Source: [Clostridium] saccharolyticum WM1 | GTDB lineage: Bacteria; Bacillota; Clostridia; Lachnospirales; Lachnospiraceae | Reading direction: 5' to 3' | NCBI RefSeq assembly: GCF_000144625.1 | Contig: NC_014376.1 | Coordinates: 3,224,001-3,288,000 of the forward strand | Length of the DNA: 64,000 nt | Shown: one piece after another, positions 1-64,000 of the stretch | Position numbering within the stretch: position 1 is the stretch's first letter | Layout of the letters: each line of letters starts with the position of its first letter | Notes under the pieces: model-generated | What the model was told of the DNA's origin: nothing | What the model saw: only the letters and a program-made list of their open reading frames with translations | Database searches by the model: none | Position numbers and translations under genes: made by a program

Positions 1-525
1 TCCGTCACGGTTGTCACGGTTTCCCTGGTAGCCTCCCTGAGGTCTGTTTCCACGGTTATCACGGTTTCCCTGATAGCCTCCCTGAGGTCTTCCGCCTTCC
101 CCGCTGTTTGTATTCATCTCTCTTGTCATCTCAGCATTTCCTGATAAGGACTGCTCTGTCACCTGCCGGTTTCTCGTCATCTGATCTCTTGACCCTCCGT
201 TTGGTCCGGAAGCCTGGGGAGGTCTTCCGTCTCTTCCCTTCTGCTGCTGGGAATGCTGCCCCTGAGGCTTCATCTGGGCGTTCTGCGGTCTGAATACCGC
301 TGCAATCTTTTTCTTGGGTGCCTCGGACTCATCCCCATCCGGTGCATCAGAATGTACCGGTGATGTTCCCCGGCTGTGGCCTCCCACCTCTTTTTTCACG
401 ATTGCCGCCTGTTCATCCGAAATGTTGGAAGAACTTTTTAAATTTATATTATGCTTTTCCAAGATATCCAGTATTTCCTTACTACTGTCTTTTCCCAGTT
501 CTTTTGCCAGATCATATACTCTCAT
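1..525 (-). CDS. infB: Translation initiation factor IF-2, N-terminal part (runs off the window)
   Basis: The frame opens with ATG at 525 after a GGAGG site and stays open to position 1, so 175 N-terminal residues are visible and the GTPase core lies outside. The first 50 residues (MRVYDLAKELGKDSKEILD...) form the IF-2 N-terminal helical domain. A long low-complexity segment rich in Q, N, G and R follows, as is usual between the N-domain and the GTPase of clostridial IF-2. Near the window edge it becomes a 15-residue repeat (45 bp) of the type RPQGGYQGNRDNRGN. IF-2 places initiator tRNA on the ribosome. The start overlaps the stop of the upstream YlxQ-type gene by 14 bp, suggesting translational coupling in the nusA-infB operon. 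Confidence 0.93.
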   Translation of the reverse strand, partial: MRVYDLAKELGKDSSKEILDILEKHNINLKSSSNISDEQAAIVKKEVGGHSRGTSPVHSDAPDGDESEAPKKKIAAVFRPQNAQMKPQGQHSQQQKGRDGRPPQASGPNGGSRDQMTRNRQVTEQSLSGNAEMTREMNTNSGEGGRPQGGYQGNRDNRGNRPQGGYQGNRDNRDG

Positions 526-910
526 GCTTTCCTCCATTCTGTGCGCGCTCTGCAGCACATACCGGTAGATGTGAAAGGTCCTTTTCACACTCACTACCGA
601 CCTTTGTATTCATCAGTTTCACGACTGCCTTTGCAAACCCATGATCCACAATCGCAAGGGATGCCCTCATCTCCTTGCCCATAGCGTGGCCCAGTTCATC
701 CTTTTCCCCGAAAAAATAAATTGGAACTTCATAGTAAGTACACATATTGGCAAACATCTTCTTGGTATTATCTGAGGCTTGCTCAGAAACAATTACCAGC
801 GATGCTTTCCCGGCTTTTACGGACTTTTCCGTCATGTATTCTCCGCTTGCAGTCTTTCCTGCTTTTGTGGCCAGACCTATCAGATTAAGGATCTTTTGTC
901 TGTCATCCAA
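512..910 (-). CDS. YlxQ-type ribosomal protein of the L7Ae/L30e/Gadd45 family
   Basis: Small putative RNA-binding protein of 132 residues, always found between rnpM and infB in Firmicutes. The residues RQKILNLIGLATKAGKTASG near the N-terminus and the following beta-alpha layout match the L7Ae fold, which binds kink-turn RNA. No ATG lies at the expected place. The best start is TTG at 910, with AAGGAG about 10 bases upstream inside rnpM. A longer open frame upstream to 979 overlaps rnpM and has no family similarity. The gene overlaps rnpM by 8 bp and infB by 14 bp. The tail after about residue 100 is basic and longer than typical YlxQ. Confidence 0.85.
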   Translation of the reverse strand: MDDRQKILNLIGLATKAGKTASGEYMTEKSVKAGKASLVIVSEQASDNTKKMFANMCTYYEVPIYFFGEKDELGHAMGKEMRASLAIVDHGFAKAVVKLMNTKVGSECEKDLSHLPVCAAERAQNGGKHESI

Positions 911-1172
911 ACTGCTCCATCTCCTTTTCCAACGCCTCGTACACTTCTTTTGGAATCGACATCTTGAAGGAGCGTTCAAGCCCCTTGCTTTTTACTGCCT
1001 TCTTAAAACACTCTATAGAAGGGCAGAGATAAGCACCACGCCCGTTTTTCCGTCCGGTCGCATCAAGTAGGATCTCATCCTCTGAAGTCTTCAGAATACG
1101 AATCATCTCTTTTTTATTTTTCATCTCACCACAGCCGATACACTGTCTGAGCGGTATTTTCTTTGTACTCAC
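903..1172 (-). CDS. rnpM: RNase P modulator RnpM (YlxR, DUF448)
   Basis: 89-residue protein with the family hallmarks: MSTKKIPLRQCIGCGEMKNK at the N-terminus, then GRGAYLCPS and a central basic helix. The Bacillus subtilis homologue YlxR binds RNase P RNA and modulates its activity. It is encoded between nusA (22 bp upstream) and the YlxQ-type gene, the conserved Firmicutes order, so it is co-transcribed with the translation operon. The four cysteines (CIGC near residue 11 and two later) are seen in many clostridial members. The length is normal. Confidence 0.92.
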   Translation of the reverse strand: MSTKKIPLRQCIGCGEMKNKKEMIRILKTSEDEILLDATGRKNGRGAYLCPSIECFKKAVKSKGLERSFKMSIPKEVYEALEKEMEQFG

Positions 1173-1193
1173 GTTTCCATCACTTCCTGTTTA

Positions 1194-2396
1194 TTATTCC
1201 TGATAGTCACCAGCCAAGTCTTCTTCCTGGTAGTCGTCCTGATAATCTTCCTGGTAGTACTGCGTTTCGCTGCTTCCATTCTCCTGGAATTCATTTCCGT
1301 AACCTTCATATCCGGCACCTGAATCCTGATAATCAAGCCCCAGCTCTTCAAATAATCCAAGCTCCCTTGCCTGGGTCTCACTCTTAATATCGATCTTATA
1401 TCCTGTAAGACGGGCTGCCAGCCTTGCATTCTGTCCTTCCTTTCCTATGGCCAGTGATAACTGGTAATCAGGAACAATGACCTGTGCTTCCTTTGACACC
1501 TCATCTGCAACAACACAGATGACCTTTGCAGGGCTTAATGCATTTTCTATCAGATAGGCCGGGTTATCATCCCAGTTGATAATATCAATTTTTTCTCCTC
1601 TCAGCTCATTCACGATGGAATTGACTCTTGCTCCGTTTAAACCAACGCATGCACCTACAGGATCCACGTTGGCATCATTGGATTTCACCGCAATCTTTGT
1701 TCTGGATCCTGCTTCTCTTGCGATGGCCTTGATTTCTACGGTTCCGTCCTTTACCTCAGCAACCTCGGATTCAAACAGGCGCTTAACAAGATCCGGATGA
1801 GTTCTGGATACGGAAATTCTCGGTCCTTTGGGAGTATCCTTTACTTCCAGAACGAAAACCTTGATCCTCTCAGTGGCCTTAAATACCTCACCTTTTACCA
1901 TCTCTGTTTCGTTAAGGATTGCATCTACCTTGCCTAAATTAATGCTGACATTTCTCCCCAAATACCTCTGTACGATTCCTGTGACAACTTCCCTTTCCTG
2001 GCAGTACCAGTCATTAAAAAGAGATTTTCTGCCTTCCTCACGGATCTTTTGCAAAATTACGTTTTTTGCATTCTGTGTTGCAATTCTTCCAAACTTTTTG
2101 GAGTCAATCGGACAATGGATCACATCACCGACGTCGTACTTCGGATCTGTCATCTTTGCCTCTGCAAGACTGATCTGCAGTAGGGGATCTTCAACTGTTT
2201 CCACCACTTCTTTTTCCGCAAATACATTGAAATCACAGGTTTCACGATTGATGCTGACCTTGATATTATCCGCTTTCCCGAAGTGGTTCTTGCACGCCGT
2301 AAGGAGAGAATTTTCGATCGCCTCTAACAGGGTATCCTTGCTGATATTATTCTCCTTTTCCAGAATATTCAGTGCTTCTAACAGTTCCTTATTCAT
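1194..2396 (-). CDS. nusA: Transcription termination/antitermination factor NusA
   Basis: 400 residues with the normal NusA order: N-terminal RNA-polymerase-binding domain (MNKELLEALNILEKENNISK), S1 domain (around residues 135-200, GIVQRYLGRNVSINLGK), then two KH domains (VGACVGLNGARVNSIVNEL; IGKEGQNARLAARLTGYKID). NusA binds RNA polymerase and nascent RNA and modulates pausing, termination and antitermination. After the KH2 domain there is a roughly 45-residue acidic Tyr/Gln/Asp/Glu-rich tail instead of the proteobacterial AR repeats, which is usual for Firmicutes. Second gene of the operon, 29 bp after rimP. Confidence 0.96.
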   Translation of the reverse strand: MNKELLEALNILEKENNISKDTLLEAIENSLLTACKNHFGKADNIKVSINRETCDFNVFAEKEVVETVEDPLLQISLAEAKMTDPKYDVGDVIHCPIDSKKFGRIATQNAKNVILQKIREEGRKSLFNDWYCQEREVVTGIVQRYLGRNVSINLGKVDAILNETEMVKGEVFKATERIKVFVLEVKDTPKGPRISVSRTHPDLVKRLFESEVAEVKDGTVEIKAIAREAGSRTKIAVKSNDANVDPVGACVGLNGARVNSIVNELRGEKIDIINWDDNPAYLIENALSPAKVICVVADEVSKEAQVIVPDYQLSLAIGKEGQNARLAARLTGYKIDIKSETQARELGLFEELGLDYQDSGAGYEGYGNEFQENGSSETQYYQEDYQDDYQEEDLAGDYQE

Positions 2397-2425
2397 TTTT
2401 TTATCCTCCTAATATCTCTTACTGT

Positions 2426-2893
2426 TTAGAAATCAAATGCCAGCCGGATCAATGCGATTTCCGGGCGGTTCAACACAAGCTCTATTCCGTCTTCCTGGGT
2501 AATGGTCACAGTTTCCCTGTCATAGGATGTAAGCGTTCCTGTAAAATCCTTTTGTTTGTTCAATGGCTTATACAGCTTGATATCCACTTCTTTTCCAATG
2601 CTTCTATTAAAATCCTTATCTTTTTTCAGCGGTCTTCCAAGTCCTGGAGAACTGACCTCCAGAATATAACTGTCCGCAATAAAATCCTTTTCATCCAGCC
2701 AGTCTCCCAGCCTGCGGCTTATGGTTTCACAGTCATCTACCGTAATTCCGCCTTCTTTATCTATATAAGCACGCAGGTACCAGCTTCCCGCCTCTTTTAC
2801 GTATTCAACATCAACCAGTTCAAAATGATTCTCTTTCATAAGAGGCAGCAAAAAGCCTTCTGTCTTTGCCTCATACTCTTCTTTCTTTGCCAT
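2426..2893 (-). CDS. rimP: Ribosome maturation factor RimP
   Basis: 155 residues from the ATG at 2893, chosen because AGGTGGGAG precedes it; an in-frame ATG at 2941 would add 16 non-conserved residues. RimP helps late maturation of the 30S subunit. Recognisable elements are HFELVDVEYVKEAGSWYLR, then GGITVDDCETISRRLGDWLD and the signature LEVSSPGLGRPL, followed by the C-terminal SH3-like domain ending IRLAFDF. First gene of the rimP-nusA-rnpM-ylxQ-infB operon, about 75 bp downstream of a good sigma-A promoter. Confidence 0.95.
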   Translation of the reverse strand: MAKKEEYEAKTEGFLLPLMKENHFELVDVEYVKEAGSWYLRAYIDKEGGITVDDCETISRRLGDWLDEKDFIADSYILEVSSPGLGRPLKKDKDFNRSIGKEVDIKLYKPLNKQKDFTGTLTSYDRETVTITQEDGIELVLNRPEIALIRLAFDF

Positions 2894-2974
2894 TCTTCTC
2901 CCACCTTTCCGAACAAATTGAAAAAGTGGACTTACGCCCACTCTTTATCGCCAAACTGTCATGTTATCGTAGAC

Positions 2975-3003
2975 AGTATAACACCGTTTTTTCTCCATTG
3001 CAA
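2975..3003 (-). promoter_or_regulatory. Sigma-A promoter of the rimP-nusA-infB operon
   Basis: Reading the minus strand, TTGCAA (3003-2998), a 17-bp spacer and TATACT (2980-2975) form a good housekeeping promoter. The expected start of transcription is near 2968, about 75 nt before the rimP start codon. Nothing else in the gap looks as good. Confidence 0.75.
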
Positions 3004-3351
3004 GGGGTTTTTCTTATTTTTCCAGCTTTTCTGCCATATATTCTGCCATATTCGCTGACTTTTCCTGCTGCCGGATTGAAAATCAGCCTATTATAGAAGG
3101 ATACGAATATCACTACAAAAGCGGAACATTGCTTCCTATGAAAAAGCGGATGCATCTGATCCATGCCGGACAGGCCTAGCCAGGGTCTGTGTTATGAGGG
3201 GAATGGTGTCAGTTACTGGAGCCTGGCTTTGGAAAGCACTCGCTATGGAACAATCAATGTCCAGGAATGGAAGGCAAGGTTCTTCACACTCCTTTTTTTT
3301 GTACATATCATAACACTATACCAGATCAAATCTGTCAAATAAGGAGGACCC
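3004..3351. other. Intergenic region between divergent units, no intact gene seen
   Basis: The region holds the upstream part of the rimP promoter and the leader of the ABC genes at 3352. No open frame with a start and ribosome-binding site was found. In the plus frame from about 3178 a stretch reads like coding sequence (GLCYEGNGVSYWSLALES) but has no supported start. It might be the relic of a lost gene, possibly of the binding protein missing from the adjacent importer; this is speculation. Confidence 0.3.
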
Positions 3352-4119
3352 ATGAAGCCAAAACTGGAAGTTCGCGGGATCAGTTACTCCTATCATTCCC
3401 TTGAGGGTGAGACACTGGCCCTTTCCAATATATCATTTACTGCTGATAACGGGGAATTCCTTGCGATTGTCGGCCCATCCGGCTGCGGGAAATCAACCCT
3501 TTTATCTCTTCTTAGCGGATTACTGACACCTGACGAAGGAGAAATCTGCATAGACGGCGTTTCTCAGGCGGAATCCGGCGTCAATATCGGATACATGCTG
3601 CAGCGGGATCATCTTTTTGAGTGGCGTACCATTATGGGAAATGCCGAGCTGGGGTTGGAAATTCAGAAAAAACGAAACAAAAGCTCCAGAGAAAAGCTGC
3701 ATCAGATGCTCCATACTTACGGCCTAGGCAGCTTTGAGCAGGCGAAGCCGTCTGAACTTTCCGGAGGCATGCGGCAGCGTGCCGCACTGGTCCGCACCCT
3801 TGCCCTGGAACCGGACCTTCTTTTATTAGATGAACCATTTTCCGCATTGGACTATCAAACCAGGCTTTCTGTTTGTGATGACATCAGTTCCATCATAAAA
3901 AGTACTCATAAAACTGCGATTCTCATCACCCATGACCTTTCCGAAGCCATCAGTGTTGCAGACAGGGTCATCGTACTGACAAGCCGGCCGGGCAGAATCA
4001 AAGCAATTATACCTATTTCCTTTGGAAAAGACGATATACGACCTCTGACACGCCGGAACATGCCGGAGTTTTCCGTTTACTTTAACCAGGTATGGAAGGA
4101 GCTGCAGAACCATGATTGA
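3352..4119 (+). CDS. ABC transporter ATP-binding protein, SsuB/TauB/NrtD-like
   Basis: 255-residue cytoplasmic ATPase of the nitrate/sulfonate/taurine importer family. Walker A is GPSGCGKST at residues 41-49, the signature is LSGGMRQR near residue 140, Walker B is LLLLDEPF, followed by the D-loop SALD and switch histidine ITHD. ATG at 3352 follows AAGGAGG. It overlaps the permease gene by 8 bp. The pair lacks a neighbouring SsuA/TauA-type substrate-binding gene, so the substrate cannot be named; sulfonates, nitrate, or pyrimidine-type thiamine precursors are all possible for this family. Confidence 0.9.
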   Translation: MKPKLEVRGISYSYHSLEGETLALSNISFTADNGEFLAIVGPSGCGKSTLLSLLSGLLTPDEGEICIDGVSQAESGVNIGYMLQRDHLFEWRTIMGNAELGLEIQKKRNKSSREKLHQMLHTYGLGSFEQAKPSELSGGMRQRAALVRTLALEPDLLLLDEPFSALDYQTRLSVCDDISSIIKSTHKTAILITHDLSEAISVADRVIVLTSRPGRIKAIIPISFGKDDIRPLTRRNMPEFSVYFNQVWKELQNHD

Positions 4120-4909
4120 GACTCATCCCACCTTAGCCCAACAGGAATTTATTGAAAAGGAAAAGCTGCACCGCCGCAACGTCCGGACGTGGCGCTTTAT
4201 GCTGCTGGTACTTCTTCTTTCCTTATGGGAGCTGTGTGCAAGACTGGGCATGATCAATGACTTTATATTCAGCTCTCCTTCCCGTGTGACAACCTGTTTT
4301 CTTAATATGGTAATAGATAAAAGTATTTTTATGCACATCGGGGTAACTGTAATGGAAACCCTCATAAGTTTTTCCCTGGTCACCATCTCCGGCCTGCTGA
4401 TTGCTGTCCTCTTATGGTCCAGCCGCAGCGTTTCGGAAGTATTGGAGCCTTACCTTGTCATGCTAAACAGCCTTCCAAAATCTGCCCTTGCCCCCATCTT
4501 AATTGTATGGCTGGGTAATAACATTAAGACTATTATTGTGGCTTCCATTTCAGTAGCCGTTTTTGGATGCATTATGACACTTCATACCGGATTTACCCAA
4601 ATAGATCCAGATATGATCAAGCTCATCTATTCCCTGGGGGGAAAGAAAAAGGATGTGCTTTTTAAGGTTTTGCTGCCCGGTTCCGTACCTCTCATCATCA
4701 GCAATACAAAGGTCAATATCGGGCTATGCCTGGTGGGCGTTATTATTGGGGAATTTCTTGCGGCAAATAAGGGACTTGGATATTTGATTATCTATGGCAG
4801 CCAGGTATTCCAAATGGACCTGGTAGTCATGAGCATCGTGATCCTGTGCATTGTGTCTGCGATTTTGTATCAGGGGATTTCCCTGTTGGAAAAGAAGATT
4901 AGGTTTTAA
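4112..4909 (+). CDS. ABC transporter permease, SsuC/TauC-like
   Basis: 265-residue inner-membrane protein of the binding-protein-dependent transport family (BPD_transp_1) with about six membrane segments. The first is MLLVLLLSLWELCARLGM, and the cytoplasmic coupling motif is around DPDMIKLIYSLGGKKKDVLF. It partners with the ATPase encoded immediately upstream (8-bp overlap). The length is normal for SsuC-type permeases. Followed by a strong hairpin at 4919-4965. Confidence 0.9.
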   Translation: MIETHPTLAQQEFIEKEKLHRRNVRTWRFMLLVLLLSLWELCARLGMINDFIFSSPSRVTTCFLNMVIDKSIFMHIGVTVMETLISFSLVTISGLLIAVLLWSSRSVSEVLEPYLVMLNSLPKSALAPILIVWLGNNIKTIIVASISVAVFGCIMTLHTGFTQIDPDMIKLIYSLGGKKKDVLFKVLLPGSVPLIISNTKVNIGLCLVGVIIGEFLAANKGLGYLIIYGSQVFQMDLVVMSIVILCIVSAILYQGISLLEKKIRF

Positions 4910-4918
4910 CTTATTATA

Positions 4919-4965
4919 GATAAAAGGAGCTTTCACAGGATCGTGCTGTAAAAGTTCCTTTTATC
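4919..4965. terminator. Hairpin after the SsuBC-like genes, possibly bidirectional terminator
   Basis: Arms starting GATAAAAGGAGCTTT and ending AAAAGTTCCTTTTATC pair almost perfectly (one G-U), with a short inner ACAG/CTGT pairing. It lies between convergent units (permease plus strand, LacI minus strand). There is no long U tract beyond the stem, so efficiency is uncertain. The AAAAGGAGCTTT core recurs in the hairpins at 12621 and 34985. Confidence 0.6.
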
Positions 4966-5088
4966 CATAACCTACTTTCCCCTATTTTCTTGATTTTACC
5001 TGAAATTACATTGGCTCATTAACACATTCGGGAATCTATGTTCTTTAATCTGTTCAGCCATTTTACAGAATAAACACTTTGAATGAAG

Positions 5089-6135
5089 TCAAGATCGGTG
5101 GAGATCTGTCACTTTTACCGTTTCACGCTCTACCAGGTTCACGCCTATGACGGTATTTTCCGACAAGGCATCCATATGATTCAACCGGTAAATCAGCCTT
5201 TGGACGACCCTTTTTCCCATAATCTCTTTATTTACATTAATAGTCGTCAGCTTCGGCCTTATTTTCTCACACATATCTATATTATCAAATCCAACGATGG
5301 ATATATCTTCCGGAATCGTATATCCCAGTGCCTGTAGAGCCATTATGAGGGCCAATGCCGCCCTATCATTAGAGCATACAAAAACCTCCGGTAAACATTC
5401 TTTCTTTTTCACCAGCTCAATAATCTGTTTATTATAGTTATTTAAAACTGCGGTTTCAATCCCATCGAAAATGGAATACTTATGGGTATATTCCGTTAGA
5501 TGATCTTTGATATCAGGAGGCCCCAGGGTCCGCAGGGCCTCCTGATATCCCCAGAATCTCTCTTTAATACTCAGGGAATAAGACAGCTCTCCAAAGAAAC
5601 CAATCTTCTTAAATCCCTTTTGAAGAAGGTATTTCACCACAACGAAACCACCTAGTTTATTATCCGTCAGGACACTGTCGATGTTTTTAACCAATGACGC
5701 ATGATCAGCTAATACCATAGGAATCTTATATTTCTGCAATGCGTCAATGTTGCTGTCACTGATTTTACCAATGATAATAATGCCGCTTCCCCTCCGTTCC
5801 AAGATCATCTTGGGGATTTCCATCCGATTATCATTGAAAAAGTTCATGGATACATCGTATCCGTTACGCTTCGCTTCCTCTACAACTGCATATAGAATGA
5901 TCCCATAGAAGTTCATATCCTTGGAATACTGGTCCTGCATCATAACACACAGATTGGTTTTTTCATACGTTCTTAAATACTTCTCTTTATCATCCAGATA
6001 CCCCAAATCATCTGCCGTACGGAGAATCTTTAGCCTCATCTTCTCACTGACTCCCGGCTTGTTGTTAAGAGCAAGGGATACTGCATTTATAGATACCCCA
6101 TGTATATCAGCAATATCCTTCATCGTTGGTCTCAT
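5089..6135 (-). CDS. LacI-family transcriptional regulator
   Basis: 348 residues from the ATG at 6135, which has GGAGG 7 bases upstream; a longer in-frame start at 6153 lies inside the mutase gene. Helix-turn-helix: MRPTMKDIADIHGVSINAVS with hinge helix residues LALNNKPGVSEKMR, then a periplasmic-binding-protein-like ligand domain (CSNDRAALALIMALQALGY; ISIVGFDNID). The start overlaps the phosphohexomutase stop as ATGA, so it is the last gene of the GH130/mutase operon and is probably the local sugar-responsive repressor or activator. Confidence 0.9.
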   Translation of the reverse strand: MRPTMKDIADIHGVSINAVSLALNNKPGVSEKMRLKILRTADDLGYLDDKEKYLRTYEKTNLCVMMQDQYSKDMNFYGIILYAVVEEAKRNGYDVSMNFFNDNRMEIPKMILERRGSGIIIIGKISDSNIDALQKYKIPMVLADHASLVKNIDSVLTDNKLGGFVVVKYLLQKGFKKIGFFGELSYSLSIKERFWGYQEALRTLGPPDIKDHLTEYTHKYSIFDGIETAVLNNYNKQIIELVKKKECLPEVFVCSNDRAALALIMALQALGYTIPEDISIVGFDNIDMCEKIRPKLTTINVNKEIMGKRVVQRLIYRLNHMDALSENTVIGVNLVERETVKVTDLHRS

Positions 6136-7886
6136 ACCAATTCCTCCCTGCAAGATGGGTGACCGCAGTTTTTATAGGTTTCCACCCAGAGATCGCATTG
6201 GGAAACAAGCTCCTTCATGACCAGTGCCGCTTCCTCCCTGCCCCGCCTCTTTACCATAAGGTACAGCTTCAGCTTTGGTTCTGTGCCGGATGGACGAATG
6301 ATGATTCTGCTTCCATCCTCCAGGATCAGGGAAACAACCTTGCTCTTTGGAAGTCCGGTATGGTCCACGAGATAATCCGTACGGTCCTTTATGATTGCTC
6401 CGGGAAAGACCTGGCCGCTTTTTCTCACATCTTCCATAAATTTTTCCATAACTCTGCTTCCTCCGACCCCTGCACATTCATAGGATAACATCCGGTTCTC
6501 ATAATGTCCATAGAATGAATATAACTCTTCCAGTGCCTGAAGAAGATTTCTTTTCCGGCTCTTATGAAATGCCGCCATCTCACATACAAGGACAGCCCCA
6601 TTTACGCCATCTTTGTCCCGGACATAAGTCCCGGACAGATATCCGCAGCTCTCCTCAAATCCAAAAATAAAACGTTCTTCCTCTTTCTTCTCTTCCAGAA
6701 ATCCGATTTGCTCTCCGATGAATTTAAATCCTGTAAGAACATTTTTCAATTCCACCTGATAATTCTTTGCAATGTCTTCAGCCATGGGTGTGGTGACAAT
6801 GGTCTTCACCGCTACAGGCTGCAGTGGCATCCGGCTCTGCCGTGTTCTCCAGCCGCAGATATAATCAAACAGCAGGACGCCGATTTCATTTCCTGTAAAT
6901 AACCGTTTTTTTCCGTCTTCCGTCACGATTCCAACGCCTACTCTGTCACAGTCCGGATCTGTTGCCAGAAAAAAGTCCGCCTGTTCTTCTTCCGCCTCCT
7001 TGGCTGCAAGTTCCATGGCTGTCTCAATCTCCGGATTGGGATACGGGCAGGTAGGAAAGTTGCCGTCCGGCAATTCCTGTTCTTTTACCGTGAGAACTTC
7101 TATGTTGGGATATTTTTTAAGAGCTGTTCTGACAGGGATATTACCGGTTCCGTTGAGAGGGCTGTAAACAACTTTAAGAGGCACCGGTTCCATGGCGGTA
7201 CAAGCCTTTCTAACAGCGCACTGGTAGGAATCCTCCGCCTCTTGGCCTATGAATTCAATCCTCTTTTTATTCAAATAGCAGTCAAAGACACTGTCCATAT
7301 AATCGGGTTCATTGTAACCGGAGCCGCCATAATAACAGCTTTGGTTTTCCATAAAATATGGTTCCTTCTCTATGTAACCCGCCACTTTTTCGGCACCATC
7401 CACGGTTAGCTGGCCGCCATCCGGCCCATAGACTTTAAACCCATTATATACTCCAGGATTATGGCTTGCGGTGATAACAATCCCACCGCTGCATCCATAA
7501 TACCTCACTCCATAGGAAAGCATGGGTGTCGGTGTAATCTTCTGATAGAGGTATACCTTTACACCTTTTTCTGCCAACTCGCAGGCGGTCAACCGGGCAA
7601 AGGTTTCACTCATATTCCGGCTGTCATAGGCGATGGCACAGGAGGGATTCTCAGCCGTCTTTAGCAGATAAGCTGCAAAGCCTCTGGCAGCTCTGGCAAC
7701 CGTATACACATTCATCCGGTTGGTTCCGGCTCCAAGCTTTCCCCGGAGTCCGCCGGTGCCAAAGGCCAAATCCCAGGCAAACCGCTCCTCAAGCTCCGGT
7801 TCCTTACAAACAGAAAGCTCCTCTCTCAGCGATTTATCCAGCTCTTTATATGTAATCCATTCCCTATACTTCACCTTCCAACTCAT
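6132..7886 (-). CDS. Phospho-sugar mutase (alpha-D-phosphohexomutase, PgcA-like)
   Basis: 584 residues, the usual length of Firmicutes phosphoglucomutase/phosphomannomutase. The phosphoserine loop is TASHNPG (Ser141), the metal loop DPDCDRVG, the sugar-binding loop GFEESCGY and the phosphate-binding loop RPSGTEPKLKLY. It interconverts hexose 1- and 6-phosphates. Its place directly after a GH130 phosphorylase fits: the phosphorylase would release mannose or another hexose 1-phosphate, which the mutase passes to glycolysis as the 6-phosphate. Ends with an ATGA overlap into lacI. Confidence 0.93.
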   Translation of the reverse strand: MSWKVKYREWITYKELDKSLREELSVCKEPELEERFAWDLAFGTGGLRGKLGAGTNRMNVYTVARAARGFAAYLLKTAENPSCAIAYDSRNMSETFARLTACELAEKGVKVYLYQKITPTPMLSYGVRYYGCSGGIVITASHNPGVYNGFKVYGPDGGQLTVDGAEKVAGYIEKEPYFMENQSCYYGGSGYNEPDYMDSVFDCYLNKKRIEFIGQEAEDSYQCAVRKACTAMEPVPLKVVYSPLNGTGNIPVRTALKKYPNIEVLTVKEQELPDGNFPTCPYPNPEIETAMELAAKEAEEEQADFFLATDPDCDRVGVGIVTEDGKKRLFTGNEIGVLLFDYICGWRTRQSRMPLQPVAVKTIVTTPMAEDIAKNYQVELKNVLTGFKFIGEQIGFLEEKKEEERFIFGFEESCGYLSGTYVRDKDGVNGAVLVCEMAAFHKSRKRNLLQALEELYSFYGHYENRMLSYECAGVGGSRVMEKFMEDVRKSGQVFPGAIIKDRTDYLVDHTGLPKSKVVSLILEDGSRIIIRPSGTEPKLKLYLMVKRRGREEAALVMKELVSQCDLWVETYKNCGHPSCREELV

Positions 7887-7913
7887 ACAGAGCTCCTCTC
7901 CATGATCCGCACA

Positions 7914-9014
7914 TTACCGGATGCCCAAATGTCTGTAAATATCCGTCAGGCTGATTTCTGCCATGCAGATGCTGTCATCTGCCGCGCCATAATAGATTTT
8001 CAAATTCCCAGCCTCATAGATGCAGCCGCAGGTGAATACTACCTGACCGAAGAAACCATTCACTTCATAATCCATCTCTGGCTCCAATAAAGGCTGCTGT
8101 GATTTGGCCAGAATTTTTTCCGGATTCTTCCCGTCCAGAAGAAAAGCCCCAAGACAATACCGGTTGTTCCGGTCAGCCGCGTGATAAATTTTAAGCCAGC
8201 CTTTTTCCGTTTTGACCGGAGGTGCACCTCCTCCGATCCTGCCATTTTCCCAACCTTCCTCAGAAACCCCATAAAAGTGCTTGTGTCCTCCCCAATGAAT
8301 CATATCCGGTGATTTGGATAACCAGATATCCGGCGTTCCAATTCCCTTTGGTACCGGCCGATTGAATGCATAGTAATCCTCTCCCACCTTTTCCGGAAAA
8401 ATGGCAACGTCTTTATTTTCAGGGAGAAACAGGATTCCCTTTCTTTCAAATTTCTCAAAATCTTTTGTGGTAATGAGTGCGGTGGCCGCTCCATTGGGAG
8501 ATACGGCCGTATAGTTGATATAGTATACCTCCCCGATCTGGGTGATCCTGGGATCCTCCATTCCCCAACTTTCCTCATTTGCATTTGGCATAATTGTCGG
8601 CTTGTCATCCAGGGCAAAGTGTATCCCATCCTTTGATCTTGCCAGACGCAGGTGAGACAATGTGGTTAAATATACCACGCTGCTGTTTCCGTCTCTTCCT
8701 TTGGTAATGGTCCTTGCATCATCAAAACACAGCTGTGGATGTTCCGATTTCTTAATGGTAATGGTTCTAAAAAAACTTTCATGATCTTTTTCTTCTACTA
8801 TTGGGAAGCAGATCTCATCTTCCGCTTTGCTCTCCACAGCTTCCGCCACACGGCATAACAGGACATACTCATCCTTGTATTTTGCTGCACCGCAGTTAAA
8901 TATTCCCTTTACCACAAAGTTCTCACAGGATGGCGTTACATCTTCTGTTTTGAGCAGAGGATTATGGGTACACCTCTTTATTCCGATTTCCTGAACCATA
9001 GTTTTATTATTCAT
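7914..9014 (-). CDS. Glycoside hydrolase family 130 phosphorylase (beta-mannoside type)
   Basis: About 366 residues from the ATG at 9014. The frame is open to an ATG at 9119, but the extra 35 residues do not look like the family, whose members begin near IKRCTHNPLL; ribosome-binding sites are weak at both starts. Five-bladed propeller features are visible: NCGAAKYKDEYVLLCRV, the catalytic-region motif WGMEDPRIT, and GGGAPPVKTEKGWLKIYH. GH130 enzymes cleave beta-mannosides with phosphate to give alpha-mannose 1-phosphate. The neighbouring ABC importer and phosphohexomutase fit intracellular phosphorolysis of an imported beta-mannoside; the exact substrate is inferred. Confidence 0.88.
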   Translation of the reverse strand: MNNKTMVQEIGIKRCTHNPLLKTEDVTPSCENFVVKGIFNCGAAKYKDEYVLLCRVAEAVESKAEDEICFPIVEEKDHESFFRTITIKKSEHPQLCFDDARTITKGRDGNSSVVYLTTLSHLRLARSKDGIHFALDDKPTIMPNANEESWGMEDPRITQIGEVYYINYTAVSPNGAATALITTKDFEKFERKGILFLPENKDVAIFPEKVGEDYYAFNRPVPKGIGTPDIWLSKSPDMIHWGGHKHFYGVSEEGWENGRIGGGAPPVKTEKGWLKIYHAADRNNRYCLGAFLLDGKNPEKILAKSQQPLLEPEMDYEVNGFFGQVVFTCGCIYEAGNLKIYYGAADDSICMAEISLTDIYRHLGIR

Positions 9015-9124
9015 TCGTTTTCCATTACATATTGCAGTTTTTATGCAATACAGCCACAATCTTCCAGTTGAAAGAACGTATTGTGACATTCCTTTCTTAA
9101 CTGATTTTCTTTCAACCATTCTGC

Positions 9125-9955
9125 TTACTTCAGCATAAAATTAATTCCTTCTTTAAAATACTTTGAGAAGCATAAAAACAAAATAATAACCGGAAGAGTC
9201 AACATGACAGAGGCAGCATACATGGGCCCCGGCAAGGTTGAGTTCTGATTAAACTGGGTGGATATCATAACATTTAAGGTCTGCATTTTTACATCCGGTG
9301 CTACCAGCATATCCCACATCAGCTCATTCCATCTGGTCATAAATACAGATAAAAATACAATGATGCTAATGGACTTGGTGGAAGGCAGCGCTATCTTCAT
9401 CAGTATTTTCATATCACTTGCTCCGTCAATTTTCGCCGCCTCAAATACTGCGGAAGGGACTGTCTTAAAATAATTGATGTACATAAAGATTCCCCATATG
9501 GAAATGACGAGAGGAAGAATCATTCCCAGGTAATGGTTAGCCAGAGGCCTGATCAGCATATACCTTGGTACTAGCAGAATGATGACCGGGAAAAACATCT
9601 GAAATAATAAGGAAGAATAAATGATGCTCTTGCCCTTATATTTCATATGTGTGGTCGCATAACCGGTCATAAGGCCAACCCATACGGAAACTGCCGATGT
9701 GGGAATTGATACGAGGAAAGAATTCATTAAGGCACGGATCCACTTAAGCGCATCTCCGGACCCAGATCCCTTTCCGCCCAGCAGATACCGGTAGCTATCC
9801 AGGGAAACCCCTTTGGGTACCAGAGCCTTATCCACCATATTCCAGGGCAAAAAGGATTGGAGCACCATATAGTAATACGGAAACAGAGATATCAGCATCA
9901 AAACCAGCGTGACCATACAGATGATGACCGTAGACACTTTCACTTTCTTTTTCAT
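9125..9955 (-). CDS. Sugar ABC transporter permease, MalG/UgpE type
   Basis: 276-residue inner-membrane component of a CUT1 sugar importer with about six membrane segments. The EAA loop is visible as EAAKIDGASDMKILMKIALP. It pairs with the MalF-type permease 14 bp upstream and the binding protein at 10910. No ATPase is in the operon; CUT1 importers in clostridia commonly share an MsmK/UgpC-type ATPase encoded elsewhere. The GH130 gene follows, so the cargo is probably a mannoside. Confidence 0.92.
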   Translation of the reverse strand: MKKKVKVSTVIICMVTLVLMLISLFPYYYMVLQSFLPWNMVDKALVPKGVSLDSYRYLLGGKGSGSGDALKWIRALMNSFLVSIPTSAVSVWVGLMTGYATTHMKYKGKSIIYSSLLFQMFFPVIILLVPRYMLIRPLANHYLGMILPLVISIWGIFMYINYFKTVPSAVFEAAKIDGASDMKILMKIALPSTKSISIIVFLSVFMTRWNELMWDMLVAPDVKMQTLNVMISTQFNQNSTLPGPMYAASVMLTLPVIILFLCFSKYFKEGINFMLK

Positions 9956-9969
9956 CGTTTTTCACCTCC

Positions 9970-10848
9970 CTACCATCCAAATTTTCTGCTCAGCTTATTC
10001 ATGGCCCAGGTGATTCCCTGTATGACTACAAAGATCTGAACCGCATTGGCAATCGCCATAGCTGCTCCGTATCCCGACTGGAATCGTACGAACGATGCAT
10101 TATATATTTCCAGCTGCCAGGTCGTCGTTGACAGAGAAGGACCGCCTCCTGTAAGCAGGAAAGGCTCTGAGAATATCTGAAATGAGAGTCCGGCCGCCAA
10201 AACTACAACAGAAGTTAAGGTTGGCAAAATCATGGGCATGGTAATATGAACCAGCTTCTTAATCCCGGTGCAGCCATCCAGCATGGCTGCCTCATACACA
10301 TCTTCTGATACGGACTCAATACCGGACAGCACAAACAGGGCATAATAGCCCGCCATTTTCCATAGAATCATGATAATGATGATGCCAAAAGCCATATCAC
10401 TCTGCAGCCAGTTAATATTTAAATTCATCCGTTCCCTGAGAAATGTGCTGAAAGCAGAATTATAGCTGAATACATATTTCACCATAACAGATGTGGATAC
10501 CCCTGAGGTCAGATAAGGGATGAAAAACATCACTGCTGCAAAGCCCTTAAGCTTTTCAGGGAGTCTGGATACAAGAAGGGCGATCCCTACTCCCAGTACA
10601 AAACACAGGATAACAATAGGTACCAGATATCGCAGGGAATTCCAAAATGCCGCATGAACCTTCTCATCGGTAAACAGCTTCATAAAGTTTTCAAGCTTTA
10701 CTACGTCATACTTCGGTGACATTAAGTTCCAATCCGTAACAGACAGCCATAACGCCCAGCCAAGCGGCAGGAATAAAAAAACCAGAGAATAGATGATATA
10801 AGGAGAATTAAAAATCCATGGCATAAGATTTAGTTTCTTTTTTTTCAC
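9970..10848 (-). CDS. Sugar ABC transporter permease, MalF/UgpA type
   Basis: 292-residue inner-membrane protein with N-terminal segment PWIFNSPYIIYSLVFLFLPL and about six membrane helices. The EAA loop reads YEAAMLDGCTGIKKLVHITM. It forms the translocation pore with the MalG-type partner downstream. It is separated from the binding-protein gene by a 61-bp gap holding a strong hairpin, an arrangement that usually lowers permease expression relative to the binding protein. Confidence 0.92.
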   Translation of the reverse strand: MKKKKLNLMPWIFNSPYIIYSLVFLFLPLGWALWLSVTDWNLMSPKYDVVKLENFMKLFTDEKVHAAFWNSLRYLVPIVILCFVLGVGIALLVSRLPEKLKGFAAVMFFIPYLTSGVSTSVMVKYVFSYNSAFSTFLRERMNLNINWLQSDMAFGIIIIMILWKMAGYYALFVLSGIESVSEDVYEAAMLDGCTGIKKLVHITMPMILPTLTSVVVLAAGLSFQIFSEPFLLTGGGPSLSTTTWQLEIYNASFVRFQSGYGAAMAIANAVQIFVVIQGITWAMNKLSRKFGW

Positions 10849-10876
10849 TTCCCCGCTCCTTTCATGAAAGGTAATC

Positions 10877-10901
10877 GGGCATCGCTGATTCGGCGATGCC
10901 C
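10877..10901 (-). terminator. Intercistronic hairpin between binding protein and permeases
   Basis: GGGCATCGC and GCGATGCCC form a perfect 9-bp stem. There is no U run after it on the minus strand, so it is more likely an mRNA stabiliser or partial terminator that sets the binding-protein to permease ratio. A comparable hairpin follows the ribose-type binding protein at 57894. Confidence 0.65.
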
Positions 10902-10909
10902 TATAATGA

Positions 10910-12364
10910 TTATTCTAATTCGCCTGCAGTTTTCATTGCCTCCATCGCAGCATCCACATATTTGGATACATCCGGCTTCTGATTGATTCCGTTTTTCATG
11001 GTTACTTCATTTACAAAAGGAATCACCGCTTTTTCCCCTAATGCAGTCATAATCTCAGCAACCTTTTCATTGGCCATTCCCGGAATGCCATCTGCCACAT
11101 ATGCACTGATGTCCTTCATTGCAGGATTCTCATTAAAGTATGAAGCCAGACTTTCATTCGTGTCTAAATCTCCGCGTACAGGCAGCATCGTAGTCGCTTC
11201 TAACCAGTCAAGATCGAAGGTTTCCTTTCCGTCGCCTGCAAATACGTATTTCAGGAACTCAATGGCTCCTTTGTGCTCATCTTCAGAGATCTTATTGTTC
11301 TTATATAAGACAATTCCTTTGGAATCCGCATAGTTATAGTGTTTGTCACTTTCATTTTCAACCAACGTGGGGCCGAAAACATAGTCGCCGTCTAATCCAT
11401 AGGTTTTGCCTGCTGCATGATTGGAGGAAACTTCCCATGGAAGTCCCAGGCCCATGACAACCGGAACGGTTTCCTGCTTCCACAGTCCGTCAATGGTTCC
11501 CGTTAAAAGGGAATCGCCCATTGCGCCGTAAAATTCAAAGACCTTAGTCAGCGCTGCCTTATCTGCGGTCAGCTTATTTCCATCTACCAGTGGCACGCCT
11601 TTTGAAAAAGCATCATAGGGTGATTCAATATCAAACCATCTTTCCCAGTAATTGGCTGAATTCAGCATCTCCCCACGATACATAAAATGGGATATGCCGC
11701 TGCCTGCAAGTTCATCCTTCTTCTCACTGTAGGCAGTCAGCAGCTTGTTAAAATCAGCCATTGTTTTAGGCACTTCTGAGAAACCAAGTTCTTTTAAAGC
11801 CTTGCTATTATAACAGAGGGTTATTGGATTTATGTAAAGTGGAATAACATACTGCGCATTATTGATAGCCCAGCCTTTGGTCACCTCATCCAGCTTTCTC
11901 TCAGCCACAATATCCTGAAACCAGTCCTCGCCGCTTAAATCGTAGACCGCTTCTGAATTAGCAAGCGTATTTGCAAAACCTCTGTTGATGTTTTCTGAAA
12001 CAGCTGGTACAGTTCCGGTTGCAATCGCATTCTGAATTCCAGCTTCTGAAGACGGCTGGGCAGGCATCATCTGTACCTTTACTTCTACTTTGCTTCCATC
12101 CAGCTGAATGTTGCTTTCATTGAATTTATCTGCATACTTGGTCCAGAAATCCAAATTATACTGTTCCGGAGCCGTCCAGAAATCAACTGTGATCGTCTTT
12201 CCTGAAGAGGCTTTTCCTCCTTTCACAGCTTCCTGACCATTTTCCTCGCTTTTACTTCCTGCATTGTCCGGTTTTCCGGTGTTGCCGCAGCCGGCTAACA
12301 TGGTAATTCCCATGGTCAGAGCAAGCAGGCTTGTTAATGCACGCTTTTTCATTTCTTTTTTCAT
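10910..12364 (-). CDS. Extracellular sugar-binding lipoprotein, family 1 (CUT1 ABC importer)
   Basis: 484 residues. It starts with a lipoprotein signal (KKRALTSLLALTMGITMLAGCGN) whose lipobox is LAGC, then a Lys/Ser-rich linker and a family 1 binding domain from about residue 58. It would be anchored outside the membrane and deliver an oligosaccharide to the permeases at 9970 and 9125. The GH130 phosphorylase and mutase downstream suggest a beta-mannoside ligand; this is inference from context. Confidence 0.93.
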   Translation of the reverse strand: MKKEMKKRALTSLLALTMGITMLAGCGNTGKPDNAGSKSEENGQEAVKGGKASSGKTITVDFWTAPEQYNLDFWTKYADKFNESNIQLDGSKVEVKVQMMPAQPSSEAGIQNAIATGTVPAVSENINRGFANTLANSEAVYDLSGEDWFQDIVAERKLDEVTKGWAINNAQYVIPLYINPITLCYNSKALKELGFSEVPKTMADFNKLLTAYSEKKDELAGSGISHFMYRGEMLNSANYWERWFDIESPYDAFSKGVPLVDGNKLTADKAALTKVFEFYGAMGDSLLTGTIDGLWKQETVPVVMGLGLPWEVSSNHAAGKTYGLDGDYVFGPTLVENESDKHYNYADSKGIVLYKNNKISEDEHKGAIEFLKYVFAGDGKETFDLDWLEATTMLPVRGDLDTNESLASYFNENPAMKDISAYVADGIPGMANEKVAEIMTALGEKAVIPFVNEVTMKNGINQKPDVSKYVDAAMEAMKTAGELE

Positions 12365-12620
12365 GACTTGTCCTCCTAATTATAATGAAATATTTTTCCA
12401 TCGTGCTGCTGTGATTCGATTACATCACTTTTATACTTGAATTTCAATTATAGTTTACTTTAATTTTATTTTTTTGATAAATATGTCCAATCATTTTTAT
12501 ATTTTTTATACAAATCAAACAATATATTTTGTGTTCATTAGAAAATTATGTCATAGGGTTAAATTTCCACTTGAATATACTTTAAAAAATCTTTTTATTA
12601 AAAACCCAGGGAACGTAGAA
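12365..12620. promoter_or_regulatory. AT-rich leader upstream of the mannoside-type ABC operon
   Basis: Very AT-rich non-coding stretch. Minus-strand -10-like words are present (TATAAT at 12452-12447, TATAAA at 12435-12430) but neither has a convincing -35 element. TTGAATTTCAA at 12437-12447 is an inverted repeat that could be an operator. I cannot assign a regulator site with confidence. Confidence 0.35.
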
Positions 12621-12678
12621 ATAGAGGAGCTTTTACCAAACGGATGAATCTTATTCCATCAGGTAAAAGCTCCTCTAT
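12621..12678. repeat. Long hairpin repeat element, copy A
   Basis: The 17-bp arms (ATAGAGGAGCTTTTACC and its exact complement) enclose a 24-nt loop that can itself pair to a CTT triloop. The element lies downstream of the HAD gene and upstream of the binding-protein operon. The core and loop (GGAGCTTTTA, ACGG, TGAATCTTA, TCA, AAAGCTCC) recur at 34985-35040, so this is a dispersed element rather than a chance terminator. It could still end transcription after the HAD gene. Confidence 0.75.
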
Positions 12679-12734
12679 GTTGCCAAATTTCTGCTATTTT
12701 TTTATCCAAAATCAGGGATCAGCGCCATGGCCCA

Positions 12735-13571
12735 TTAATCACGGTTATGTAAATGCTTCAAGGTATCTCCCATCTCCTTTATGCTTTTAAAAACAGCATC
12801 CGGGGATATCTCGGAAGCCGCCAGATCTTCTTCTTTTGTTTCCCCGGTCAGAACCAGAATTCCAGCCGCTCCGTTTTTCACACCGGCCGCCACATCTGTA
12901 TAAATCCTGTCCCCCACAAACGCCATCTCCTGTCGGGCAAATCCTGTCTTTTCTTCTACCATATCAATGGTTTCTTGAAAAGGTTTTCCCAGGTATTTGG
13001 GGGTTACACCGGTGGAACAGCTGATTGCCGCGCAGAAAGATCCACAGTCCGGAATAAATCCGCTTTCTGTCGGACAGTTAATATCCAGATGAGTGGCCAG
13101 AAATAAAGCTCCATTCCGGATAAAAGTACAGGCCTTTTCCAGTTTTTCATATGTGAGGGAAGTATCAAAGCCAATCACCACAAGATCCGGCATATCCTGG
13201 GTCAAAGAAATATCGGCACTTGCAAAGCTTTCTTCCAGTGTTTTTGTTCCCACCAGATATACCCTTTTCCCTTTATAAAAGGTATTGATATACCGGATCG
13301 TCACATCTCCCGATGTCATGATCTGATCTTTGCTTACATAACAGTTCATTTTTTCCAGTTTCCTTCTATAGCTTTCCGGAGATTTTGAGGAGTTATTTGT
13401 AAAAAAAACGTACTTGCGCCCACTCTTTTCCACTTCCCTTAAAAAGTCCAGAGCTCCGGAAAGAATCTGATCACCCAGATAAAATGTTCCATCCATATCC
13501 AGTACAAATAATTTCGTTTGATCCAATATTTCCCTGTTACCCATAATTTTCTCCAATTTCATGATTACCAA
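12735..13571 (-). CDS. HAD-IIA family hydrolase (NagD/p-nitrophenylphosphatase-like)
   Basis: About 278 residues. HAD motif I is VLDMDGTFYLGD, motif II FFTNNSS, and the C-terminal motif FVGDRIYTDVAAGVKNG gives the Mg-binding aspartate. The cap between them is the type IIA kind. The best start is TTG at 13571 with AGGAG 5 bases upstream; ATG codons at 13562 and 13541 are alternatives without a site. It probably dephosphorylates a small sugar or nucleotide phosphate. It follows the GH2 gene by 18 bp and ends the second ABC operon. Confidence 0.88.
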   Translation of the reverse strand: MVIMKLEKIMGNREILDQTKLFVLDMDGTFYLGDQILSGALDFLREVEKSGRKYVFFTNNSSKSPESYRRKLEKMNCYVSKDQIMTSGDVTIRYINTFYKGKRVYLVGTKTLEESFASADISLTQDMPDLVVIGFDTSLTYEKLEKACTFIRNGALFLATHLDINCPTESGFIPDCGSFCAAISCSTGVTPKYLGKPFQETIDMVEEKTGFARQEMAFVGDRIYTDVAAGVKNGAAGILVLTGETKEEDLAASEISPDAVFKSIKEMGDTLKHLHNRD

Positions 13572-13589
13572 GGCTGCTCCTAGGCTTTC

Positions 13590-15359
13590 TCATCTTTTCC
13601 GGTCGTTTATTTTGCGAATATCTTCCGGCTTAAATTTGTACCGGTGATCTCTCGTCAAAAGCCCGTTTGATTCCTGTTCCACGTCAGTCAGCTGCGTATA
13701 ACAAAAGCCATTGATCAAATCCGAATCATAGATTGTATGAATCAACCTTTCATACTCTTCCAGAAAATCAGTGTCCGGCACAGAGGTATATCCCCATTCC
13801 TGATCTCCCGCCTGCATCGCATTCTCCCTGGTATTTTCTTCAGACTTTACTTTCTTTATCCGGATTCCGCCACACTCTGTAAGAACAATGGGCTGTCCGC
13901 TATAGCAAAATCCTTTTGCATAAGGAAGCTTTTCCATAATAAAAAAAAGATTCTCCACCTTCCTGAGACATTCCGCAAACAGCTGATGCTGCTGTTTATC
14001 ATCTATTTCACCATGCTTATAGCTATGAATTGCACAGATGTCACTATCCGTCATTTCCCAGCCATCATTAGAAATCACAAGACGTGTGGAATCCAGTCCA
14101 TGTGCCAGATAATACAAAGACTGCGCAAAACTCTGCTGCTGTTGATTGGTATAAATTCTTGGCACTCCCCAGCTTTCATTCAGCATTCCCCAAACCACAA
14201 CAGAAGGATGATTATAATCTCTCTGTATGACGTCCAGCCATTCCCTGGTAAAAGCCGCAGCCGCTTGAGGGGTATAGGACCAGAAACTGGCCATACCTTC
14301 CCATACAAGAAACCCCAGTTTATCTGCCCAATATAAAAATCTGGGATCTTCCACCTTTTCATGTTTTCTGCAGCCATTAAATCCCATAGCCTTTGCTTTT
14401 AAGATGTCATTGCAATATTCCAGGTCATCAGGGGCCGTAATCAAACTCTCCTTCCAGTAACCCTGGTCCAAAACCAGTTTTTGATAATAAGGCTGATTAT
14501 TTAAATAAAGTTTTCCGTTTTCTATATGTATTTTTCTCATTCCAAAATAAGATTCCACTACGTCTGCCCGGATGCCGGAATCTCCTTCATCTGCCTGAAT
14601 GAGTACATGATACAGGATCGGATTTTCCGGACTCCAATAGTTTCCCATAAAATGAAAGGAGCCTTCCATTGCTTTTTTCCGGAAAATATCTACTGTCAGA
14701 CTGTTTCTTGCCGTGTTGCAAAGCATATTTCCGTGAAAGATCTCATCCTCTTCCAGAGTAATGAGCAAATGCACTCTGCATGGCAAAATTGAAGTTTCAG
14801 CCAGCTGATAATCGATCCTTACGGTTCCCTCATCAATATCCGGTGTAAAATGTACCCATTCCAGACTGGTTCTGGAAACCGGTTCCAACCAGACCGGCTG
14901 CCAGATTCCCGTACTGGGTGTATACCAAATAAAACTGGACTCCTCTTCCCAGAACTGTTTTCCTCTGGGAATCATTTCGTCCTTTAACGGGTCTTCAACC
15001 TCAACCCTTATTGTCTCCTCCGCCCATGTCAGATATTTTGCAATTGGAAATAAAAACGGAGTCTGGCCGCCAATATGACCTCCAATACAGCTTCTATTGA
15101 TATAAACCCTGCACTGATAATCCACAGCACCGAAATTTAAGAGAATTTCTTTTCCCTTCCATTCCTCCGGCACACAAAACTTTCGTTCATACGTCACATG
15201 ATCTTCTGTTATTCTCTTGTTGATACCGCTTTTTTCGCTCTGACACACGAACGGAACTTCAATCTTTGTTTTTTTATCACCATATATAAAATCCCAGGTA
15301 CCGTTTAAGTTCATCCATTCGTTTCTTACAAAGTCCGGACGGGGATATTCTTCTCTCAT
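13590..15359 (-). CDS. Glycoside hydrolase family 2 enzyme
   Basis: 589 residues with the GH2 order: sugar-binding jelly roll (about 1-165), immunoglobulin-like sandwich (165-280) and TIM barrel (280-589). The acid/base is Glu395 in MLNESWG and the nucleophile Glu495 in VLTECGG. It lacks a signal peptide, so it acts in the cytoplasm on an imported oligosaccharide. The substrate (beta-galactoside, glucuronide or mannoside) cannot be told from sequence alone. It is 11 bp after a CUT1 permease gene, so the linked ABC importer probably supplies its substrate. Confidence 0.9.
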   Translation of the reverse strand: MREEYPRPDFVRNEWMNLNGTWDFIYGDKKTKIEVPFVCQSEKSGINKRITEDHVTYERKFCVPEEWKGKEILLNFGAVDYQCRVYINRSCIGGHIGGQTPFLFPIAKYLTWAEETIRVEVEDPLKDEMIPRGKQFWEEESSFIWYTPSTGIWQPVWLEPVSRTSLEWVHFTPDIDEGTVRIDYQLAETSILPCRVHLLITLEEDEIFHGNMLCNTARNSLTVDIFRKKAMEGSFHFMGNYWSPENPILYHVLIQADEGDSGIRADVVESYFGMRKIHIENGKLYLNNQPYYQKLVLDQGYWKESLITAPDDLEYCNDILKAKAMGFNGCRKHEKVEDPRFLYWADKLGFLVWEGMASFWSYTPQAAAAFTREWLDVIQRDYNHPSVVVWGMLNESWGVPRIYTNQQQQSFAQSLYYLAHGLDSTRLVISNDGWEMTDSDICAIHSYKHGEIDDKQQHQLFAECLRKVENLFFIMEKLPYAKGFCYSGQPIVLTECGGIRIKKVKSEENTRENAMQAGDQEWGYTSVPDTDFLEEYERLIHTIYDSDLINGFCYTQLTDVEQESNGLLTRDHRYKFKPEDIRKINDRKR

Positions 15360-15370
15360 AGCAGGTCTCC

Positions 15371-16201
15371 TTACTTAATTCCTGATTGTGTAAAGCCTTT
15401 CACAATATATTTGTTGGCAAACATGAAGATAACCATGACCGGAAGTACCGATATCACAGTCGATGCCATCATCATTCCCGGATTTGTGTAATTTTCTCCC
15501 AAAACCAGGGCTGCAATCCCTAATGTGATAGTTCTCGTTTCATTCCTGTTAATCACAAGGGATGGCCACAAGTAGCTGTTATATAAACCCAAGAATGTAA
15601 TAAATGCCTGCGTTATAACGACCGGCTTGACTGACGGCAGCACAATATGCCATAATACCTGGAAAACATTGGCTCCTTCCACAAATCCGGCCTCCTCCAG
15701 CTCCTGCGGGAAAGCCAACAGAAAATTGTAAATCAGATATATGCACATAACTCCCGATCCTGACGGCAGAATCAGAGGCCAGAATGTATTTAAGCCTCCC
15801 ATTAGCTTGAACGTATAAAACAGAGGAAAGTACGTCACAATTTCCGGGACTGCCATAGCCCAGATCAATGATACCAAAAGAAAACTCTTGCCTGGCAGCG
15901 GAAGTCTGGCAAGGGAATAAGCAGCCAGTACACTGACGGTAATTCTGAGTGCTGTACCGGCTACTGTAACAATCACCGTATTAAAAAGCCAGAGGAGTAT
16001 GGGAGACGTAGCAGTATTCATAAATAACTCCCTGTAATTCTCTAATGTCCACGCTTTGGGAAGGAGAGTCCTGGACGTAACGGACTCCGCAACTCCCTTA
16101 AAGCTGGTAAAGAACATAAACAGAAGCGGAAGGAGAAAGATATATGCAACCAAACAGGCAAGGATCACTAAAAATATTTTACTGACATTTTTTCCTTTCA
16201 T
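15371..16201 (-). CDS. Sugar ABC transporter permease, MalG type
   Basis: 276 residues from the ATG at 16201, which follows a perfect AGGAGG; a longer frame to 16261 overlaps the upstream permease. It has about six membrane helices. The EAA-like loop reads LEEAGFVEGANVFQVLWHIV, somewhat divergent from the usual EAA..DGA. It pairs with the MalF-type permease 8 bp upstream. Second importer of the region; its binding-protein gene upstream is interrupted. Confidence 0.9.
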   Translation of the reverse strand: MKGKNVSKIFLVILACLVAYIFLLPLLFMFFTSFKGVAESVTSRTLLPKAWTLENYRELFMNTATSPILLWLFNTVIVTVAGTALRITVSVLAAYSLARLPLPGKSFLLVSLIWAMAVPEIVTYFPLFYTFKLMGGLNTFWPLILPSGSGVMCIYLIYNFLLAFPQELEEAGFVEGANVFQVLWHIVLPSVKPVVITQAFITFLGLYNSYLWPSLVINRNETRTITLGIAALVLGENYTNPGMMMASTVISVLPVMVIFMFANKYIVKGFTQSGIK

Positions 16202-16209
16202 AATTCCTC

Positions 16210-17100
16210 CTACCTTAATTCTTCTTTTTCTTTGGTAAGATGATACTGACCAATGGAACAAAGCACAATTACGATCCCCATCAATACAGTCATGGCACTT
16301 CCGACCCCCAGATCATTCCGATCCATAATGGTGGATGTAATTACCATAATCAAAGACTTCGTCGTTTCACCAGGCCCGCCCTTAGTCATCAGCCTGGTCT
16401 GTCCATATACATTAAAGGAGGCGATGATTGTAGTCATAAGCACAAAGAAAAATACATTTTTAATCCCCGGAAAAATAATGTATTTAAACTGCGTCCAAAA
16501 ACCGGCGCCGTCAATGGCTGACGCTTCATACAACTGCATATCTATTTCATTTAAAGCATTTACAAAAAGCATCATATTATAACCGATTGTCCACCATACT
16601 GTGGCAGCAGTAAGCGAAACCCAGACAAACGGCTGCTGTTCCAGCCATGGGACCGCTTTTTTGATCATTCCCAAGCTGAGCATCAGGTTGTTGAGATACC
16701 CGCCGTTTCCTTTCATAAGCCATATAAAAACGGCGGTTACCGCTGTTACCGATACAGAATAAGAAACAAAATATATCGTACGGAACACTCCTCTCACCTT
16801 CCCGGGAAGCCGGTCCAGCAAAAGTGCCAGTGCCAGGCTTCCCGCTACAAGAAAAGGTGTCGCCGCCCCTACAAAAATCAGGGTATTTTTTAATCCAAGC
16901 AAAAATGCCTTATGATACATGGAAGAAGAAAATAGTATCTTGATATAGTTATCCAAACCAGCAAAACCCTGATTCCCCTTTACAAGGCTATACTTGGTTA
17001 CGCTCATGATAATGCCATATACAAACGGCATAAGCCAAAACAAAATAAAAAAAATAACAAAAGGTACTATAAACAAGACAGCCATACTTTTTTTCTTCAT
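16210..17100 (-). CDS. Sugar ABC transporter permease, MalF type
   Basis: 296 residues with N-terminal membrane segment AVLFIVPFVIFFILFWLMPF and about six helices; the EAA loop is YEASAIDGAGFWTQFKYIIF. It is the other pore subunit of the GH2-linked importer. It lies 50 bp after the interrupted binding-protein gene and 8 bp before the MalG-type gene. The reading frame is intact, so the transporter has not decayed as a whole. Confidence 0.91.
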   Translation of the reverse strand: MKKKSMAVLFIVPFVIFFILFWLMPFVYGIIMSVTKYSLVKGNQGFAGLDNYIKILFSSSMYHKAFLLGLKNTLIFVGAATPFLVAGSLALALLLDRLPGKVRGVFRTIYFVSYSVSVTAVTAVFIWLMKGNGGYLNNLMLSLGMIKKAVPWLEQQPFVWVSLTAATVWWTIGYNMMLFVNALNEIDMQLYEASAIDGAGFWTQFKYIIFPGIKNVFFFVLMTTIIASFNVYGQTRLMTKGGPGETTKSLIMVITSTIMDRNDLGVGSAMTVLMGIVIVLCSIGQYHLTKEKEELR

Positions 17101-17150
17101 AATTTTCCTTTACTTTCTATAAAGCTCGTTATCTTATCTGATTCTATTGA

Positions 17151-18470
17151 TTACGGTTCCGAAAGCTCAACAGCAATATCCGTAGCATTCTTTAGTTCTG
17201 CCATCAGCTGATCTCTGGTTAATTCGGGTTCCTGAAGCACCAGTGCCCAGACTGTTGAGTTTACATATTTGACCTGCTCGCGGATATTAAAAATTGCGGG
17301 AAGGATCATTGCATGATCAAATATTCCGTAATTAACATTTGCAACCGGATATTTGTCCGGGTTTTCTTTCACTTTTTCCATGGTGGCCAGATGGATGGGT
17401 GCCTGACCGGAATCCGCCCAGTTAAGCATCACATCAGGCTGATATGCATATTTCATAAATGCTGCAATGCCATCAAGTTTTTTCTGGTCCGTCACTTCAG
17501 CAGATACTCCGAACGTATGTCCTCCGGCAGGTACGCATGGCGTATCTCCGTATAACTGAGGAAGCACCCCAATTCCAAGATTATCGCCCAGAATTTCTTT
17601 CGCTGCCGTATAATTCCAGGGTCCTGTCAGACATACGGCACTTTTAACGCTTGCATGATCCGCAGATTCATTTACAAAAGTATTGTAATGATCCTGGTCT
17701 CCCAGCCCTTCCGCGCTGAGATGGTCTTTATAAATCAGATTATGTACCTTCATAAACGCATCGCAGATTTCCTCGGTATCCATTTTGATGTGCTCCCCTT
17801 CGACCCAGTTGCATCCAGACTGGCCAAGGGCAGTCATCCATGCCCACTGCTGATCTCCTGTCAGAGGAATTCCAATGGGATAAATACCGGTATTTACCGA
17901 ATCAAGCTTGTCCCGCAGCGCTATCATATCGTCATAATTTTTTGGCGGAGTATCAACCAGTTCCTTATTATAGTAAAACGTTTCTGCATAAAGATCCAAA
18001 GGGAAGGCAAAGACTCCGTCATCATATTTCGCATAGGATTGGGTGATCGGATGGAAGTCCTTATCAAAAGATATACCGGCTTTGTCATACAAATCCGATA
18101 CCTCCCTGAGAAGTCCCAATGCATGATAAGTGGAGATCCAGTCAGCATGAATGATCAGCATGTCAAAATGATCAGACTTAAATTTTGTATAATGATCGGC
18201 ATCCTGCAGCTGTTCTATAAAATATTGATCCTGAGATTCGTTAAAACCGTCTACGATTTTTCTCATAAAAGGACCGTCGCCCCCGGTAAATCCATTAATA
18301 AAGGTAATTTTTGTCCGTTCATCTCCTTATGCCGCATCGGATGCAGGCGCTGTCTCCTGAACCGCCGCCTCAGTTTTTTCTGTCGTCGTTTTCGATGAAG
18401 GGGCTCCCCCGCATGCTGCCAGGGAAAAAGCCATGAATGTGGATAATAATAATACCGCCTGTCTTTTCAT
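17151..18470 (-). pseudogene. Family 1 sugar-binding lipoprotein gene interrupted by an in-frame TAA
   Basis: Translation from the ATG at 18470 (AAAGGAG upstream) gives a lipoprotein leader with lipobox LAAC (Cys20), a Thr/Glu/Ala linker to residue 47, then TAA at 18329-18327 as codon 48. The same frame continues GDERTKITFINGFTGGDGPF and on through a complete family 1 binding domain to the stop at 17151, 439 codons in all. The first ATG after the stop (18266) would give a 371-residue protein with neither signal peptide nor the first strand of the domain. A single change of GAA to TAA would explain it. A true nonsense mutation, a sequencing error or readthrough cannot be separated here. Confidence 0.85.
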
Positions 18471-18528
18471 TTTTTTCTCCTTTACTTTTAAAATTTTTAC
18501 TTGAAAATCCTCCCATTATTTATTATAA

Positions 18529-18541
18529 TATTACTGTAATA
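18529..18541. promoter_or_regulatory. Palindrome TATTACTGTAATA, candidate ArsR-type operator
   Basis: TATTAC and GTAATA flank a central T in the 304-bp gap between the divergent binding-protein gene (18470) and the ArsR-type gene (18775). A minus-strand TATAAT (18528-18523 region) touches it, so a bound protein would block the importer promoter. Related half-sites occur at about 18574-18581 and 18747-18762. Confidence 0.45.
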
Positions 18542-18774
18542 AATAAGTAATCATTTCTCATTTATAGTTAAATTATTACTGAATTTTTGTTAAGCAAATA
18601 GTATCATGTTTTGTTTTATTCGTCAATAATATAGAGATGAATTGTTTTATTTTATATATAATATACAAATTATCTTATTCTCATTTGTTGTATTTTATTT
18701 TTATTCCATTTTTTATGTTTTAATAGTGATTTTTAACTTCAAAAATAATGTAATAATGTAAGAAAGGGATTCCT

Positions 18775-19743
18775 ATGAAAAAACAAAAAGCTCCTGTTAA
18801 AATTATTGGGGAACGGGATATTGCATTAAACCTAAGTAACCCTGCTCATCACAGTCATATTATTTCGATTGGGAAAGCGCTCTCTTCTCCGGTCCGGCTC
18901 AATATATTAAATTTGTTAAAAACAACCCCTTTGTCAATACAGGAAATTGCTGCTATCTTATCAATTCCTGTATCATCAACCGCCGCCCATATCAAATGTC
19001 TGGAAGATGCCCGGCTGGTGGTGACGGAAACCCAGCCCGGAAACCATGGCTCCATGCGGGTATGCATCTGCAGCATACAGACATTCTCTCTGGAAACCTT
19101 TGATTCTGATTTGGATGTTGTGGATAATACCATTGTCGTTGACATGCCCATCGGCAACTATTTTCAGTGTCAGGTGGAACCCACATGCGGACTGGCAGAT
19201 GAAAACGGGGCCATTGACACATACGACAGTCCTACTTCTTTTTATTCTCCTTACCGCATGAAAGCTCAGCTTTTATGGTTTCAGCAGGGTTTTATTGAAT
19301 ATCGTTTTCAAAATCTGATCAATCCTTTGCTGAATCTTCATGAGATTTCCTTTTCTATGGAATTATGTTCAGAGGCCCCCGGTTATCTGGAAGATTGGCC
19401 CTCCGATATTACAATTTCAGTAAACGGACATGAAATTACTACATTTTGCTCTCCCGGGGATTTCGGAGCCAGACGGGGACGTCTGACACCTGCCGCATGG
19501 TCCAATGGGAGAACTCAGTATGGCCTGTTAAAAACGTTTTCTGTCAGAGAAGACGGCGGATACCTGGACAGAAGGCTGGTAAATCCGGATCTGCACATCA
19601 AAGATCTGGAACTGGAGAAATACCCATATATTTCTCTGATCATAGCCATAAAAAAAGATGCCAGATATATTGGTGGCATTAATTTATTTGGTGAGAAATA
19701 CGGTGATTATCCCCAGGGAATTATCATGAACTTAATATATTAA
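18775..19743 (+). CDS. ArsR-type winged-helix regulator with a large C-terminal domain
   Basis: 322 residues. Residues 25-90 form a winged helix (IGKALSSPVRLNILNLLKTT, then IQEIAAILSIPVSSTAAHIK). The rest, about 220 residues, is not a usual ArsR domain; it is beta-rich and ends GGINLFGEKYGDYPQGIIMN, a tail seen in a clostridial group of sugar-locus regulators. No metal-binding Cys cluster is seen, so I expect a carbohydrate rather than a metal signal. It is divergent from the ABC/GH2 operon and co-directional with the TIM-barrel gene 22 bp downstream, so it probably controls this locus. Confidence 0.82.
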   Translation: MKKQKAPVKIIGERDIALNLSNPAHHSHIISIGKALSSPVRLNILNLLKTTPLSIQEIAAILSIPVSSTAAHIKCLEDARLVVTETQPGNHGSMRVCICSIQTFSLETFDSDLDVVDNTIVVDMPIGNYFQCQVEPTCGLADENGAIDTYDSPTSFYSPYRMKAQLLWFQQGFIEYRFQNLINPLLNLHEISFSMELCSEAPGYLEDWPSDITISVNGHEITTFCSPGDFGARRGRLTPAAWSNGRTQYGLLKTFSVREDGGYLDRRLVNPDLHIKDLELEKYPYISLIIAIKKDARYIGGINLFGEKYGDYPQGIIMNLIY

Positions 19744-19765
19744 TTTAAAATACAGGAGGAAAATC

Positions 19766-20584
19766 ATGAGAGACATCAATATCTCAACGATCATCGGAAG
19801 TGAAGTGTCCGTGGAGGAACAATTTAAACTGATGAAAGAAGCCGGTTTTAATGGTGTTTTTACCACATTCACCGGCAGGGAGCCCATTGAATACTGGGCA
19901 GAGGAAGCTTTAAAAAACCAGCTGAATTTTGAGACCATACATGCTCCGTTCCAATATGCAAACCGGCTCTGGGAAGCCGGTTCTGCAGGGAAAGAGTATC
20001 TGAATTATTTGAAAACCATCATAAATGCCTGCAGAAAAATCCAGGTAGACAAGTGTGTCATGCATGTAACCGTAGGCAACACTGCTCCCAATGTTTCCGA
20101 GGATGGGCTGAATCTGTTTGCTGAATTGTGTGAATACGCAAAATCAAAAAATGTTCATATCTGTTTTGAAAACCTTGAGCCACTCCCGCACATTGATGCC
20201 GTAATGGAATGCATTACAGATCCTTTTCATGGTTTTTGCTGGGACTGCGGCCATAGCGCATGTTATACCCCTCACATTGACATGATAAAAAAATTCGGTT
20301 CCCGTCTGAAATGTGTTCACATCCATGACAATCTTGGAGTGACGCAGCCCGGGAACATCGATTACCGGGATGACCGCCACCTTCTTCCTTTTGACGGAAT
20401 TCTCGACTGGGACTGGTATGCCGGAAAATTAAATGAGCTGCATTATGAAGGGCCTCTCACTTTAGAGCTATCCATCTTGGGAAAGCCGGAATACAAGAAG
20501 ATTCCCCTCACCGCTTATTTGAGCCAGGCATATGAAAGAGGCTGCCGTATAAGAGAGAAGCTTGAACCGGACCTTCGTTTATAA
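19766..20584 (+). CDS. Sugar phosphate isomerase/epimerase-like TIM-barrel protein
   Basis: 272 residues of the xylose isomerase-like (AP endonuclease 2) superfamily. Metal-site residues are visible as FETIHAPF, CFENLEPL, CWDCGHSAC, VHIHDN and LELS, in the usual order of Glu, His and Asp ligands. AGGAGG precedes the ATG. These enzymes isomerise or epimerise ketoses or keto-sugar acids; the exact reaction is unknown. Its position after the ArsR-type regulator and opposite the GH2 operon suggests a role in the same sugar pathway. Confidence 0.85.
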   Translation: MRDINISTIIGSEVSVEEQFKLMKEAGFNGVFTTFTGREPIEYWAEEALKNQLNFETIHAPFQYANRLWEAGSAGKEYLNYLKTIINACRKIQVDKCVMHVTVGNTAPNVSEDGLNLFAELCEYAKSKNVHICFENLEPLPHIDAVMECITDPFHGFCWDCGHSACYTPHIDMIKKFGSRLKCVHIHDNLGVTQPGNIDYRDDRHLLPFDGILDWDWYAGKLNELHYEGPLTLELSILGKPEYKKIPLTAYLSQAYERGCRIREKLEPDLRL

Positions 20585-20605
20585 GCCTTTCATATCCTTC
20601 CGACC

Positions 20606-20644
20606 AAGCAAAAAAGGAGTACGAAGTACCCCTTTTTTGCTTTT
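20606..20644. terminator. Bidirectional rho-independent terminator
   Basis: AAGCAAAAAAGG and CCTTTTTTGCTT pair, extended by GTAC/GTAC around a GAA loop, with T-rich flanks on both sides. It sits between the convergent TIM-barrel gene (ends 20584) and CoA-transferase gene (ends 20661) and can serve both. Confidence 0.88.
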
Positions 20645-20660
20645 ATTTATTAAAACGAAT

Positions 20661-21905
20661 CTAATGTTTCCTTTCATCCTTCCATACGTAAAGGATTCCC
20701 TTCTCCTGAAATCCCCGGATATCCTCCTTGCTGTAGCCCAGACCTTCCAGGATCTCCGGTCCCTGCTCCCCAATCAGGGGGCCGCCCTTGTACTCCGGAA
20801 CGCCCATCTCCTGGAACTTAACCGGCGGTCTCACCAATGTGCGCACATTTCCATTGTCATACTGCATTTTATAGAAGCAGTCATTGGCCCACGCCTGCTC
20901 ATCCTCCAGAATCTCTTCCCAGGACTGGGCCACACTGAATGCAATGTCGTGTTCCTTTAAAACAGGGATCCATTCCTTTGCTGTTTTCTTTTCCATTGCT
21001 TCCATACAGATGTCGTAAACCTCTGTGCCCAGGCCTTTGGCCTGAAGGTTCTGGATGGGGAAGTAATTCTCATTCTCCAGCAGATCCTCTCTTCCCAGGG
21101 CTTTCATGAACTGCTTATAGTAGGTGTTGTAATCCGGCATACAGGTTTGGATGAATCTGTCATCCTTTGTTCTCCAGGCCGCGTTAAAGGGGTTTGCACT
21201 CTCCCTGATGTTAATGGGATATTCTCTTGCGGGGCCGTCATAATTGGCTGCCTGGATCATCATACCCATGTTATAGACAGCCGTTTCAAACAGGCTGGTC
21301 TCCACCTTTTCTCCCTGTCCGGTTTCTTTTGCATGGTATAATGCCGCAAGGATTCCTGCCGCAAGGTTCATTGCCACGTTATGATCTCCCACTCCCGGAA
21401 CCACATTCATGGGAACAGTTCCTTTCTGGCGGAGGGAGTGGAGATAGCCGCCTCTGGCAAAAAACGCCGTAAAGTCAAATCCGGGGAGGTCTTTGTCCGG
21501 GCCGTATTCTCCATATCCGGTCACCATGGCATAAACCAGCTTAGGATATTTTACCTTTAACGTTTCATAGTCCAGTCCAGCCCGTTCCAGAGCCTGGACC
21601 CTCCAGTTGGTAATCAGCACATCCGCATCCTCAAGAAGCTTGAAAAATGCTTCCTTGCCTTCCGGGGCTTTCATATTTAGAGAAATGCACCGCTTATTTC
21701 CATTTTCCAAGTCCCAGGTTGTATTTTCATACATATCCAAAGGCCTTCCTTCCGATGGTGCCGTATGCCTCAGCGGATCTCCCTTGGCAGATTCAATTTT
21801 AATTACATCTGCTCCGCAGTCCGCAAGAAAACGACCTGCGCCTGCAGCCGCGATAAAGGTTGCCAGCTCCACTACCTTAATTCCGTCTAACAGCTTCTTT
21901 CCCAT
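20661..21905 (-). CDS. Family III (CaiB/BaiF) CoA-transferase, HadA/FldA-like
   Basis: 414 residues. The N-terminus (LLDGIKVVELATFIAAAGAG, then ADVIKIESAKGDPLR) and the segment PGFDFTAFFARGGYLHSL, whose Asp is the expected catalytic residue, match 2-hydroxyisocaproate CoA-transferase HadA and aryl CoA-transferase FldA. These move CoA from an acyl-CoA product to the incoming 2-hydroxy acid, saving ATP in steady state. Last gene of the hydroxyacid operon, 13 bp after the EtfA gene. The acyl specificity cannot be read from the sequence. Confidence 0.9.
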   Translation of the reverse strand: MGKKLLDGIKVVELATFIAAAGAGRFLADCGADVIKIESAKGDPLRHTAPSEGRPLDMYENTTWDLENGNKRCISLNMKAPEGKEAFFKLLEDADVLITNWRVQALERAGLDYETLKVKYPKLVYAMVTGYGEYGPDKDLPGFDFTAFFARGGYLHSLRQKGTVPMNVVPGVGDHNVAMNLAAGILAALYHAKETGQGEKVETSLFETAVYNMGMMIQAANYDGPAREYPINIRESANPFNAAWRTKDDRFIQTCMPDYNTYYKQFMKALGREDLLENENYFPIQNLQAKGLGTEVYDICMEAMEKKTAKEWIPVLKEHDIAFSVAQSWEEILEDEQAWANDCFYKMQYDNGNVRTLVRPPVKFQEMGVPEYKGGPLIGEQGPEILEGLGYSKEDIRGFQEKGILYVWKDERKH

Positions 21906-21918
21906 TTCAAATCCCTCC

Positions 21919-23100
21919 TTATTTGTCCAGCGCTTCTATGAGTGCAGGAATCACCTGATAAACATCCCCTACGATGCCGTAATCTGCCACTTCAAAAATC
22001 GGAGCACCAGGATTTTTATTGATGGCTATGATCTGCTCTGAATTCTGCATGCCTGCCACATGCTGAATGGCTCCGGAAATACCGCAGGCAAAATACAGCT
22101 TAGGGCGTACTGTGGTTCCGGTCTGCCCCACCTGATAGGAATGGTCGATCCAGCCTGCGTCTACGGCTGCACGGCTTGCTGCAACCACACCGCCCAGCTT
22201 ATCCGCCAGTTTCTTTAACAATTCAAAGCCTTCCGCCCCGCCAAGGCCCATGCCTCCGGATACAATGATCTCAGCATCCGTCAGGGATACTGCCTCGCCT
22301 GCCTGCTTTACCACCTCAAGAATCCTGGTCCTGATGTCTTCTTTTCCGAAACTCACAGATAGGGGAATGACCTGGCCTTTCCGTCCTTCCTGCCTTTTGG
22401 CTGTTTCCATGACTCCCGGACGTACCGTGGACATCTGCGGCCTGTGGTTTGGACAAACAATGGTTGCCATTAAATTTCCGCCAAAAGCCGGGCGGGTCTG
22501 CTTGATCTTCTTATCCACTTCGTCGATTTCCAGCTTCGTGCAGTCAGCGGTCAGCCCGGTATTGCAGCGGACGGCCAGACAGGGACCTAAGTCACGGCCG
22601 ATGTGGGTGGCTCCCAAAAGGACAATTTCAGGCTTATGGGATTTGATCGCATCATGGATCACAGCCGTATAAGCATCGGTACGATAGGACTTTAGTTCCT
22701 TATGATCTGCCAGGTAGACTTTATCCGCTCCGTACTCAAACAGTTCATTCACTAATCCTTCCACCTGGTTTCCGCATAAAACCGTACAAAGGCTGCATCC
22801 GATCTCATCAGCCAGCTTCCGGCCTTCTCCCAGAAGTTCTTTTACCACGGGCATAAGTGCCCCTTCTCTTTGTTCCGCAAAAACCCATACATCCCGGTAC
22901 TCTGATAAATCAACTGTTTCCTTTTCTTCTTCTGTCTTTTCTATTGCATCGAACGGACATTTTTCCACACAAACACCGCAGCCGGTACAGGCAGTACCGA
23001 TGACGGCCAGTTTATTTTCCATTGTAATCGCATCAAACGGACAGTTCTTAACACAGATGGAACAGCCCCTGCATTTTTCTTTTATTACATTTACAGCCAT
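21919..23100 (-). CDS. etfA: Electron transfer flavoprotein alpha subunit with N-terminal 2[4Fe-4S] ferredoxin domain
   Basis: 393 residues. Residues 1-60 carry two four-cysteine clusters ([16 protein letters not shown] and [16 protein letters not shown]). The rest is EtfA, with the FAD motif region [16 protein letters not shown] and [20 protein letters not shown]. EtfA with such a ferredoxin domain occurs in caffeyl-CoA reductase (CarE) and in bifurcating lactate dehydrogenase. With EtfB and the acyl-CoA dehydrogenase it should reduce an enoyl-CoA with NADH, perhaps while also reducing ferredoxin. 26 bp after etfB. Confidence 0.93.
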
Positions 23101-23126
23101 GTGAACCTTCCTCCTTTTCCTGGGTA

Positions 23127-23912
23127 TTAAAGATAATGCTTCTCTTTCAGTCTTTCTGTCAGCAGATCTGCCATTTGGGTCACTGTTCCGGCAAGCATCT
23201 CTCCCTTTCCCTTGGGAGCAGGGGTAAAGGAACGGAAAACCTGGGTCGGGGAAGCATTTAAACCGCAGTCTTTTGGATCCAGTCCCACATCCTCATGATT
23301 CCATATGGTAACCTTTTTTGCATATGCGTCCATGATACCGCCGATGCTCATGTAACGCGGCTCATTCAATTCCTTTACCGCCGTAAGAAGGCATGGTGTC
23401 TGGACCTCCAGTATTTCATATCCGTTTTCCATCTGCCTTTGTACAATTACCTTTCCTTCGCACAGCTTCACATCCTGAACGTAGGTCACCACCGGGATCC
23501 CAAGCCTCCAGGCCACCTGGGGACCCACCTGGGCCGTATCTCCGTCTATGGCCTGGCGTCCTGCAAAAATAATGTCATAATCTCCGATTTTATCAATGCC
23601 TGCAGCAATGGTGGTAGAGGTAGCGCAGGTATCGGCCCCGCCAAAAGCGCGGTCACTGAGCAGATAAGCCTCATCTGCTCCCATTGCCAGGCATTCCCGC
23701 AGCATATCGTCGGCCTGAGGCGGTCCCATGGTAATAACAGAGACCGTTGTTCCAGGCTTTTCGTCTTTTATTTTCAATGCCTCTTCCAGGGCATTTGCAT
23801 CATCAGGGTTTAAAATGCTGGGAACTCCGTCACGGATCAATGTACCCTTTACCGGATCGATCTTTACTTCATTGGTATCCGGCACCTGTTTCACACAAAC
23901 CAAAATCTTCAT
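23127..23912 (-). CDS. etfB: Electron transfer flavoprotein beta subunit
   Basis: 261 residues, the normal EtfB length. It opens [20 protein letters not shown], followed by the EtfB fingerprint [17 protein letters not shown] and the nucleotide-binding stretch [14 protein letters not shown]. It forms the Etf dimer with the downstream EtfA and accepts electrons from NADH in bifurcating relatives. Located 27 bp after the acyl-CoA dehydrogenase gene, the same order as carC-carD-carE and acdA-etfB-etfA. Confidence 0.94.
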
Positions 23913-23939
23913 TGTCTTATTACTCCTTCCGTGTAGTCA

Positions 23940-25082
23940 TTATTTCTTAAGCAGTTTTCCTGAAATCACAAGCTGCTGGATTTGTGAGGTACCCTCGTAA
24001 ATGGTGAACACACGGCAATCCCTGTACATGCGCTCGATCTTATAATCCTTGATAAATCCGTAACCGCCGTGGATCTGAAGGGCTTTAGAAGCGATTTCGT
24101 TGCATACCTCAGAAGCATAGTACTTTGCCATGGAGGCTTCCATACTGGCAGGCTGATGGGTGTCCATTAAGTAAGCGGTTTTATACACCAACTGTTTAGC
24201 CGCTTCCAGCTTTGTCGCCATATCTGCAATCATAAATGCAATTGCCTGAAAATCCCCGATCCTTTTTCCAAACTGTTTCCTTTCCTTTGCATATTTGATT
24301 GCCTCATCCAACGCCCCCTGGGCAACACCGATGGACTGGGCGGCTACTCCCATCCGGCCGGTATCCAGGGTCTTCATGGCATTGATAAAGCCCATGCCCT
24401 CCTCACCCAGAAGGTTCTCTGCCGGAATCCTTGCGTTATCCATAATGATATCACTGGTAGCGCATCCGATGACACCCATTTTATGCTCCGGCTTTCCACA
24501 GGAAATTCCGGGAGTGTTTTTCATATCCACAATAAAAGCACTGATTCCTTTGGTTCCTTTTGTCATATCCGTTTTGGCATAGATTACCGCATAATCTGCC
24601 AGCGGTGCCATGGTAATAAAGGTCTTTCTTCCATTTAATATGTAAGAATCCCCATCCTTTACAGCAGTGGACTGCATACCGCCTGCATCGGAACCCGCTC
24701 CCGGTTCCGTCAGGGCAAAGCAAAGCTTTTTATTCCCGCTGATCAATGAGGGGAGATAGTTTCGTTTCTGTTCCTCTGTACCGGATAATAACAGAGGTCC
24801 CCCGGAAAGGGAATTGGGAGAGGACACATAAATGCTTGCAACTCCGCTGACTCTTGCTATTTCCTCCATTACCAGCACGTAACAGCGGGCATCACCACCG
24901 GAGCCTCCGTATTCCTTTGGTGTCTTAATGCCGAAAAATCCGGCCTTTCCCATTTTATAAAGAATTTCCTCCGGAAAGGTCCCGCTTTCTTCCACCTCAT
25001 CCAGGATCTCATTGGTCAGTTCTTTCTCCGCAAACTCTCTTGCCAGTTTCCTGACAAGCTCATGCTGTTTCGTAAAATACAT
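23940..25082 (-). CDS. Acyl-CoA dehydrogenase (enoyl-CoA reductase partner of Etf)
   Basis: 380 residues, the standard length of short-chain acyl-CoA dehydrogenases. Motifs: CFALTEPGAGSDAGGMQSTA (FAD contact), ERKQFGKRIGDFQAI and the C-terminal IYEGTSQIQQL with the catalytic base at Glu363. In anaerobes with Etf it works in the reducing direction, turning 2-enoyl-CoA into saturated acyl-CoA. Here the enoyl-CoA would come from the dehydratase encoded upstream. Closest functional models are AcdA of the fld cluster and CarC. Confidence 0.93.
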   Translation of the reverse strand: MYFTKQHELVRKLAREFAEKELTNEILDEVEESGTFPEEILYKMGKAGFFGIKTPKEYGGSGGDARCYVLVMEEIARVSGVASIYVSSPNSLSGGPLLLSGTEEQKRNYLPSLISGNKKLCFALTEPGAGSDAGGMQSTAVKDGDSYILNGRKTFITMAPLADYAVIYAKTDMTKGTKGISAFIVDMKNTPGISCGKPEHKMGVIGCATSDIIMDNARIPAENLLGEEGMGFINAMKTLDTGRMGVAAQSIGVAQGALDEAIKYAKERKQFGKRIGDFQAIAFMIADMATKLEAAKQLVYKTAYLMDTHQPASMEASMAKYYASEVCNEIASKALQIHGGYGFIKDYKIERMYRDCRVFTIYEGTSQIQQLVISGKLLKK

Positions 25083-25094
25083 GTTGTTTCCTCC

Positions 25095-26678
25095 TTAACC
25101 TCTTTTCGCTAACCGTTTCTCGACTTCCTGCCGTAACTCATGGATTATGACCTTGCCATTGTTACTAAAAGGAAATGAGTCAAATCGACAAACATATTTG
25201 GGAACCTTGTAATCCGCCAGATTCTGCCGGACCTGTTCCCTGACCCTTTCTTCCGAAAACTCTGCCCCGGGCTCCATGATGATACAGGCAGCAATTTCCT
25301 CCTGAAGTACCTGGGCAGCCACTCCTACCACCTTCACATCCTTGATTTCCGGAAGATCCAGGATGCAGTTTTCAATTTCCACTGGTGCTATGTTTTCACC
25401 GCCCCGGATGATCAGTTCTTTTTTCCGCCCGGTCATGTAAAGACAGCCATCTTCATCCAGATAACCGCAGTCTCCGGTATGAAGCCAGCCCTCCTCATCC
25501 AGCACCCGTTCCGTTTCTTTTTCTCTGTTGTAATAGCCCTTCATGATGTGATAACCACGTGACTGGATTTCTCCCACCCTGCCGGTCTCTGCTTCGCACT
25601 TTCTTTCATCATCCCAGATCCTTAATTCCGTGTAAGGTATCTTTTTTCCTGCCGTTAATGCCTTTCGGCAAATCGGGTCCCTATAGCCGGTCATGGTAAT
25701 GGCAGGGGAAGACTCGGTCTGCCCGTAGGAAGGCTGCAGATGTTCCATCTTCAGTTCCTTGCAGATATTGATATATTCTGACGGATGGATTGCAGATCCT
25801 GCGATAATTCCGCTGTTTAAGGAGCTTAAATCGTATTCGCTTCTTCTGCTGTTCTTCACCATGGCCAGGAACATGCTGGGAACACCGTTTAAAATGGTGC
25901 AGGAATTTTTTTGTATGTTTTCCATTACTCCAATAGACTTGTAATACTGATTTACATACATTGCTGCTCCGGCATGGACAGCGGACAAAATGCCCGCTGT
26001 GATGCCAAAGCAGTGAAACAAGGGGACGGATAAGCACATGCGGTCACTTTCGTTCCAGTGCAGGGACCGTACCATTTCTGCAGAATTGTTGACCAGGTTC
26101 TCGTGGCTTAACATCACTCCTTTGGGAACGCCGGAGGTACCGGAGGTAAAAAGTATATTGGCGGTATTCTGAAAGGACAGGTTTTGTTCTGCTTCTTTTA
26201 AAAGCCGATTGTCTTCCTCTCTCTTGCCACGCAACTCACATACAGGCAGATGTTCCAGGGAAACGATTCCCTTTAAAAAGCTGCCGGGCCGATCCAGGCC
26301 TGCTTTTGATATGACCGGGGCATAATCTGCATTGCCGCAGCCCTTTCCATAGAATAAATAATCCGCATCTCCTTCTTTTAAAGTCCGGATCAGCTCCTGC
26401 TCCTTATAACACGTATTGATGGGAAGAACAACCGCTCCGGCTTTCATAAAAGCAAAATATGCCATGATCCATTCCGGGCTGTTAATCCCCCACAGTGCCA
26501 CATGTTTCCCCCCTGAAATTCCTTTTCTAATAAAGTCAACTGCCCAAAAATCCGAAATTTCATCCGCCTCTTTCCAGGAATACCTTCTGTCCTCATAACA
26601 GATTCCTGCCGCTTTTGGCGTAAGAGCAGCTCTCTTATGAAGCAGCTCTCCGATTGTTTCTGATAAAAGGCCTGTCAT
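25095..26678 (-). CDS. AMP-dependent acyl-CoA ligase, FldL/CarB-like
   Basis: About 527 residues. The ATG at 26678 is preferred over one at 26684 because AGGAG then lies 7 bases upstream. The AMP-binding signature is LFTSGTSGVPKGVMLSH, followed by YGQTESSP and the hinge region GWLHTGDCGYLDEDGCLYMT; the catalytic lysine is in NNGKVIIHELR near the C-terminus. It would make the first acyl-CoA with ATP to prime the CoA-transferase cycle, as proposed for FldL and CarB. Confidence 0.9.
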   Translation of the reverse strand: MTGLLSETIGELLHKRAALTPKAAGICYEDRRYSWKEADEISDFWAVDFIRKGISGGKHVALWGINSPEWIMAYFAFMKAGAVVLPINTCYKEQELIRTLKEGDADYLFYGKGCGNADYAPVISKAGLDRPGSFLKGIVSLEHLPVCELRGKREEDNRLLKEAEQNLSFQNTANILFTSGTSGVPKGVMLSHENLVNNSAEMVRSLHWNESDRMCLSVPLFHCFGITAGILSAVHAGAAMYVNQYYKSIGVMENIQKNSCTILNGVPSMFLAMVKNSRRSEYDLSSLNSGIIAGSAIHPSEYINICKELKMEHLQPSYGQTESSPAITMTGYRDPICRKALTAGKKIPYTELRIWDDERKCEAETGRVGEIQSRGYHIMKGYYNREKETERVLDEEGWLHTGDCGYLDEDGCLYMTGRKKELIIRGGENIAPVEIENCILDLPEIKDVKVVGVAAQVLQEEIAACIIMEPGAEFSEERVREQVRQNLADYKVPKYVCRFDSFPFSNNGKVIIHELRQEVEKRLAKRG

Positions 26679-26718
26679 ATTCATTCTCCTGCTAACCTCT
26701 GTCCCATGGTTTTTTCAG

Positions 26719-27852
26719 TTATTTCTCTATTTTTCCCATGGCTTCTCCGATCATCCGGATCAGGAACGGAACCAGTACCACGACTATGGTCACATATCCC
26801 AAATATCCATATCCTACCTTTACCAGCGGAAGAAGGCCGAACTGGGCAATCGAAAAGGCAAGAATGGTACACAGCAATGCGCAGATCAGGGTCTTTGCCG
26901 TAGGCTTTCCGTCATTTCTTCTTTCCTCAGGCTTTTCAAGCGCAACCACAACTCTCTGGACCGCTCCGGCGATCATGTTTACCGCCGTTGATACGGCTCC
27001 TAAAATAATGAGTATGGAAATCATGGGATTCATGAAGCCGGCTCCCACGCCTCCTTTGATCAGAGTAATAACAGGAAGTGGATCCTTGGATAATTCCGGA
27101 TTCGTAGCAATCGCCATAATTCCCAAGGTGGAAAGCATGATCAATCCGGAGTTTACGAAAAATCCATAAATCATGCTTTTTCCAGCTTCTTTTTCTGTTT
27201 GAAAGGACTGTGCATGCTGGTATAACAATCCAATGGACGCAAGCTGGAAGGAACCGTAAATAAAGCAGCTCCACAAAGCGGGACCGGCTGGTGCAGGATC
27301 CGCTCCTAAGGTCCTGATATTGCTAACGATATCGCCCCAGCTTACAATAATGTTTGGTATGTACACAATCAAAAGACCGGCTATAATAATAACAGACAGT
27401 GTGGAAGCAGCTTTTCTCACGAAATCAGTTCCGAAAATGGTCACCACAAAGATAAACAAGCCTATGATCAGGGTGCAGGCCATATAGGGGATTCCGGTCA
27501 GGGACTTCATGGTGGAGCCTCCGGTAGCAAATGCAACAGAGGGCGCCAGGCACAGCAATAATATGTATACAATCTCATAAAGGTTGGAAAATATAGGAGC
27601 AAATTTTCCATAGAACTTGTTGTTGAAGGTTCTGTAATCATAGGCATCGTGTATCTTGGCAAACCGAAGTCCGTACCACTGGAACACGGCTCCGATGGCC
27701 TGAGCCAGAATGGGGGTAATAAGCGCCCAGATACCAAATGCAACGAAATACTGGACAAGCTGTGCACCGGAAGCAAACCCTCCGCCAAACTGTGTTGTAA
27801 ACCATACGAATGCAACGCCCACCGCTACCGGCATTTTATTTTTATCGATCAT
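26719..27852 (-). CDS. YkvI-type multi-pass membrane protein, putative transporter
   Basis: 377 residues with about ten membrane segments. The N-terminal half (MPVAVGVAFVWFTTQFGGGF, with a glycine-rich unwound helix GGGFASGAQ) resembles the APC/LeuT-like YkvI family, whose substrates are mostly unknown. It lies between larA and the acyl-CoA ligase in the hydroxyacid operon, so it may import the substrate or export the reduced acid product. A role is inferred from context only. Confidence 0.78.
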   Translation of the reverse strand: MIDKNKMPVAVGVAFVWFTTQFGGGFASGAQLVQYFVAFGIWALITPILAQAIGAVFQWYGLRFAKIHDAYDYRTFNNKFYGKFAPIFSNLYEIVYILLLCLAPSVAFATGGSTMKSLTGIPYMACTLIIGLFIFVVTIFGTDFVRKAASTLSVIIIAGLLIVYIPNIIVSWGDIVSNIRTLGADPAPAGPALWSCFIYGSFQLASIGLLYQHAQSFQTEKEAGKSMIYGFFVNSGLIMLSTLGIMAIATNPELSKDPLPVITLIKGGVGAGFMNPMISILIILGAVSTAVNMIAGAVQRVVVALEKPEERRNDGKPTAKTLICALLCTILAFSIAQFGLLPLVKVGYGYLGYVTIVVVLVPFLIRMIGEAMGKIEK

Positions 27853-27901
27853 GTCTTTCTCCTCCTGTTAAAGCATATCTTTTCTATCGTCGGTTTCTCT
27901 G

Positions 27902-29185
27902 TTAATCCATCATATCTTCTTCATTAAAAGAAATAGGCTCCGGTCCGCTTACATAGGAAATCCCGTCAATATCTTTAATGTCTTCATACAGAGCCTCAGA
28001 AACCTGTATCTGCTCCAGACACAAGGTGTTTTTGATCCGAACAGCTCTGACCTTCTTGTAATCTAAGTTGTGGCAGCACCGGATGCACATGAGAAGTGCT
28101 TCCTTGTCCGTATTGGCATACAGGGGAATAGGACAAGCATCCATAATCCCTGTTGTTAAGACATTGGTCCATGTAACTTCCCAGTCAACCGAATTAAGAC
28201 AGCGGCGAGTCGTTATGTCCGCCGATCCAAGGCCGCATCCGTTGTGGTGTGCCTCTGGAGTAATCCCCCGGATAAACAGCTTTCTCAAATTGAGAGTATC
28301 CCCAAATGTACGTGTGATATTTCTTCCGGTTACATTTGGATCATGGCCGTTCCCGCTGATGTTTTTTCCGATCTCATCAATGATCAGCACATCGATATCA
28401 TTAAACAGGAACTTGGCCAGCTTCTGTTTCGCTGTCTCAAGCAGCCTTGCATCCGTTTCCATAAAGTTGTCTTTATTGCATACCTCAATGCTGCAAATGT
28501 CATCATAGGCATTCTGGACTACTCCGATTCCAAATGCAAAGGGACATTTTTCCAGAAACTTTTCAGCTACCGGAGGAATCAATTCTGCAAAACGGTGAAA
28601 TCCAAAGCTATGAAACATGGAAGCTCCCTTGTGCTTTGCGATACCTATGGCAATCATCTTAGCCAGGCCGCTTTCATGCGCTCCACGAAAATCCGTATGG
28701 GGTTTTACTTTATTTAATATGACAATCCCGTCGGATTCAAAGGCATACTTATCACAATAAAGGGGGATTCCATTCAGTTCGTCATATTGCACCACCTCCA
28801 TGGAAGACCTGATGGGAACTCCCATGTTTTTTTCTGTAATATGATAGCCCTCCAGCATCTCAAGCTGTCCCTCAGCCGTCCCTCCTCCATGGCTGCCCAT
28901 CGAAGGGATGATAAAAGGTTCTGCGCCCCATGTTTTCAGTACCTCGCAGGTGGTACGGATGATGACATCAAGCTGAGGGATTCCCCTGCTTCCAGCGGTT
29001 ATACAGATCCTTTTGCCTTTGTATCCTTCCTTGCCGGGTACCTTCTCAAGCTCTCTTCTCATGGTTGCTTCCACATCATTGACCCTGGCCGGATCATAGC
29101 TTTGACGAACCGTGACCATATTCGGCAGCGTAACCTGTTCAAGTCCCTGTATCGGAACATGTACTTCCGGAAAATTTATATACAT
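27902..29185 (-). CDS. LarA-family nickel-dependent 2-hydroxyacid racemase homologue
   Basis: 427 residues with the LarA N-terminal domain (DUF2088). The expected cofactor and catalytic region is present: MGSHGGGTAEGQLEML (His99), NKVKPHTDFRGAHESGLAKM (His163, His170, Lys176) and IAKHKGA. Family members carry a nickel-pincer cofactor and racemise lactate, malate or other 2-hydroxy acids. In this operon it could convert the S form into the R form needed by 2-hydroxyacyl-CoA dehydratase. No larB, larC or larE cofactor genes are in the window. Lactate racemase itself is only one possibility. Confidence 0.85.
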   Translation of the reverse strand: MYINFPEVHVPIQGLEQVTLPNMVTVRQSYDPARVNDVEATMRRELEKVPGKEGYKGKRICITAGSRGIPQLDVIIRTTCEVLKTWGAEPFIIPSMGSHGGGTAEGQLEMLEGYHITEKNMGVPIRSSMEVVQYDELNGIPLYCDKYAFESDGIVILNKVKPHTDFRGAHESGLAKMIAIGIAKHKGASMFHSFGFHRFAELIPPVAEKFLEKCPFAFGIGVVQNAYDDICSIEVCNKDNFMETDARLLETAKQKLAKFLFNDIDVLIIDEIGKNISGNGHDPNVTGRNITRTFGDTLNLRKLFIRGITPEAHHNGCGLGSADITTRRCLNSVDWEVTWTNVLTTGIMDACPIPLYANTDKEALLMCIRCCHNLDYKKVRAVRIKNTLCLEQIQVSEALYEDIKDIDGISYVSGPEPISFNEEDMMD

Positions 29186-29203
29186 TGCTCTTCTTCCTTT
29201 CTA

Positions 29204-30496
29204 TTAAGCCATACCAAACAGATAAAGCAGCATGATTAAAAATACCAAGGTAATTAAGGGTATAACACACGTTGAGATAAATACCGGAAAGTAGGAACTT
29301 CTATGATCGTTCTCCGTTATATTAAGCACCGTGACTACCAGTCCGTTATGGGGAAGAGAATCCAGACCCAGACTGGCTAATGTGGATACTCTGTGCAATG
29401 CTTCTACGTTTACTCCGAGAGGGATAAAATAATCCTTAATGATCGGCAGGGTAATCCCAAGGCCGCCAGAACCGGATCCGCATGCACCCGCCAGCAAAGT
29501 AACTGCTAATGCAGACGCAATGAGGGGGCTTCCGCCGATTCCTGTAACAGATTTAATTAATATATCAAATGCCGGTGTCACCTGAACCAATGAACCAAAA
29601 CCAACGACTGCAGATGTGCTGAATAAGGAACCAGTACCATCTCTTGTTCCGTCAGCCAAATGCTGCCAGATCTCCTTCCAGGGAATCTGCTTATAATAAA
29701 ACAGCAGACCGGAAACAAAACCTAAAAACAACGCCACTTCCGCTGAATATTTAAATACGTTCAAAGATACAAGCAAAACGATCATCGGCAATAGGGCTAC
29801 CAGAAAGCTGGGAAGCTCTTTTCCCTCTTTTACTTCCAACATGATTCTGTCTTTTTCCGTCATCTCGAAATGCAGCCCCTTCTTCTTACATTTGTCTGCA
29901 TACCAGAGTGTAAACCAGAATACCAATATGGCTTCAAATGCTGCCGCTATAAGGCCGGGGACCAAAGCAGCCGTCGCCGGCGTACCCAGGATTTGAGCCG
30001 GCATAAGATTCTGAATCTGCGGAGTGCCTGGCATCATACAGGAAAAAGTTCCTGCACCTGCGAAATATACCGCCGGAATCAGTGTTCTGGATATATCTCC
30101 TCTTTTAAACATGGATACCATAAGCGGGTACAGGGTAAACATACAGACAAATACGGACACACCGCCGTAAGTCAATACCGCACCGGCAATAATGATGGAC
30201 GGAATAATAAACTTATCCCCCAATTTGTCTACAATTACTTTAGCAATGGCATCTGCGGCACCACTGATATCCGTCAGTTTTCCAAACAGAGAACCTAAAA
30301 TAAAAATAAAGAAAAATTTACCAAAATATCCTGACAGACCCTGGACATAGGTTGTGGTAAAATGCTCTACAGGATTCATTCCTGCTGTGAGTAAAAGGAA
30401 CAAACCGGAAATCACGGCTGCAAAGAAAATCGGAACTTTCTTAAAACATAAAAATATCAACAATGCCAAACTCAAAAGTACCAGAAATATCTGCAT
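29204..30496 (-). CDS. GntP-family permease, putative 2-hydroxyacid transporter
   Basis: 430 residues with about twelve membrane segments. GACGSGSGGLGITLPIIKDY and HRVSTLASLGLDSLPHNG are hallmarks of the gluconate:H+ symporter (GntP) family, which also includes hydroxybutyrate and lactate-type carriers. It follows the dehydratase genes by 14 bp and precedes larA by 18 bp, so it is a good candidate for import of the 2-hydroxy acid. The real substrate is unknown. Confidence 0.88.
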   Translation of the reverse strand: MQIFLVLLSLALLIFLCFKKVPIFFAAVISGLFLLLTAGMNPVEHFTTTYVQGLSGYFGKFFFIFILGSLFGKLTDISGAADAIAKVIVDKLGDKFIIPSIIIAGAVLTYGGVSVFVCMFTLYPLMVSMFKRGDISRTLIPAVYFAGAGTFSCMMPGTPQIQNLMPAQILGTPATAALVPGLIAAAFEAILVFWFTLWYADKCKKKGLHFEMTEKDRIMLEVKEGKELPSFLVALLPMIVLLVSLNVFKYSAEVALFLGFVSGLLFYYKQIPWKEIWQHLADGTRDGTGSLFSTSAVVGFGSLVQVTPAFDILIKSVTGIGGSPLIASALAVTLLAGACGSGSGGLGITLPIIKDYFIPLGVNVEALHRVSTLASLGLDSLPHNGLVVTVLNITENDHRSSYFPVFISTCVIPLITLVFLIMLLYLFGMA

Positions 30497-30510
30497 ATGG
30501 ATTCCCCCTG

Positions 30511-31629
30511 TTAAAGCATATCTTTGAATGCTTCGATCATCGTTCCTGCCTGCTCGTAATTAACCATTTGCCTGTCTACTTCTATCTGGATAATAGGAAT
30601 TCCTGCCTCCCCGCAGGCTCTTTTCACCATAACATAATCAAATTCTTCCGGATCACAGAACTTCGTCAGGAGAACTACCACACCCCTTGCTTTGTATTTT
30701 TTTGCCAGGTCAACGATATAGCCGGCTCTCTTCTTTTCCGGGTCGTACAGAACGGAGCAATGGTCCATACGGGAAAACTTATCTGCAAGTCCGTCCAATG
30801 GTTCCAGCTCCAGATTCACATCCGTACGGTACTGTCTGGATTCATGGGCAACATCATCCCCAACAATCTGCAGTCCGTGTTCATCAAAGATCTTAAGCAG
30901 TCCATCGCTGTCAGCCAGAATTCCGGTGGTAATTACCCTGATTTTGCTTTCGGTTTCCTCTACCTGTGACAAAGCCTCCATGAACTGACAGACAAGAGCC
31001 GTATGTTCTTCCTTTTCCATGAAATAAGCGCTTTTAAAAATATCTCTCCTCTGAACTGCTGTGATGGAGGGGTGCTGTTCCAGAACCTCTGTCAGCTTTC
31101 TCATTGCCTCATTGTGTTCCTTGTAGATTTTATTGGACCGGGCAAGGGAGTCCTGGCTGAATGTCATACCGGTTGCTGCCTCTAAATCTTTTATGATACG
31201 CTCATAGGAAGCTTTTGTAAATTCTTTTCCCGAATCCGGCTTCCGGTTCTGGGGATAAGTCATAGGAATAAAGGGAATGTCCTTTACCGCATATTTCCAG
31301 TTCTGCCCCAGACACTTTAAAGAATCACAAAGGGAAGGAACCACAATGGCTGAGATTCCGCTGTATTCTCCTCTGATCCCAAGTTCCAGAATGCTCTGCA
31401 TGATGGAACAAATAAATCCAGGGAAGTATTTTTTTGATTCCTTCAGTTCTATATCTCCTCCCCATGCTCCCATTGGAACAAGCCCCATGGAATGGATCAG
31501 TTCTTCCGGCGTATAAACAGGGACACAGGCCACAACCTTCTTTCCCTGGGCCAGATAGGAATCCAGCTGTTTTTTTGGTGAACCCGCAATTTCATGAAAT
31601 TTTTCCAGTAATTCATTGAATGCTGCCAT
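30511..31629 (-). CDS. 2-hydroxyacyl-CoA dehydratase, beta-type subunit (HadC/FldC-like)
   Basis: 372 residues, the usual HadC/FldC length. Family features: VACVPVYTPEELIHSMGLVP near residue 33, GFICSIMQSILELG, VVPSLCDSLKCLGQNWK, and KFCDPEEFDYVMVKRACGEAG. The conserved cysteines hold a [4Fe-4S] cluster. With the alpha-type subunit it removes water from (R)-2-hydroxyacyl-CoA by a ketyl-radical mechanism. Its ATG shares one base with the stop of the alpha gene (TGATG), a sign of coupled synthesis of the heterodimer. Confidence 0.93.
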   Translation of the reverse strand: MAAFNELLEKFHEIAGSPKKQLDSYLAQGKKVVACVPVYTPEELIHSMGLVPMGAWGGDIELKESKKYFPGFICSIMQSILELGIRGEYSGISAIVVPSLCDSLKCLGQNWKYAVKDIPFIPMTYPQNRKPDSGKEFTKASYERIIKDLEAATGMTFSQDSLARSNKIYKEHNEAMRKLTEVLEQHPSITAVQRRDIFKSAYFMEKEEHTALVCQFMEALSQVEETESKIRVITTGILADSDGLLKIFDEHGLQIVGDDVAHESRQYRTDVNLELEPLDGLADKFSRMDHCSVLYDPEKKRAGYIVDLAKKYKARGVVVLLTKFCDPEEFDYVMVKRACGEAGIPIIQIEVDRQMVNYEQAGTMIEAFKDML

Positions 31630-32867
31630 CAGTCTTTCCCCCCTTTATTAGATTCCATGATTTCCGTCAATCCCTGAACCCTTGTTTCATACTGCGCCTC
31701 TGAGAAGTTCCTGGGATCTGCCTGATCGCCGTCAAATGAGGTAACCGGTATCCGGCAGTCCTCTCCGATCTGGCGGCTCATCTCATACATGAAGCCGCTC
31801 CAAAGCTTACAGGAACGGTTGGTATGTACCAAAAGTCCTTCCGCATTGGTCTTTTTTACAATGGCTTCCCTTTTATCCCTGGCATGCTCTAAGTTCATGG
31901 CATTGGGTACATTGCAGTAAGCCCGGATAAGACCGTCAAAGTCATCATAAATGAAGCCAAAGGCATCGGCATAAATGGTTGCAACCATGTTGATTCCCCG
32001 GGATTTTAAGCCGGTAGCCGTTGCTCTCAAATGAGGCCAGCAGGCAATTCCCTCAAACATGATTCTGTACTTTTCCTCTGCACGGAAGGTGCTGGTCCCT
32101 TCTTCCACTGCCTTTTTGTATTCCTCCAGCAGGGTTTCAAAGGCTTCGGCCGCTTCCACGGTCCCTCTTGCACAGACGGCAACTGCCATATGATTGAGTA
32201 AGTCAAAGCCGTTAAGGGGGGATGGAGTATATTTGGTATAGGATGTGGCCTCCAGCCATGCCCTGGAAGTCCTGTTTGAGATTTCCATGACCTCCTTGAA
32301 TTTCTCATCGCTCCATTTCTTACCTGTGATTTCTTCCAGCTGCTTCACAGCCGCCAGAAACTGGCTCTTTACATAAGCCACCTGGGCATCTGAAACCTCA
32401 TAGTCAGGATTAAAGGGAATGTCAATGAGAATTAAGGGGATTCCAAGCTCCTTTGAGATATTCTCGTACCATTTGATCATGCAGTTGCAGATGTTGTTGC
32501 AGCAAAGCACGAAGTCCGGCAGGGGCATGTTCTGTTCCGGTGTCTCTCCTACCTTCATATGTGCCAGGCTGATTCTTGCGTAAGCGCAGATATCATTGGA
32601 ATAACCTTCCGCTTCTGAAACTTCACACAGCCGCTGTCCGGCTCCTCTGGCTGCAATGGCTGCCGCCTGATTCTCAGGATAGCACACTTTAATTCCCAGA
32701 GTCTGAAAAATCTCCTGGGGGAAATTGCTGGCACACCAGCCGATTTTTTCTCCCCTGTCCTTTGCCTCCTGAACCTCCTTGTAATGCTTTACCACAATCT
32801 CATTCAGCTTAAATTTGGCTGAATTAGGATCAACGGTAAATTTCGGTTTTGTTTCACCTTCACCCAT
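31629..32867 (-). CDS. 2-hydroxyacyl-CoA dehydratase, alpha-type subunit (HadB/FldB-like)
   Basis: 412 residues. Key features: KIGWCASNFPQEIFQTLGI, the Cys-rich stretch VLCCNNICNCMIKWYENI, and HTNRSCKLWSGFMYEMSRQI near the C-terminus, which match HadB, FldB and lactoyl-CoA dehydratase subunits. It carries the active-site cluster and binds the acyl-CoA substrate. AGGAGG precedes the ATG. 12 bp after the activator gene and coupled to the beta subunit. Confidence 0.93.
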   Translation of the reverse strand: MGEGETKPKFTVDPNSAKFKLNEIVVKHYKEVQEAKDRGEKIGWCASNFPQEIFQTLGIKVCYPENQAAAIAARGAGQRLCEVSEAEGYSNDICAYARISLAHMKVGETPEQNMPLPDFVLCCNNICNCMIKWYENISKELGIPLILIDIPFNPDYEVSDAQVAYVKSQFLAAVKQLEEITGKKWSDEKFKEVMEISNRTSRAWLEATSYTKYTPSPLNGFDLLNHMAVAVCARGTVEAAEAFETLLEEYKKAVEEGTSTFRAEEKYRIMFEGIACWPHLRATATGLKSRGINMVATIYADAFGFIYDDFDGLIRAYCNVPNAMNLEHARDKREAIVKKTNAEGLLVHTNRSCKLWSGFMYEMSRQIGEDCRIPVTSFDGDQADPRNFSEAQYETRVQGLTEIMESNKGGKD

Positions 32868-32879
32868 GAAAAATTCCTC

Positions 32880-33653
32880 CTATAATGATTTATCGTAAGC
32901 GTAAAGCGCTGCACCCAAAGCACCCATGAGCTGGGCCATTGGTGTATAGGTAATTTCAAGTCCCAGCTCCTGCTCCATGGCTTTTCTTACTCCGCCATTT
33001 TTTGCAACGCCTCCGCTCATGCACACTGTTTCTTTCACACCGATCCGCTTGGCCAGAGATGCTACCCTGCTGGCTACTGACTGACAGATACCGGCTACCA
33101 GATCCGGAATCTCAACTCCGTTTGCCAGTTGGGAAATGACCTCGGATTCGGCGAATACCGTACAGGTACTGGATATTTTGACCGTGCTCTTTGAAATGGC
33201 CGCCTGTTTTTCCAGATCCTCAATCCTCAACTGAAGAATTCCTGCCATGACATCTAAAAACCTACCGGTCCCCGCCGCACACTTGTCATTCATCAAAAAT
33301 TCCGCCAGGCGCCCGTCGGCCCCCAGGGAAAGTATCTTTGCATCCTGTCCGCCGATATCAATAATGGTCCTCACTTCCGGCAGAAGGTGATGAACTCCTC
33401 TTGCATGGCAGCTCAGCTCACTCATCTCCCCATCGGCATTTTTTAACAGCTTTCTGCCATACCCGGTGGCATAAACAGAAGTGATCTCCTCCACCTTAAG
33501 GCTTCCTGCCGCAAGCACTGCTTCCATGGCCCGGTCCGGCCCGTCGGTTCCCGTCCCGGCAGCAATCAGGGAAGTGGCAATAATCTCCTGTCCATCCTTC
33601 AGAATAACAGCTTTGGAGGTGGTAGAGCCAATGTCAACTCCTAATGTGAACAT
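32880..33653 (-). CDS. 2-hydroxyacyl-CoA dehydratase activator (HadI/FldI/HgdC-like ATPase)
   Basis: 257 residues from the ATG at 33653, which has AAAGGA 7 bases away; an ATG two codons earlier is too close to the site. It is an ASKHA-fold protein: LGVDIGSTTSKAVILKDG binds ATP phosphates, IIDIGGQDAK is the adenosine-side motif, and the cysteines of MNDKCAAGTGRFL and SSTCTVFAESEV hold one [4Fe-4S] cluster between two subunits. It injects an energised electron into the dehydratase using ATP. First gene of the operon. Confidence 0.95.
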   Translation of the reverse strand: MFTLGVDIGSTTSKAVILKDGQEIIATSLIAAGTGTDGPDRAMEAVLAAGSLKVEEITSVYATGYGRKLLKNADGEMSELSCHARGVHHLLPEVRTIIDIGGQDAKILSLGADGRLAEFLMNDKCAAGTGRFLDVMAGILQLRIEDLEKQAAISKSTVKISSTCTVFAESEVISQLANGVEIPDLVAGICQSVASRVASLAKRIGVKETVCMSGGVAKNGGVRKAMEQELGLEITYTPMAQLMGALGAALYAYDKSL

Positions 33654-33708
33654 GGTCATTTCCTTTCTGATTGTTTAATTTATAACAATCTTTCTGAAAA
33701 AAATATAT

Positions 33709-33763
33709 ATGTATACATGTATACAAGTTAATGGCATGAAAAAAGTGTATCCTTGTATACAAG
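33709..33763. promoter_or_regulatory. Cluster of GntR-type operator palindromes upstream of the hydroxyacid operon
   Basis: Three TGTATACA-type palindromes lie 56-110 bp upstream of the activator start: ATGTATACAT (33709-33718), the overlapping CATGTATACAAG (33716-33727), and the perfect 12-bp CTTGTATACAAG (33752-33763). They fit the GT-N-AC type of FadR/FCD regulators. The GntR gene just upstream is the obvious candidate. I found no confident promoter hexamers beside them. Confidence 0.6.
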
Positions 33764-33914
33764 TTGAAACAAAAAATAAAAGGTCACAAGGTACATTTTT
33801 TCATGCATAGATTATCAAAATTTGTCTAATTTGTCAATGATTTTTTTTAAGTACAAAGCAATACTCCAGCAATATAGGGAAATCGGTCCAGGCATTGTTT
33901 TGCCCCTGTTCCAC

Positions 33915-34016
33915 CTATGCTCGTCTAATTTGTAACAATCTTTTTCCTAATAACAAATAACCGGCCGTATTGGTGCAGACAGCCATAAGACCCCATAGCT
34001 GCAGATTTCCCACCAT
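33915..34016 (-). CDS. Possible small hydrophobic peptide or relic after the GntR gene
   Basis: A 33-codon frame opens at ATG 34016 (AGGA 3 bases upstream) and reads MVGNLQLWGLMAVCTNTAGY, then a basic tail ending QIRRA. The same frame is open back to the GntR stop codon. It has one plausible membrane helix. It could be a short membrane protein or the C-terminal scrap of a lost transporter. The evidence is weak. Confidence 0.25.
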   Translation of the reverse strand: MVGNLQLWGLMAVCTNTAGYLLLGKRLLQIRRA

Positions 34017-34034
34017 TTTCCTAAGCCAGTCCGA

Positions 34035-34733
34035 TTAAATGTTTATGAAAAACTGAGAGTACTTTTCCTTTGCCTTATCTCTGATTTCAGATATGGTTTC
34101 CAGATGATCCGCCATCGCCTGCTGGGCTTTTATAAAATCACCGCCTTTGATTTCATTGACGATCCTCTGGTGCTCGTCGATTAAGTGAGGCATCCTTTTG
34201 CCAAGAGCCACGTCAAAATTCCGCCATCTTGAAATGTGGAGCATTAAATCCTCCAGTAATTTTATAAGATTATACCGTTCCACACTTTCCGCTATGGCCC
34301 GGTGGAATGCCGAATCCAGTTTTTGGAATTCCAGGTCATACCCCTCCACATTCCGGTAAGCTTCCTGCTTTTCCAAATTATCTTCCAATTCTCTTACCAG
34401 TCTTTCAATTTTCTGTTCATCCCTCTGGGACAACAGCTCGTAAAGCTCTTCCTTTTCCACGGCAGTCCTTAAAATCAGCAAATCCCCGATCAGCTTTAAG
34501 TCAATCAGGCTTACATACGTGCCTCTCTGGGGATATACCGTAAGAAGCCCCAGCTGATTGAGCCTTGCAAAAGCATTGCGGATGATGGTTCTTGACACCC
34601 CGTATTCATCTGCCATCTGGTTTTCACTGATTCTGGTACCTGGTTCTAATTCCAGTTTCAAAATTCGTTTTCTAAGATTTAAGAAAACATAATCAGCGGA
34701 AACCGGCTGGCTGTTACTTTTTATATAATCCAT
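34035..34733 (-). CDS. GntR-family (FadR/FCD) regulator of the hydroxyacid operon
   Basis: 232 residues from the ATG at 34733; a TTG at 34748 with AAGGA is an equally good start and adds five residues. The winged helix is ADYVFLNLRKRILKLELEPG with recognition region MADEYGVSRTIIRNAFARL. The FCD effector domain follows, with metal or ligand residues in FHRAIAES, HLIDEHQRIV and MADHLETI. Such proteins sense small carboxylic acids. It is upstream of and co-directional with the dehydratase operon, from its own promoter. Confidence 0.88.
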   Translation of the reverse strand: MDYIKSNSQPVSADYVFLNLRKRILKLELEPGTRISENQMADEYGVSRTIIRNAFARLNQLGLLTVYPQRGTYVSLIDLKLIGDLLILRTAVEKEELYELLSQRDEQKIERLVRELEDNLEKQEAYRNVEGYDLEFQKLDSAFHRAIAESVERYNLIKLLEDLMLHISRWRNFDVALGKRMPHLIDEHQRIVNEIKGGDFIKAQQAMADHLETISEIRDKAKEKYSQFFINI

Positions 34734-34778
34734 ATTCTTTACCTTCAATTCCTATTCCTTGTTTCTTGTTATGAAACG

Positions 34779-34808
34779 ATTATACTCTTGACTACAGTTT
34801 TCTGTCAA
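34779..34808 (-). promoter_or_regulatory. Consensus sigma-A promoter of the GntR/FCD regulator gene
   Basis: On the minus strand TTGACA (34808-34803), an 18-bp spacer and TATAAT (34784-34779) match consensus at every base. The predicted start is near 34772, about 40 nt before the ATG. GATTATACTC overlaps the -10, but there is no TGTATACA site here, so autoregulation is not obvious. Confidence 0.8.
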
Positions 34809-34984
34809 TTCGTTTCTTCTGGTCAGTATGGCTCCGGTTCCTCCATACCCAATCATATCTTCTTTTGCCTCCGCTTTTATCTGGTGGAACCGGTGGTGAT
34901 ATGTATTGGGATCCGGTGCATGGTACCGGTAGTTTTGTATCAGGGATTTTTTTAGGAAAAGCAGTTCAGATTTAGTTTTTCGTC

Positions 34985-35040
34985 AAAAGGAGCTTTTATC
35001 CAACGGCTGAATCTTAAATCCGTCAAAAAAAGCTCCCCTT
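34985..35040. repeat. Long hairpin repeat element, copy B
   Basis: AAAAGGAGCTTTT and AAAAAAAGCTCCCCTT form the arms. The interior (CCAACGGCTGAATCTTAAAT then CCGTCAA) aligns with that of copy A at 12621-12678, sharing ACGG, TGAATCTTA, TCA and the GGAGCTTTT arm. It lies in the gap between the GntR promoter and the end of the ManA-type gene. It may act as a terminator for the latter operon, although it is about 190 bp beyond its stop codon. Confidence 0.7.
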
Positions 35041-35227
35041 TGCTTTATACCCGTGTTTGGAGCCGGCCAGGCAAAACCTTCCCTCTTGATCTTTTTCATT
35101 CTCTCATAATCTCAGCCGCTGAAAAGGTACCCAGAATGCGCTCCAACACTCAGGCCCCCTTCCTCCGTCATCTTAATCGCCGTCCCGAATATCCATGGTC
35201 AACAGGCAGATTTTAGCACCGTAAATA
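35041..35227 (-). other. Gap after the ManA-type gene with possible degenerate coding sequence
   Basis: No intact gene. On the minus strand two overlapping fragments read like protein (GAKICLLTMDIRDGD, then in another frame MTEEGGLSVGAHSGYLFSG) before stops. They may be a frameshifted relic, but I cannot name a parent family. On the plus strand at about 34872-34970 another fragment (GGDMYWDPVHGTGSFVSGIF) is equally unassigned. Confidence 0.25.
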
Positions 35228-36964
35228 TTATCTGACATATGCCTTGATCAAACCAATCCTTTCATGCTCCTTTAATGGCCTCACCCGGTATGCACCCACA
35301 CTGGCCGGCACTATAAATGTTTCCGCATAATGTATCTCATACGGTTCAAAATCTCCAGACGGACTTTCCACCACCGCAGCGGTTCCTTCCACCAGATTCA
35401 GCATGTGAACGGTTCCCATGGTATGAAGCACTGCCGGCCGGTTTAACCAGCAGCGCCTGGTTTCAATAAACTCCAGTTCATGAAGTCCTGTATGCTCTTC
35501 CAAGTATCCTTCCTCCTCTTTCACCGTATAGCAGGCGTTCACCAGATTTTCCTCCACCCATTTCGTGGTTCTGTCCCACTGGATTACATTCAGCCCATGG
35601 TCGATATGGATGGGTCTGGGCTTTCCATCCAGTCCCAAACGTCCCCAGTCCCATAGCTTAAAGGTGAATATGTATGGCGTCGCGCTGATCTCCAATACCA
35701 TGGCGTTGTTTCCGGAACAGTGGCAGGTACCCGCCGGAATCAGGAAATGATCATGCTTTTTTGCAGGAAAACGGTTGATGTATTTTTCTGCGTCAAAGGC
35801 ACAATTCCCTTCCTGTGCCGCCTTCAGCGCCCCCATCATCTCATCCTTGTCAATGCCTTCTTTTAGTCCCAGATAGACCGCCGCGTCTTCCTTGGCATCC
35901 AGGATATAATAGCTCTCATCCTGTGTATACTGCATACCAAATTGCTTTTTTATATATTCGGTCAGCGGATGTACCTGAAGGCTCAGATTCTGCCCCCCCA
36001 TGGTATCCAGGAAATCGAACCGGATAGGGAACTCCGCCCCGAACCGGGCGTAAACCTTTTCCCCTAAAAGCTTCCTTGGCTGATATAGTACCAGATCCAT
36101 GGCGGGAACCTCCACCAACACCCCATTAAAATTAAACAGCAGGCTGTTTTCCTCCGGCACCCCATCAAAGCTCCAGGCATAATTTTCCTTTGAGGTATCC
36201 AGGCCGAAGACCTCCTTCATCCATTGCCCTCCCCATACTCCCGGGTCAAAATAGGGCACCGTACGAAACGGCCGGCTGGCAGTTTCTTCCAAAGCCGTCA
36301 GAAAAGCCTTGCCGCTTATCATTTTGGGAGCTTCCGATTTATTGGTATCCATCAGATAATCCATACGTTCAAACAACTGCGCCTTGTGTTTGTCGGCTAT
36401 CCTCCACTCCACAAAAAACCCTCTTTTATACTTTTTCAGAATGTCTTCCTCTCCATTATCCGCCTGATAATTTCCCATGCCCTTCCGGTAGCGAAGCTGG
36501 ATCTCCCACCTGGCCATATCCAGATAAACCAACAGGTCTCCCTTGGCTACCAAAGATGCTCCGAATCCATAAACAATCGTAAAGCCCTTCGCCTCTGCCA
36601 CTTCTTCCCTGGTCTCTGATAATTTTACCATGTCCATAAAGTCCAGAATCTCACCTGAATACATCCTTCCGAAAACACGGTCGTCGGTCAGCTGGTATTT
36701 TAACTGCTCCAGGATCGTCTTTTCTTCCTTAAAGACTTCTGCCGTCTGCACCAGGCAATCTGCATCCAGCCGGGAAAGGGCAGCCAGCACTTCCTTATCG
36801 TCAACCCCGGGATAACAGTCCACAACCATAACAAACGGTTTGTTCTTTATCTTTGATTTTAATTCCTCTATAATTTCCCCGTACCCGTCAAACACCTCAT
36901 GGTCAAAACCCCGGACCTTGATTTCCGGGTATTTCTCATATTGAGATTTCCTGTCTATATGCAT
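35228..36964 (-). CDS. Class I mannose-6-phosphate isomerase with an extra N-terminal domain
   Basis: 578 residues, nearly twice a normal ManA. From about residue 235 it is a ManA-type cupin: NLSLQVHPL supplies the Gln/His zinc ligands and HFLIPAGTCHCSGNNAMVLE the remaining ones. Residues 1-215 form a separate domain (FDHEVFDGYGEIIEELKSKI; VVDCYPGVDDKEVLAALSRL; IVYGFGASLV) that resembles a P-loop kinase fold but without a clear GxxGxGKS motif. The catalytic half interconverts mannose 6-phosphate and fructose 6-phosphate; the N-terminal role is unknown. It overlaps the upstream cupin gene by 10 bp and belongs to the PTS locus. Confidence 0.85.
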   Translation of the reverse strand: MHIDRKSQYEKYPEIKVRGFDHEVFDGYGEIIEELKSKIKNKPFVMVVDCYPGVDDKEVLAALSRLDADCLVQTAEVFKEEKTILEQLKYQLTDDRVFGRMYSGEILDFMDMVKLSETREEVAEAKGFTIVYGFGASLVAKGDLLVYLDMARWEIQLRYRKGMGNYQADNGEEDILKKYKRGFFVEWRIADKHKAQLFERMDYLMDTNKSEAPKMISGKAFLTALEETASRPFRTVPYFDPGVWGGQWMKEVFGLDTSKENYAWSFDGVPEENSLLFNFNGVLVEVPAMDLVLYQPRKLLGEKVYARFGAEFPIRFDFLDTMGGQNLSLQVHPLTEYIKKQFGMQYTQDESYYILDAKEDAAVYLGLKEGIDKDEMMGALKAAQEGNCAFDAEKYINRFPAKKHDHFLIPAGTCHCSGNNAMVLEISATPYIFTFKLWDWGRLGLDGKPRPIHIDHGLNVIQWDRTTKWVEENLVNACYTVKEEEGYLEEHTGLHELEFIETRRCWLNRPAVLHTMGTVHMLNLVEGTAAVVESPSGDFEPYEIHYAETFIVPASVGAYRVRPLKEHERIGLIKAYVR

Positions 36965-37503
36965 ACGATTTCTCCATTCTTTTTGTAAACTCTCACCGGA
37001 AACGGATGCTTTTCAACCCATTCATAGTTATGGCCGGCATTGGACGGCCAGCAGGCGCCCACTTTCAGTACCTGGTCTCCGGTATTTACCAGGCGATGAG
37101 CCAGTTTTCCATTGACATAATGCAAGGAATTGGGGGAAATCTTTTCCGCCCAGGCATTCCCCTCTATATCCATTAAAAGCAGAAGCCCTTCTCCTGCCAG
37201 GCCAAAATAAAATTCCCCGCAGGAGGTATCCTGGTGAATATGCCCCCTGGTAAAATTGAACTCCCCGTTGACACATTCCGGATACATGACCGTCAGCCCC
37301 CAGCTTAAGCTTCCCTGCTGAATTTTATCTTCAGCCTCATAGCAATAAACCTCATACATCACCCGCTCCGGGTCCTCTCCTTTATCCGGATTCTCATAAG
37401 CCGTCAGGATATCCTTTAACAGCTTCCTGCTTTTCATCACCGGCTTTCCTTCCATCACCCCATTGTAAAAATCATGCACTGCTTTTGGTTCTATGATCAT
37501 CAT
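36955..37503 (-). CDS. Cupin-type glucose-6-phosphate isomerase
   Basis: 182 residues from the ATG at 37503, with GGAGGAG 8 bases upstream; its start overlaps the previous stop as ATGA. The cupin metal motif is FTRGHIHQDTSCGEFYFGLA, with the later histidine in GKLAHRLVNTGDQ, as in the archaeal-type phosphoglucose isomerase (PF06560). It would interconvert glucose or mannose 6-phosphate with fructose 6-phosphate. Middle gene of a three-isomerase group behind a mannose-family PTS. Confidence 0.88.
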   Translation of the reverse strand: MMIIEPKAVHDFYNGVMEGKPVMKSRKLLKDILTAYENPDKGEDPERVMYEVYCYEAEDKIQQGSLSWGLTVMYPECVNGEFNFTRGHIHQDTSCGEFYFGLAGEGLLLLMDIEGNAWAEKISPNSLHYVNGKLAHRLVNTGDQVLKVGACWPSNAGHNYEWVEKHPFPVRVYKKNGEIVCI

Positions 37504-38276
37504 GGCTGAAACTCCTCCCATATCTTTTTATAATTCCGGGGCTTTGTTACAAAGGCAAACATTTCTTTATTCTCCTGAAACTGAGTATAGATGGGAATCC
37601 CTTTGCAAATCCCAAACTCCGGATACTCCCTTGACTTCCTTTCCACCAGACGTCCCCCCCGGTATGCAGGGTTTTTTCTCCATAAAATATCCTCTTTCTC
37701 CACATATGGAAAATAAGCGACACCACCATGGCTCCTCACCGCATCATATTCAAACCCGTAATCCCTGACGCACCACGCCCCAAAGCACATGTTTCTTGAC
37801 ACGTCGGCGTTTACCGTGGCGTGAACCCAGCCAGGGGGCACGATTACCACATCTCCTGCTTTTGCACGGACCGCATAGCAATTACCCGGATCATCTCCCC
37901 CAAACTCCTGCATATAGATGATGGCCTCGCCATCCCAGATCTCATAGACCTCCGGCGTGGAATAACCGCAGGAAGGGCTGACTGCATGGATATGGCCCTG
38001 GGATCGTACCGGTTCCCTGCCGATGACACCTGCCCCATAGACAACCGCTCCGTAAAGAAGGTTGCGTCTTTCCATATCTTTCTTGTCCTCTTCACATCCC
38101 ACATCCATGGATATGGCGTATAGCTCCTCCGGTCCGCTGCAGGACGGATCTGCTAAAGATGCCCGGATATCGTCCAGCCGCCGGATCTCAGACACAGGAC
38201 CAAACACTCCCTCCCCATAGGTAAATCCAATGGGCTGTGTTTGCGGTATTATTTGAAAACCTGGATAAAAATTCAT
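37500..38276 (-). CDS. Second cupin-type sugar-phosphate isomerase homologue
   Basis: 258 residues from the ATG at 38276 (AGGGGAG upstream); an earlier in-frame ATG at 38384 would run through a terminator. It has GREPVRSQGHIHAVSPSCGYS followed by TPEVYEIWDGEAIIYMQEFG and GDVVIVPPGWVHATVNAD, the cupin ligands of the GPI family, with N- and C-terminal extensions compared with the downstream 182-residue paralogue. It may act on a different sugar phosphate. No function beyond the family can be claimed. Confidence 0.8.
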   Translation of the reverse strand: MNFYPGFQIIPQTQPIGFTYGEGVFGPVSEIRRLDDIRASLADPSCSGPEELYAISMDVGCEEDKKDMERRNLLYGAVVYGAGVIGREPVRSQGHIHAVSPSCGYSTPEVYEIWDGEAIIYMQEFGGDDPGNCYAVRAKAGDVVIVPPGWVHATVNADVSRNMCFGAWCVRDYGFEYDAVRSHGGVAYFPYVEKEDILWRKNPAYRGGRLVERKSREYPEFGICKGIPIYTQFQENKEMFAFVTKPRNYKKIWEEFQP

Positions 38277-38355
38277 TCTGTTCTCCCCTTTCATCTTTCC
38301 AACCCTGATACGCACCGGAAAGAAATGCGTACTTTGGGAACATCTAAATCGGCTT

Positions 38356-38396
38356 AATAAAAACGGGAGCGCAACAGTACCCACTGCCGCACTCCC
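38356..38396 (-). terminator. Rho-independent terminator after the UTRA-type regulator gene
   Basis: On the minus strand GGGAGTGCGGCAGT pairs with ACTGTTGCGCTCCC (two G-U pairs) around GGGT, followed by GTTTTTATT. It separates the PTS/regulator transcript from the isomerase genes, so those genes need readthrough or a promoter within 38277-38355. Confidence 0.85.
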
Positions 38397-38422
38397 ATTC
38401 TTAGTTATTTGTTTTTGCCAGC

Positions 38423-39163
38423 TTACTTCTTGATCTCAACGGAGTAAGAATAGCGGTCTCCCCGGTACAGGCTGACGGTATACTCCACCACCTCATCATT
38501 CCTGTCATAAGAGGTTCGAATCCTCAGCAGGACCGGTATGGTCTTTTTCATCTCCAACAGCTTCTGGGTATGGCTGTCCGGCATGATGCAACTGAACTTT
38601 TCCACGATCTTGACCGGTCTGATATCCATCTCATCCAGCATGGCGTACAGGCTTCCGTAATACAACTCATCATCCATGGGAAGCTGCCTGTTCCTATGAA
38701 AATAGGACTGGAAAATGACGATCGGCTTTCCATCCCCGGTTCTCACCCTCTCCAGGCGGTATAATGGGTCATCCGGTTGGATGTGAAACACACCGGCCAG
38801 CTTGGCATCCGCCTTAATGACTTCAATATGAGCGTAGCTGGTTCCTGGTTCAATGCCTTTTTCCTTCATCTCATCCGTGAAGCTGTATATTCTGGTAAGG
38901 AACTCTTCAATCGTCTTCTGATAGATGACCACCGTTCCTTTCCCTCTGGCGCGCCTTACCAGACCTTCCTTCTCCAACTCCTGGATCGCCTGCCTTGCCG
39001 TGATACGGCTTACCTGATACATGTTCTGCAGCTCCGTTTCACTGGGGATGATGGTGTCAAACTCATACTCTTTCTTCAAAATCTTGCTGCGCAGGATATC
39101 ACTGATCTGTATATATAAGGGTGGTGCGCTTTTCGAAGTATTTAATTTCTCCATTCCTGTCAT
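38423..39163 (-). CDS. GntR-family regulator with UTRA domain
   Basis: About 246 residues. The start is uncertain: ATG at 39163 has GAAAGG close upstream; TTG at 39175 and ATG at 39154 are alternatives. Winged helix: PPLYIQISDILRSKILKKEY with SRITARQAIQELEKEGLVRR, then the UTRA ligand domain (YRLERVRTGDGKPIVIFQSY to VVEYTVSLYRGDRYSYSVEI). Such proteins sense phosphosugars. It follows the IID gene by about 130 bp containing its own promoter and probably controls both itself and the PTS operon. Confidence 0.88.
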   Translation of the reverse strand: MTGMEKLNTSKSAPPLYIQISDILRSKILKKEYEFDTIIPSETELQNMYQVSRITARQAIQELEKEGLVRRARGKGTVVIYQKTIEEFLTRIYSFTDEMKEKGIEPGTSYAHIEVIKADAKLAGVFHIQPDDPLYRLERVRTGDGKPIVIFQSYFHRNRQLPMDDELYYGSLYAMLDEMDIRPVKIVEKFSCIMPDSHTQKLLEMKKTIPVLLRIRTSYDRNDEVVEYTVSLYRGDRYSYSVEIKK

Positions 39164-39221
39164 CTGCCTTTCCAATCCTGCTTCTAAAGTGCTTTTATGC
39201 GGATCTCACTTATTAATATGC

Positions 39222-39259
39222 TATAACATTATAATAAATAATCCCCTTTCACTTGTCAA
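39222..39259 (-). promoter_or_regulatory. Promoter and operator of the UTRA regulator gene
   Basis: On the minus strand TTGACA (39259-39254), 17 bp, then TATTAT (39236-39231). The inverted repeat TATAACATTATA (39222-39233) overlaps the downstream edge of the -10. The PTS operon promoter at 41972-42000 has the same TTGACA-17-TATTAT layout and also an AT-rich palindrome in this position, which suggests one repressor for both. Confidence 0.7.
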
Positions 39260-39294
39260 CGTTCACTTGGCAGACTGTTATAAGTTTGCCGTGT

Positions 39295-40107
39295 TTAGAA
39301 AAATCCGACAGCGACTCCTACAATGGAAATAATAACCAGAACGCCCATCACCTTCAGTGCGGACAATTTCTTTTTCGACATCATCCACCAGCATAAAAGA
39401 ATCATTACCAAGGGCAGCAATTTGGGGAAAATACCGTTTAACACGTCATTTACCACAACCGTTGATTCTGCGTTTCCTGTCTGAATGTTCATAATCGAAT
39501 TGATGCTTACATAGGATGCCCCCACACCTCCGACCACAATGGCGCCTAACAGGTTAAAAGCCTCACGGATTCTCTGGGAAGCTTCTCCCACAATTAAGTT
39601 CACCGATTTGGTGCCCATCTGGTAGCCCTTCATAAAGAGATAATAGCTTGCTGCTGTCACGGAAGTCATAAAGGTCACTATGTAGAAAACCGGGCCAAGA
39701 GCGTTTCCTCCTTGGGAAAGGCCGATCGCAATGGACAACAGCAGGGGGACGAACATGCCTGGAACCATGGCATCGCCAATGCCTGCCAAAGGTCCCATAA
39801 GCCCCAGCTTAATGCTGTTGATCACCTCATCATCAATATCTGCTCCGTTCGCCCTCTCCTCCTCCAGACCACAGGCAATGCCGTTAACAATGCTGCCGAT
39901 CTGAGGCTCCGTGTTATAAAATGCACAATGACGTTTTAAAGCTGCTTTCTCCTGTTCCTTGTCGCCGCCGTACAGCTCCTTGATGACCGGTGCCATGGAG
40001 TCTGCAAAGGCGAAAGACTCCAGCCATTGAAAGGACATGGAAGATAAATTACCGCACAGCCACCGAAACCAACTTTTTCTTAAGGTGCTCTTGCTGATTT
40101 TTTTCAT
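39295..40107 (-). CDS. PTS system mannose-family IID component
   Basis: 270-residue membrane protein. SWFRWLCGNLSSMSFQWLES at the N-terminus, then the IID hallmark GPLAGIGDAMVPGMFVPLLL and C-terminal membrane helices. Together with IIC it forms the mannose-type (PTS-Man-Gut) channel. One base separates it from the IIC gene. The sugar is unknown; the linked isomerases point to a hexose delivered as a 6-phosphate. Confidence 0.94.
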   Translation of the reverse strand: MKKISKSTLRKSWFRWLCGNLSSMSFQWLESFAFADSMAPVIKELYGGDKEQEKAALKRHCAFYNTEPQIGSIVNGIACGLEEERANGADIDDEVINSIKLGLMGPLAGIGDAMVPGMFVPLLLSIAIGLSQGGNALGPVFYIVTFMTSVTAASYYLFMKGYQMGTKSVNLIVGEASQRIREAFNLLGAIVVGGVGASYVSINSIMNIQTGNAESTVVVNDVLNGIFPKLLPLVMILLCWWMMSKKKLSALKVMGVLVIISIVGVAVGFF

Positions 40108-40108
40108 A

Positions 40109-40930
40109 TTACAGTTCCTCCTCTATATCGTCTGCTGCTGCTGAAACCTTGACTGCATTGTCTTTTTGGGTATACAGGAAATAGCTGTATGCGAAGAACG
40201 CGCCAAAGATGGCAATGGTAATCATGTTGATGCCCAGAGCTGCAACCAAAGCAAATCCAAACAGGAATCTGACAATCTCGATATTTTTCTTGGTAACCTG
40301 TTTTAAAAGAATGGCGACTCCCACTGCCGGAAGCATGCCGCCGATAGCGGTCAGTGCTCTCATAACAAAGGAATCCACCGGGAACACGGCAATGATCTCC
40401 GCTGCCAGCCCCTGTCCGAAATACAGGATAGCCACCGTAGGAATGACGCGGTAGCAGAACTGCAGCACCTGGGGTCCTACCCAGTGATTAAAGGACAGCC
40501 CTTTGTAATCCCCTTTTTCCGCACATTTCATGGCTCTGGCATTCCAGAAGGAATTCGTCATCATCATAAAATTATGGAAGATGGTTCCGATTGCTCCCAC
40601 AGCCGTGGCAATGGCCACTGCAGACTCCACGGTTGCATTGGATTTTACTGCCATGATTCCCAATCCTACACCGATGTATGCCGCCGCATTTAAATCCTGA
40701 GGCATCTGTCCGCCCGGTGTAACCAGGGCAATATATACCACCTGAACGGCGATCCCCACCATGATACCGGTCTGAACATCCCCCATGATCAGTCCAATCA
40801 AAAAACCGGAAATCAAAGGTCTGGAAAGTGTATACCAGCCGCCGGTAAGCCCCAGTGCCCAAGGACAGGACAAGGAACCCAGATACGATAAAATACCGAT
40901 CATAACTGCCTGTATGATGTTTATCTGCAT
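40109..40930 (-). CDS. PTS system mannose/sorbose-family IIC component
   Basis: 273-residue membrane protein with about eight segments. The IIC hallmark appears at GLIMGDVQTGIMVGIAVQVV, followed by VTPGGQMPQDLNAAAYIGVG. It forms the membrane channel with IID. It lies 27 bp after the IIB gene. Confidence 0.94.
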   Translation of the reverse strand: MQINIIQAVMIGILSYLGSLSCPWALGLTGGWYTLSRPLISGFLIGLIMGDVQTGIMVGIAVQVVYIALVTPGGQMPQDLNAAAYIGVGLGIMAVKSNATVESAVAIATAVGAIGTIFHNFMMMTNSFWNARAMKCAEKGDYKGLSFNHWVGPQVLQFCYRVIPTVAILYFGQGLAAEIIAVFPVDSFVMRALTAIGGMLPAVGVAILLKQVTKKNIEIVRFLFGFALVAALGINMITIAIFGAFFAYSYFLYTQKDNAVKVSAAADDIEEEL

Positions 40931-40957
40931 AATAATATCCCCCTCATATTCATAAGA

Positions 40958-41446
40958 TTAAAGTAGTTTTTGCCTGACATCGCTCCACCGCACCTTTGTA
41001 AAGTCAGGAACCAGCTGGAACTCTATCTGATAGCCTGCCTGATGAATCCTCTCATAGCTGGCCATATCTTCCCTTGTGATGTCCGCGTTCTTATTGACCT
41101 GGATGGTATTCTGCCTGGCACTTTGCGGCCCTACATTTAAAATCCCGGTATTTACCTTTAAACCGTAGTCCACCAGCAGTTCCGCCATGGTATCAGGCGT
41201 TTTGGTAATAACAAAATAATTCTTGCTGCTTGCCACCGCCTCATCCATCTTGGAGCGGAACTTTTCACGGCTCCAAATAAATGTCTTTTTCGTTGATGCT
41301 GCCAGCAGCGCGTTCTTAATCACATCATTGGATGCCGCCTTATCATCCACCGCAATGATCCCATCGCAGGGATATTCCGTGGACCAGCGGATAATAATCT
41401 GTCCATGAATGATTCTGTCGTCAATTCTGATAAAACTGATTGCCAC
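40958..41446 (-). CDS. PTS system mannose-family IIB component
   Basis: 162 residues from the GTG at 41446, with AAAGGAGG 8 bases upstream; a longer frame from 41500 would add 18 residues not typical of the family. The phosphorylated histidine is His14 in FIRIDDRIIHGQIIIRW. It accepts phosphate from IIA and passes it to the sugar at the membrane channel. In the order IIA-IIB-IIC-IID. Confidence 0.92.
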   Translation of the reverse strand: MAISFIRIDDRIIHGQIIIRWSTEYPCDGIIAVDDKAASNDVIKNALLAASTKKTFIWSREKFRSKMDEAVASSKNYFVITKTPDTMAELLVDYGLKVNTGILNVGPQSARQNTIQVNKNADITREDMASYERIHQAGYQIEFQLVPDFTKVRWSDVRQKLL

Positions 41447-41499
41447 CCTCAATACCTCCTTTTTATGCTCCCTCAAACCTATGTGAGGTAAACGTTTCA

Positions 41500-41919
41500 C
41501 TATAGTTCCTCATCGTCAACTTCCTGCTCCATCTCAAACAGGTGCAGGCTTCCCTGTGCTTCTTTGGCACAGCGCTTCATTGTTTCCCGGCTATTGTCCG
41601 CTGATGCAAGAACCAGCAAAAGAAGCGGTAAATTCATTCCCGGAATAACATTGGCCCTGCCTAAGCCCCCCATCTTAGCCAGAAGCTCCAATGTGGTATT
41701 ATAGGGGGAACCGCCGCTGATATCACAAAGAACCGTCACCGGAGCCTCCCAATTCACCCCCTCAAACAGCCTCTCCAATTCCCCCCGAAATGTCTCAATA
41801 TCTTTCTCCTCTGTCAGGCAAAGATACGAAACGTCCGGCAGATTACCAAAGACCATTTTCGCGGCATGGTACATCCCCTCCGCCATGGTGCCATGGCTCA
41901 GCAAAACAATCTGTTTCAT
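41500..41919 (-). CDS. PTS system mannose-family IIA component
   Basis: 139 residues. The phosphorylation site is His9 in VLLSHGTMAEGMYHAAKMVF, and the fold of the mannose IIA family follows (VLCDISGGSPYNTTLELLAK). It receives phosphate from HPr and passes it to IIB. First gene of the PTS operon, directly behind the promoter/operator at 41953-42000. Confidence 0.94.
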   Translation of the reverse strand: MKQIVLLSHGTMAEGMYHAAKMVFGNLPDVSYLCLTEEKDIETFRGELERLFEGVNWEAPVTVLCDISGGSPYNTTLELLAKMGGLGRANVIPGMNLPLLLLVLASADNSRETMKRCAKEAQGSLHLFEMEQEVDDEEL

Positions 41920-41952
41920 GGCCTTTTCCTCCTTTCCTGTTCATCATAGAAC

Positions 41953-42000
41953 ATTATATTGTTGTAACAATATAATATTATAAGCTTATGCGAATGTCAA
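41953..42000 (-). promoter_or_regulatory. Promoter and palindromic operator of the mannose-type PTS operon
   Basis: On the minus strand TTGACA (42000-41995), a 17-bp spacer, then TATTAT (41977-41972). Overlapping the -10 and start region is a 24-bp palindrome (41953-41976): arms ATTATATTGTT and AACAATATAAT, perfect over 11 bp with GT in the centre. This is a strong candidate site for the UTRA-type GntR regulator. Confidence 0.8.
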
Positions 42001-42226
42001 GATTTTTTTTCATTGGAGGAGATGCTCCTGTATTTTCTATTATACCCTCATATCTTTCCCATGAATCGTTGGTTTTGGACATGGTAATCCTGTGATGGCA
42101 TCACCGCATTTGTGTCAGGACGTTTCCGGACCGGAAAAGAGAAATTAAGCTTACATGCATAAACCATAGAAGGAGGTTTTGCCGGGCGGGAAAAGATTTA
42201 CTTCCCAATGAGCGCACGGAGGGGCA

Positions 42227-42264
42227 GAAAAAAATAGCGTAGCAGATAAAAACTGCTACGCTAT
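42227..42264 (-). terminator. Rho-independent terminator after the lone EIIC gene
   Basis: On the minus strand ATAGCGTAGCAG and CTGCTACGCTAT form a perfect 12-bp stem with a 7-nt loop, followed by seven Ts. It ends the transcript of the EIIC gene, and possibly that of the relic between them. The rest of 42001-42226 shows no gene; a 74-codon frame across it runs through this terminator and is not credible. Confidence 0.93.
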
Positions 42265-42302
42265 AAAGTCTAATTTTAAGGGGTCTGCAAACTTCGTTTG
42301 TT

Positions 42303-42359
42303 TTATGATTGGACCCACGCACCATCGCTTCCTACGTCATATCCAGCCGGGTCCCGTCT
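42303..42359 (-). pseudogene. Relic of the C-terminus of a cell-wall-repeat protein
   Basis: Directly after the EIIC stop and in the same frame, 18 codons read RRDPAGYDVGSDGAWVQS followed by TAA. The ending GYxVGxDGAWVQ is the characteristic last repeat of clostridial secreted proteins with choline-binding-like cell-wall repeats. It therefore looks like the last bases of a deleted gene, next to that gene's terminator at 42227-42264. It is too short for a firm call. Confidence 0.5.
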
Positions 42360-43433
42360 TTAAACGGCAGGACCTTCCACTTTCAGGAAAAGCGTCAGTA
42401 AAAACGCTGTAATAAAACTAATTAGACAGCTTGCCACAAACAAAACAAATCCCCTGCCCAGAAAAACAGGCAAAGTAATAAGACTTGGAAAAGCGAAGGT
42501 CATGGCCTGGGCTCCTGAAAGCCCTGCTACGGCTCCCCCCACACCGCCGCCAATGCAAACTGCGATCATAGGTTTCTTTAACGGCAGATTTACGCCGAAC
42601 ATGGCCGGTTCCGTAACTCCAAAGCAGGCGGACAATACTGCGGACAGGCAAAGGGACCGGAACTTTTTATCCTTGCTTTTCAAACACACTGCAAGTGCCG
42701 CACCGGCCTGGGCAAATACCGCCGGCCCGATCAGGGCCAATATGGTATCAGAACCCTTTACAGAAATGTTGTTCATTGCCACAAGCACAAGGCTCCAGTG
42801 AAAGCCAAAAATGACCATTGGCTGGATCACTGCTCCTAAAATTGCCCCGGCAGCCACAGGGCTGATCTTATATACGAATTCATAAGCGGCAGCCACGCCG
42901 TCTCCTATTACATTTCCTATAGGTCCGAATAGAAATAAGGTAACCAGTCCAACTGCCACAATGCAGATGAGCGGTGCAAAAAAACTTTTGATTAAATCCG
43001 GCAATATTTTATATACCAGACGTTCTACATATACAAGCAGCCCCACCGCAAGAATAATGGGGATCACGCCGTTATGATAGATGACCGCATTTATTGGGAT
43101 TCCTGCAAAAAGGATGTGAGTACCTGACTCAAATACGGATGTTAAGGAAGGATACAAAAGCACTCCTCCGATGACCACAGCAGTAAACGGATCTGCACCA
43201 AATTTTTTAGCTGCTGTAAATGCCAGAACCATGGGCAGGAAATAAAACAGGCTGTCTGCCATGGCATTCAGCACCAAATAGGTCTCACTTGATCCCGGCA
43301 CTATATTTGATGCTGTGAGAATGGCCAATATGCCTTTTAATATTCCGGCTGAGCTTAACAAGTTGATAATTGGCTGAAAAATTCCGGAAATCCCATCGAT
43401 CACAATATTGATTAAAGACTTTTTTTCTTTCAT
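42360..43433 (-). CDS. PTS glucose/beta-glucoside-type EIIC without IIA or IIB domains
   Basis: 357 residues with about ten membrane segments, equivalent to the EIIC domain of BglF/SacP-type transporters: SGIFQPIINLLSSAGILKGI at the start, VIFGFHWSLVLVAMNN in the middle and the signature CFGVTEPAMFGVNLPL. Related proteins normally have a IIB domain of about 90 residues before this point and often a IIA after it. Neither is present nor encoded next door, so it must borrow them or be non-functional in transport. Confidence 0.88.
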   Translation of the reverse strand: MKEKKSLINIVIDGISGIFQPIINLLSSAGILKGILAILTASNIVPGSSETYLVLNAMADSLFYFLPMVLAFTAAKKFGADPFTAVVIGGVLLYPSLTSVFESGTHILFAGIPINAVIYHNGVIPIILAVGLLVYVERLVYKILPDLIKSFFAPLICIVAVGLVTLFLFGPIGNVIGDGVAAAYEFVYKISPVAAGAILGAVIQPMVIFGFHWSLVLVAMNNISVKGSDTILALIGPAVFAQAGAALAVCLKSKDKKFRSLCLSAVLSACFGVTEPAMFGVNLPLKKPMIAVCIGGGVGGAVAGLSGAQAMTFAFPSLITLPVFLGRGFVLFVASCLISFITAFLLTLFLKVEGPAV

Positions 43434-43844
43434 GTTTCCTCTCTCCTAAGGTGAAGCGTTCTAAGCAAAACCAACATTTGCCGCTTCTGCCATTGTATCA
43501 TATTTTACATCATTTTCCATATGTAATTTCACCGGATCATTCTCTTAGAACCGGTGCAGGTCACCACGGAATCTGCTGCAGACTGCCACACAGAAAATTC
43601 GATTTTCCTGTGCTTTTCCGGCCGTTTGGGGATCCGGCTGGTTACCCCCGGAACCCACTTTGTACCGGATATGGCAGTTATGTAGGGGAAATCCTAAAAA
43701 AATAACCGGACGGTAATCCATTTGTCCGGGTTAGTATAAAGGGAGCCACAGGCGTTAAAGAAATGATATCCGCAGTTTTGAAAGTCCTTTTTAACGGAAA
43801 ACCACGGATTCCTTTCCCTTGGTTATAAAATTATTAAAGCCATT
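43434..43844. other. Gap upstream of the EIIC gene, no gene seen
   Basis: Contains the leader of the EIIC gene and the terminator of the HTH-protein gene (43694-43733). CACAGAAAAT with ATTTTCCTGTG near 43590-43614 is an imperfect hairpin of unknown role. A plus-strand 84-codon frame here has no ribosome-binding site and no recognisable family. Confidence 0.35.
43694..43733 (-). terminator. Rho-independent terminator after the HTH-protein gene
   Basis: On the minus strand TAACCCGGAC pairs with GTCCGGTTA (one bulged C), followed by TTTTTTT. It is about 110 bp beyond the stop codon at 43845. Confidence 0.75.
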
Positions 43845-45260
43845 TTATTTGACAAATCCGCTAAAGTGCCTGGTCATCTCAGAAAGGTAAGACTCCCATA
43901 GATCGGGGCTGAAGTCCAGGATCTTCCTAGTGTCTGCTGATGTATCCCTGCTTAAAAATTCATTGAACAGATTTGTTTCAAAAAAATGAATTTTTTCAGA
44001 TTTATAATCATGATCAATCATATAAATCAGGTTCATCCCCTGCAGACAGAATACTGCCGATTTCGGCTGCTCACTGTTCACGATCCTGATCTTGTCTGTA
44101 CTTTTATCGTTGATAAAGGAATTAAACCTTTTCAGATATGAAATCCTTTCCTCCGGAGGAATATCCACAGCACCAAAGAGAGGAACAATGGCTTTTCCCG
44201 TGGAACAAAAACCAAGCATCGCATCTACGGTTACATAAAAAACAGTTTCCCTATCCAGGATGCTGTGAAAAAGTTCCAGAACAACTCTTTTAGCCACCGC
44301 ACTGCCCTCCGCCGCTGCAATATCCTTTTCTTCAACCAAATAGCCGATGGATATAAAATTATATACGGCCTCTACATGTCTGTTCTTCAGCCGGGAAAGA
44401 ATCGTAGGATCCGTATCCAAAGCTGCCGCCGCCTCTCTTCCGCTGTAACTGATTTTCTTAGCTTCCTTCCTCATGAGCGAATTGAAGAAAACGTTTAAGT
44501 AGCCCTTATGACTGACAAAGGTCATAAGAGGCATTCCATCCAGCTGCTGGCTGAATATCATCAGAAACCGCCCTTTTAAAAGCAAAAACGAACTGTTCAT
44601 TTCTTTTTCAATTTTCCATAAATTAAAATCCACATATTCCTCCGCCCTGACGATGGACGATAAAAGGTTGATATTATCATCTTTTGATGAAGCCTCCATA
44701 GAGGATAAATCAAAAAAATGGTTAAAAACTGATTTATTCTGCTTCTGCCGGTTTAAAATTTTTATCCGGCAAAAAATATCCGAATAAGACTGGTCAAAAA
44801 AAGGGAGTGAGCTGTAAAACTCAAGGGGACTGCCTTGGTTCTCCATCATGCAATCGGACAAAAGCACACAAAACATGTTCAGGATGGTTTTTTTTCCAAG
44901 AAAGCTTGCTTCCCTGTCAGGATGGCTTAAATTTCCATTATTCTCCTCGTCGGAGTCCTTATCAAAAGCATTTTCTATGGCGCAGGCCAAAAACATTTCC
45001 AGTTCATATCTGGAACTGAAATCATAGATTACAGGAAACATATGCATAAATTTCAAATAACAGTCGTGTCCATACAATGCTTCGGCAAAATACGAGGCAG
45101 CCTGCCGGCAAAATGTTCTTTTTTCTTTCAGAAAAGGCAGTCTTCCACCTTTTAATATCTTACTTAATCCGCTTGGTGTCATGTTCATGCTGATGGCAAA
45201 ATCTGTCTTCGGCGTCTGTGCAATATCAATCAGATCCTCCAGCAACTTACCGGTTTTCAT
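43845..45260 (-). CDS. Uncharacterised protein with N-terminal helix-turn-helix
   Basis: 471 residues; I do not recognise the full-length family. Residues 17-45 (KTDFAISMNMTPSGLSKILK) look like a Cro/XRE-type helix-turn-helix, and a second HTH-like stretch occurs near residue 285 (REAAAALDTDPTILSRLKNR). The rest is predicted cytoplasmic and mostly helical, without membrane segments. It is transcribed away from the adhesin gene at 45510 and shares with it a 249-bp gap carrying an inverted repeat across its promoter. I infer a regulator of itself and perhaps the adhesin. Confidence 0.7.
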   Translation of the reverse strand: MKTGKLLEDLIDIAQTPKTDFAISMNMTPSGLSKILKGGRLPFLKEKRTFCRQAASYFAEALYGHDCYLKFMHMFPVIYDFSSRYELEMFLACAIENAFDKDSDEENNGNLSHPDREASFLGKKTILNMFCVLLSDCMMENQGSPLEFYSSLPFFDQSYSDIFCRIKILNRQKQNKSVFNHFFDLSSMEASSKDDNINLLSSIVRAEEYVDFNLWKIEKEMNSSFLLLKGRFLMIFSQQLDGMPLMTFVSHKGYLNVFFNSLMRKEAKKISYSGREAAAALDTDPTILSRLKNRHVEAVYNFISIGYLVEEKDIAAAEGSAVAKRVVLELFHSILDRETVFYVTVDAMLGFCSTGKAIVPLFGAVDIPPEERISYLKRFNSFINDKSTDKIRIVNSEQPKSAVFCLQGMNLIYMIDHDYKSEKIHFFETNLFNEFLSRDTSADTRKILDFSPDLWESYLSEMTRHFSGFVK

Positions 45261-45296
45261 TTGTTGTTCCCCCTAATATTTCTATTCCTGGAAAAT

Positions 45297-45338
45297 ATTG
45301 TAACACGATTTTTTATTTTTGTCTATTTTCGTGTAACT
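45297..45338. promoter_or_regulatory. Promoter of the HTH-protein gene flanked by an inverted repeat
   Basis: On the minus strand TAGACA (45325-45320), 17 bp, TACAAT (45302-45297). The inverted repeat GTAACACGA / TCGTGTAAC (one mismatch; about 45300-45308 and 45329-45337) brackets the promoter spacer and both hexamers, so a dimer bound there would block transcription. For the plus-strand adhesin a -10-like TATAAT is at 45378-45383, without a clear -35. Confidence 0.6.
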
Positions 45339-45509
45339 TTTTTACTGCATTTTCAAGCAGCAGAAAATGCTATCCTATATAATCATTATAGAATTCTTTT
45401 TGCTGAAACAGAATCAGTCAGCAAAGGAATTTCTTTCAATATAAAGCCGTAATTTTCAGGCATACACCTGAATTTAAAGGAAAGGCACTGACAAAAGGAG
45501 GAATGAGAA

Positions 45510-48500
45510 TTGATAAAGAAGAAGCAAAGAAGGCTGGTAAGCTGGCTGATGGTACTGATGATCGTTTTACATGTATTTTCACCGTTTCAACATGTATGGG
45601 CCGAGGGGCTTGATGCAAAGGAAGACCGCGTGATCGAGATCAGTAACCATGATAATGTCGCTTCCGGCAGTCAGGCAAACAAGCCGGAGCCTTCCGCAGA
45701 GGAGGAAACCGGTGTTCCGGAAGATCATAGCGGATTCGAGGAAGGCCAGACAGAAGAACCTGCTGCTGCCACAGATTCCAATGCTTCCAATCCTTCCGGC
45801 AGCGTAAGCCTGCTGCCGGTTCCTGAACTGCTGGAGGCAGCAGCTCTGGCCGGGGCAAAGGATGTAACAGGATTGCTCAAGGATCTGAACATATCAGTCA
45901 CACAAAATGGCTTACCGGTTACAGAAATAACCGCAGGACAGAATTTTACTGTGGATGGTTCTTTTAAAGTACCGGTAGAAGGAGATGGCATAAGCGATCC
46001 TGATCAATACGTCAGCTTTGGCGACTTCGCAGTCCTGCAGCTGGATCAATCCGTTACTGTGATCGGTTCTGTAGATTTTGATTTGATGTTCGACGGAGAT
46101 AAGGTAGGAACCCTTAGCTTTACTGCCGGTTCAACAGAGGTAACGATTGTATTTGATGGAGAGGTGCTTAATGAACCAGGCATAACAAACGTTAACTGTG
46201 ATTTTGGCATCACCATGAAATACACCGGTACAGACGTTACGGAAGAAAATCCGAGAGACAATGTCTGGATCTTAGGCAAGCAGTTTACAGTCAAAGCGGC
46301 GGAGGTTCCAATTACCCAGACCCAGACAAAAAGCGGCAAGCTTTCTGATGACAAGACACAAATTGAATGGACGGTTACCGTAAATGCGAAAAAAAGCGGT
46401 GACATTTCTTTATTGGGCTATGAATTCCAGGATAATTTAACAAATATTGGGGAGTACGTGGAAGATACCTTCAAGGTCAATGGAATTGAGCCGTCTCCAA
46501 AGGTCATTCCTGATGCAGATAACGTACTTTCTTATGTGTTTGGAGATGTAAAAGGAGAACAAGTCGTCACCTTCCGCACAAAAATTCCTGCGGATACGCT
46601 CATTACCGGCGGTATCATAAAAAATACCGCAAAGTTCGGAAAGGATACACTGATCCATACAAATACAGCGCAAATCTCCATTCAGAAAAAAACGCTGATT
46701 GAAAAAAGCGGAGTTGCCGGAGACGGGTTAAGCGGAGGTACCTATGATCCTAGCAACCGCACCATCACATGGACGATCACTGTTAACCAGGATCAGATCC
46801 CCTTACAGGATCTGACCATCACGGATCAGCTGCCCACCAGCCCGGCCGGTTTAAGCTGGAAATCAGCGAAGTGGGAATATGAATCAGCAGCAGACACATG
46901 GGATGAACTGACCGCAGGCGGCGGGCTTACTGATGTGCCTTCCTATGGGGCGGAACCTTTGGGCGGAGCATATAAGCTGACCGGAACTACCAGTAAAAAA
47001 GTGCGGCTGACGATCGTATGTGATGTCGCAAATGATGCCTTTGTGGGCACTGTAAAGAACTACCATAACACTGCATCACTGACATGGACCGGCAAACCCG
47101 GCGGAAATTTTACCGATTCCGCTGATGTAGGCATTGGCATTGACGGCCTTACAAAAGGCTATGTAGAAACAGATTATGCCAGCCGTCAAATCCAATGGAC
47201 AGCAACCGTAGACTTAAAAAACCAGACAGGATTTACCAGCAAAAACGACATCAGGGTATACGACTTGTTGATTTACGGTCAATCCGGAACCTTTGACAAG
47301 AGTGCCAGTAATCTGGAATCACTGCTTCCGGTTAATTTTGATCTTACAAACCTTATACCAAAATACGGCCAGAAAGTCATTGATAACAGCTGGCCAGCCG
47401 GCCTCACCTACCATACAGAGCCCGTTACCGTAAACGGCGGCCGGGTTGGCGACCTTCTTGTTGTCGAAGGCTTTGATACCGATAAGGCATATACCTTTAC
47501 CTTTAAAACCCAGGTTCTTGACCCAAACATTTATGCGGCAAATGCAGACCGAACGATTGACAACACTGCTTCCCTTTATTACGGGGCCATCTATCTGGAT
47601 AGCGGCAATGCTGCAACTACCTATAAAAGCAGCGTATTAAGCAAACAGGTATATCAGTCAGGAACCAGTGCTGTGGGGAATAGCGGAAATGCTTTTAATC
47701 CCCTGGATAAGACAGCAGTATTCCGCCTGAATATTAATGGAGACGGTCATGACCTGACCGGTGCGGCTACCGCAAACGGAACACTCGGCAGGGTGACTGT
47801 GACAGATACATTGCCGGATGGCTGGTCCTTTGTGGACTTTGATCCCGGTGTAACATACCAGATCTATACCAGCATCGGCAACAATCCGGTGGCGGATCCC
47901 TCAGACATTCTGGAAAGCGCTGCTATATCCGGCACAAACGCATCGTTTGTATTTAAGAAGCTGGAAAAGGCTTACTACATTTTAGTAAAGGCAAAGCTTT
48001 CCGATGAAAAGTATATGGAATACTTAAAGACTTCCTATGCCAATGGAAAATCCGATTCCTACCAGACAGCAACCAACAATGTGACGCTGACTGCAGAAGG
48101 AGACACTGGCTGGAATCCCACAAAAACAGCAACGGTTTTCATACCTACCCAATTTCTTGTAAAAAATATAAACACAGGCAAGAATCCGCTTGAGTGGACT
48201 ATCAAGTTCAATCCTTATGATTTACCGGGCTTTTCGAATATTAAAATTACGGATACAATTCCCGAAGGGCTTGAGCTTCCCTTTGAACGGAACGGCTCCC
48301 TGGATCTTACCGCTTTTACCATCACAGAGTTTGACCATATGGTAAACGGGACATTCCCTGCCTCAGGAGGAACGGTTCTGACGCTCCAGCAGCTGCAGGA
48401 AAGACTTTCCTATGATAAGGCTTCCCGGGAGCTGTCCTTTACACTCACAGACGGCAAGCTGTATCAAATCGTTTATACCACCGAAGTAACCGGCAATGTC

Positions 48501-50342
48501 GGCAACAATTTAAAGAATCAGGTTAAAGTAACAGGCAGCTCGATCGACGGTACAGGCACCAATGCTTCCTACCAGGTAGATAGTTCCCATGCCAGTGCCA
48601 CTCTGGAACGGAACGGCTACCTGGACATCCGCAAGGTCAATGCCCAGAATCAGATCATTCATGGCGCAGTGTTTACCTTATATACGGATAAGGAGCTGCA
48701 AGACCCGGTCCGTACCAGTACTGTACGTCCCGACGGGACCCTGCGGATCCTTCCCATCCCTGCGCCAAAAGCTTACGGCGATCCTGCGTTTACCTACTAT
48801 TTAAAGGAAACTAAGGTTCCTGATACCTATGAATCAGACGATATGGTTTATGTTGTGACAGTTGAAAAGAATGCAGGCAACAAGGTCGTCACTGCAGTGG
48901 CAGGTAAATCAGCAGGAGCAGTTCTTACTGTAGTGAACTATCAGCCAGACACCGTGGGGAATCTGACCATCCGAAAGACAGTTGACGGCAATGGGGGGGA
49001 CACCGGCAAAGATTTTAACTTTACCATTCAGCTAACAGGAACAAATGTTGACGGTACTTATAATTACATTGGGTCCGGCAATAAGGAAAACGGGCAGCTT
49101 ACTATAACAGGCGGCCTAGGAACCATTCAGCTTAAGCACAAGGAAAGCATTACGATCACCGGACTTCCAAAGGATACCTCCTATCTGGTAACCGAAGACA
49201 GCTATTCCGCTGATGGATATCAGTCGGAAGGCACCGGCACTTCCGGTACCATCAAAGCGGATCAGGTGCATATGGCCGAATTTACTAATACAAAGTTCCT
49301 GCCCGGAAGACTGACTATCAAAAAAACAGTGGCAGGAAACAGCGGGGAAACCGGTCCCTTTGATTTCACGGTAAGCTTTCAGAAACCGGATGGAGCAGCA
49401 GATAATAACTTTTATAGTTTTACCGGTACTGGAGGAATCCCAAACGGTACCATTCAAAGCGGCGGTACTGTTTCCCTATCCGGCGGGCAGAGTGTCACTA
49501 TTACCGGACTGCCAAAGGATACCTCCTATTCTGTAACCGAAAATGATTATTCCGCAAACGGATATTCTACTGCCTCTACCGGCTCATCCGGCATTGTCAG
49601 GACAGACGAGGAGCAGACAGCTTCCTTTGTCAATACAAAGACCATGCCCGGCAGCCTGACCATCAGCAAAACTGTTGCAGGAACAAGTACCACAAAGAAA
49701 TTTGATTTTAAGGTGATCTTTACTAAGCCAGACAAAACAGTTGATACGGCCCCATACAAATTCACCGGAAGGGGAGAATTTCCAACCGATGAAATCAGGA
49801 GCGGTGATACAATTTCTCTCGCTGACGGGGAGAATATCACCATTACCGGACTGCCTGACGGCACCGGATATCAGGTGACAGAAGCTGATTATTCTTCTGA
49901 AAGGTACACCACAGCCAAAACAGGGGACATTGGAACGATTGATACACTTAAGACATCGGTTGCCGCATTTACCAACACCTACCGAAGATCCTCAAGCGGC
50001 GGCGGTGGCGGTGGCGGCGGTGAACCCAAACCCCAGCAGCCGGCTCCCACAACCCCGGCCGGACCAGGCGTACCAACCCCGGCACCATCCCTAACCCCGG
50101 CACCATCCCCAACGCTAAAACCCAGAGAGGAAATGACTCCCCAGGAACTGTATGACGTTTACGGTGAAGTGCCACTAGGATACTTGATAGGCGTGGATGG
50201 GCAGCTTATCCCTCTTGGCCTTCCAAAAACCGGCGATGACAGAGCCGGCGGAATCGTAATTTACGGCCTGCTCTGCATCTCGGTGCTTTTAGGTATGGCA
50301 GCTTGTGAAAGCCTGCTGCGGAAAAAGTTTACTGGCAATTAA
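45510..50342 (+). CDS. Large LPXTG-type surface adhesin with Cna-like and repeated beta-sandwich domains
   Basis: 1610 residues. TTG at 45510 is the start, with AGGAGG 8 bases upstream. Signal peptide at residues 1-33; acidic linker to about 95; a series of adhesin-type beta-sandwich domains (about 95-1030) with repeated ITDxLP-type motifs (LTITDQLPTSPAG, VTVTDTLPDGW, IKITDTIPEGLEL); one Cna_B/SpaA-type domain (about 1035-1145, GYLDIRKVNAQNQIIHGAVF). Three copies of a roughly 110-residue domain follow (openings LTIRKTVDGN, LTIKKTVAGN, LTISKTVAGT; each with ITGLP and a closing FTNT/FVNT), then a Gly/Pro linker and sortase motif LPKTG at residue 1571, a membrane helix and RKK. Isopeptide-stabilised adhesins are built this way. 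Confidence 0.92.
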   Translation: MIKKKQRRLVSWLMVLMIVLHVFSPFQHVWAEGLDAKEDRVIEISNHDNVASGSQANKPEPSAEEETGVPEDHSGFEEGQTEEPAAATDSNASNPSGSVSLLPVPELLEAAALAGAKDVTGLLKDLNISVTQNGLPVTEITAGQNFTVDGSFKVPVEGDGISDPDQYVSFGDFAVLQLDQSVTVIGSVDFDLMFDGDKVGTLSFTAGSTEVTIVFDGEVLNEPGITNVNCDFGITMKYTGTDVTEENPRDNVWILGKQFTVKAAEVPITQTQTKSGKLSDDKTQIEWTVTVNAKKSGDISLLGYEFQDNLTNIGEYVEDTFKVNGIEPSPKVIPDADNVLSYVFGDVKGEQVVTFRTKIPADTLITGGIIKNTAKFGKDTLIHTNTAQISIQKKTLIEKSGVAGDGLSGGTYDPSNRTITWTITVNQDQIPLQDLTITDQLPTSPAGLSWKSAKWEYESAADTWDELTAGGGLTDVPSYGAEPLGGAYKLTGTTSKKVRLTIVCDVANDAFVGTVKNYHNTASLTWTGKPGGNFTDSADVGIGIDGLTKGYVETDYASRQIQWTATVDLKNQTGFTSKNDIRVYDLLIYGQSGTFDKSASNLESLLPVNFDLTNLIPKYGQKVIDNSWPAGLTYHTEPVTVNGGRVGDLLVVEGFDTDKAYTFTFKTQVLDPNIYAANADRTIDNTASLYYGAIYLDSGNAATTYKSSVLSKQVYQSGTSAVGNSGNAFNPLDKTAVFRLNINGDGHDLTGAATANGTLGRVTVTDTLPDGWSFVDFDPGVTYQIYTSIGNNPVADPSDILESAAISGTNASFVFKKLEKAYYILVKAKLSDEKYMEYLKTSYANGKSDSYQTATNNVTLTAEGDTGWNPTKTATVFIPTQFLVKNINTGKNPLEWTIKFNPYDLPGFSNIKITDTIPEGLELPFERNGSLDLTAFTITEFDHMVNGTFPASGGTVLTLQQLQERLSYDKASRELSFTLTDGKLYQIVYTTEVTGNVGNNLKNQVKVTGSSIDGTGTNASYQVDSSHASATLERNGYLDIRKVNAQNQIIHGAVFTLYTDKELQDPVRTSTVRPDGTLRILPIPAPKAYGDPAFTYYLKETKVPDTYESDDMVYVVTVEKNAGNKVVTAVAGKSAGAVLTVVNYQPDTVGNLTIRKTVDGNGGDTGKDFNFTIQLTGTNVDGTYNYIGSGNKENGQLTITGGLGTIQLKHKESITITGLPKDTSYLVTEDSYSADGYQSEGTGTSGTIKADQVHMAEFTNTKFLPGRLTIKKTVAGNSGETGPFDFTVSFQKPDGAADNNFYSFTGTGGIPNGTIQSGGTVSLSGGQSVTITGLPKDTSYSVTENDYSANGYSTASTGSSGIVRTDEEQTASFVNTKTMPGSLTISKTVAGTSTTKKFDFKVIFTKPDKTVDTAPYKFTGRGEFPTDEIRSGDTISLADGENITITGLPDGTGYQVTEADYSSERYTTAKTGDIGTIDTLKTSVAAFTNTYRRSSSGGGGGGGGEPKPQQPAPTTPAGPGVPTPAPSLTPAPSPTLKPREEMTPQELYDVYGEVPLGYLIGVDGQLIPLGLPKTGDDRAGGIVIYGLLCISVLLGMAACESLLRKKFTGN

Positions 50343-50403
50343 CCGCTGAAGCAGCTGTAAAAAGCATGCTGGTGAAATAAAAACAAGATAAAAATAAGAT
50401 AAA

Positions 50404-50442
50404 ACGGTCAGGCGAATAGGGATCCCCCTCTCGTCTGACCGT
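50404..50442 (+). terminator. Rho-independent terminator after the adhesin gene
   Basis: ACGGTCAGGCGA pairs with TCGTCTGACCGT (one G-U), with an inner GGGATCCCC pairing, followed by CTTTCCTT. It lies between convergent genes and ends the adhesin transcript; on the other strand it could serve the binding-protein gene ending at 50489. Confidence 0.8.
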
Positions 50443-50488
50443 CTTTCCTTCCATTATCAATGAATTACCCGCCACCCCGGCCTTTCCT

Positions 50489-51805
50489 TTATTTCTGCTG
50501 CTGCAAAAACTTGCTGACCGTCCTCTGAAATATTTTCATGCTGCTGTCAACGTTTTTATTCTCCTGTAAGATCTTGGATACCTCTCCATCAGCCAGATTC
50601 ATAACCTGCTGGTACTGCAGAAGCTTAGGCTCAATGATGCCGTCCTCTATAACATTATACAGCAGAGTACTGCTGATTACCTGTTCCCCCTCATCCATAT
50701 CTTCCTGTATGATATTCGCCCCCTCTTTAGAGGATGCCACGCTTTTTAAAGCAGGAACTCCCTGGGAATAGAGGAACACATCCATCTGCATTTCTTCCGT
50801 ATAAGTCAGCTGCTTTAAAAATTCCCAGGCCAGCTTATCATGCTTAGTCTTACTGTTGATCCCCATCAAAAGGGCATCCACCTTAGATATGTTTTCCCCT
50901 TCCCTTCCGGAAGGAAAGGTGATGCAGTCCCATTGAAACCTTGTGTATTTTTTGATCCGGTAGGGATAGGTCTTATAGGTCCGGTATTCTGCAAAGGTCA
51001 AAGGCATGAAGGCTACTCTTCCTTCATTAAAATCTTCCTGAGTAACACTCTGTCCCTGATTTAAGTCATTGAGCCGCTTGATATATTTAATGGCATCCAG
51101 CACCCGGCTGTCTGTAAAGGAAAGCTGGTCCTGGTTTTCGTCATACAGTTTTCCCCCGCTGGTGTAAAAGGCATCCCGCCAGCTATAATTATAAGTACCA
51201 AACTGATCCAGAAGTCCATCCTTATCCGTATCCTTTGTCACCTTCCTGCAGATTTCATTCATATCTTCCCAGGTCCAGTCCTCCTTAGGCATCGGGATCC
51301 TCTCCTTTGCCAACAGGGACTTGTTTACAAACATGAGAGTCGGGACCGTCTCATAGGGAAGGGCATACTGGCGCCCGTTGCGCCGGCCAGTATTTAAGGC
51401 CGTGGTAAAAAAATCCTCTTTCTGAAACCCGGCATCTTCTGACATCATTTCGTCTAAATCCTTCATTACTCCCAGGGAAGTAAACTTGTCAAAGTCCGAA
51501 TCCAGAATCATGAACACATCCGGCATCTTCCCCTCCAAAAGCTTTCGGGCACACCATTCGGAGTAGTCCTCTTTTGCGATTCCGCTGTAGTAATGGATCT
51601 TCACATTCGGATGTGACTCTTCAAAACGCATGATTGCCTTGTCTATGATCTTAAAGCTGTTGGCACTGGCCACATCCCAGTTGCTTCCCGTGAACATACC
51701 GAATTCCAGAACCGTTTCCTTTTGCTGACCATGGTAAATCACCGCCGCTGCTACCAGGGCAGCTAAGGCGGTACTGATGCAAAGGCGTTTTCTCCAATTC
51801 CTCAT
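50489..51805 (-). CDS. Family 1 extracellular solute-binding protein, no partner permease nearby
   Basis: 438 residues. The N-terminus (RKRLCISTALAALVAAAVIY) is a signal or anchor segment without a lipobox cysteine, unlike the other binding proteins here. The mature part is a family 1 domain (AIMRFEESHPNVKIHYYSGI; LTFAEYRTYKTYPYRIKKYT). It is the last gene after the kinase/regulator pair, separated by a repetitive 340-bp stretch. No permease genes are adjacent, so it may be a sensory or regulatory accessory, or serve a transporter elsewhere. Confidence 0.85.
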   Translation of the reverse strand: MRNWRKRLCISTALAALVAAAVIYHGQQKETVLEFGMFTGSNWDVASANSFKIIDKAIMRFEESHPNVKIHYYSGIAKEDYSEWCARKLLEGKMPDVFMILDSDFDKFTSLGVMKDLDEMMSEDAGFQKEDFFTTALNTGRRNGRQYALPYETVPTLMFVNKSLLAKERIPMPKEDWTWEDMNEICRKVTKDTDKDGLLDQFGTYNYSWRDAFYTSGGKLYDENQDQLSFTDSRVLDAIKYIKRLNDLNQGQSVTQEDFNEGRVAFMPLTFAEYRTYKTYPYRIKKYTRFQWDCITFPSGREGENISKVDALLMGINSKTKHDKLAWEFLKQLTYTEEMQMDVFLYSQGVPALKSVASSKEGANIIQEDMDEGEQVISSTLLYNVIEDGIIEPKLLQYQQVMNLADGEVSKILQENKNVDSSMKIFQRTVSKFLQQQK

Positions 51806-51845
51806 TCCTGGTTCCCCTTTGTCTATATTTATATGGTTTTACTGT

Positions 51846-52125
51846 TTTATTGTATTTATTGTATTTATTGTATTTATCGTATTAATTGTCTTTATTATCT
51901 ATATTGTATTTATTGTAATTATATTTTTTATCGTCTTTATCGTCTTTATTCTTATGGTCTTAATATTTATTATCTTAGTCTTTATCGTCTTTCTCTTATT
52001 ATCTTTGTCCTTATTCTCTTTGCCTTTATTGTCTTTGTCCTTATTGGATAGCCTTTATTGTTTTTGTCCTTATTATCTTTTTACTTATTTTCTTTGTCTT
52101 TATTTACTTTTTCAATTTCCTACTG
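51846..52125. repeat. Minisatellite-like tract with a 9-bp period
   Basis: From 51846 the plus strand repeats TTTATTGTA, at first exactly (51846, 51855, 51864) and then with changes (TTTATCGTA, TTTATTATC, TTTATCGTC, TTTGTCCTT). It continues as pyrimidine-rich 9-mers to about 52125. It fills the gap between the response regulator (ends 52146) and the solute-binding gene (starts 51805), so a co-transcript would carry an A-rich, weakly structured leader. Plus-strand frames across it give only Phe-Ile-Val strings. Confidence 0.8.
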
Positions 52126-52145
52126 CTCTTCTGCTTTCTTCTTCA

Positions 52146-52814
52146 TTAAGTCTCTACCCGCTTCCTTACGTTGGTCTGTACCGCCCATATGGCAAGCTGG
52201 GTCCTGTCCCTTAAATCCAGCTTGTTCAAGATGGTGCTCAAATAATTGCGGACCGTTCCTTCGGAAAGATTCAAGTTCTTTGCTATCTCCTTATTGCTGG
52301 CCCCCTTCTCCACCTGGGCAATGATCTTCCATTCGGTTCTGGTCAGTTCCTCCATGTCCTTTTCCCTGACGGATATGGTATCATCTGCCTGAGCCATCTG
52401 AGAAAAGAATCGCAGCACCTTTGCCGCAATGTCCGGATTGATCATGGCCCAGCCATTGTAAACCGTGGTTATTGCACCTACCAGCTCGTCCATGGAAACA
52501 CCTTTTAGCATATAGCCGCTGGCTCCGTATTTTAAAGCGTTATACACGTATTCATCATCATCAAAGGTAGTCAGAATGATGATCTTGATCTGGGGATAGC
52601 TTTCCTTGATGATCTTTGTGCACTGCACTCCGTCCATCTTGGGCATCCGCACATCCATTAAGATCACATCCGGCACATTCTTTCTCACGCACCGGATCAC
52701 CTCCTGGCCGTCTGCGGCCACATCAGTCACTGTCATGTCCTGCCTGCTGTTTAACACGATCTGCAGGCTCTGGCGGATCAACTCCTGATCATCTGCGATC
52801 AATACTTTAATCAT
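52146..52814 (-). CDS. NarL/LuxR-type response regulator
   Basis: 222 residues from the ATG at 52814 (GGGGAG upstream); a longer frame to 52874 lies inside the kinase gene. Receiver domain: acidic pair Asp8-Asp9, phosphorylation site Asp54 in VILMDVRMPKMDG, conserved Thr and Lys in ILTTFDDDEY and YMLKG. The output domain is LuxR-type (EKGASNKEIAKNLNLSEGTV, then RNYLSTILNKLDLRDRTQLA). It overlaps the kinase gene by 8 bp and is its partner. Likely targets are this sugar locus. Confidence 0.93.
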   Translation of the reverse strand: MIKVLIADDQELIRQSLQIVLNSRQDMTVTDVAADGQEVIRCVRKNVPDVILMDVRMPKMDGVQCTKIIKESYPQIKIIILTTFDDDEYVYNALKYGASGYMLKGVSMDELVGAITTVYNGWAMINPDIAAKVLRFFSQMAQADDTISVREKDMEELTRTEWKIIAQVEKGASNKEIAKNLNLSEGTVRNYLSTILNKLDLRDRTQLAIWAVQTNVRKRVET

Positions 52815-54120
52815 AGGTCTCCCCCCTTCGTATTGGTATCCTGGCGTTGACGATAAACCCATTGCTTCCATCAAAAGTCACAGCCCCGTTTAACATTCTG
52901 ATCCGTTCTTTCATGTGCTTTGTTCCGAAGCCGTTTTTCATTTCCTCACAGCCGATTCCGTTGTCCTTAATCTGGATCAGAATATCCTGATTCTCTCTTT
53001 TTATGGTGATCCATATCTCCCTGGCGTGTCCGTGGCGTATGGCATTGGTGATCCCTTCCTGAACAACCCTGTAAATGGCATTTTCCTCATCCTCATCAAA
53101 TTTTAAGTTCTGGACCCTGCAGTCAAAATAAACCCTTGTTTCCGAAACCGCATTAATATCCGTGACCATCTTATTAATGGCATAATCCAGGCTGAAGCGT
53201 TCCAGGGCATCAGGCCTTAATTCGCTGACCGAACGGCGGATATCCTTTATCCCATCCCTGGTAACCTTGGAAATCAGTTCCAGCTGCTTCCTTGTCTGGT
53301 CCGGCGAAGTCCCTATGATGGCAAGGCAGGCATCAATCCCCGCTGCAATCCCTGTAAGGGTATGCCCCAGGGTGTCATGGATCTCTCTGGCCAGACGGTT
53401 CCTCTCCCTTGTCTCAGCCATTTTTTCTGCCATTAGGGAATATTTTTGAAGCTGCTCGTTAACCTCCTGAAGCTTTTCATTAAGACCATGGATCTCATCT
53501 AAATTTCCCTGCTGTTCGTTGATGATGTTGACACAATACACAACAAACAGAATAACATTTAAGGATATTAAAATATTGTACACACTTAAAAGGTACTGCT
53601 GGACCGAAGCGCTGTAATAGGATATATAATCCTGGATGGAATACAGGCGGTAGGAAATAGACAAAAGCTCATAATCAGCAAGTATAAAGCTTCCGATGGC
53701 AACAGCAGCCAGGATATACCTGGATTTTCCGTTCTTCACATACATGATGACGTTGGAAAATACCAGAAGAAGGATCCCGTTATAATTAAAGTTTAAAAGA
53801 ATGATGATCCCAAAGCAAATGGCGAAATCCGCCACCAGGCTGGTAAGGACAACCTTGCTGTTATTGGGAAACAATCGGTCCCGGATCACCATACTTAAGG
53901 TCAGCAGTCCCAATAAAAGGGCGCAGAGCCAGATCTTTGCAAAGGGATACCAGACAACGGCCTGGATCTCATTTAAGAATTCTCTTGCTGCATAGGCTCT
54001 GCGGATTTTTTCAATTGTCCAGTAAATAAAAATGCTGAGCCCCATGACTGATATCATGTTCAATGCCAGGATTCCTACCTGAAGAAGGCGGATCCCTCCG
54101 TTATATTTTTTCGTCTCCAT
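52807..54120 (-). CDS. Sensor histidine kinase, NarL-partner type (HisKA_3)
   Basis: 437 residues. Residues 10-200 contain about six membrane segments with little extracellular sequence. A coiled coil follows at about 205-240, then the H-box ARERNRLAREIHDTLGHTLT with His248, the N-box VQEGITNAIRHGHAREIWIT, and DNGIGCEEMKNGFGTKHMKE of the ATPase domain. With no large external domain of its own it may depend on the sugar-binding lipoprotein encoded 9 bp upstream for ligand detection. It phosphorylates the response regulator encoded downstream. Confidence 0.9.
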   Translation of the reverse strand: METKKYNGGIRLLQVGILALNMISVMGLSIFIYWTIEKIRRAYAAREFLNEIQAVVWYPFAKIWLCALLLGLLTLSMVIRDRLFPNNSKVVLTSLVADFAICFGIIILLNFNYNGILLLVFSNVIMYVKNGKSRYILAAVAIGSFILADYELLSISYRLYSIQDYISYYSASVQQYLLSVYNILISLNVILFVVYCVNIINEQQGNLDEIHGLNEKLQEVNEQLQKYSLMAEKMAETRERNRLAREIHDTLGHTLTGIAAGIDACLAIIGTSPDQTRKQLELISKVTRDGIKDIRRSVSELRPDALERFSLDYAINKMVTDINAVSETRVYFDCRVQNLKFDEDEENAIYRVVQEGITNAIRHGHAREIWITIKRENQDILIQIKDNGIGCEEMKNGFGTKHMKERIRMLNGAVTFDGSNGFIVNARIPIRRGETYD

Positions 54121-54129
54121 GTCCCCTAC

Positions 54130-55077
54130 CTACTGCCAGCCGTCAATTTCGTAATGATTGAGATTATCCCTTGTGATCAGAGTACTGGGCAGGCTGATGT
54201 ATTTTTCCACTGTTTCCCCTGCCAGATACCGGTATGCCGTTTCAGCCGCAACCCTGCCGATGGACTTGGGACTTTGAGCGCTGGTCCCCGTCACATAGCC
54301 CATATCCAGAATGGCCTTGAAATCCGGGGAACCGTCGATCCCATAGATCAGTACCCCCTCCTCCTTTCTGGCCTGCTGCAAGGCTGCCAGAGCACCAAGT
54401 GCCGTAGGATCATTGCCCCCCAGGATCACGTCAAAATCAATGTTTGCCCTAAGAATTTCTTCCATTACCTTGGAGGATACCTCAATTTCCCCGCCAGCCG
54501 CATGGCGGTACACCACCCGGTAGCTGTCATTGCCTGCGATGGCATCGGTAAAGCCCTGGGCACGGTAGGTGATGGACATTTGTATGGGATTGTCCAGAAT
54601 TATGATATTTGCAGATTTCTTCCGCTTCATCATATCCAGGGCACAAAGCTGCCCTGCCTGGTAATTATCCGTCTCTATGATGGATACGACCGAATCCCTG
54701 TCCTTTACTACGGTATCCACATTGATGACTGCAACCCCTGCCTCTTTGCATGCGTCAAGGGCCGGAGAAACCGCCTCCCAATCCACAGGGTTTAAAAACA
54801 GCATGCAGATTCCCTCATCGATCAGCTCCAGAATCTGTTCATTCTGTTTCTCCTGGTCCTGAAGAGGGTCTCTGGTGAGAAGAATATCCCCGTTAGCCTC
54901 TACCACCTCTTCGATCCCCTGATTCAGCACATCAAAATAGGGGTTATTCCTGGTCATATAGGTAGCCCCGAAAAGAAGGGTTTCATGCTGCTTTGGTCCC
55001 CCCTCCTTCCCCTGGCAGCCGGTCAGCAGAGCCAATATCCCTATGACCAGAAAGAATGATCCTGTTCTCACCTTCAT
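54130..55077 (-). CDS. Ribose-type sugar-binding lipoprotein, probable sensor for the histidine kinase
   Basis: 315 residues from the ATG at 55077; a GTG three codons earlier is less well placed. Lipoprotein leader with lipobox LTGC, then a Peripla_BP_4 (RbsB-like) domain. It is a paralogue of the importer's binding protein at 57963: both have GGNDPTALGALAA, YG(I/V)DGSPD, SAQSP or GAQSP, and end in DGWQ. It is outside the permease operon, behind a terminator, and 9 bp upstream of the kinase gene. This resembles binding-protein/kinase three-component systems such as XylFII-LytS. Confidence 0.88.
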   Translation of the reverse strand: MKVRTGSFFLVIGILALLTGCQGKEGGPKQHETLLFGATYMTRNNPYFDVLNQGIEEVVEANGDILLTRDPLQDQEKQNEQILELIDEGICMLFLNPVDWEAVSPALDACKEAGVAVINVDTVVKDRDSVVSIIETDNYQAGQLCALDMMKRKKSANIIILDNPIQMSITYRAQGFTDAIAGNDSYRVVYRHAAGGEIEVSSKVMEEILRANIDFDVILGGNDPTALGALAALQQARKEEGVLIYGIDGSPDFKAILDMGYVTGTSAQSPKSIGRVAAETAYRYLAGETVEKYISLPSTLITRDNLNHYEIDGWQ

Positions 55078-55111
55078 GATTTTCACTCTCCAACTTTTCT
55101 TCGTTCTCTAA

Positions 55112-55309
55112 CAAGCTCTTCTTTGCTCTCTTGCGCTCATTATATCATGAACCTCCGGTTCCTGACCGGCATTTGCCGTTCGCGCAGATGAGCAAGCTCT
55201 TCTCCGCTCTCTTGCGCTCATTATATCATGAACCTCCGGTTCCTGATCGGCATTTGCCGTTCGCGCAGATGAGCAAGCTCTTCTCCGCTCTCTTGCGCTC
55301 ATTATATCA
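55112..55309. repeat. 81-bp direct tandem repeat, about 2.4 copies
   Basis: The word TATATCATGA starts at 55141 and 55222, and TATATCAC at 55303, giving a period of 81 bp. Each unit contains the small hairpin CGGCATTTGCCG, the pair GCTCAT/ATGAGC, and on the minus strand a TATAAT -10-like word in CATGATATAATGAG. The first copy has a few changes. It lies between the permease terminator and the second binding-protein gene. 81 is a multiple of three, so repeats also appear in spurious frames on both strands. Confidence 0.92.
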
Positions 55310-55345
55310 CAAAAAGCGTCTCTCTGTTCAGGAAACGCTTTTTTG
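55310..55345. terminator. Terminator after the ribose-type permease gene
   Basis: CAAAAAGCGT and ACGCTTTTTTG form the stem; T runs follow on either strand. On the minus strand it lies 14 bp beyond the permease stop and separates the importer operon from the sensor genes, which would then need their own promoter, perhaps in the 81-bp repeats. Confidence 0.8.
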
Positions 55346-55358
55346 CAAGGATGTAATT

Positions 55359-56327
55359 TTAATCCTTTTTTTTGTTTCTCAGATAATCAATAAACACTGC
55401 CAGAAGAATGACGATGCCCTTTACCACATACTGCCAGAAGGAATTGACATTCATTAAGTTTAAACCGTTGTTTAGGACACCGATGATCAGGCCCCCGATA
55501 ATGGTTCCGCCGATTTTACCGGAACCGCCTGCCATGGATGTGCCTCCGACCACCACCGCTGCAATGGCATCCATTTCTGCGCCGTCTCCTGCCGTAGGCT
55601 GCCCGGAGTACATACGGGAAGCCAATACCACACCGGCAAGGCCGGCCATGATGCCGGAATAGGTATGTACCAGCAGTTTTACTCTGGCCGTACTGATGCC
55701 GGAGAATTTCGCCGCCTGGGAATTGCCGCCCACCGCGTAAATGTGCCGGCCCAGCTTTGTTTTATTCATAATGATTGCCGTTATGAGAAGAACAAATACC
55801 AGAAGTATGACAGGCGTGGGAATTCCTCCGATGTAGCCTGCGCCAAGAAACTGCCATGCCTTGGTAACCACCCGCACCGGTGAGCCGCCGGTATATACAT
55901 AGGCCAGGCCTTTGGCAACATTCATGGTGGCAAGAGTCACAATGAAAGGTGGAATGGTTGTCTTGGAAATGACCACGCCGTTCATCATTCCCACTGCCAT
56001 GCCGATGAGTACGCCGATGATGATGGCTGCAAATATGGGAAGGTTATAGCGGGCCACACAGCCTGCTGCCACACAGCCGGACAAAGCAATGATCGACCCT
56101 ACGGAAAGATCTATGCCCCCCAAAATGATGACCATGGTCATGCCGCAGGCAAGAAACAGGTTTGATGAAATCTGCCTCAGGACGTTGAATATATTCTTAT
56201 GGGTCAGAAAGGCACCGCTGGTTTTTGGAAATACGGATAAGAAAATGCATAAGATCAGCAATGCCCCGATAATACCGATATTGTCTTTCAAATATTGTTT
56301 CATATTTTTTTGAAGTCTTGTTGTCAT
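55359..56327 (-). CDS. Ribose-type ABC transporter permease (RbsC-like)
   Basis: 322 residues with about eight to ten membrane segments of the CUT2 family (BPD_transp_2). Hallmarks: GGIDLSVGSIIALSGCVAAG and AAVVVGGTSMAGGSGKIGGT near the C-terminus. It forms the channel for a monosaccharide. Located 18 bp after the RbsA-type gene. Confidence 0.94.
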   Translation of the reverse strand: MTTRLQKNMKQYLKDNIGIIGALLILCIFLSVFPKTSGAFLTHKNIFNVLRQISSNLFLACGMTMVIILGGIDLSVGSIIALSGCVAAGCVARYNLPIFAAIIIGVLIGMAVGMMNGVVISKTTIPPFIVTLATMNVAKGLAYVYTGGSPVRVVTKAWQFLGAGYIGGIPTPVILLVFVLLITAIIMNKTKLGRHIYAVGGNSQAAKFSGISTARVKLLVHTYSGIMAGLAGVVLASRMYSGQPTAGDGAEMDAIAAVVVGGTSMAGGSGKIGGTIIGGLIIGVLNNGLNLMNVNSFWQYVVKGIVILLAVFIDYLRNKKKD

Positions 56328-56345
56328 TTGATTTTCCCCTCTTTC

Positions 56346-57833
56346 CTACTTTGCAGCCAGCTTCATAATCTGCTCCTGGGTGATGCATTCCTCATGGCTG
56401 AAACAGCCTGTGACCCTGCCGTCACACATAACATAAACACGATCGCTCATGTTTAAGATTTCCGGCAGCTCGGAGGAAATCATGATGATAGACATCCCAT
56501 CCTTTACCAGTTCATTCATGATGCCGTAGATCTCTGATTTTGCCCCTACATCCACGCCTCTGGTGGGTTCGTCAAGGATCAGAATCTTGGGAGAAGTGGC
56601 AAGCCATCTGCCGATCATGACCTTTTGCTGGTTACCGCCGGATAAGTTTCCGATTAACTGCTCCTGGGAAGGCGTCCTGGTATCCATCATTTCAATATAT
56701 TCCTGAGCGATCTTCTCTTCCTTGCTGGCATCCACCCAGATTCCTTTTATAAAAGATTTAAGCACTTCAATGGTAGAGTTAAAACGGACCGACTGTACCT
56801 TATAAAGCCCCTCCTGCTTTCTGTCCTCCGGCACCAGGGCGATTCCGTATTTCATGGCATCCACAGGGGATTTGATCTTCACTTCCCTGCCTTCCACAAA
56901 AATCTCTCCCGTAGATCCGGGAATAAGGCCGAAGATGCATTTCATGGCTTCACTGCGCCCTGCTCCCACAAGTCCTGCAAATCCAATGATTTCACCTTTA
57001 CGCAGCTCAAAACTGGCTCCCTTTACCATCTTTCCGTCTGCAATATTTTCACATTTTAATACCACTTCTCCTGGTTTTAGATAATCACGGGTATAATACT
57101 TGGTCAGTTCCCGGCCCACCATCATGGCAATCAGCTTATCTCTGGTGGTATTCTTAACCACTTCTGTTCCTACAAATGTACCATCCCGCAATACGGTCAC
57201 TCTGTCGCAGATCTGCTCCAGTTCGTCCATTTTGTGGGAAATATAAATGATTCCTACGCCTTTCTTTGTCAGTGCCCGCATGGTTTCAAACAGAAATTCC
57301 ACTTCTTTGTCAGAAATTGAGGATGTAGGCTCATCCATGACCAGAATCCTGGAATTGTAAGAGATGGCCTTGACGATCTCCACCATCTGCTGCTGGGCGA
57401 TGGTTAAATCTTTCACCAATGCCTCTGCATCAATGTTCATATGATAGGCATCCAGTAATTTTTTGGCTTCCTTTTCCATGGCATCGTGATTGATCCAGCC
57501 GCCCCTTCCAGGTTCCCTTCCCAGAAAGATATTCTCCGCTACCGTCATATGAGGAACCAGTACCAGCTCCTGATGGATGATGGAGATGCCATTTGCATGG
57601 GAAGCATTAACCCCGTCAATGATCACCTTCTGGCCATCAATGAAAACTTCCCCCTCTTCCGCTATGTAAATGCCGCCTAAAACCTTTATTAACGTTGACT
57701 TGCCGGCTCCGTTCTCCCCAAGAAGCGCATGGACCTCACCGGTACGGAGTTCTAAATCCACTCCCTGGAGTGCTTTTACTCCCGGAAAGGATTTATGGAT
57801 ATTTTTCATCTGAAGCAGTGTCTTTTCGCTCAT
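56346..57833 (-). CDS. Ribose-type ABC transporter ATPase with two nucleotide-binding domains (RbsA-like)
   Basis: 495 residues with tandem ATPase domains. The first has Walker A LLGENGAGKSTLIKVLGG and Walker B ILVMDEPTS. The second has the degenerate P-loop GLVGAGRSEAMKCIFG, signature LSGGNQQKVMIGRWLA and Walker B ILILDEPTRGVDVG. This is the normal CUT2 architecture. It powers uptake through the RbsC-type channel. A 129-bp gap with a strong hairpin separates it from the binding-protein gene. Confidence 0.95.
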   Translation of the reverse strand: MSEKTLLQMKNIHKSFPGVKALQGVDLELRTGEVHALLGENGAGKSTLIKVLGGIYIAEEGEVFIDGQKVIIDGVNASHANGISIIHQELVLVPHMTVAENIFLGREPGRGGWINHDAMEKEAKKLLDAYHMNIDAEALVKDLTIAQQQMVEIVKAISYNSRILVMDEPTSSISDKEVEFLFETMRALTKKGVGIIYISHKMDELEQICDRVTVLRDGTFVGTEVVKNTTRDKLIAMMVGRELTKYYTRDYLKPGEVVLKCENIADGKMVKGASFELRKGEIIGFAGLVGAGRSEAMKCIFGLIPGSTGEIFVEGREVKIKSPVDAMKYGIALVPEDRKQEGLYKVQSVRFNSTIEVLKSFIKGIWVDASKEEKIAQEYIEMMDTRTPSQEQLIGNLSGGNQQKVMIGRWLATSPKILILDEPTRGVDVGAKSEIYGIMNELVKDGMSIIMISSELPEILNMSDRVYVMCDGRVTGCFSHEECITQEQIMKLAAK

Positions 57834-57893
57834 AAACTCACCTGCCTGTTCTCACTTTTGCTTTGCCTTCTGGGATTTTACCGTTAAAAGCAC

Positions 57894-57940
57894 GGAGGGC
57901 GTCCCAAAGGCAATGATTCTCCTGTTTTGAGACGCCCTCC
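57894..57940 (-). terminator. Intercistronic hairpin after the ribose-type binding-protein gene
   Basis: GGAGGGCGTC and GACGCCCTCC form a perfect 10-bp GC-rich stem about 22 bp beyond the binding-protein stop; GTGCTTTTAACGG follows on the minus strand. It probably acts as a partial terminator or 3' stabiliser, giving more binding protein than ATPase and permease. Confidence 0.75.
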
Positions 57941-57962
57941 CAATACACGTTCTAAATTTCTA

Positions 57963-59057
57963 TTACTGCCATCCGTCTGTTCCGTAGTCCTTTACATTCT
58001 CAGATGTGATCAGGAAGGTTTCTACCGGATAACGGTTATCGACTGTTTCACCATTTAAATAGGAATACATAATATTTACTGCTGACTGTGCAATCTTAAC
58101 CGGTGACTGTGCGCCGCTTCCTTCAATGAGGGATTCTCCGGAAGCCATTTCTGCCTTGATATCAGGAGAACCGTCTACGCCGTAGATCTTGCATTCCTTG
58201 ATGCCTGCTGCATTGGCAGCTGCCAGGGCTCCAAGTGCAGTAGGATCGTTGCCGCCGAAAATGGCAACTACATCCCCGTGTGCCTGAAGAAGGTCTTCTG
58301 CAATGCCCATGGCAACTTCTAAATTGCCCTTTGCATCCTGCTGAGCTACGATATTGAAGTTATGTCCCTTGATGGCGTCCAGGAAGCCGTTGGTTCTGTC
58401 GGTTACGGAATTCATCGTGGGGGAATCCAGTACAATGATATCTCCGCCGTCCGGACACTTTTTAACCAGGTCCTCCCCGCACACAAATCCTGCGTTATAA
58501 TTATCGGAGCCTGTATAGGAAACAAGATAGGACATGTCGGCCACTTCCGTATCAAAACCTACGATGGGAACTTTTGCCTCCTTTAACTGATCCAGAGCCG
58601 GAAGTATGCCCTCTGCCTCAGCCGGGTTCATGAACATGGCATCAATATTCTGGGAAATCAAATCTTCCACCTGGGTAATCTGCAGGGTCACATCATTTGC
58701 CGGATCCACAGAAATAAGCTCATCCCCCTGGGCCTCAACCATTTCCCGCATGGTCTTTTCAATGGTGACAAAGAATGGGTTTGTTCCATCCATGCAGGTA
58801 TATCCGAATTTGTAATGTTTGCTTGGATCTTTCTTCTTTACATTGGCATCTGCCATATTGGCGCCAGAGTCCGTTTTGACCTCTGCCTTTGTTTCTGCAG
58901 CAGCGGTGGCTGCTGTTGTTTCTGCTGCCGTTGTGGCGGCTGCCGTTGTTTCAGGCGCTTTTGTCTCTGGCTCCCCATTGCTGCACCCCGCCAGGGAAAC
59001 TCCTGCAAGAGCTGCACAAATCAGCATTGCAGCTAATTTTTTTGTGCTTTTTTTCAT
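57963..59057 (-). CDS. Ribose-type sugar-binding lipoprotein (RbsB-like), transport component
   Basis: 364 residues. Lipoprotein leader with lipobox LAGC, then a 50-residue Ala/Thr/Glu linker and a Peripla_BP_4 domain from about residue 80 (KHYKFGYTCMDGTNPFFVTI; SVDPANDVTLQITQVEDLIS). It binds a monosaccharide and delivers it to the RbsA/RbsC-type importer. The ligand cannot be read from sequence; the lyxose isomerase gene 173 bp upstream suggests lyxose, mannose or a related sugar. Confidence 0.93.
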   Translation of the reverse strand: MKKSTKKLAAMLICAALAGVSLAGCSNGEPETKAPETTAAATTAAETTAATAAAETKAEVKTDSGANMADANVKKKDPSKHYKFGYTCMDGTNPFFVTIEKTMREMVEAQGDELISVDPANDVTLQITQVEDLISQNIDAMFMNPAEAEGILPALDQLKEAKVPIVGFDTEVADMSYLVSYTGSDNYNAGFVCGEDLVKKCPDGGDIIVLDSPTMNSVTDRTNGFLDAIKGHNFNIVAQQDAKGNLEVAMGIAEDLLQAHGDVVAIFGGNDPTALGALAAANAAGIKECKIYGVDGSPDIKAEMASGESLIEGSGAQSPVKIAQSAVNIMYSYLNGETVDNRYPVETFLITSENVKDYGTDGWQ

Positions 59058-59157
59058 GTTGCTTCCTCCTTGTACACATTCTATTTGTTGTATTTGCTAC
59101 ATTTTTATCATATCATGAGTTGGTTTTTAAAACATGTGCACAATGTAATGAGTTTTA

Positions 59158-59173
59158 TGTGACAATTGTAACA
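59158..59173. promoter_or_regulatory. Palindrome upstream of the RbsB-type gene, candidate operator
   Basis: TGTGACAATTGTAACA is a 16-bp palindrome with one mismatch, in the 173-bp gap between the lyxose isomerase stop and the binding-protein start. A related TGACA/TGTCA palindrome lies upstream of the kinase gene at 62030. I found no convincing promoter hexamers here. Confidence 0.45.
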
Positions 59174-59230
59174 ACTTTATCCCTTGCAAAGCTGGAGGGC
59201 TTTCTTGAAAAAGGATTGGTACCAACAATC

Positions 59231-59911
59231 TCAAAGAGCCGCCGGATATTCATTGCAAAGAAGCCGGTAGGGAGGTTCATCCTCTTCGATCTCCGGAAAA
59301 CGGCCGGCAGGAAGGTAAAACCGGTTATCCCCATTGTCATCGTTGCACATGGACACCTCTCCCAAAAGAACAGGACCCGTTCCCGGCTCCAGTTCAAAAT
59401 CGTGGTACAGAAAAGGATATATGGTAATGCTTTCCCCAGGACACAGTCTGATCTGGGTTCCTGCAGGTACCTTATATTCCCGCCCGTCACTGTGAATGGT
59501 TACATCCGTATCCGCAAAATCCCCATCCGGAGCGGACTGGTATACGCGGATCAGCACATTTCCTCCGCCCCGGTTGATAATATCCTCCATTTTATTCCAG
59601 TGGAAATGCATGGCAGCAGACTGGCCATCCTTAATATAAAGCAGTTTTTCCGCATAAGTCTTTGAATACTTTTCCAGGTTTACATTCCCGTTTCGCAGCG
59701 TAATCAGGGAAAAGCCTATTTTATCAAAGTCTCCCATCCCAAAATCCGTAATATCCCAGCCCAGCATATTGTCCCGGATCTCGTCATATTCATGCCCTTT
59801 TTCTTTCCACTCCTCCGGCGTAAAAGCGCAGAAAGGGGGAAGGGCAAAGCTGCATGCCTTCGCCATTTCTTCCATATCCTTTAATGCCCTGTTAATTTCT
59901 GAACGTTTCAT
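59231..59911 (-). CDS. D-lyxose/D-mannose ketol-isomerase, cupin type
   Basis: 226 residues, the usual length. Metal ligands are visible in AAMHFHWNKMEDIINRGGGN (His-x-His and Glu) and in the second His of FLYHDFELEPG, with FYLPAGRFPEIEEDEPPYRL at the C-terminus, as in characterised D-lyxose isomerases. These convert D-lyxose to D-xylulose and usually D-mannose to D-fructose. Placed between the aldolase and the ribose-type importer, it would be the first intracellular step. Confidence 0.88.
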   Translation of the reverse strand: MKRSEINRALKDMEEMAKACSFALPPFCAFTPEEWKEKGHEYDEIRDNMLGWDITDFGMGDFDKIGFSLITLRNGNVNLEKYSKTYAEKLLYIKDGQSAAMHFHWNKMEDIINRGGGNVLIRVYQSAPDGDFADTDVTIHSDGREYKVPAGTQIRLCPGESITIYPFLYHDFELEPGTGPVLLGEVSMCNDDNGDNRFYLPAGRFPEIEEDEPPYRLLCNEYPAAL

Positions 59912-59932
59912 TCAGCACCTCCTGACCATTCC

Positions 59933-60793
59933 TTAATCCAGATTGGAAAATACCTTTATAGTATGAAGCACATCCTTTTTCATGGCCTCTATCCCCCATA
60001 AGGTTACGTCATGATAAAATACGTATCCTGACCCTTCCATGGCTTTTTCCTTTACATGCATGCCGCCTGCTTTAGCTAAATATGTATAGTAATTGATCTT
60101 TCGGACGCCGTTTTCAATACACTTACGGAAATCCTGGTCACTGACGCCGGAGCCTCCGTGCATGACAATGGGAAGTCCTGTCCTGCTTCGTATCTGGCTG
60201 ATCCGGTCAAAATCAAGTTTTGGTTCTGTTAAGTAAAGCCCATGAACCGTGCCAAAGGAACATGCCAGGGCATCGATTCCCGTTGCTTCTGCAAATTGCT
60301 CTGCCTGCTCAGGATCCGTGTAGCAGCCTTCCGTTGCCTCTCCCTCTTCTCCTTCCCCAATGCTTGAAAACTCCTGTCTTCCCATGGCACCGATCTCCGC
60401 TTCCACAGAGGCCCCATAGACTCCTGCCATTTCAACAGCGATTCGGGTATTGGCCGCATTTTCCTCAAAGGACAGGGCAGAGCCATCATACATGACCGAG
60501 GTAAATCCCATATCCAGGGCCTTTTTAAGCATGTTTAAATCGTCACCGTGGTCCAGATGCACTGCAACCGGAACGGAAGCCTTTTCTGCCATCATGACCA
60601 TAACAGGACCTATGACCGACATGGGAATGATCGATTCATGAACAGGGGCAAATTGCAGGATTACCGGCTGATTTAATTCTTCGCCGGCCTGAAGCACTGC
60701 CTGGATTCCCTCCAGGGAAGTGATGTTAAATGCACCGATTGCTATGTTTTTTGCATCCGCCAGTTCTAATATGGCTCTCATCGTGATCAGCAT
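59933..60793 (-). CDS. Class II ketose-bisphosphate aldolase family protein (GatY/KbaY/FbaA-like)
   Basis: 286 residues from the ATG at 60793, after AGGAGG; the longer frame upstream overlaps the kinase gene. Zinc-site motifs: PVAVHLDHGDDLNMLKKALD, SVEAEIGAMGRQE, and IVMHGGSGVSDQDFRKCIEN. It cleaves a ketose phosphate to dihydroxyacetone phosphate and an aldehyde. Next to lyxose isomerase and a PfkB kinase, the likely substrate is a ketose 1-phosphate (or 1,6-bisphosphate) made by that kinase; this is inferred. Confidence 0.9.
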   Translation of the reverse strand: MLITMRAILELADAKNIAIGAFNITSLEGIQAVLQAGEELNQPVILQFAPVHESIIPMSVIGPVMVMMAEKASVPVAVHLDHGDDLNMLKKALDMGFTSVMYDGSALSFEENAANTRIAVEMAGVYGASVEAEIGAMGRQEFSSIGEGEEGEATEGCYTDPEQAEQFAEATGIDALACSFGTVHGLYLTEPKLDFDRISQIRSRTGLPIVMHGGSGVSDQDFRKCIENGVRKINYYTYLAKAGGMHVKEKAMEGSGYVFYHDVTLWGIEAMKKDVLHTIKVFSNLD

Positions 60794-60824
60794 ATCTTTT
60801 TCCTCCTGATTTATATATTTTTTA

Positions 60825-61940
60825 TTAAGGATGGATGATCTTCTGTTGTTCCCATCCCTTTTGTATCTTTTCCCTAAGAGTCTCAAAGGGCAGAAGCCCG
60901 CTGATGGCATCGTACTCCGTCACACAGGAAGCCCCTGTTGCAGCCGCAAGCTCCAGGCATTCCTCCGGCCTTGCTCCATCAAGCATGGCCTTTATAAATG
61001 CTGCAATGCTGGTATCCCCTGCTCCGGTAGCCGACAGGATCCTGTCAGGTACGAAGCTGTTCTGAAAACAGGCAATCCCGCCCCAGCCCTCCATAAAATG
61101 TTCCGGTCTTGTCTTTAAATACATACCGGCGGCCCCGCATTTCAGCAATACAGCCTTGGCTCCCAGGTTTAAGGCCCGATCTGCAAGAACCTCCACATCC
61201 TCACTTAAGGACAGGATGGAGGTGATGTCATCCCCTCCTGCTTTTTCCTGCCATTTGTCATACAGATTCCGGTCCAGCATGTATCCTAGTTCTTCAATGC
61301 TGGGAACAAAGAAATCCACATAAGGAAGCACGGATGCCAGAATCTTTTCCCAGTCACAGCCGGCCGCCTCTGAATCAGGATCCACCGCCGTTAAATCCAA
61401 GGATGTCGTAAGAGACAGCTCCTTGACCCGGCGGAAAAGATCCGCCAGTTCTTCCCCGTCATTCTGGTAAAATCTCCGCATCAGCGTAGGATATCCAAAA
61501 TGAAAGTGGGACGCCCCGGATATCCGGTCAAAATCCACGTCATTGCAGCAAAACGTATCATTGCACCCGGGATCATGGAGAAAAAACCGGTCAAACCCTT
61601 TTGGAGCAATGACCACTGTATAGGAGGTGGATTCCCCCTCCACTTCCGGAATGCTGCTCTCACAGCCGCTTTGCCTGATCTTCTCCTTTAATATCAGGCC
61701 GAAATCATCATGTCCCACCTTTGCCATTAAAAGCACGCTGCCTCCCAGGGCATGGAGCCCCAGCCCTGTATTGGAAACTGCTCCGCCTGTGGATACCTGT
61801 GCCTTACCTACCCGCAGAAGTTTTCCAGGGCGCAGCAGCGAAGAAAGCTTCTGACTGCCGCTGTTTTTAAAAACCGGCGTAATGTCCAGGGAAATATGTC
61901 CGGCCACCACAACGTTACTCTTTCCTTCCTGATCCTTCAT
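60825..61940 (-). CDS. PfkB-family sugar kinase
   Basis: 371 residues, somewhat longer than ribokinase. N-terminal VVVAGHISLDITPVF and GGAVSNTGLGLHALGG bind sugar; the anion-hole motif LSATGAGDTSIAAFIKAML carries the catalytic Asp. It phosphorylates a ketose, probably the isomerase product. First gene of the lyxose-type operon, 31 bp before the aldolase gene. Upstream are nested palindromes and the divergent chemotaxis gene. Confidence 0.9.
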   Translation of the reverse strand: MKDQEGKSNVVVAGHISLDITPVFKNSGSQKLSSLLRPGKLLRVGKAQVSTGGAVSNTGLGLHALGGSVLLMAKVGHDDFGLILKEKIRQSGCESSIPEVEGESTSYTVVIAPKGFDRFFLHDPGCNDTFCCNDVDFDRISGASHFHFGYPTLMRRFYQNDGEELADLFRRVKELSLTTSLDLTAVDPDSEAAGCDWEKILASVLPYVDFFVPSIEELGYMLDRNLYDKWQEKAGGDDITSILSLSEDVEVLADRALNLGAKAVLLKCGAAGMYLKTRPEHFMEGWGGIACFQNSFVPDRILSATGAGDTSIAAFIKAMLDGARPEECLELAAATGASCVTEYDAISGLLPFETLREKIQKGWEQQKIIHP

Positions 61941-62021
61941 GATTTACCCCCTCTCTCTGTACTCATCATAACAATTCCAGGAGAAAAGTCAATATTTTTT
62001 ATGCATTTATTACTATTGTAA

Positions 62022-62057
62022 TGTGCAATATGACATTTGTCATGTGTAAATTGCACA
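62022..62057. promoter_or_regulatory. Nested palindromes upstream of the PfkB operon
   Basis: TGTGCAAT (62022-62029) and ATTGCACA (62050-62057) are exact inverted copies, and between them ATGACATTTGTCAT (62030-62043) is a second palindrome with a TT centre. They lie 80-120 bp upstream of the kinase start, in the gap shared with the divergent chemotaxis gene. They are good candidates for binding by the operon's regulator, possibly the LuxR-type response regulator. Confidence 0.5.
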
Positions 62058-62189
62058 ATTCCAAGAACTGATAGCTCCAATCTCTGAAAATAGTATTATA
62101 ACGATAAGTGTTTAAAAATTTATCAAAAATAATTTCATTTTCGATAAAAATGATTTTAAATTCTATCTTTATCACTCTATTTCTTTAGA

Positions 62190-62219
62190 TTGACAAACAA
62201 TAATCCAGTATTATATAAT
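62190..62219 (+). promoter_or_regulatory. Consensus sigma-A promoter of the chemotaxis-protein gene
   Basis: TTGACA (62190-62195), an 18-bp spacer and TATAAT (62214-62219) match consensus fully. The predicted start is near 62226, giving an 86-nt leader before the ATG. No sigma-D-type motility promoter was seen. Confidence 0.8.
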
Positions 62220-62311
62220 GAATAATGTCGATATTTGTCTAAAAATGGAAGACGAGTTTTATTAAAGTGATTATAGATAAGAAATTGATGAAAAACTAGG
62301 AGGTTATCCGT

Positions 62312-64000
62312 ATGAAAAATTTCAGAGATTACAGTATTACCAGAAAGCTGCTTACAGCCTTTCTCAGCATGGTATTAATTATGCTTGTAATCGGCATCAT
62401 GGGCATCTTTGGTATGGCCCGTATCAACAAAATGGATACTTTTTTGTACAAAAACCAAACAGCTCCCATGAAAGATCTGACCGTTGCCATGAAGAATCTG
62501 TATCAGCTTCGTGCAGATTCCAACGCCATGATCATTCATGCAGGCGATACCGCAGCGCTGGAAAAATTAGAGCAAAGTTATTTAGAAACTAAGAACAACT
62601 TCCTTAACGTTTCCGCCACGTACCGGACCAGCATTGAGGATGCGGAAGCTCTTGCGCTGATGGATGAGGCGATCCAGCTCTATACCGATTCCTTTGATCC
62701 ATCCATACAAAGATGTTTAAATGCAGCCAAGCAGGGATCAAAGAACACGGCATTGACTGCCTTTGATCAGGACGCAGACAAGATACAGAAGATATTTGAC
62801 AATTTTGACAGAATGGCGGAGTTCCGCCTGGACGAAGCTTACCAGACCAGCAAAACCAATGATTCCACCGCCATCGTACTGACCCTGATCCTTTGTGTCA
62901 TCATTGCAGCAGGTATCGCCCTGGCCATGTTCCTGGGTATTCGGATCTCCCGCATGATCAGCCTGCCCATCGAAAAGGTGGTAAAGGCTGCTGATAAAAT
63001 CGCCCTTGGTTATTTGGAAGTTGATTTACAGGATGTAGATTCCAAAGATGAAACCGGACAGCTGGCTTCTGCCTTTGTCTCCATGCTGGAAGGCATCCGG
63101 GCTCAGGTGCTCATTGCCGAAAAAATCAGCAACGGAGATTTTACACAGGAAGTTCCTCTCCGTTCCGAGGAAGATATTCTTGGTCTTGCTCTCCGCAAGA
63201 TCGAAAAGGACCTTAACCGGACCCTGCTTCTCATAAGCACGGCAGCCGATCAGGTCAATTCTGGTGCAGAGCAGGTGTCTTCTGCAGCCCAGGCTTTGGC
63301 TTCCGGATCTACGGAACAGGCCGCAACCGTTGAAGAGCTTAATGCCGCCATTACCACAGTTGCCAAACAGGCCAGCCAGAATGCAGACAATGTCCGTTTG
63401 GCATCTACCTACGTGGAACAAAACGGAGTCGGCGTTATTGAAAGCAATACCCACATGCAAAACTTAAATACCTCCATGAATAAGATCAGCACCGCTTCCG
63501 AAGAAATCTCCAATATCACCAAAGTGATTGAAGATATCGCCTTCCAGACAAATATTCTGGCATTGAATGCCGCTATTGAAGCTGCACGTGCAGGAAGTGC
63601 TGGTAAGGGCTTTGCAGTGGTTGCGGATGAAGTGCGGAATCTTGCCACAAAATCAGCAGAAGCAGCAAAAGAAACCGCAAATCTCATCGTACATTCCGTG
63701 GAAGCAGTTACCGAAGGCAAGCAGATGGCAGCTAACGCCGCAAAGATCCTTCAGGAAGTAGGGGAAAAATCAAAGGTTGTGGAGCAGGCCATTCAGGAGA
63801 TCGAAGCCGCATCAGCCCAGCAGGTAATGGCTATTGAGCAGATCAACCAGGGCCTGTCACAGGTATCTGCCGTAATCCAGACAAATGCTGCTACCGCAGA
63901 AGAAAGCTCTGCTTCCAGTGAAGAGCTGACCGCTCAGTCCCAGACCTTGCAGCAGGAGGTTGGAAAATTCAAATTAAACGGAGAACAAATGGATTTTCAT
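62312..64000 (+). CDS. Methyl-accepting chemotaxis protein (runs off the window)
   Basis: 563 residues are visible from the ATG at 62312 (AGGAGG 8 bases upstream). N-terminal membrane helix at about residues 11-33, an extracellular four-helix-bundle sensor of about 150 residues (4HB_MCP type: [20 protein letters not shown]), second membrane helix at about 190-212, then a HAMP region and the signalling domain with hairpin-tip motif [20 protein letters not shown]. It controls CheA and thus swimming. No ligand can be named. It is divergent from the PfkB-lyxose operon, so a sugar attractant is conceivable. Confidence 0.93.

Follow-up and report, generated by a model that had tools for sequence, protein, structure and literature searches.

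The 64,000-nucleotide stretch of [Clostridium] saccharolyticum WM1 analysed here (the window) carries a gene for a LarA homologue amid genes for a 2-hydroxyacyl-CoA dehydratase and an acyl-CoA reductase, raising the question of which compound such an operon would process and what part an isomerase could play in it. A first-pass annotation had proposed a pathway that imports, racemises and reduces an external 2-hydroxy acid. The parts of the operon are of known kinds; their combination is unusual.

Results

Gene content and boundaries of the operon

Eleven ORFs, all open and all on the minus strand, occupy positions 20661–33659, with intergenic gaps of -1 to 49 bp. The tight order described in the first-pass annotation was thus borne out, and the eleven-gene operon is confirmed as real. 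Gene families were assigned by hmmscan against Pfam and NCBIfam with curated cut-offs (Table 1). As had also been claimed, none of the eleven proteins matched a 2-hydroxyacid dehydrogenase or aminotransferase family among these profiles. Two labels held less well: the membrane protein called ‘YkvI-type’ had no Pfam or NCBIfam match, which leaves that name unconfirmed, and the CoA-transferase called ‘HadA-type’ does belong to family III, but its matches included neither HadA nor FldA.

Beyond the last gene lies a hairpin whose folding energy was equalled by none of 200 shuffled sequences; it was spotted by eye in the sequence and is absent from the output of the terminator scan. At the other end, a perfect TTGACA-18-TATAAT element at 34808–34779 lies upstream of the GntR/FCD gene, in agreement with the end coordinate, 34808, of the first-pass annotation.

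Table 1 Features of the operon and its flanks, with positions in the window
Feature	Position	Strand	Evidence
GntR/FCD protein, probably regulating the operon	34035..34748	-	PF00392 59.5 bits, PF07729 53.3 bits
Predicted operator, copy 1, CTTGTATACAAG	33752..33763	.	exact match to palindrome CTNGTATACNAG
Predicted operator, copy 2, CATGTATACAAG	33716..33727	.	1 mismatch
HadI-type dehydratase activator	32880..33659	-	TIGR00241 259.9 bits (cut-off 125.4); PF01869 205.7
HadB-type 2-hydroxyacyl-CoA dehydratase subunit	31629..32867	-	PF06050 248.9 bits; NF052455 HadB 515.4/750, below cut-off
HadC-type 2-hydroxyacyl-CoA dehydratase subunit	30511..31629	-	PF06050 276.8 bits; NF052456 HadC 423.5/700, below cut-off
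GntP-family permease, putative hydroxy-acid importer	29204..30496	-	PF02447 70.4 bits, first 244 residues
LarA homologue, NPN-dependent isomerase group 22, putative 2-hydroxy-acid racemase	27902..29185	-	NF052515 498.1 bits (cut-off 400)
Membrane protein (‘YkvI-type’ in first-pass annotation), putative second carrier	26719..27852	-	
AMP-forming acyl-CoA ligase, CarB-like position, putative primer of CoA cycle	25095..26684	-	PF00501 242.4 bits
Acyl-CoA dehydrogenase, caffeyl-CoA reductase type (CarC-like)	23940..25082	-	6FAH CarC 637.1 bits
EtfB, CarD-like by position	23127..23912	-	NF040731 492.3 bits (cut-off 445)
EtfA with N-terminal ferredoxin domain (CarE-like)	21919..23100	-	6FAH CarE 617.7 bits; Fer4 in first 60 residues
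Family III CoA-transferase	20661..21905	-	PF02515 287.8 bits
Hairpin, probable intrinsic terminator	20606..20642	-	fold -22.9 kcal/mol, z -6.6

A dehydratase joined to a CarCDE-like reductase

The activator and the two PF06050 subunits together have the hallmarks of the 2-hydroxyacyl-CoA dehydratase family (TIGR00241, PF06050). The best solved relative of the HadB-type subunit was chain A of 2-hydroxyisocaproyl-CoA dehydratase (3O3M, 410.9 bits), and HadB and HadC were the best NCBIfam models for the two subunits, although neither equivalog cut-off was reached. The acyl-CoA dehydrogenase was 77.0% identical to Acetobacterium woodii CarC, compared with 52.4% to butyryl-CoA dehydrogenase (Bcd). 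Among PDB chains, CarC of 6FAH stood well above the next best for this protein (409.3 bits), as did CarE of the same structure for the ferredoxin-fused EtfA (next best, 349.6 bits). CarC and CarE are their closest solved homologues; the likeness of EtfB to CarD is one of position. In a tree, had-linked CarC-type proteins were intermixed with those of three car-only loci, which have a family I CoA-transferase, ligase, CarC, EtfB and EtfA, with no dehydratase on the piece examined; in all three, a homologue of the ligase (38–44%) lies upstream of CarC. On the reading proposed below, this complex would be a bifurcating enzyme that passes electrons to an arylacryloyl-CoA and to ferredoxin. Likeness to CarC leaves an aryl substrate unproven, and aryl-lactate is our guess.

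The same pathway might instead convert an aliphatic or branched substrate (2-hydroxyisocaproate, 2-hydroxyisovalerate or 2-hydroxybutyrate) to a fatty acid, as the closest solved dehydratase and the best NCBIfam models would suggest; assayed hydrophobic LarA homologues accept aliphatic 2-hydroxy acids too (PMC11770544). We consider this unlikely, given how far both subunits fall below the HadB and HadC cut-offs and how much closer the reductase is to CarC than to Bcd.

A remote LarA homologue and its cofactor genes

The putative racemase passed the cut-off for NF052515 (‘nickel pincer cofactor-dependent isomerase, group 22’). To that extent the LarA-family label of the first-pass annotation stands, but the protein missed the cut-off of Pfam Lar_N (18.3 to 20.4 bits against 23.3), and phmmer matched it to no LarA structure. 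Precomputed PF09861 annotation is present on many of the 120 relatives listed. An hhalign comparison with LarA gave a weak match (probability 34%, E 4e-4), and the homology is very remote. Through this weak match, the NPN-binding and catalytic residues R75, H108, H174, K184 and H200 of LarA correspond to R67, H99, H163, K176 and H192, conserved in 119–120 of 120 alignment rows; on this count the first-pass reading is not refuted. No counterpart was mapped for K298 of LarA; the C-terminal half does not align reliably, and K274 of the homologue, invariant across the rows, is at most a candidate equivalent. None of the LarA-superfamily papers examined, PMC7583248 and PMC11770544 among them, yielded an assayed protein of group 22. 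That group is missing from Table 1 of PMC7583248, assuming that NCBI uses the same numbering; the term is absent from PMC11770544, one of whose proteins may still belong there.

Cofactor genes, whose absence the first-pass annotation would have counted against its reading, are present: larB, larC and larE form one run about 24 kb past the window, adjoining Nik/Opp-type ABC-transporter genes, and all scored above their cut-offs (LarB 295.7 bits against 175, LarC1 208.4 against 90, LarC2 146.2 against 50, LarE 270.2 against 150). The genome also has an RnfC gene (531.3 bits), and the LarA homologue is its sole PF09861 match at E 0.001. Over-cut-off PF09861 matches occur in 22 of 25 genomes of the genus, reaching at least 220 bits in 17 of those 22. 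LarC was found in 25 of 30 carriers of an over-cut-off group 22 protein and in 185 of 362 other genomes of the order (p 4e-4, ignoring kinship); two of the five carriers with no LarC match, G115 and G305, are at least 90% complete.

The GntP–LarA pair and a shared operator

At all ten loci examined at 73% identity or more, a GntP gene adjoins the LarA homologue. The pair takes several positions relative to the core cluster, which also occurs without it. GntP and the LarA homologue thus behave as a module, an observation new to this work. In G358 and G377 the core stands without any LarA homologue, indicating that racemisation is not essential to it. Homologues of the membrane protein accompany core clusters both with and without a LarA homologue, and a GntR homologue lies beside the core in L007, L011, L014, L084, L085 and L126.

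Copies of the palindrome CTNGTATACNAG lie upstream of the operon. The window alone holds three sites with at most one mismatch, against 0.78 expected, a count that 7 of 100 shuffles reach and that is not significant; the significance of the operator comes from related loci. Fourteen had loci contained 15 exact sites (0.2 expected), or 13 in 13 when L128, a repeat of L007, is left out. Five GntP–LarA loci contained four (0.0 expected), two before GntP and two before enoyl-CoA hydratase, and 32 other loci (587 kb) contained none (0.4 expected). In four of the five GntP–LarA loci with no dehydratase genes on the piece examined, the operator is upstream of the pair, exact in L008 and L010 and with one mismatch in L012 and L013; elsewhere it is upstream of dehydratase genes. 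No operator precedes GntP in L009, and the single, one-mismatch site of L014 precedes hadI. L081–L083, with a LarA homologue (55–58%) in a similar cluster, have neither operator nor GntP. An operator common to dehydratase loci and the pair separately supports the view that the pair serves the dehydratase pathway. In L008, L010, L012 and L013 it sits between GntP and a divergent gene, which it could serve.

GntP carriers act on gluconate-type acids, and the pair might act on another compound, such as a sugar acid, being merely co-transcribed with the dehydratase genes. Group 22 is found in many other gene contexts, and the LarA homologues include enzymes for acids of this type (GntE, PMC7583248). 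This explanation is nevertheless very unlikely in view of the operator upstream of the pair on pieces without dehydratase genes, the several positions of the pair around the same core and the lack of any sugar-acid gene in the operon.

Discussion

The sequence itself shows the gene content, the genes for cofactor synthesis, the resemblance to CarC and CarE, the RnfC gene, the modular behaviour and the shared operator. On this basis we propose, with slightly better than even confidence, that the operon encodes an anaerobic route by which an imported 2-hydroxy acid is reduced, most likely an aryl-lactate to an arylpropionate. GntP, perhaps together with the YkvI-like protein, would import the free 2-hydroxy acid, whose S and R enantiomers the group 22 nickel-pincer isomerase would interconvert. 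A first CoA ester would come from the ligase, after which the family III CoA-transferase would move CoA from product to new substrate. HadI, HadB and HadC would strip the 2-hydroxyl by radical dehydration, and the resulting 2-enoyl-CoA would be reduced by NADH on the CarCDE-type bifurcating complex, with reduction also of ferredoxin, which Rnf can use. Every reaction, as well as the substrate and direction, is putative; candidate substrates are phenyllactate, 4-hydroxy- or 3,4-dihydroxyphenyllactate and indolelactate.

The fld cluster of Clostridium sporogenes has activator and Etf genes, and FldA is a family III CoA-transferase. Compared by description, fld and the operon share dehydratase, CoA-transferase and acyl-CoA dehydrogenase, and the same chemistry would be expected. 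The operon differs in having no hydroxyacid dehydrogenase and in adding a LarA homologue, GntP and a ligase, which would fit uptake of free hydroxy acid here and an amino-acid start there. The Clostridioides difficile had system, for 2-hydroxyisocaproate, has a dehydratase of the same family, but the subunits here stay under the HadB and HadC cut-offs and the reductase is of CarC type. The car operon of A. woodii, laid out as carABCDE, encodes the caffeyl-CoA reductase CarCDE of caffeate respiration; it has in common with our operon CarC, a CarE with a ferredoxin domain and an AMP-forming ligase before CarC. Here, however, the CoA-transferase is of family III, in contrast to family I in the three related car-only loci, and a dehydratase and an isomerase are added.

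The first-pass reading of import, racemisation and reduction is supported in part, by the cofactor genes, NPN residues and shared operator, but its substrates (lactate, phenyllactate or a branched acid) did not fare alike. Lactate, named first, would imply an acrylate-type pathway from D- and L-lactate to propionate. Excerpts of PMC8914356 describe such a cluster, lap of Coprococcus catus, which uses lactate via acryloyl-CoA and likewise has a dehydratase, a permease, a CoA-transferase and a presumed epimerase; moreover, L009 encodes an MFS protein with a sub-cut-off match (240.2 against 320 bits) to an L-lactate transporter model. By the same excerpts, lap relies on a lactate permease and on a methylmalonyl-CoA-epimerase homologue whose presumed substrate is the CoA ester, whereas the operon has an NPN isomerase, presumably for the free acid, and GntP; neither a lactoyl-CoA epimerase homologue nor a lactate permease is among its eleven genes. 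All three acryloyl-CoA reductase AcrCBA equivalogs (NCBIfam) fell below cut-off (451.7/640, 320/475 and 443.6/600), while CarC and CarE matched strongly, and the CoA-transferase is of family III. Lactate is accordingly highly improbable, and the reductase moves our substrate guess to aryl-lactates.

We give equally little credence to an amino-acid start, in which a dehydrogenase and an aminotransferase encoded elsewhere in the genome would make the hydroxy acid, leaving the isomerase just to correct stereochemistry: our search covered only the operon and neighbours of related clusters, and in C. sporogenes (FldABC, FldH and AcdA in excerpts of PMC7574542; FldABC in those of PMC9889317) the aminotransferase CLOSPO_1732 is apart from fldC, CLOSPO_311, by locus number (PMC7574542), but the permease is bound to the isomerase, the operon has no 2-hydroxyacid dehydrogenase, and Pfam found none among 13 neighbours of related clusters (L081, L084, L086 and L087), three without a match and one a glycerol-3-phosphate dehydrogenase.

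The aryl-lactate reading can be taken further, to a suggestion that we rate somewhat short of even: the group 22 isomerase and GntP may form a mobile ‘either-hand’ module, which clostridia would plug, under one operator, into a core of dehydratase and caffeyl-CoA reductase; aryl-lactates from other microbes or plants would then serve, in either enantiomer, as electron acceptors coupled to bifurcation. The operon appears to let the cell take up a 2-hydroxy acid of either hand, in all likelihood an aromatic compound (phenyllactate, for instance), and use it as an electron sink. If so, a little-studied group of nickel enzymes would gain a function, and arylpropionates could come from free aryl-lactates of either hand and not from amino acids alone. 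A single regulated operon would then unite the fld-type dehydratase with caffeate respiration, each of them already known as an electron-sink system.

Organization of the operon

The genome is a single contig of 4,662,871 bases, of which the window covers 3224001–3288000. The first-pass annotation had described eleven genes in tight order, and this was borne out: all lie on one strand, with intergenic gaps of −1 to 49 bp. It also supplied the name "YkvI-like" for a membrane protein that has no family match. Its statement that dehydrogenase and aminotransferase genes are missing held as well, as none of the operon's proteins matched a hydroxy-acid dehydrogenase or aminotransferase family. The dehydratase family PF06050 had three matches in the whole genome, the two operon subunits and a higher-scoring protein elsewhere (392.3 bits). 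The ligase had no match in the PDB at E 1e-60.

A perfect −35/−10 promoter precedes the GntR gene; it is the only one reported here, since promoter-like sites in 20400–35300 did not exceed their frequency in shuffles (19 found, 21.2 expected). A hairpin 3′ of the last operon gene was missed by the terminator scan. Rfam at gathering scores gave no match anywhere in the window.

Features of the window and of related loci
Feature	Coordinates	Strand	Remark
Operon, first part: activator, HadB-like, HadC-like, GntP, LarA homologue, YkvI-like membrane protein	from 33659	−	eleven genes, 33659 to 20661
Operon, continued: CoA ligase, acyl-CoA dehydrogenase, EtfB, ferredoxin-fused EtfA, family III CoA-transferase	to 20661	−	
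HadB-like subunit	31629–32867	−	
HadC-like subunit	30511–31629	−	
GntR/FCD regulator gene	34035–34748		upstream of the operon
Hairpin	20642–20606		−22.9 kcal/mol, z −6.6
larE, larC, larB group	genome 3311693–3314647		23.7 kb past the window
LarC	L006, 4524–5903		
Exact operator site	L008, 349		ahead of enoyl-CoA hydratase gene
Exact operator site	L010, 5629		ahead of enoyl-CoA hydratase gene
One-mismatch operator site	L084, 4316		69 bp before phosphotransacetylase gene
Distant LarA homologue with acyl-CoA dehydrogenase, EtfB and EtfA	L113, 9748–14605		

The two subunits of the dehydratase have diverged unevenly. Between the window and the related loci L007 and L011, HadB is 92% identical, yet HadC is only 71–72% and the ligase 53% identical, perhaps as a result of gene exchange. 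Four further HadB relatives (P0193, P0195, P0197 and P0215; 75–77% identity) carry names from Acetobacterium; it was in this genus that caffeate respiration was described.

The LarA homologue and its cofactor supply

The LarA homologue is distant from LarA itself. It scored 18.3 bits with Pfam Lar_N, under the cut-off of 23.3, and neither phmmer nor a profile search of the PDB retrieved a LarA structure with it. It passes the NCBIfam model for nickel-pincer cofactor (NPN)-dependent isomerases of group 22 (498.1 bits, cut-off 400). Alignment by hhalign to eight LarA-family members encoded by genomes of the bacterial family was weak (probability 34%, E 4e-4) and, in the N-terminal half, placed R75, H108, H174, K184 and H200 of LarA (numbering anchored to PDB chains; roles from PMC7583248, section 8, and PMC11770544, section 6) opposite R67, H99, H163, K176 and H192. 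Each of the five is retained in 119 or 120 of the 120 aligned rows, which comprise the window protein and 119 of 120 listed matches, one shorter match being omitted. Within this weak N-terminal alignment, the comparison with NPN-binding LarA that the first-pass annotation had proposed found conserved counterparts for five residues. K298 of LarA was left without a mapped counterpart because global and full-length hhalign alignments were untrustworthy over the C-terminal half. Table 1 of PMC7583248 contains no group 22 protein, provided that the NCBI numbering follows that paper, as we assume; nine proteins were assayed in PMC11770544, which does not use such group numbers, and we recognized no assayed group 22 member in either source.

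The cofactor genes larB, larC and larE, whose presence the reading in the same annotation required, are all in the genome and grouped, with their models over cut-off; they adjoin ABC transporter genes of the Nik/Opp type, whose models all scored under theirs. The two halves of LarC reside in a single protein, whose LarC1 domain is preceded by an extended His/Asp-rich segment. The group 22 protein is the sole PF09861 match at E 0.001 in this genome, and PF09861 is over cut-off in 22 of the 25 genomes of the genus (at least 220 bits in 17 of the 22). The simplest reading is that it would be the client of larBCE in this genome.

Across the order, 34 of 392 genomes had a group 22 match, 30 of them over cut-off. 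LarC was listed in 25 of these 30 carriers (weakly in one, G037), compared with 185 of the remaining 362 genomes, the four below-cut-off carriers included (Fisher p 4e-4, with kinship among genomes ignored). No LarC match was obtained in the other five carriers (G115, G282, G305, G311 and G315). Two of these, G115 and G305, hold group 22 over cut-off in genomes that are 90% or more complete, and they provide a genuine counter-observation for group 22 in general; they might reflect scavenging of the cofactor, genes that escaped the search or a subgroup independent of NPN.

Group 22 often has several paralogues per genome in family f17 (for example G121, G077 and G212), in scattered contexts; up to four were found, with scoring limited to four candidates in many of the genomes. 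At L113, a distant LarA homologue (37%) adjoins acyl-CoA dehydrogenase, EtfB and EtfA genes of another type, a second link of LarA homologues to acyl-CoA reduction.

GntP and the LarA homologue behave as a module

In all ten inspected loci with a LarA homologue of at least 73% identity (window, L007–L015), GntP directly precedes it, and the surroundings of the pair vary. It lies between HadC and the YkvI-like gene in the window and L014, between the YkvI-like gene and the ligase in L007 and L011, between the CoA-transferase and the activator in L015, and after reductase genes and an MFS carrier in L009. In L008, L010, L012 and L013 it has no adjoining cluster genes, EtfBA being about 4 kb upstream in L013. 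The available pieces of these four loci and of L009 hold no dehydratase gene. Conversely, the core cluster of dehydratase and reductase genes occurs with the GntR homologue and without the pair in G358 (L084), G377 (L085) and L126. Thus, GntP and the LarA homologue behave as a module.

HadB at 70% identity or more was found in eight genomes. A group 22 gene adjoins it in four (G000, G022, G058 and G155), and group 22 had no match in the genomes of the other four (G358, G377, G041 and G308). In G022, G058 and G155, the LarA homologue is 55–58% identical and GntP is absent. In the LarA tree, the homologues of L081–L083 fall outside the GntP-linked clade. We rejected the claim that the linkage to had genes was gained twice, as one gain with later losses fits equally. 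Within the genus, the close form occurs in one of 25 genomes, that of the window, and nine others hold paralogues at 38–41%; the cluster is thus sporadic.

A shared operator probably links the pair to the dehydratase genes

Upstream of hadI, the window contains CTTGTATACAAG and CATGTATACAAG. Related loci were scanned with the pattern TTGTATACAA and then with the palindrome CTNGTATACNAG, a refinement picked after the sites had been seen; expected counts derive from first-order Markov copies, five per locus. The 14 had loci (242 kb) contained 15 exact sites against 0.2 expected, or 13 in 13 loci without L128, which duplicates L007, and the five GntP–LarA loci (79 kb) contained four against 0.0 expected. 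The four car loci had one, which lies 304 bp ahead of EtfB and so inside the CarC gene. The 32 other loci (587 kb), namely 13 distant HadB/HadI contexts, 15 distant LarA-homologue contexts and L016–L019, had none against 0.4 expected. With up to one mismatch, observed (expected) counts were 31 (3.4), 9 (1.2), 4 (0.6) and 10 (7.6) for had, GntP–LarA, car and other loci, respectively. We rejected the notion that the window's two sites are significant by themselves, the window count not being significant.

Exact sites lie ahead of hadI or hadB in L007, L011, L084, L085 and L126, ahead of the ligase in the first four of these, and ahead of an MFS gene in L087. Sites also precede the GntP–LarA pair, exact in L008 and L010 and with one mismatch in L012 and L013, against a chance expectation of 0.006 per 400 bp. 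As L008 is related to L010, and L012 to L013, these four loci amount to two lineages. Each of the four has its site in the interval that separates GntP from a divergent gene (no Pfam match in the three copies tested). No operator precedes GntP in L009, L014 has a one-mismatch site only, and L081–L083, L086, L130 and L015 have no sites. Because the pair, even apart from the dehydratase genes, has their operator, the permease and isomerase probably act on the substrate of the dehydratase pathway, for which the operator is the best evidence.

L008 and L010 each have their remaining exact site ahead of an enoyl-CoA hydratase gene that is followed by a 151-aa gene, both genes lying upstream of the pair. 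In L084, a one-mismatch site precedes a phosphotransacetylase and acetate kinase pair adjoining the core cluster.

A CarCDE-like reductase and the candidate substrate

The best PDB match of the acyl-CoA dehydrogenase was CarC of the Acetobacterium woodii caffeyl-CoA reductase (6FAH; 637.1 bits, next chain 409.3), and that of EtfA was CarE over its full length (617.7 bits, next chain 349.6). Global alignment gave 77.0% identity to CarC and 52.4% to Clostridioides difficile Bcd. CarCDE uses NADH to reduce caffeyl-CoA and couples this to the reduction of ferredoxin, as described in PMC5861303.

Matches to the acyl-CoA dehydrogenase at E 1e-185 occurred in seven of the family's 299 genomes, at nine loci, all inspected. 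Six adjoin dehydratase-pathway genes: the window, G358, two loci in G545, contig 35 of G619 (the same DNA as L007) and G591; the second in G545 has the activator but not its own dehydratase subunits. The remaining three (G619 contig 82, a 6.9 kb piece; G617; G041) are car-only, with a family I CoA-transferase, ligase, CarC, EtfB and EtfA, dehydratase being absent from the available piece; we take this layout to be that of carABCDE. In the CarC-type tree, had-linked and car-only kinds are intermixed (10 of 21 inner branches drawn open). The two adjacent clusters of G545 (L126 and L127) carry two CarC-type reductases, 84% and 77% identical to that of the window.

Every NCBIfam acryloyl-CoA reductase equivalog scored below its cut-off. 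From this and the CarCDE-like reductase, and hence from enzyme type, we prefer an aryl-lactate as the likely substrate rather than lactate; of the candidates in the first-pass annotation, phenyllactate gains from the similarity to CarC and lactate loses.

Proposed pathway and its relatives

GntP would import a free 2-hydroxy acid, which the group 22 enzyme with NPN would racemize, as the cofactor genes and residues suggest. To judge by their families, the ligase may prime the first CoA ester and the family III transferase recycle CoA, and HadI, HadB and HadC would dehydrate the R-2-hydroxyacyl-CoA. The enoyl-CoA would then be reduced with bifurcation by the CarCDE-like complex, to judge by the 77% identity to CarC, and energy might be gained via Rnf, an rnfC gene being present (531.3 bits).

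In the open-licence literature, no paper was found that mentions a LarA homologue together with a 2-hydroxyacyl-CoA dehydratase, a caffeyl-CoA reductase together with such a dehydratase, or a phenyllactyl-CoA dehydratase together with a racemase. The supplementary tables of PMC7583248 list gene contexts per LarA group and may already tabulate the LarA–dehydratase linkage. The fld pathway of Clostridium sporogenes leads from amino acids to arylpropionates via FldH, FldABC and AcdA, according to PMC7574542 and PMC9889317. The lap cluster of Coprococcus catus, as presented in PMC8914356, serves lactate and combines dehydratase genes with those of a permease and of an enzyme presumed to epimerize the CoA ester. 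By comparison, the window operon appears to hold another, nickel-dependent solution to the same stereochemical problem, and its isomerase is joined to a caffeate-type reductase.
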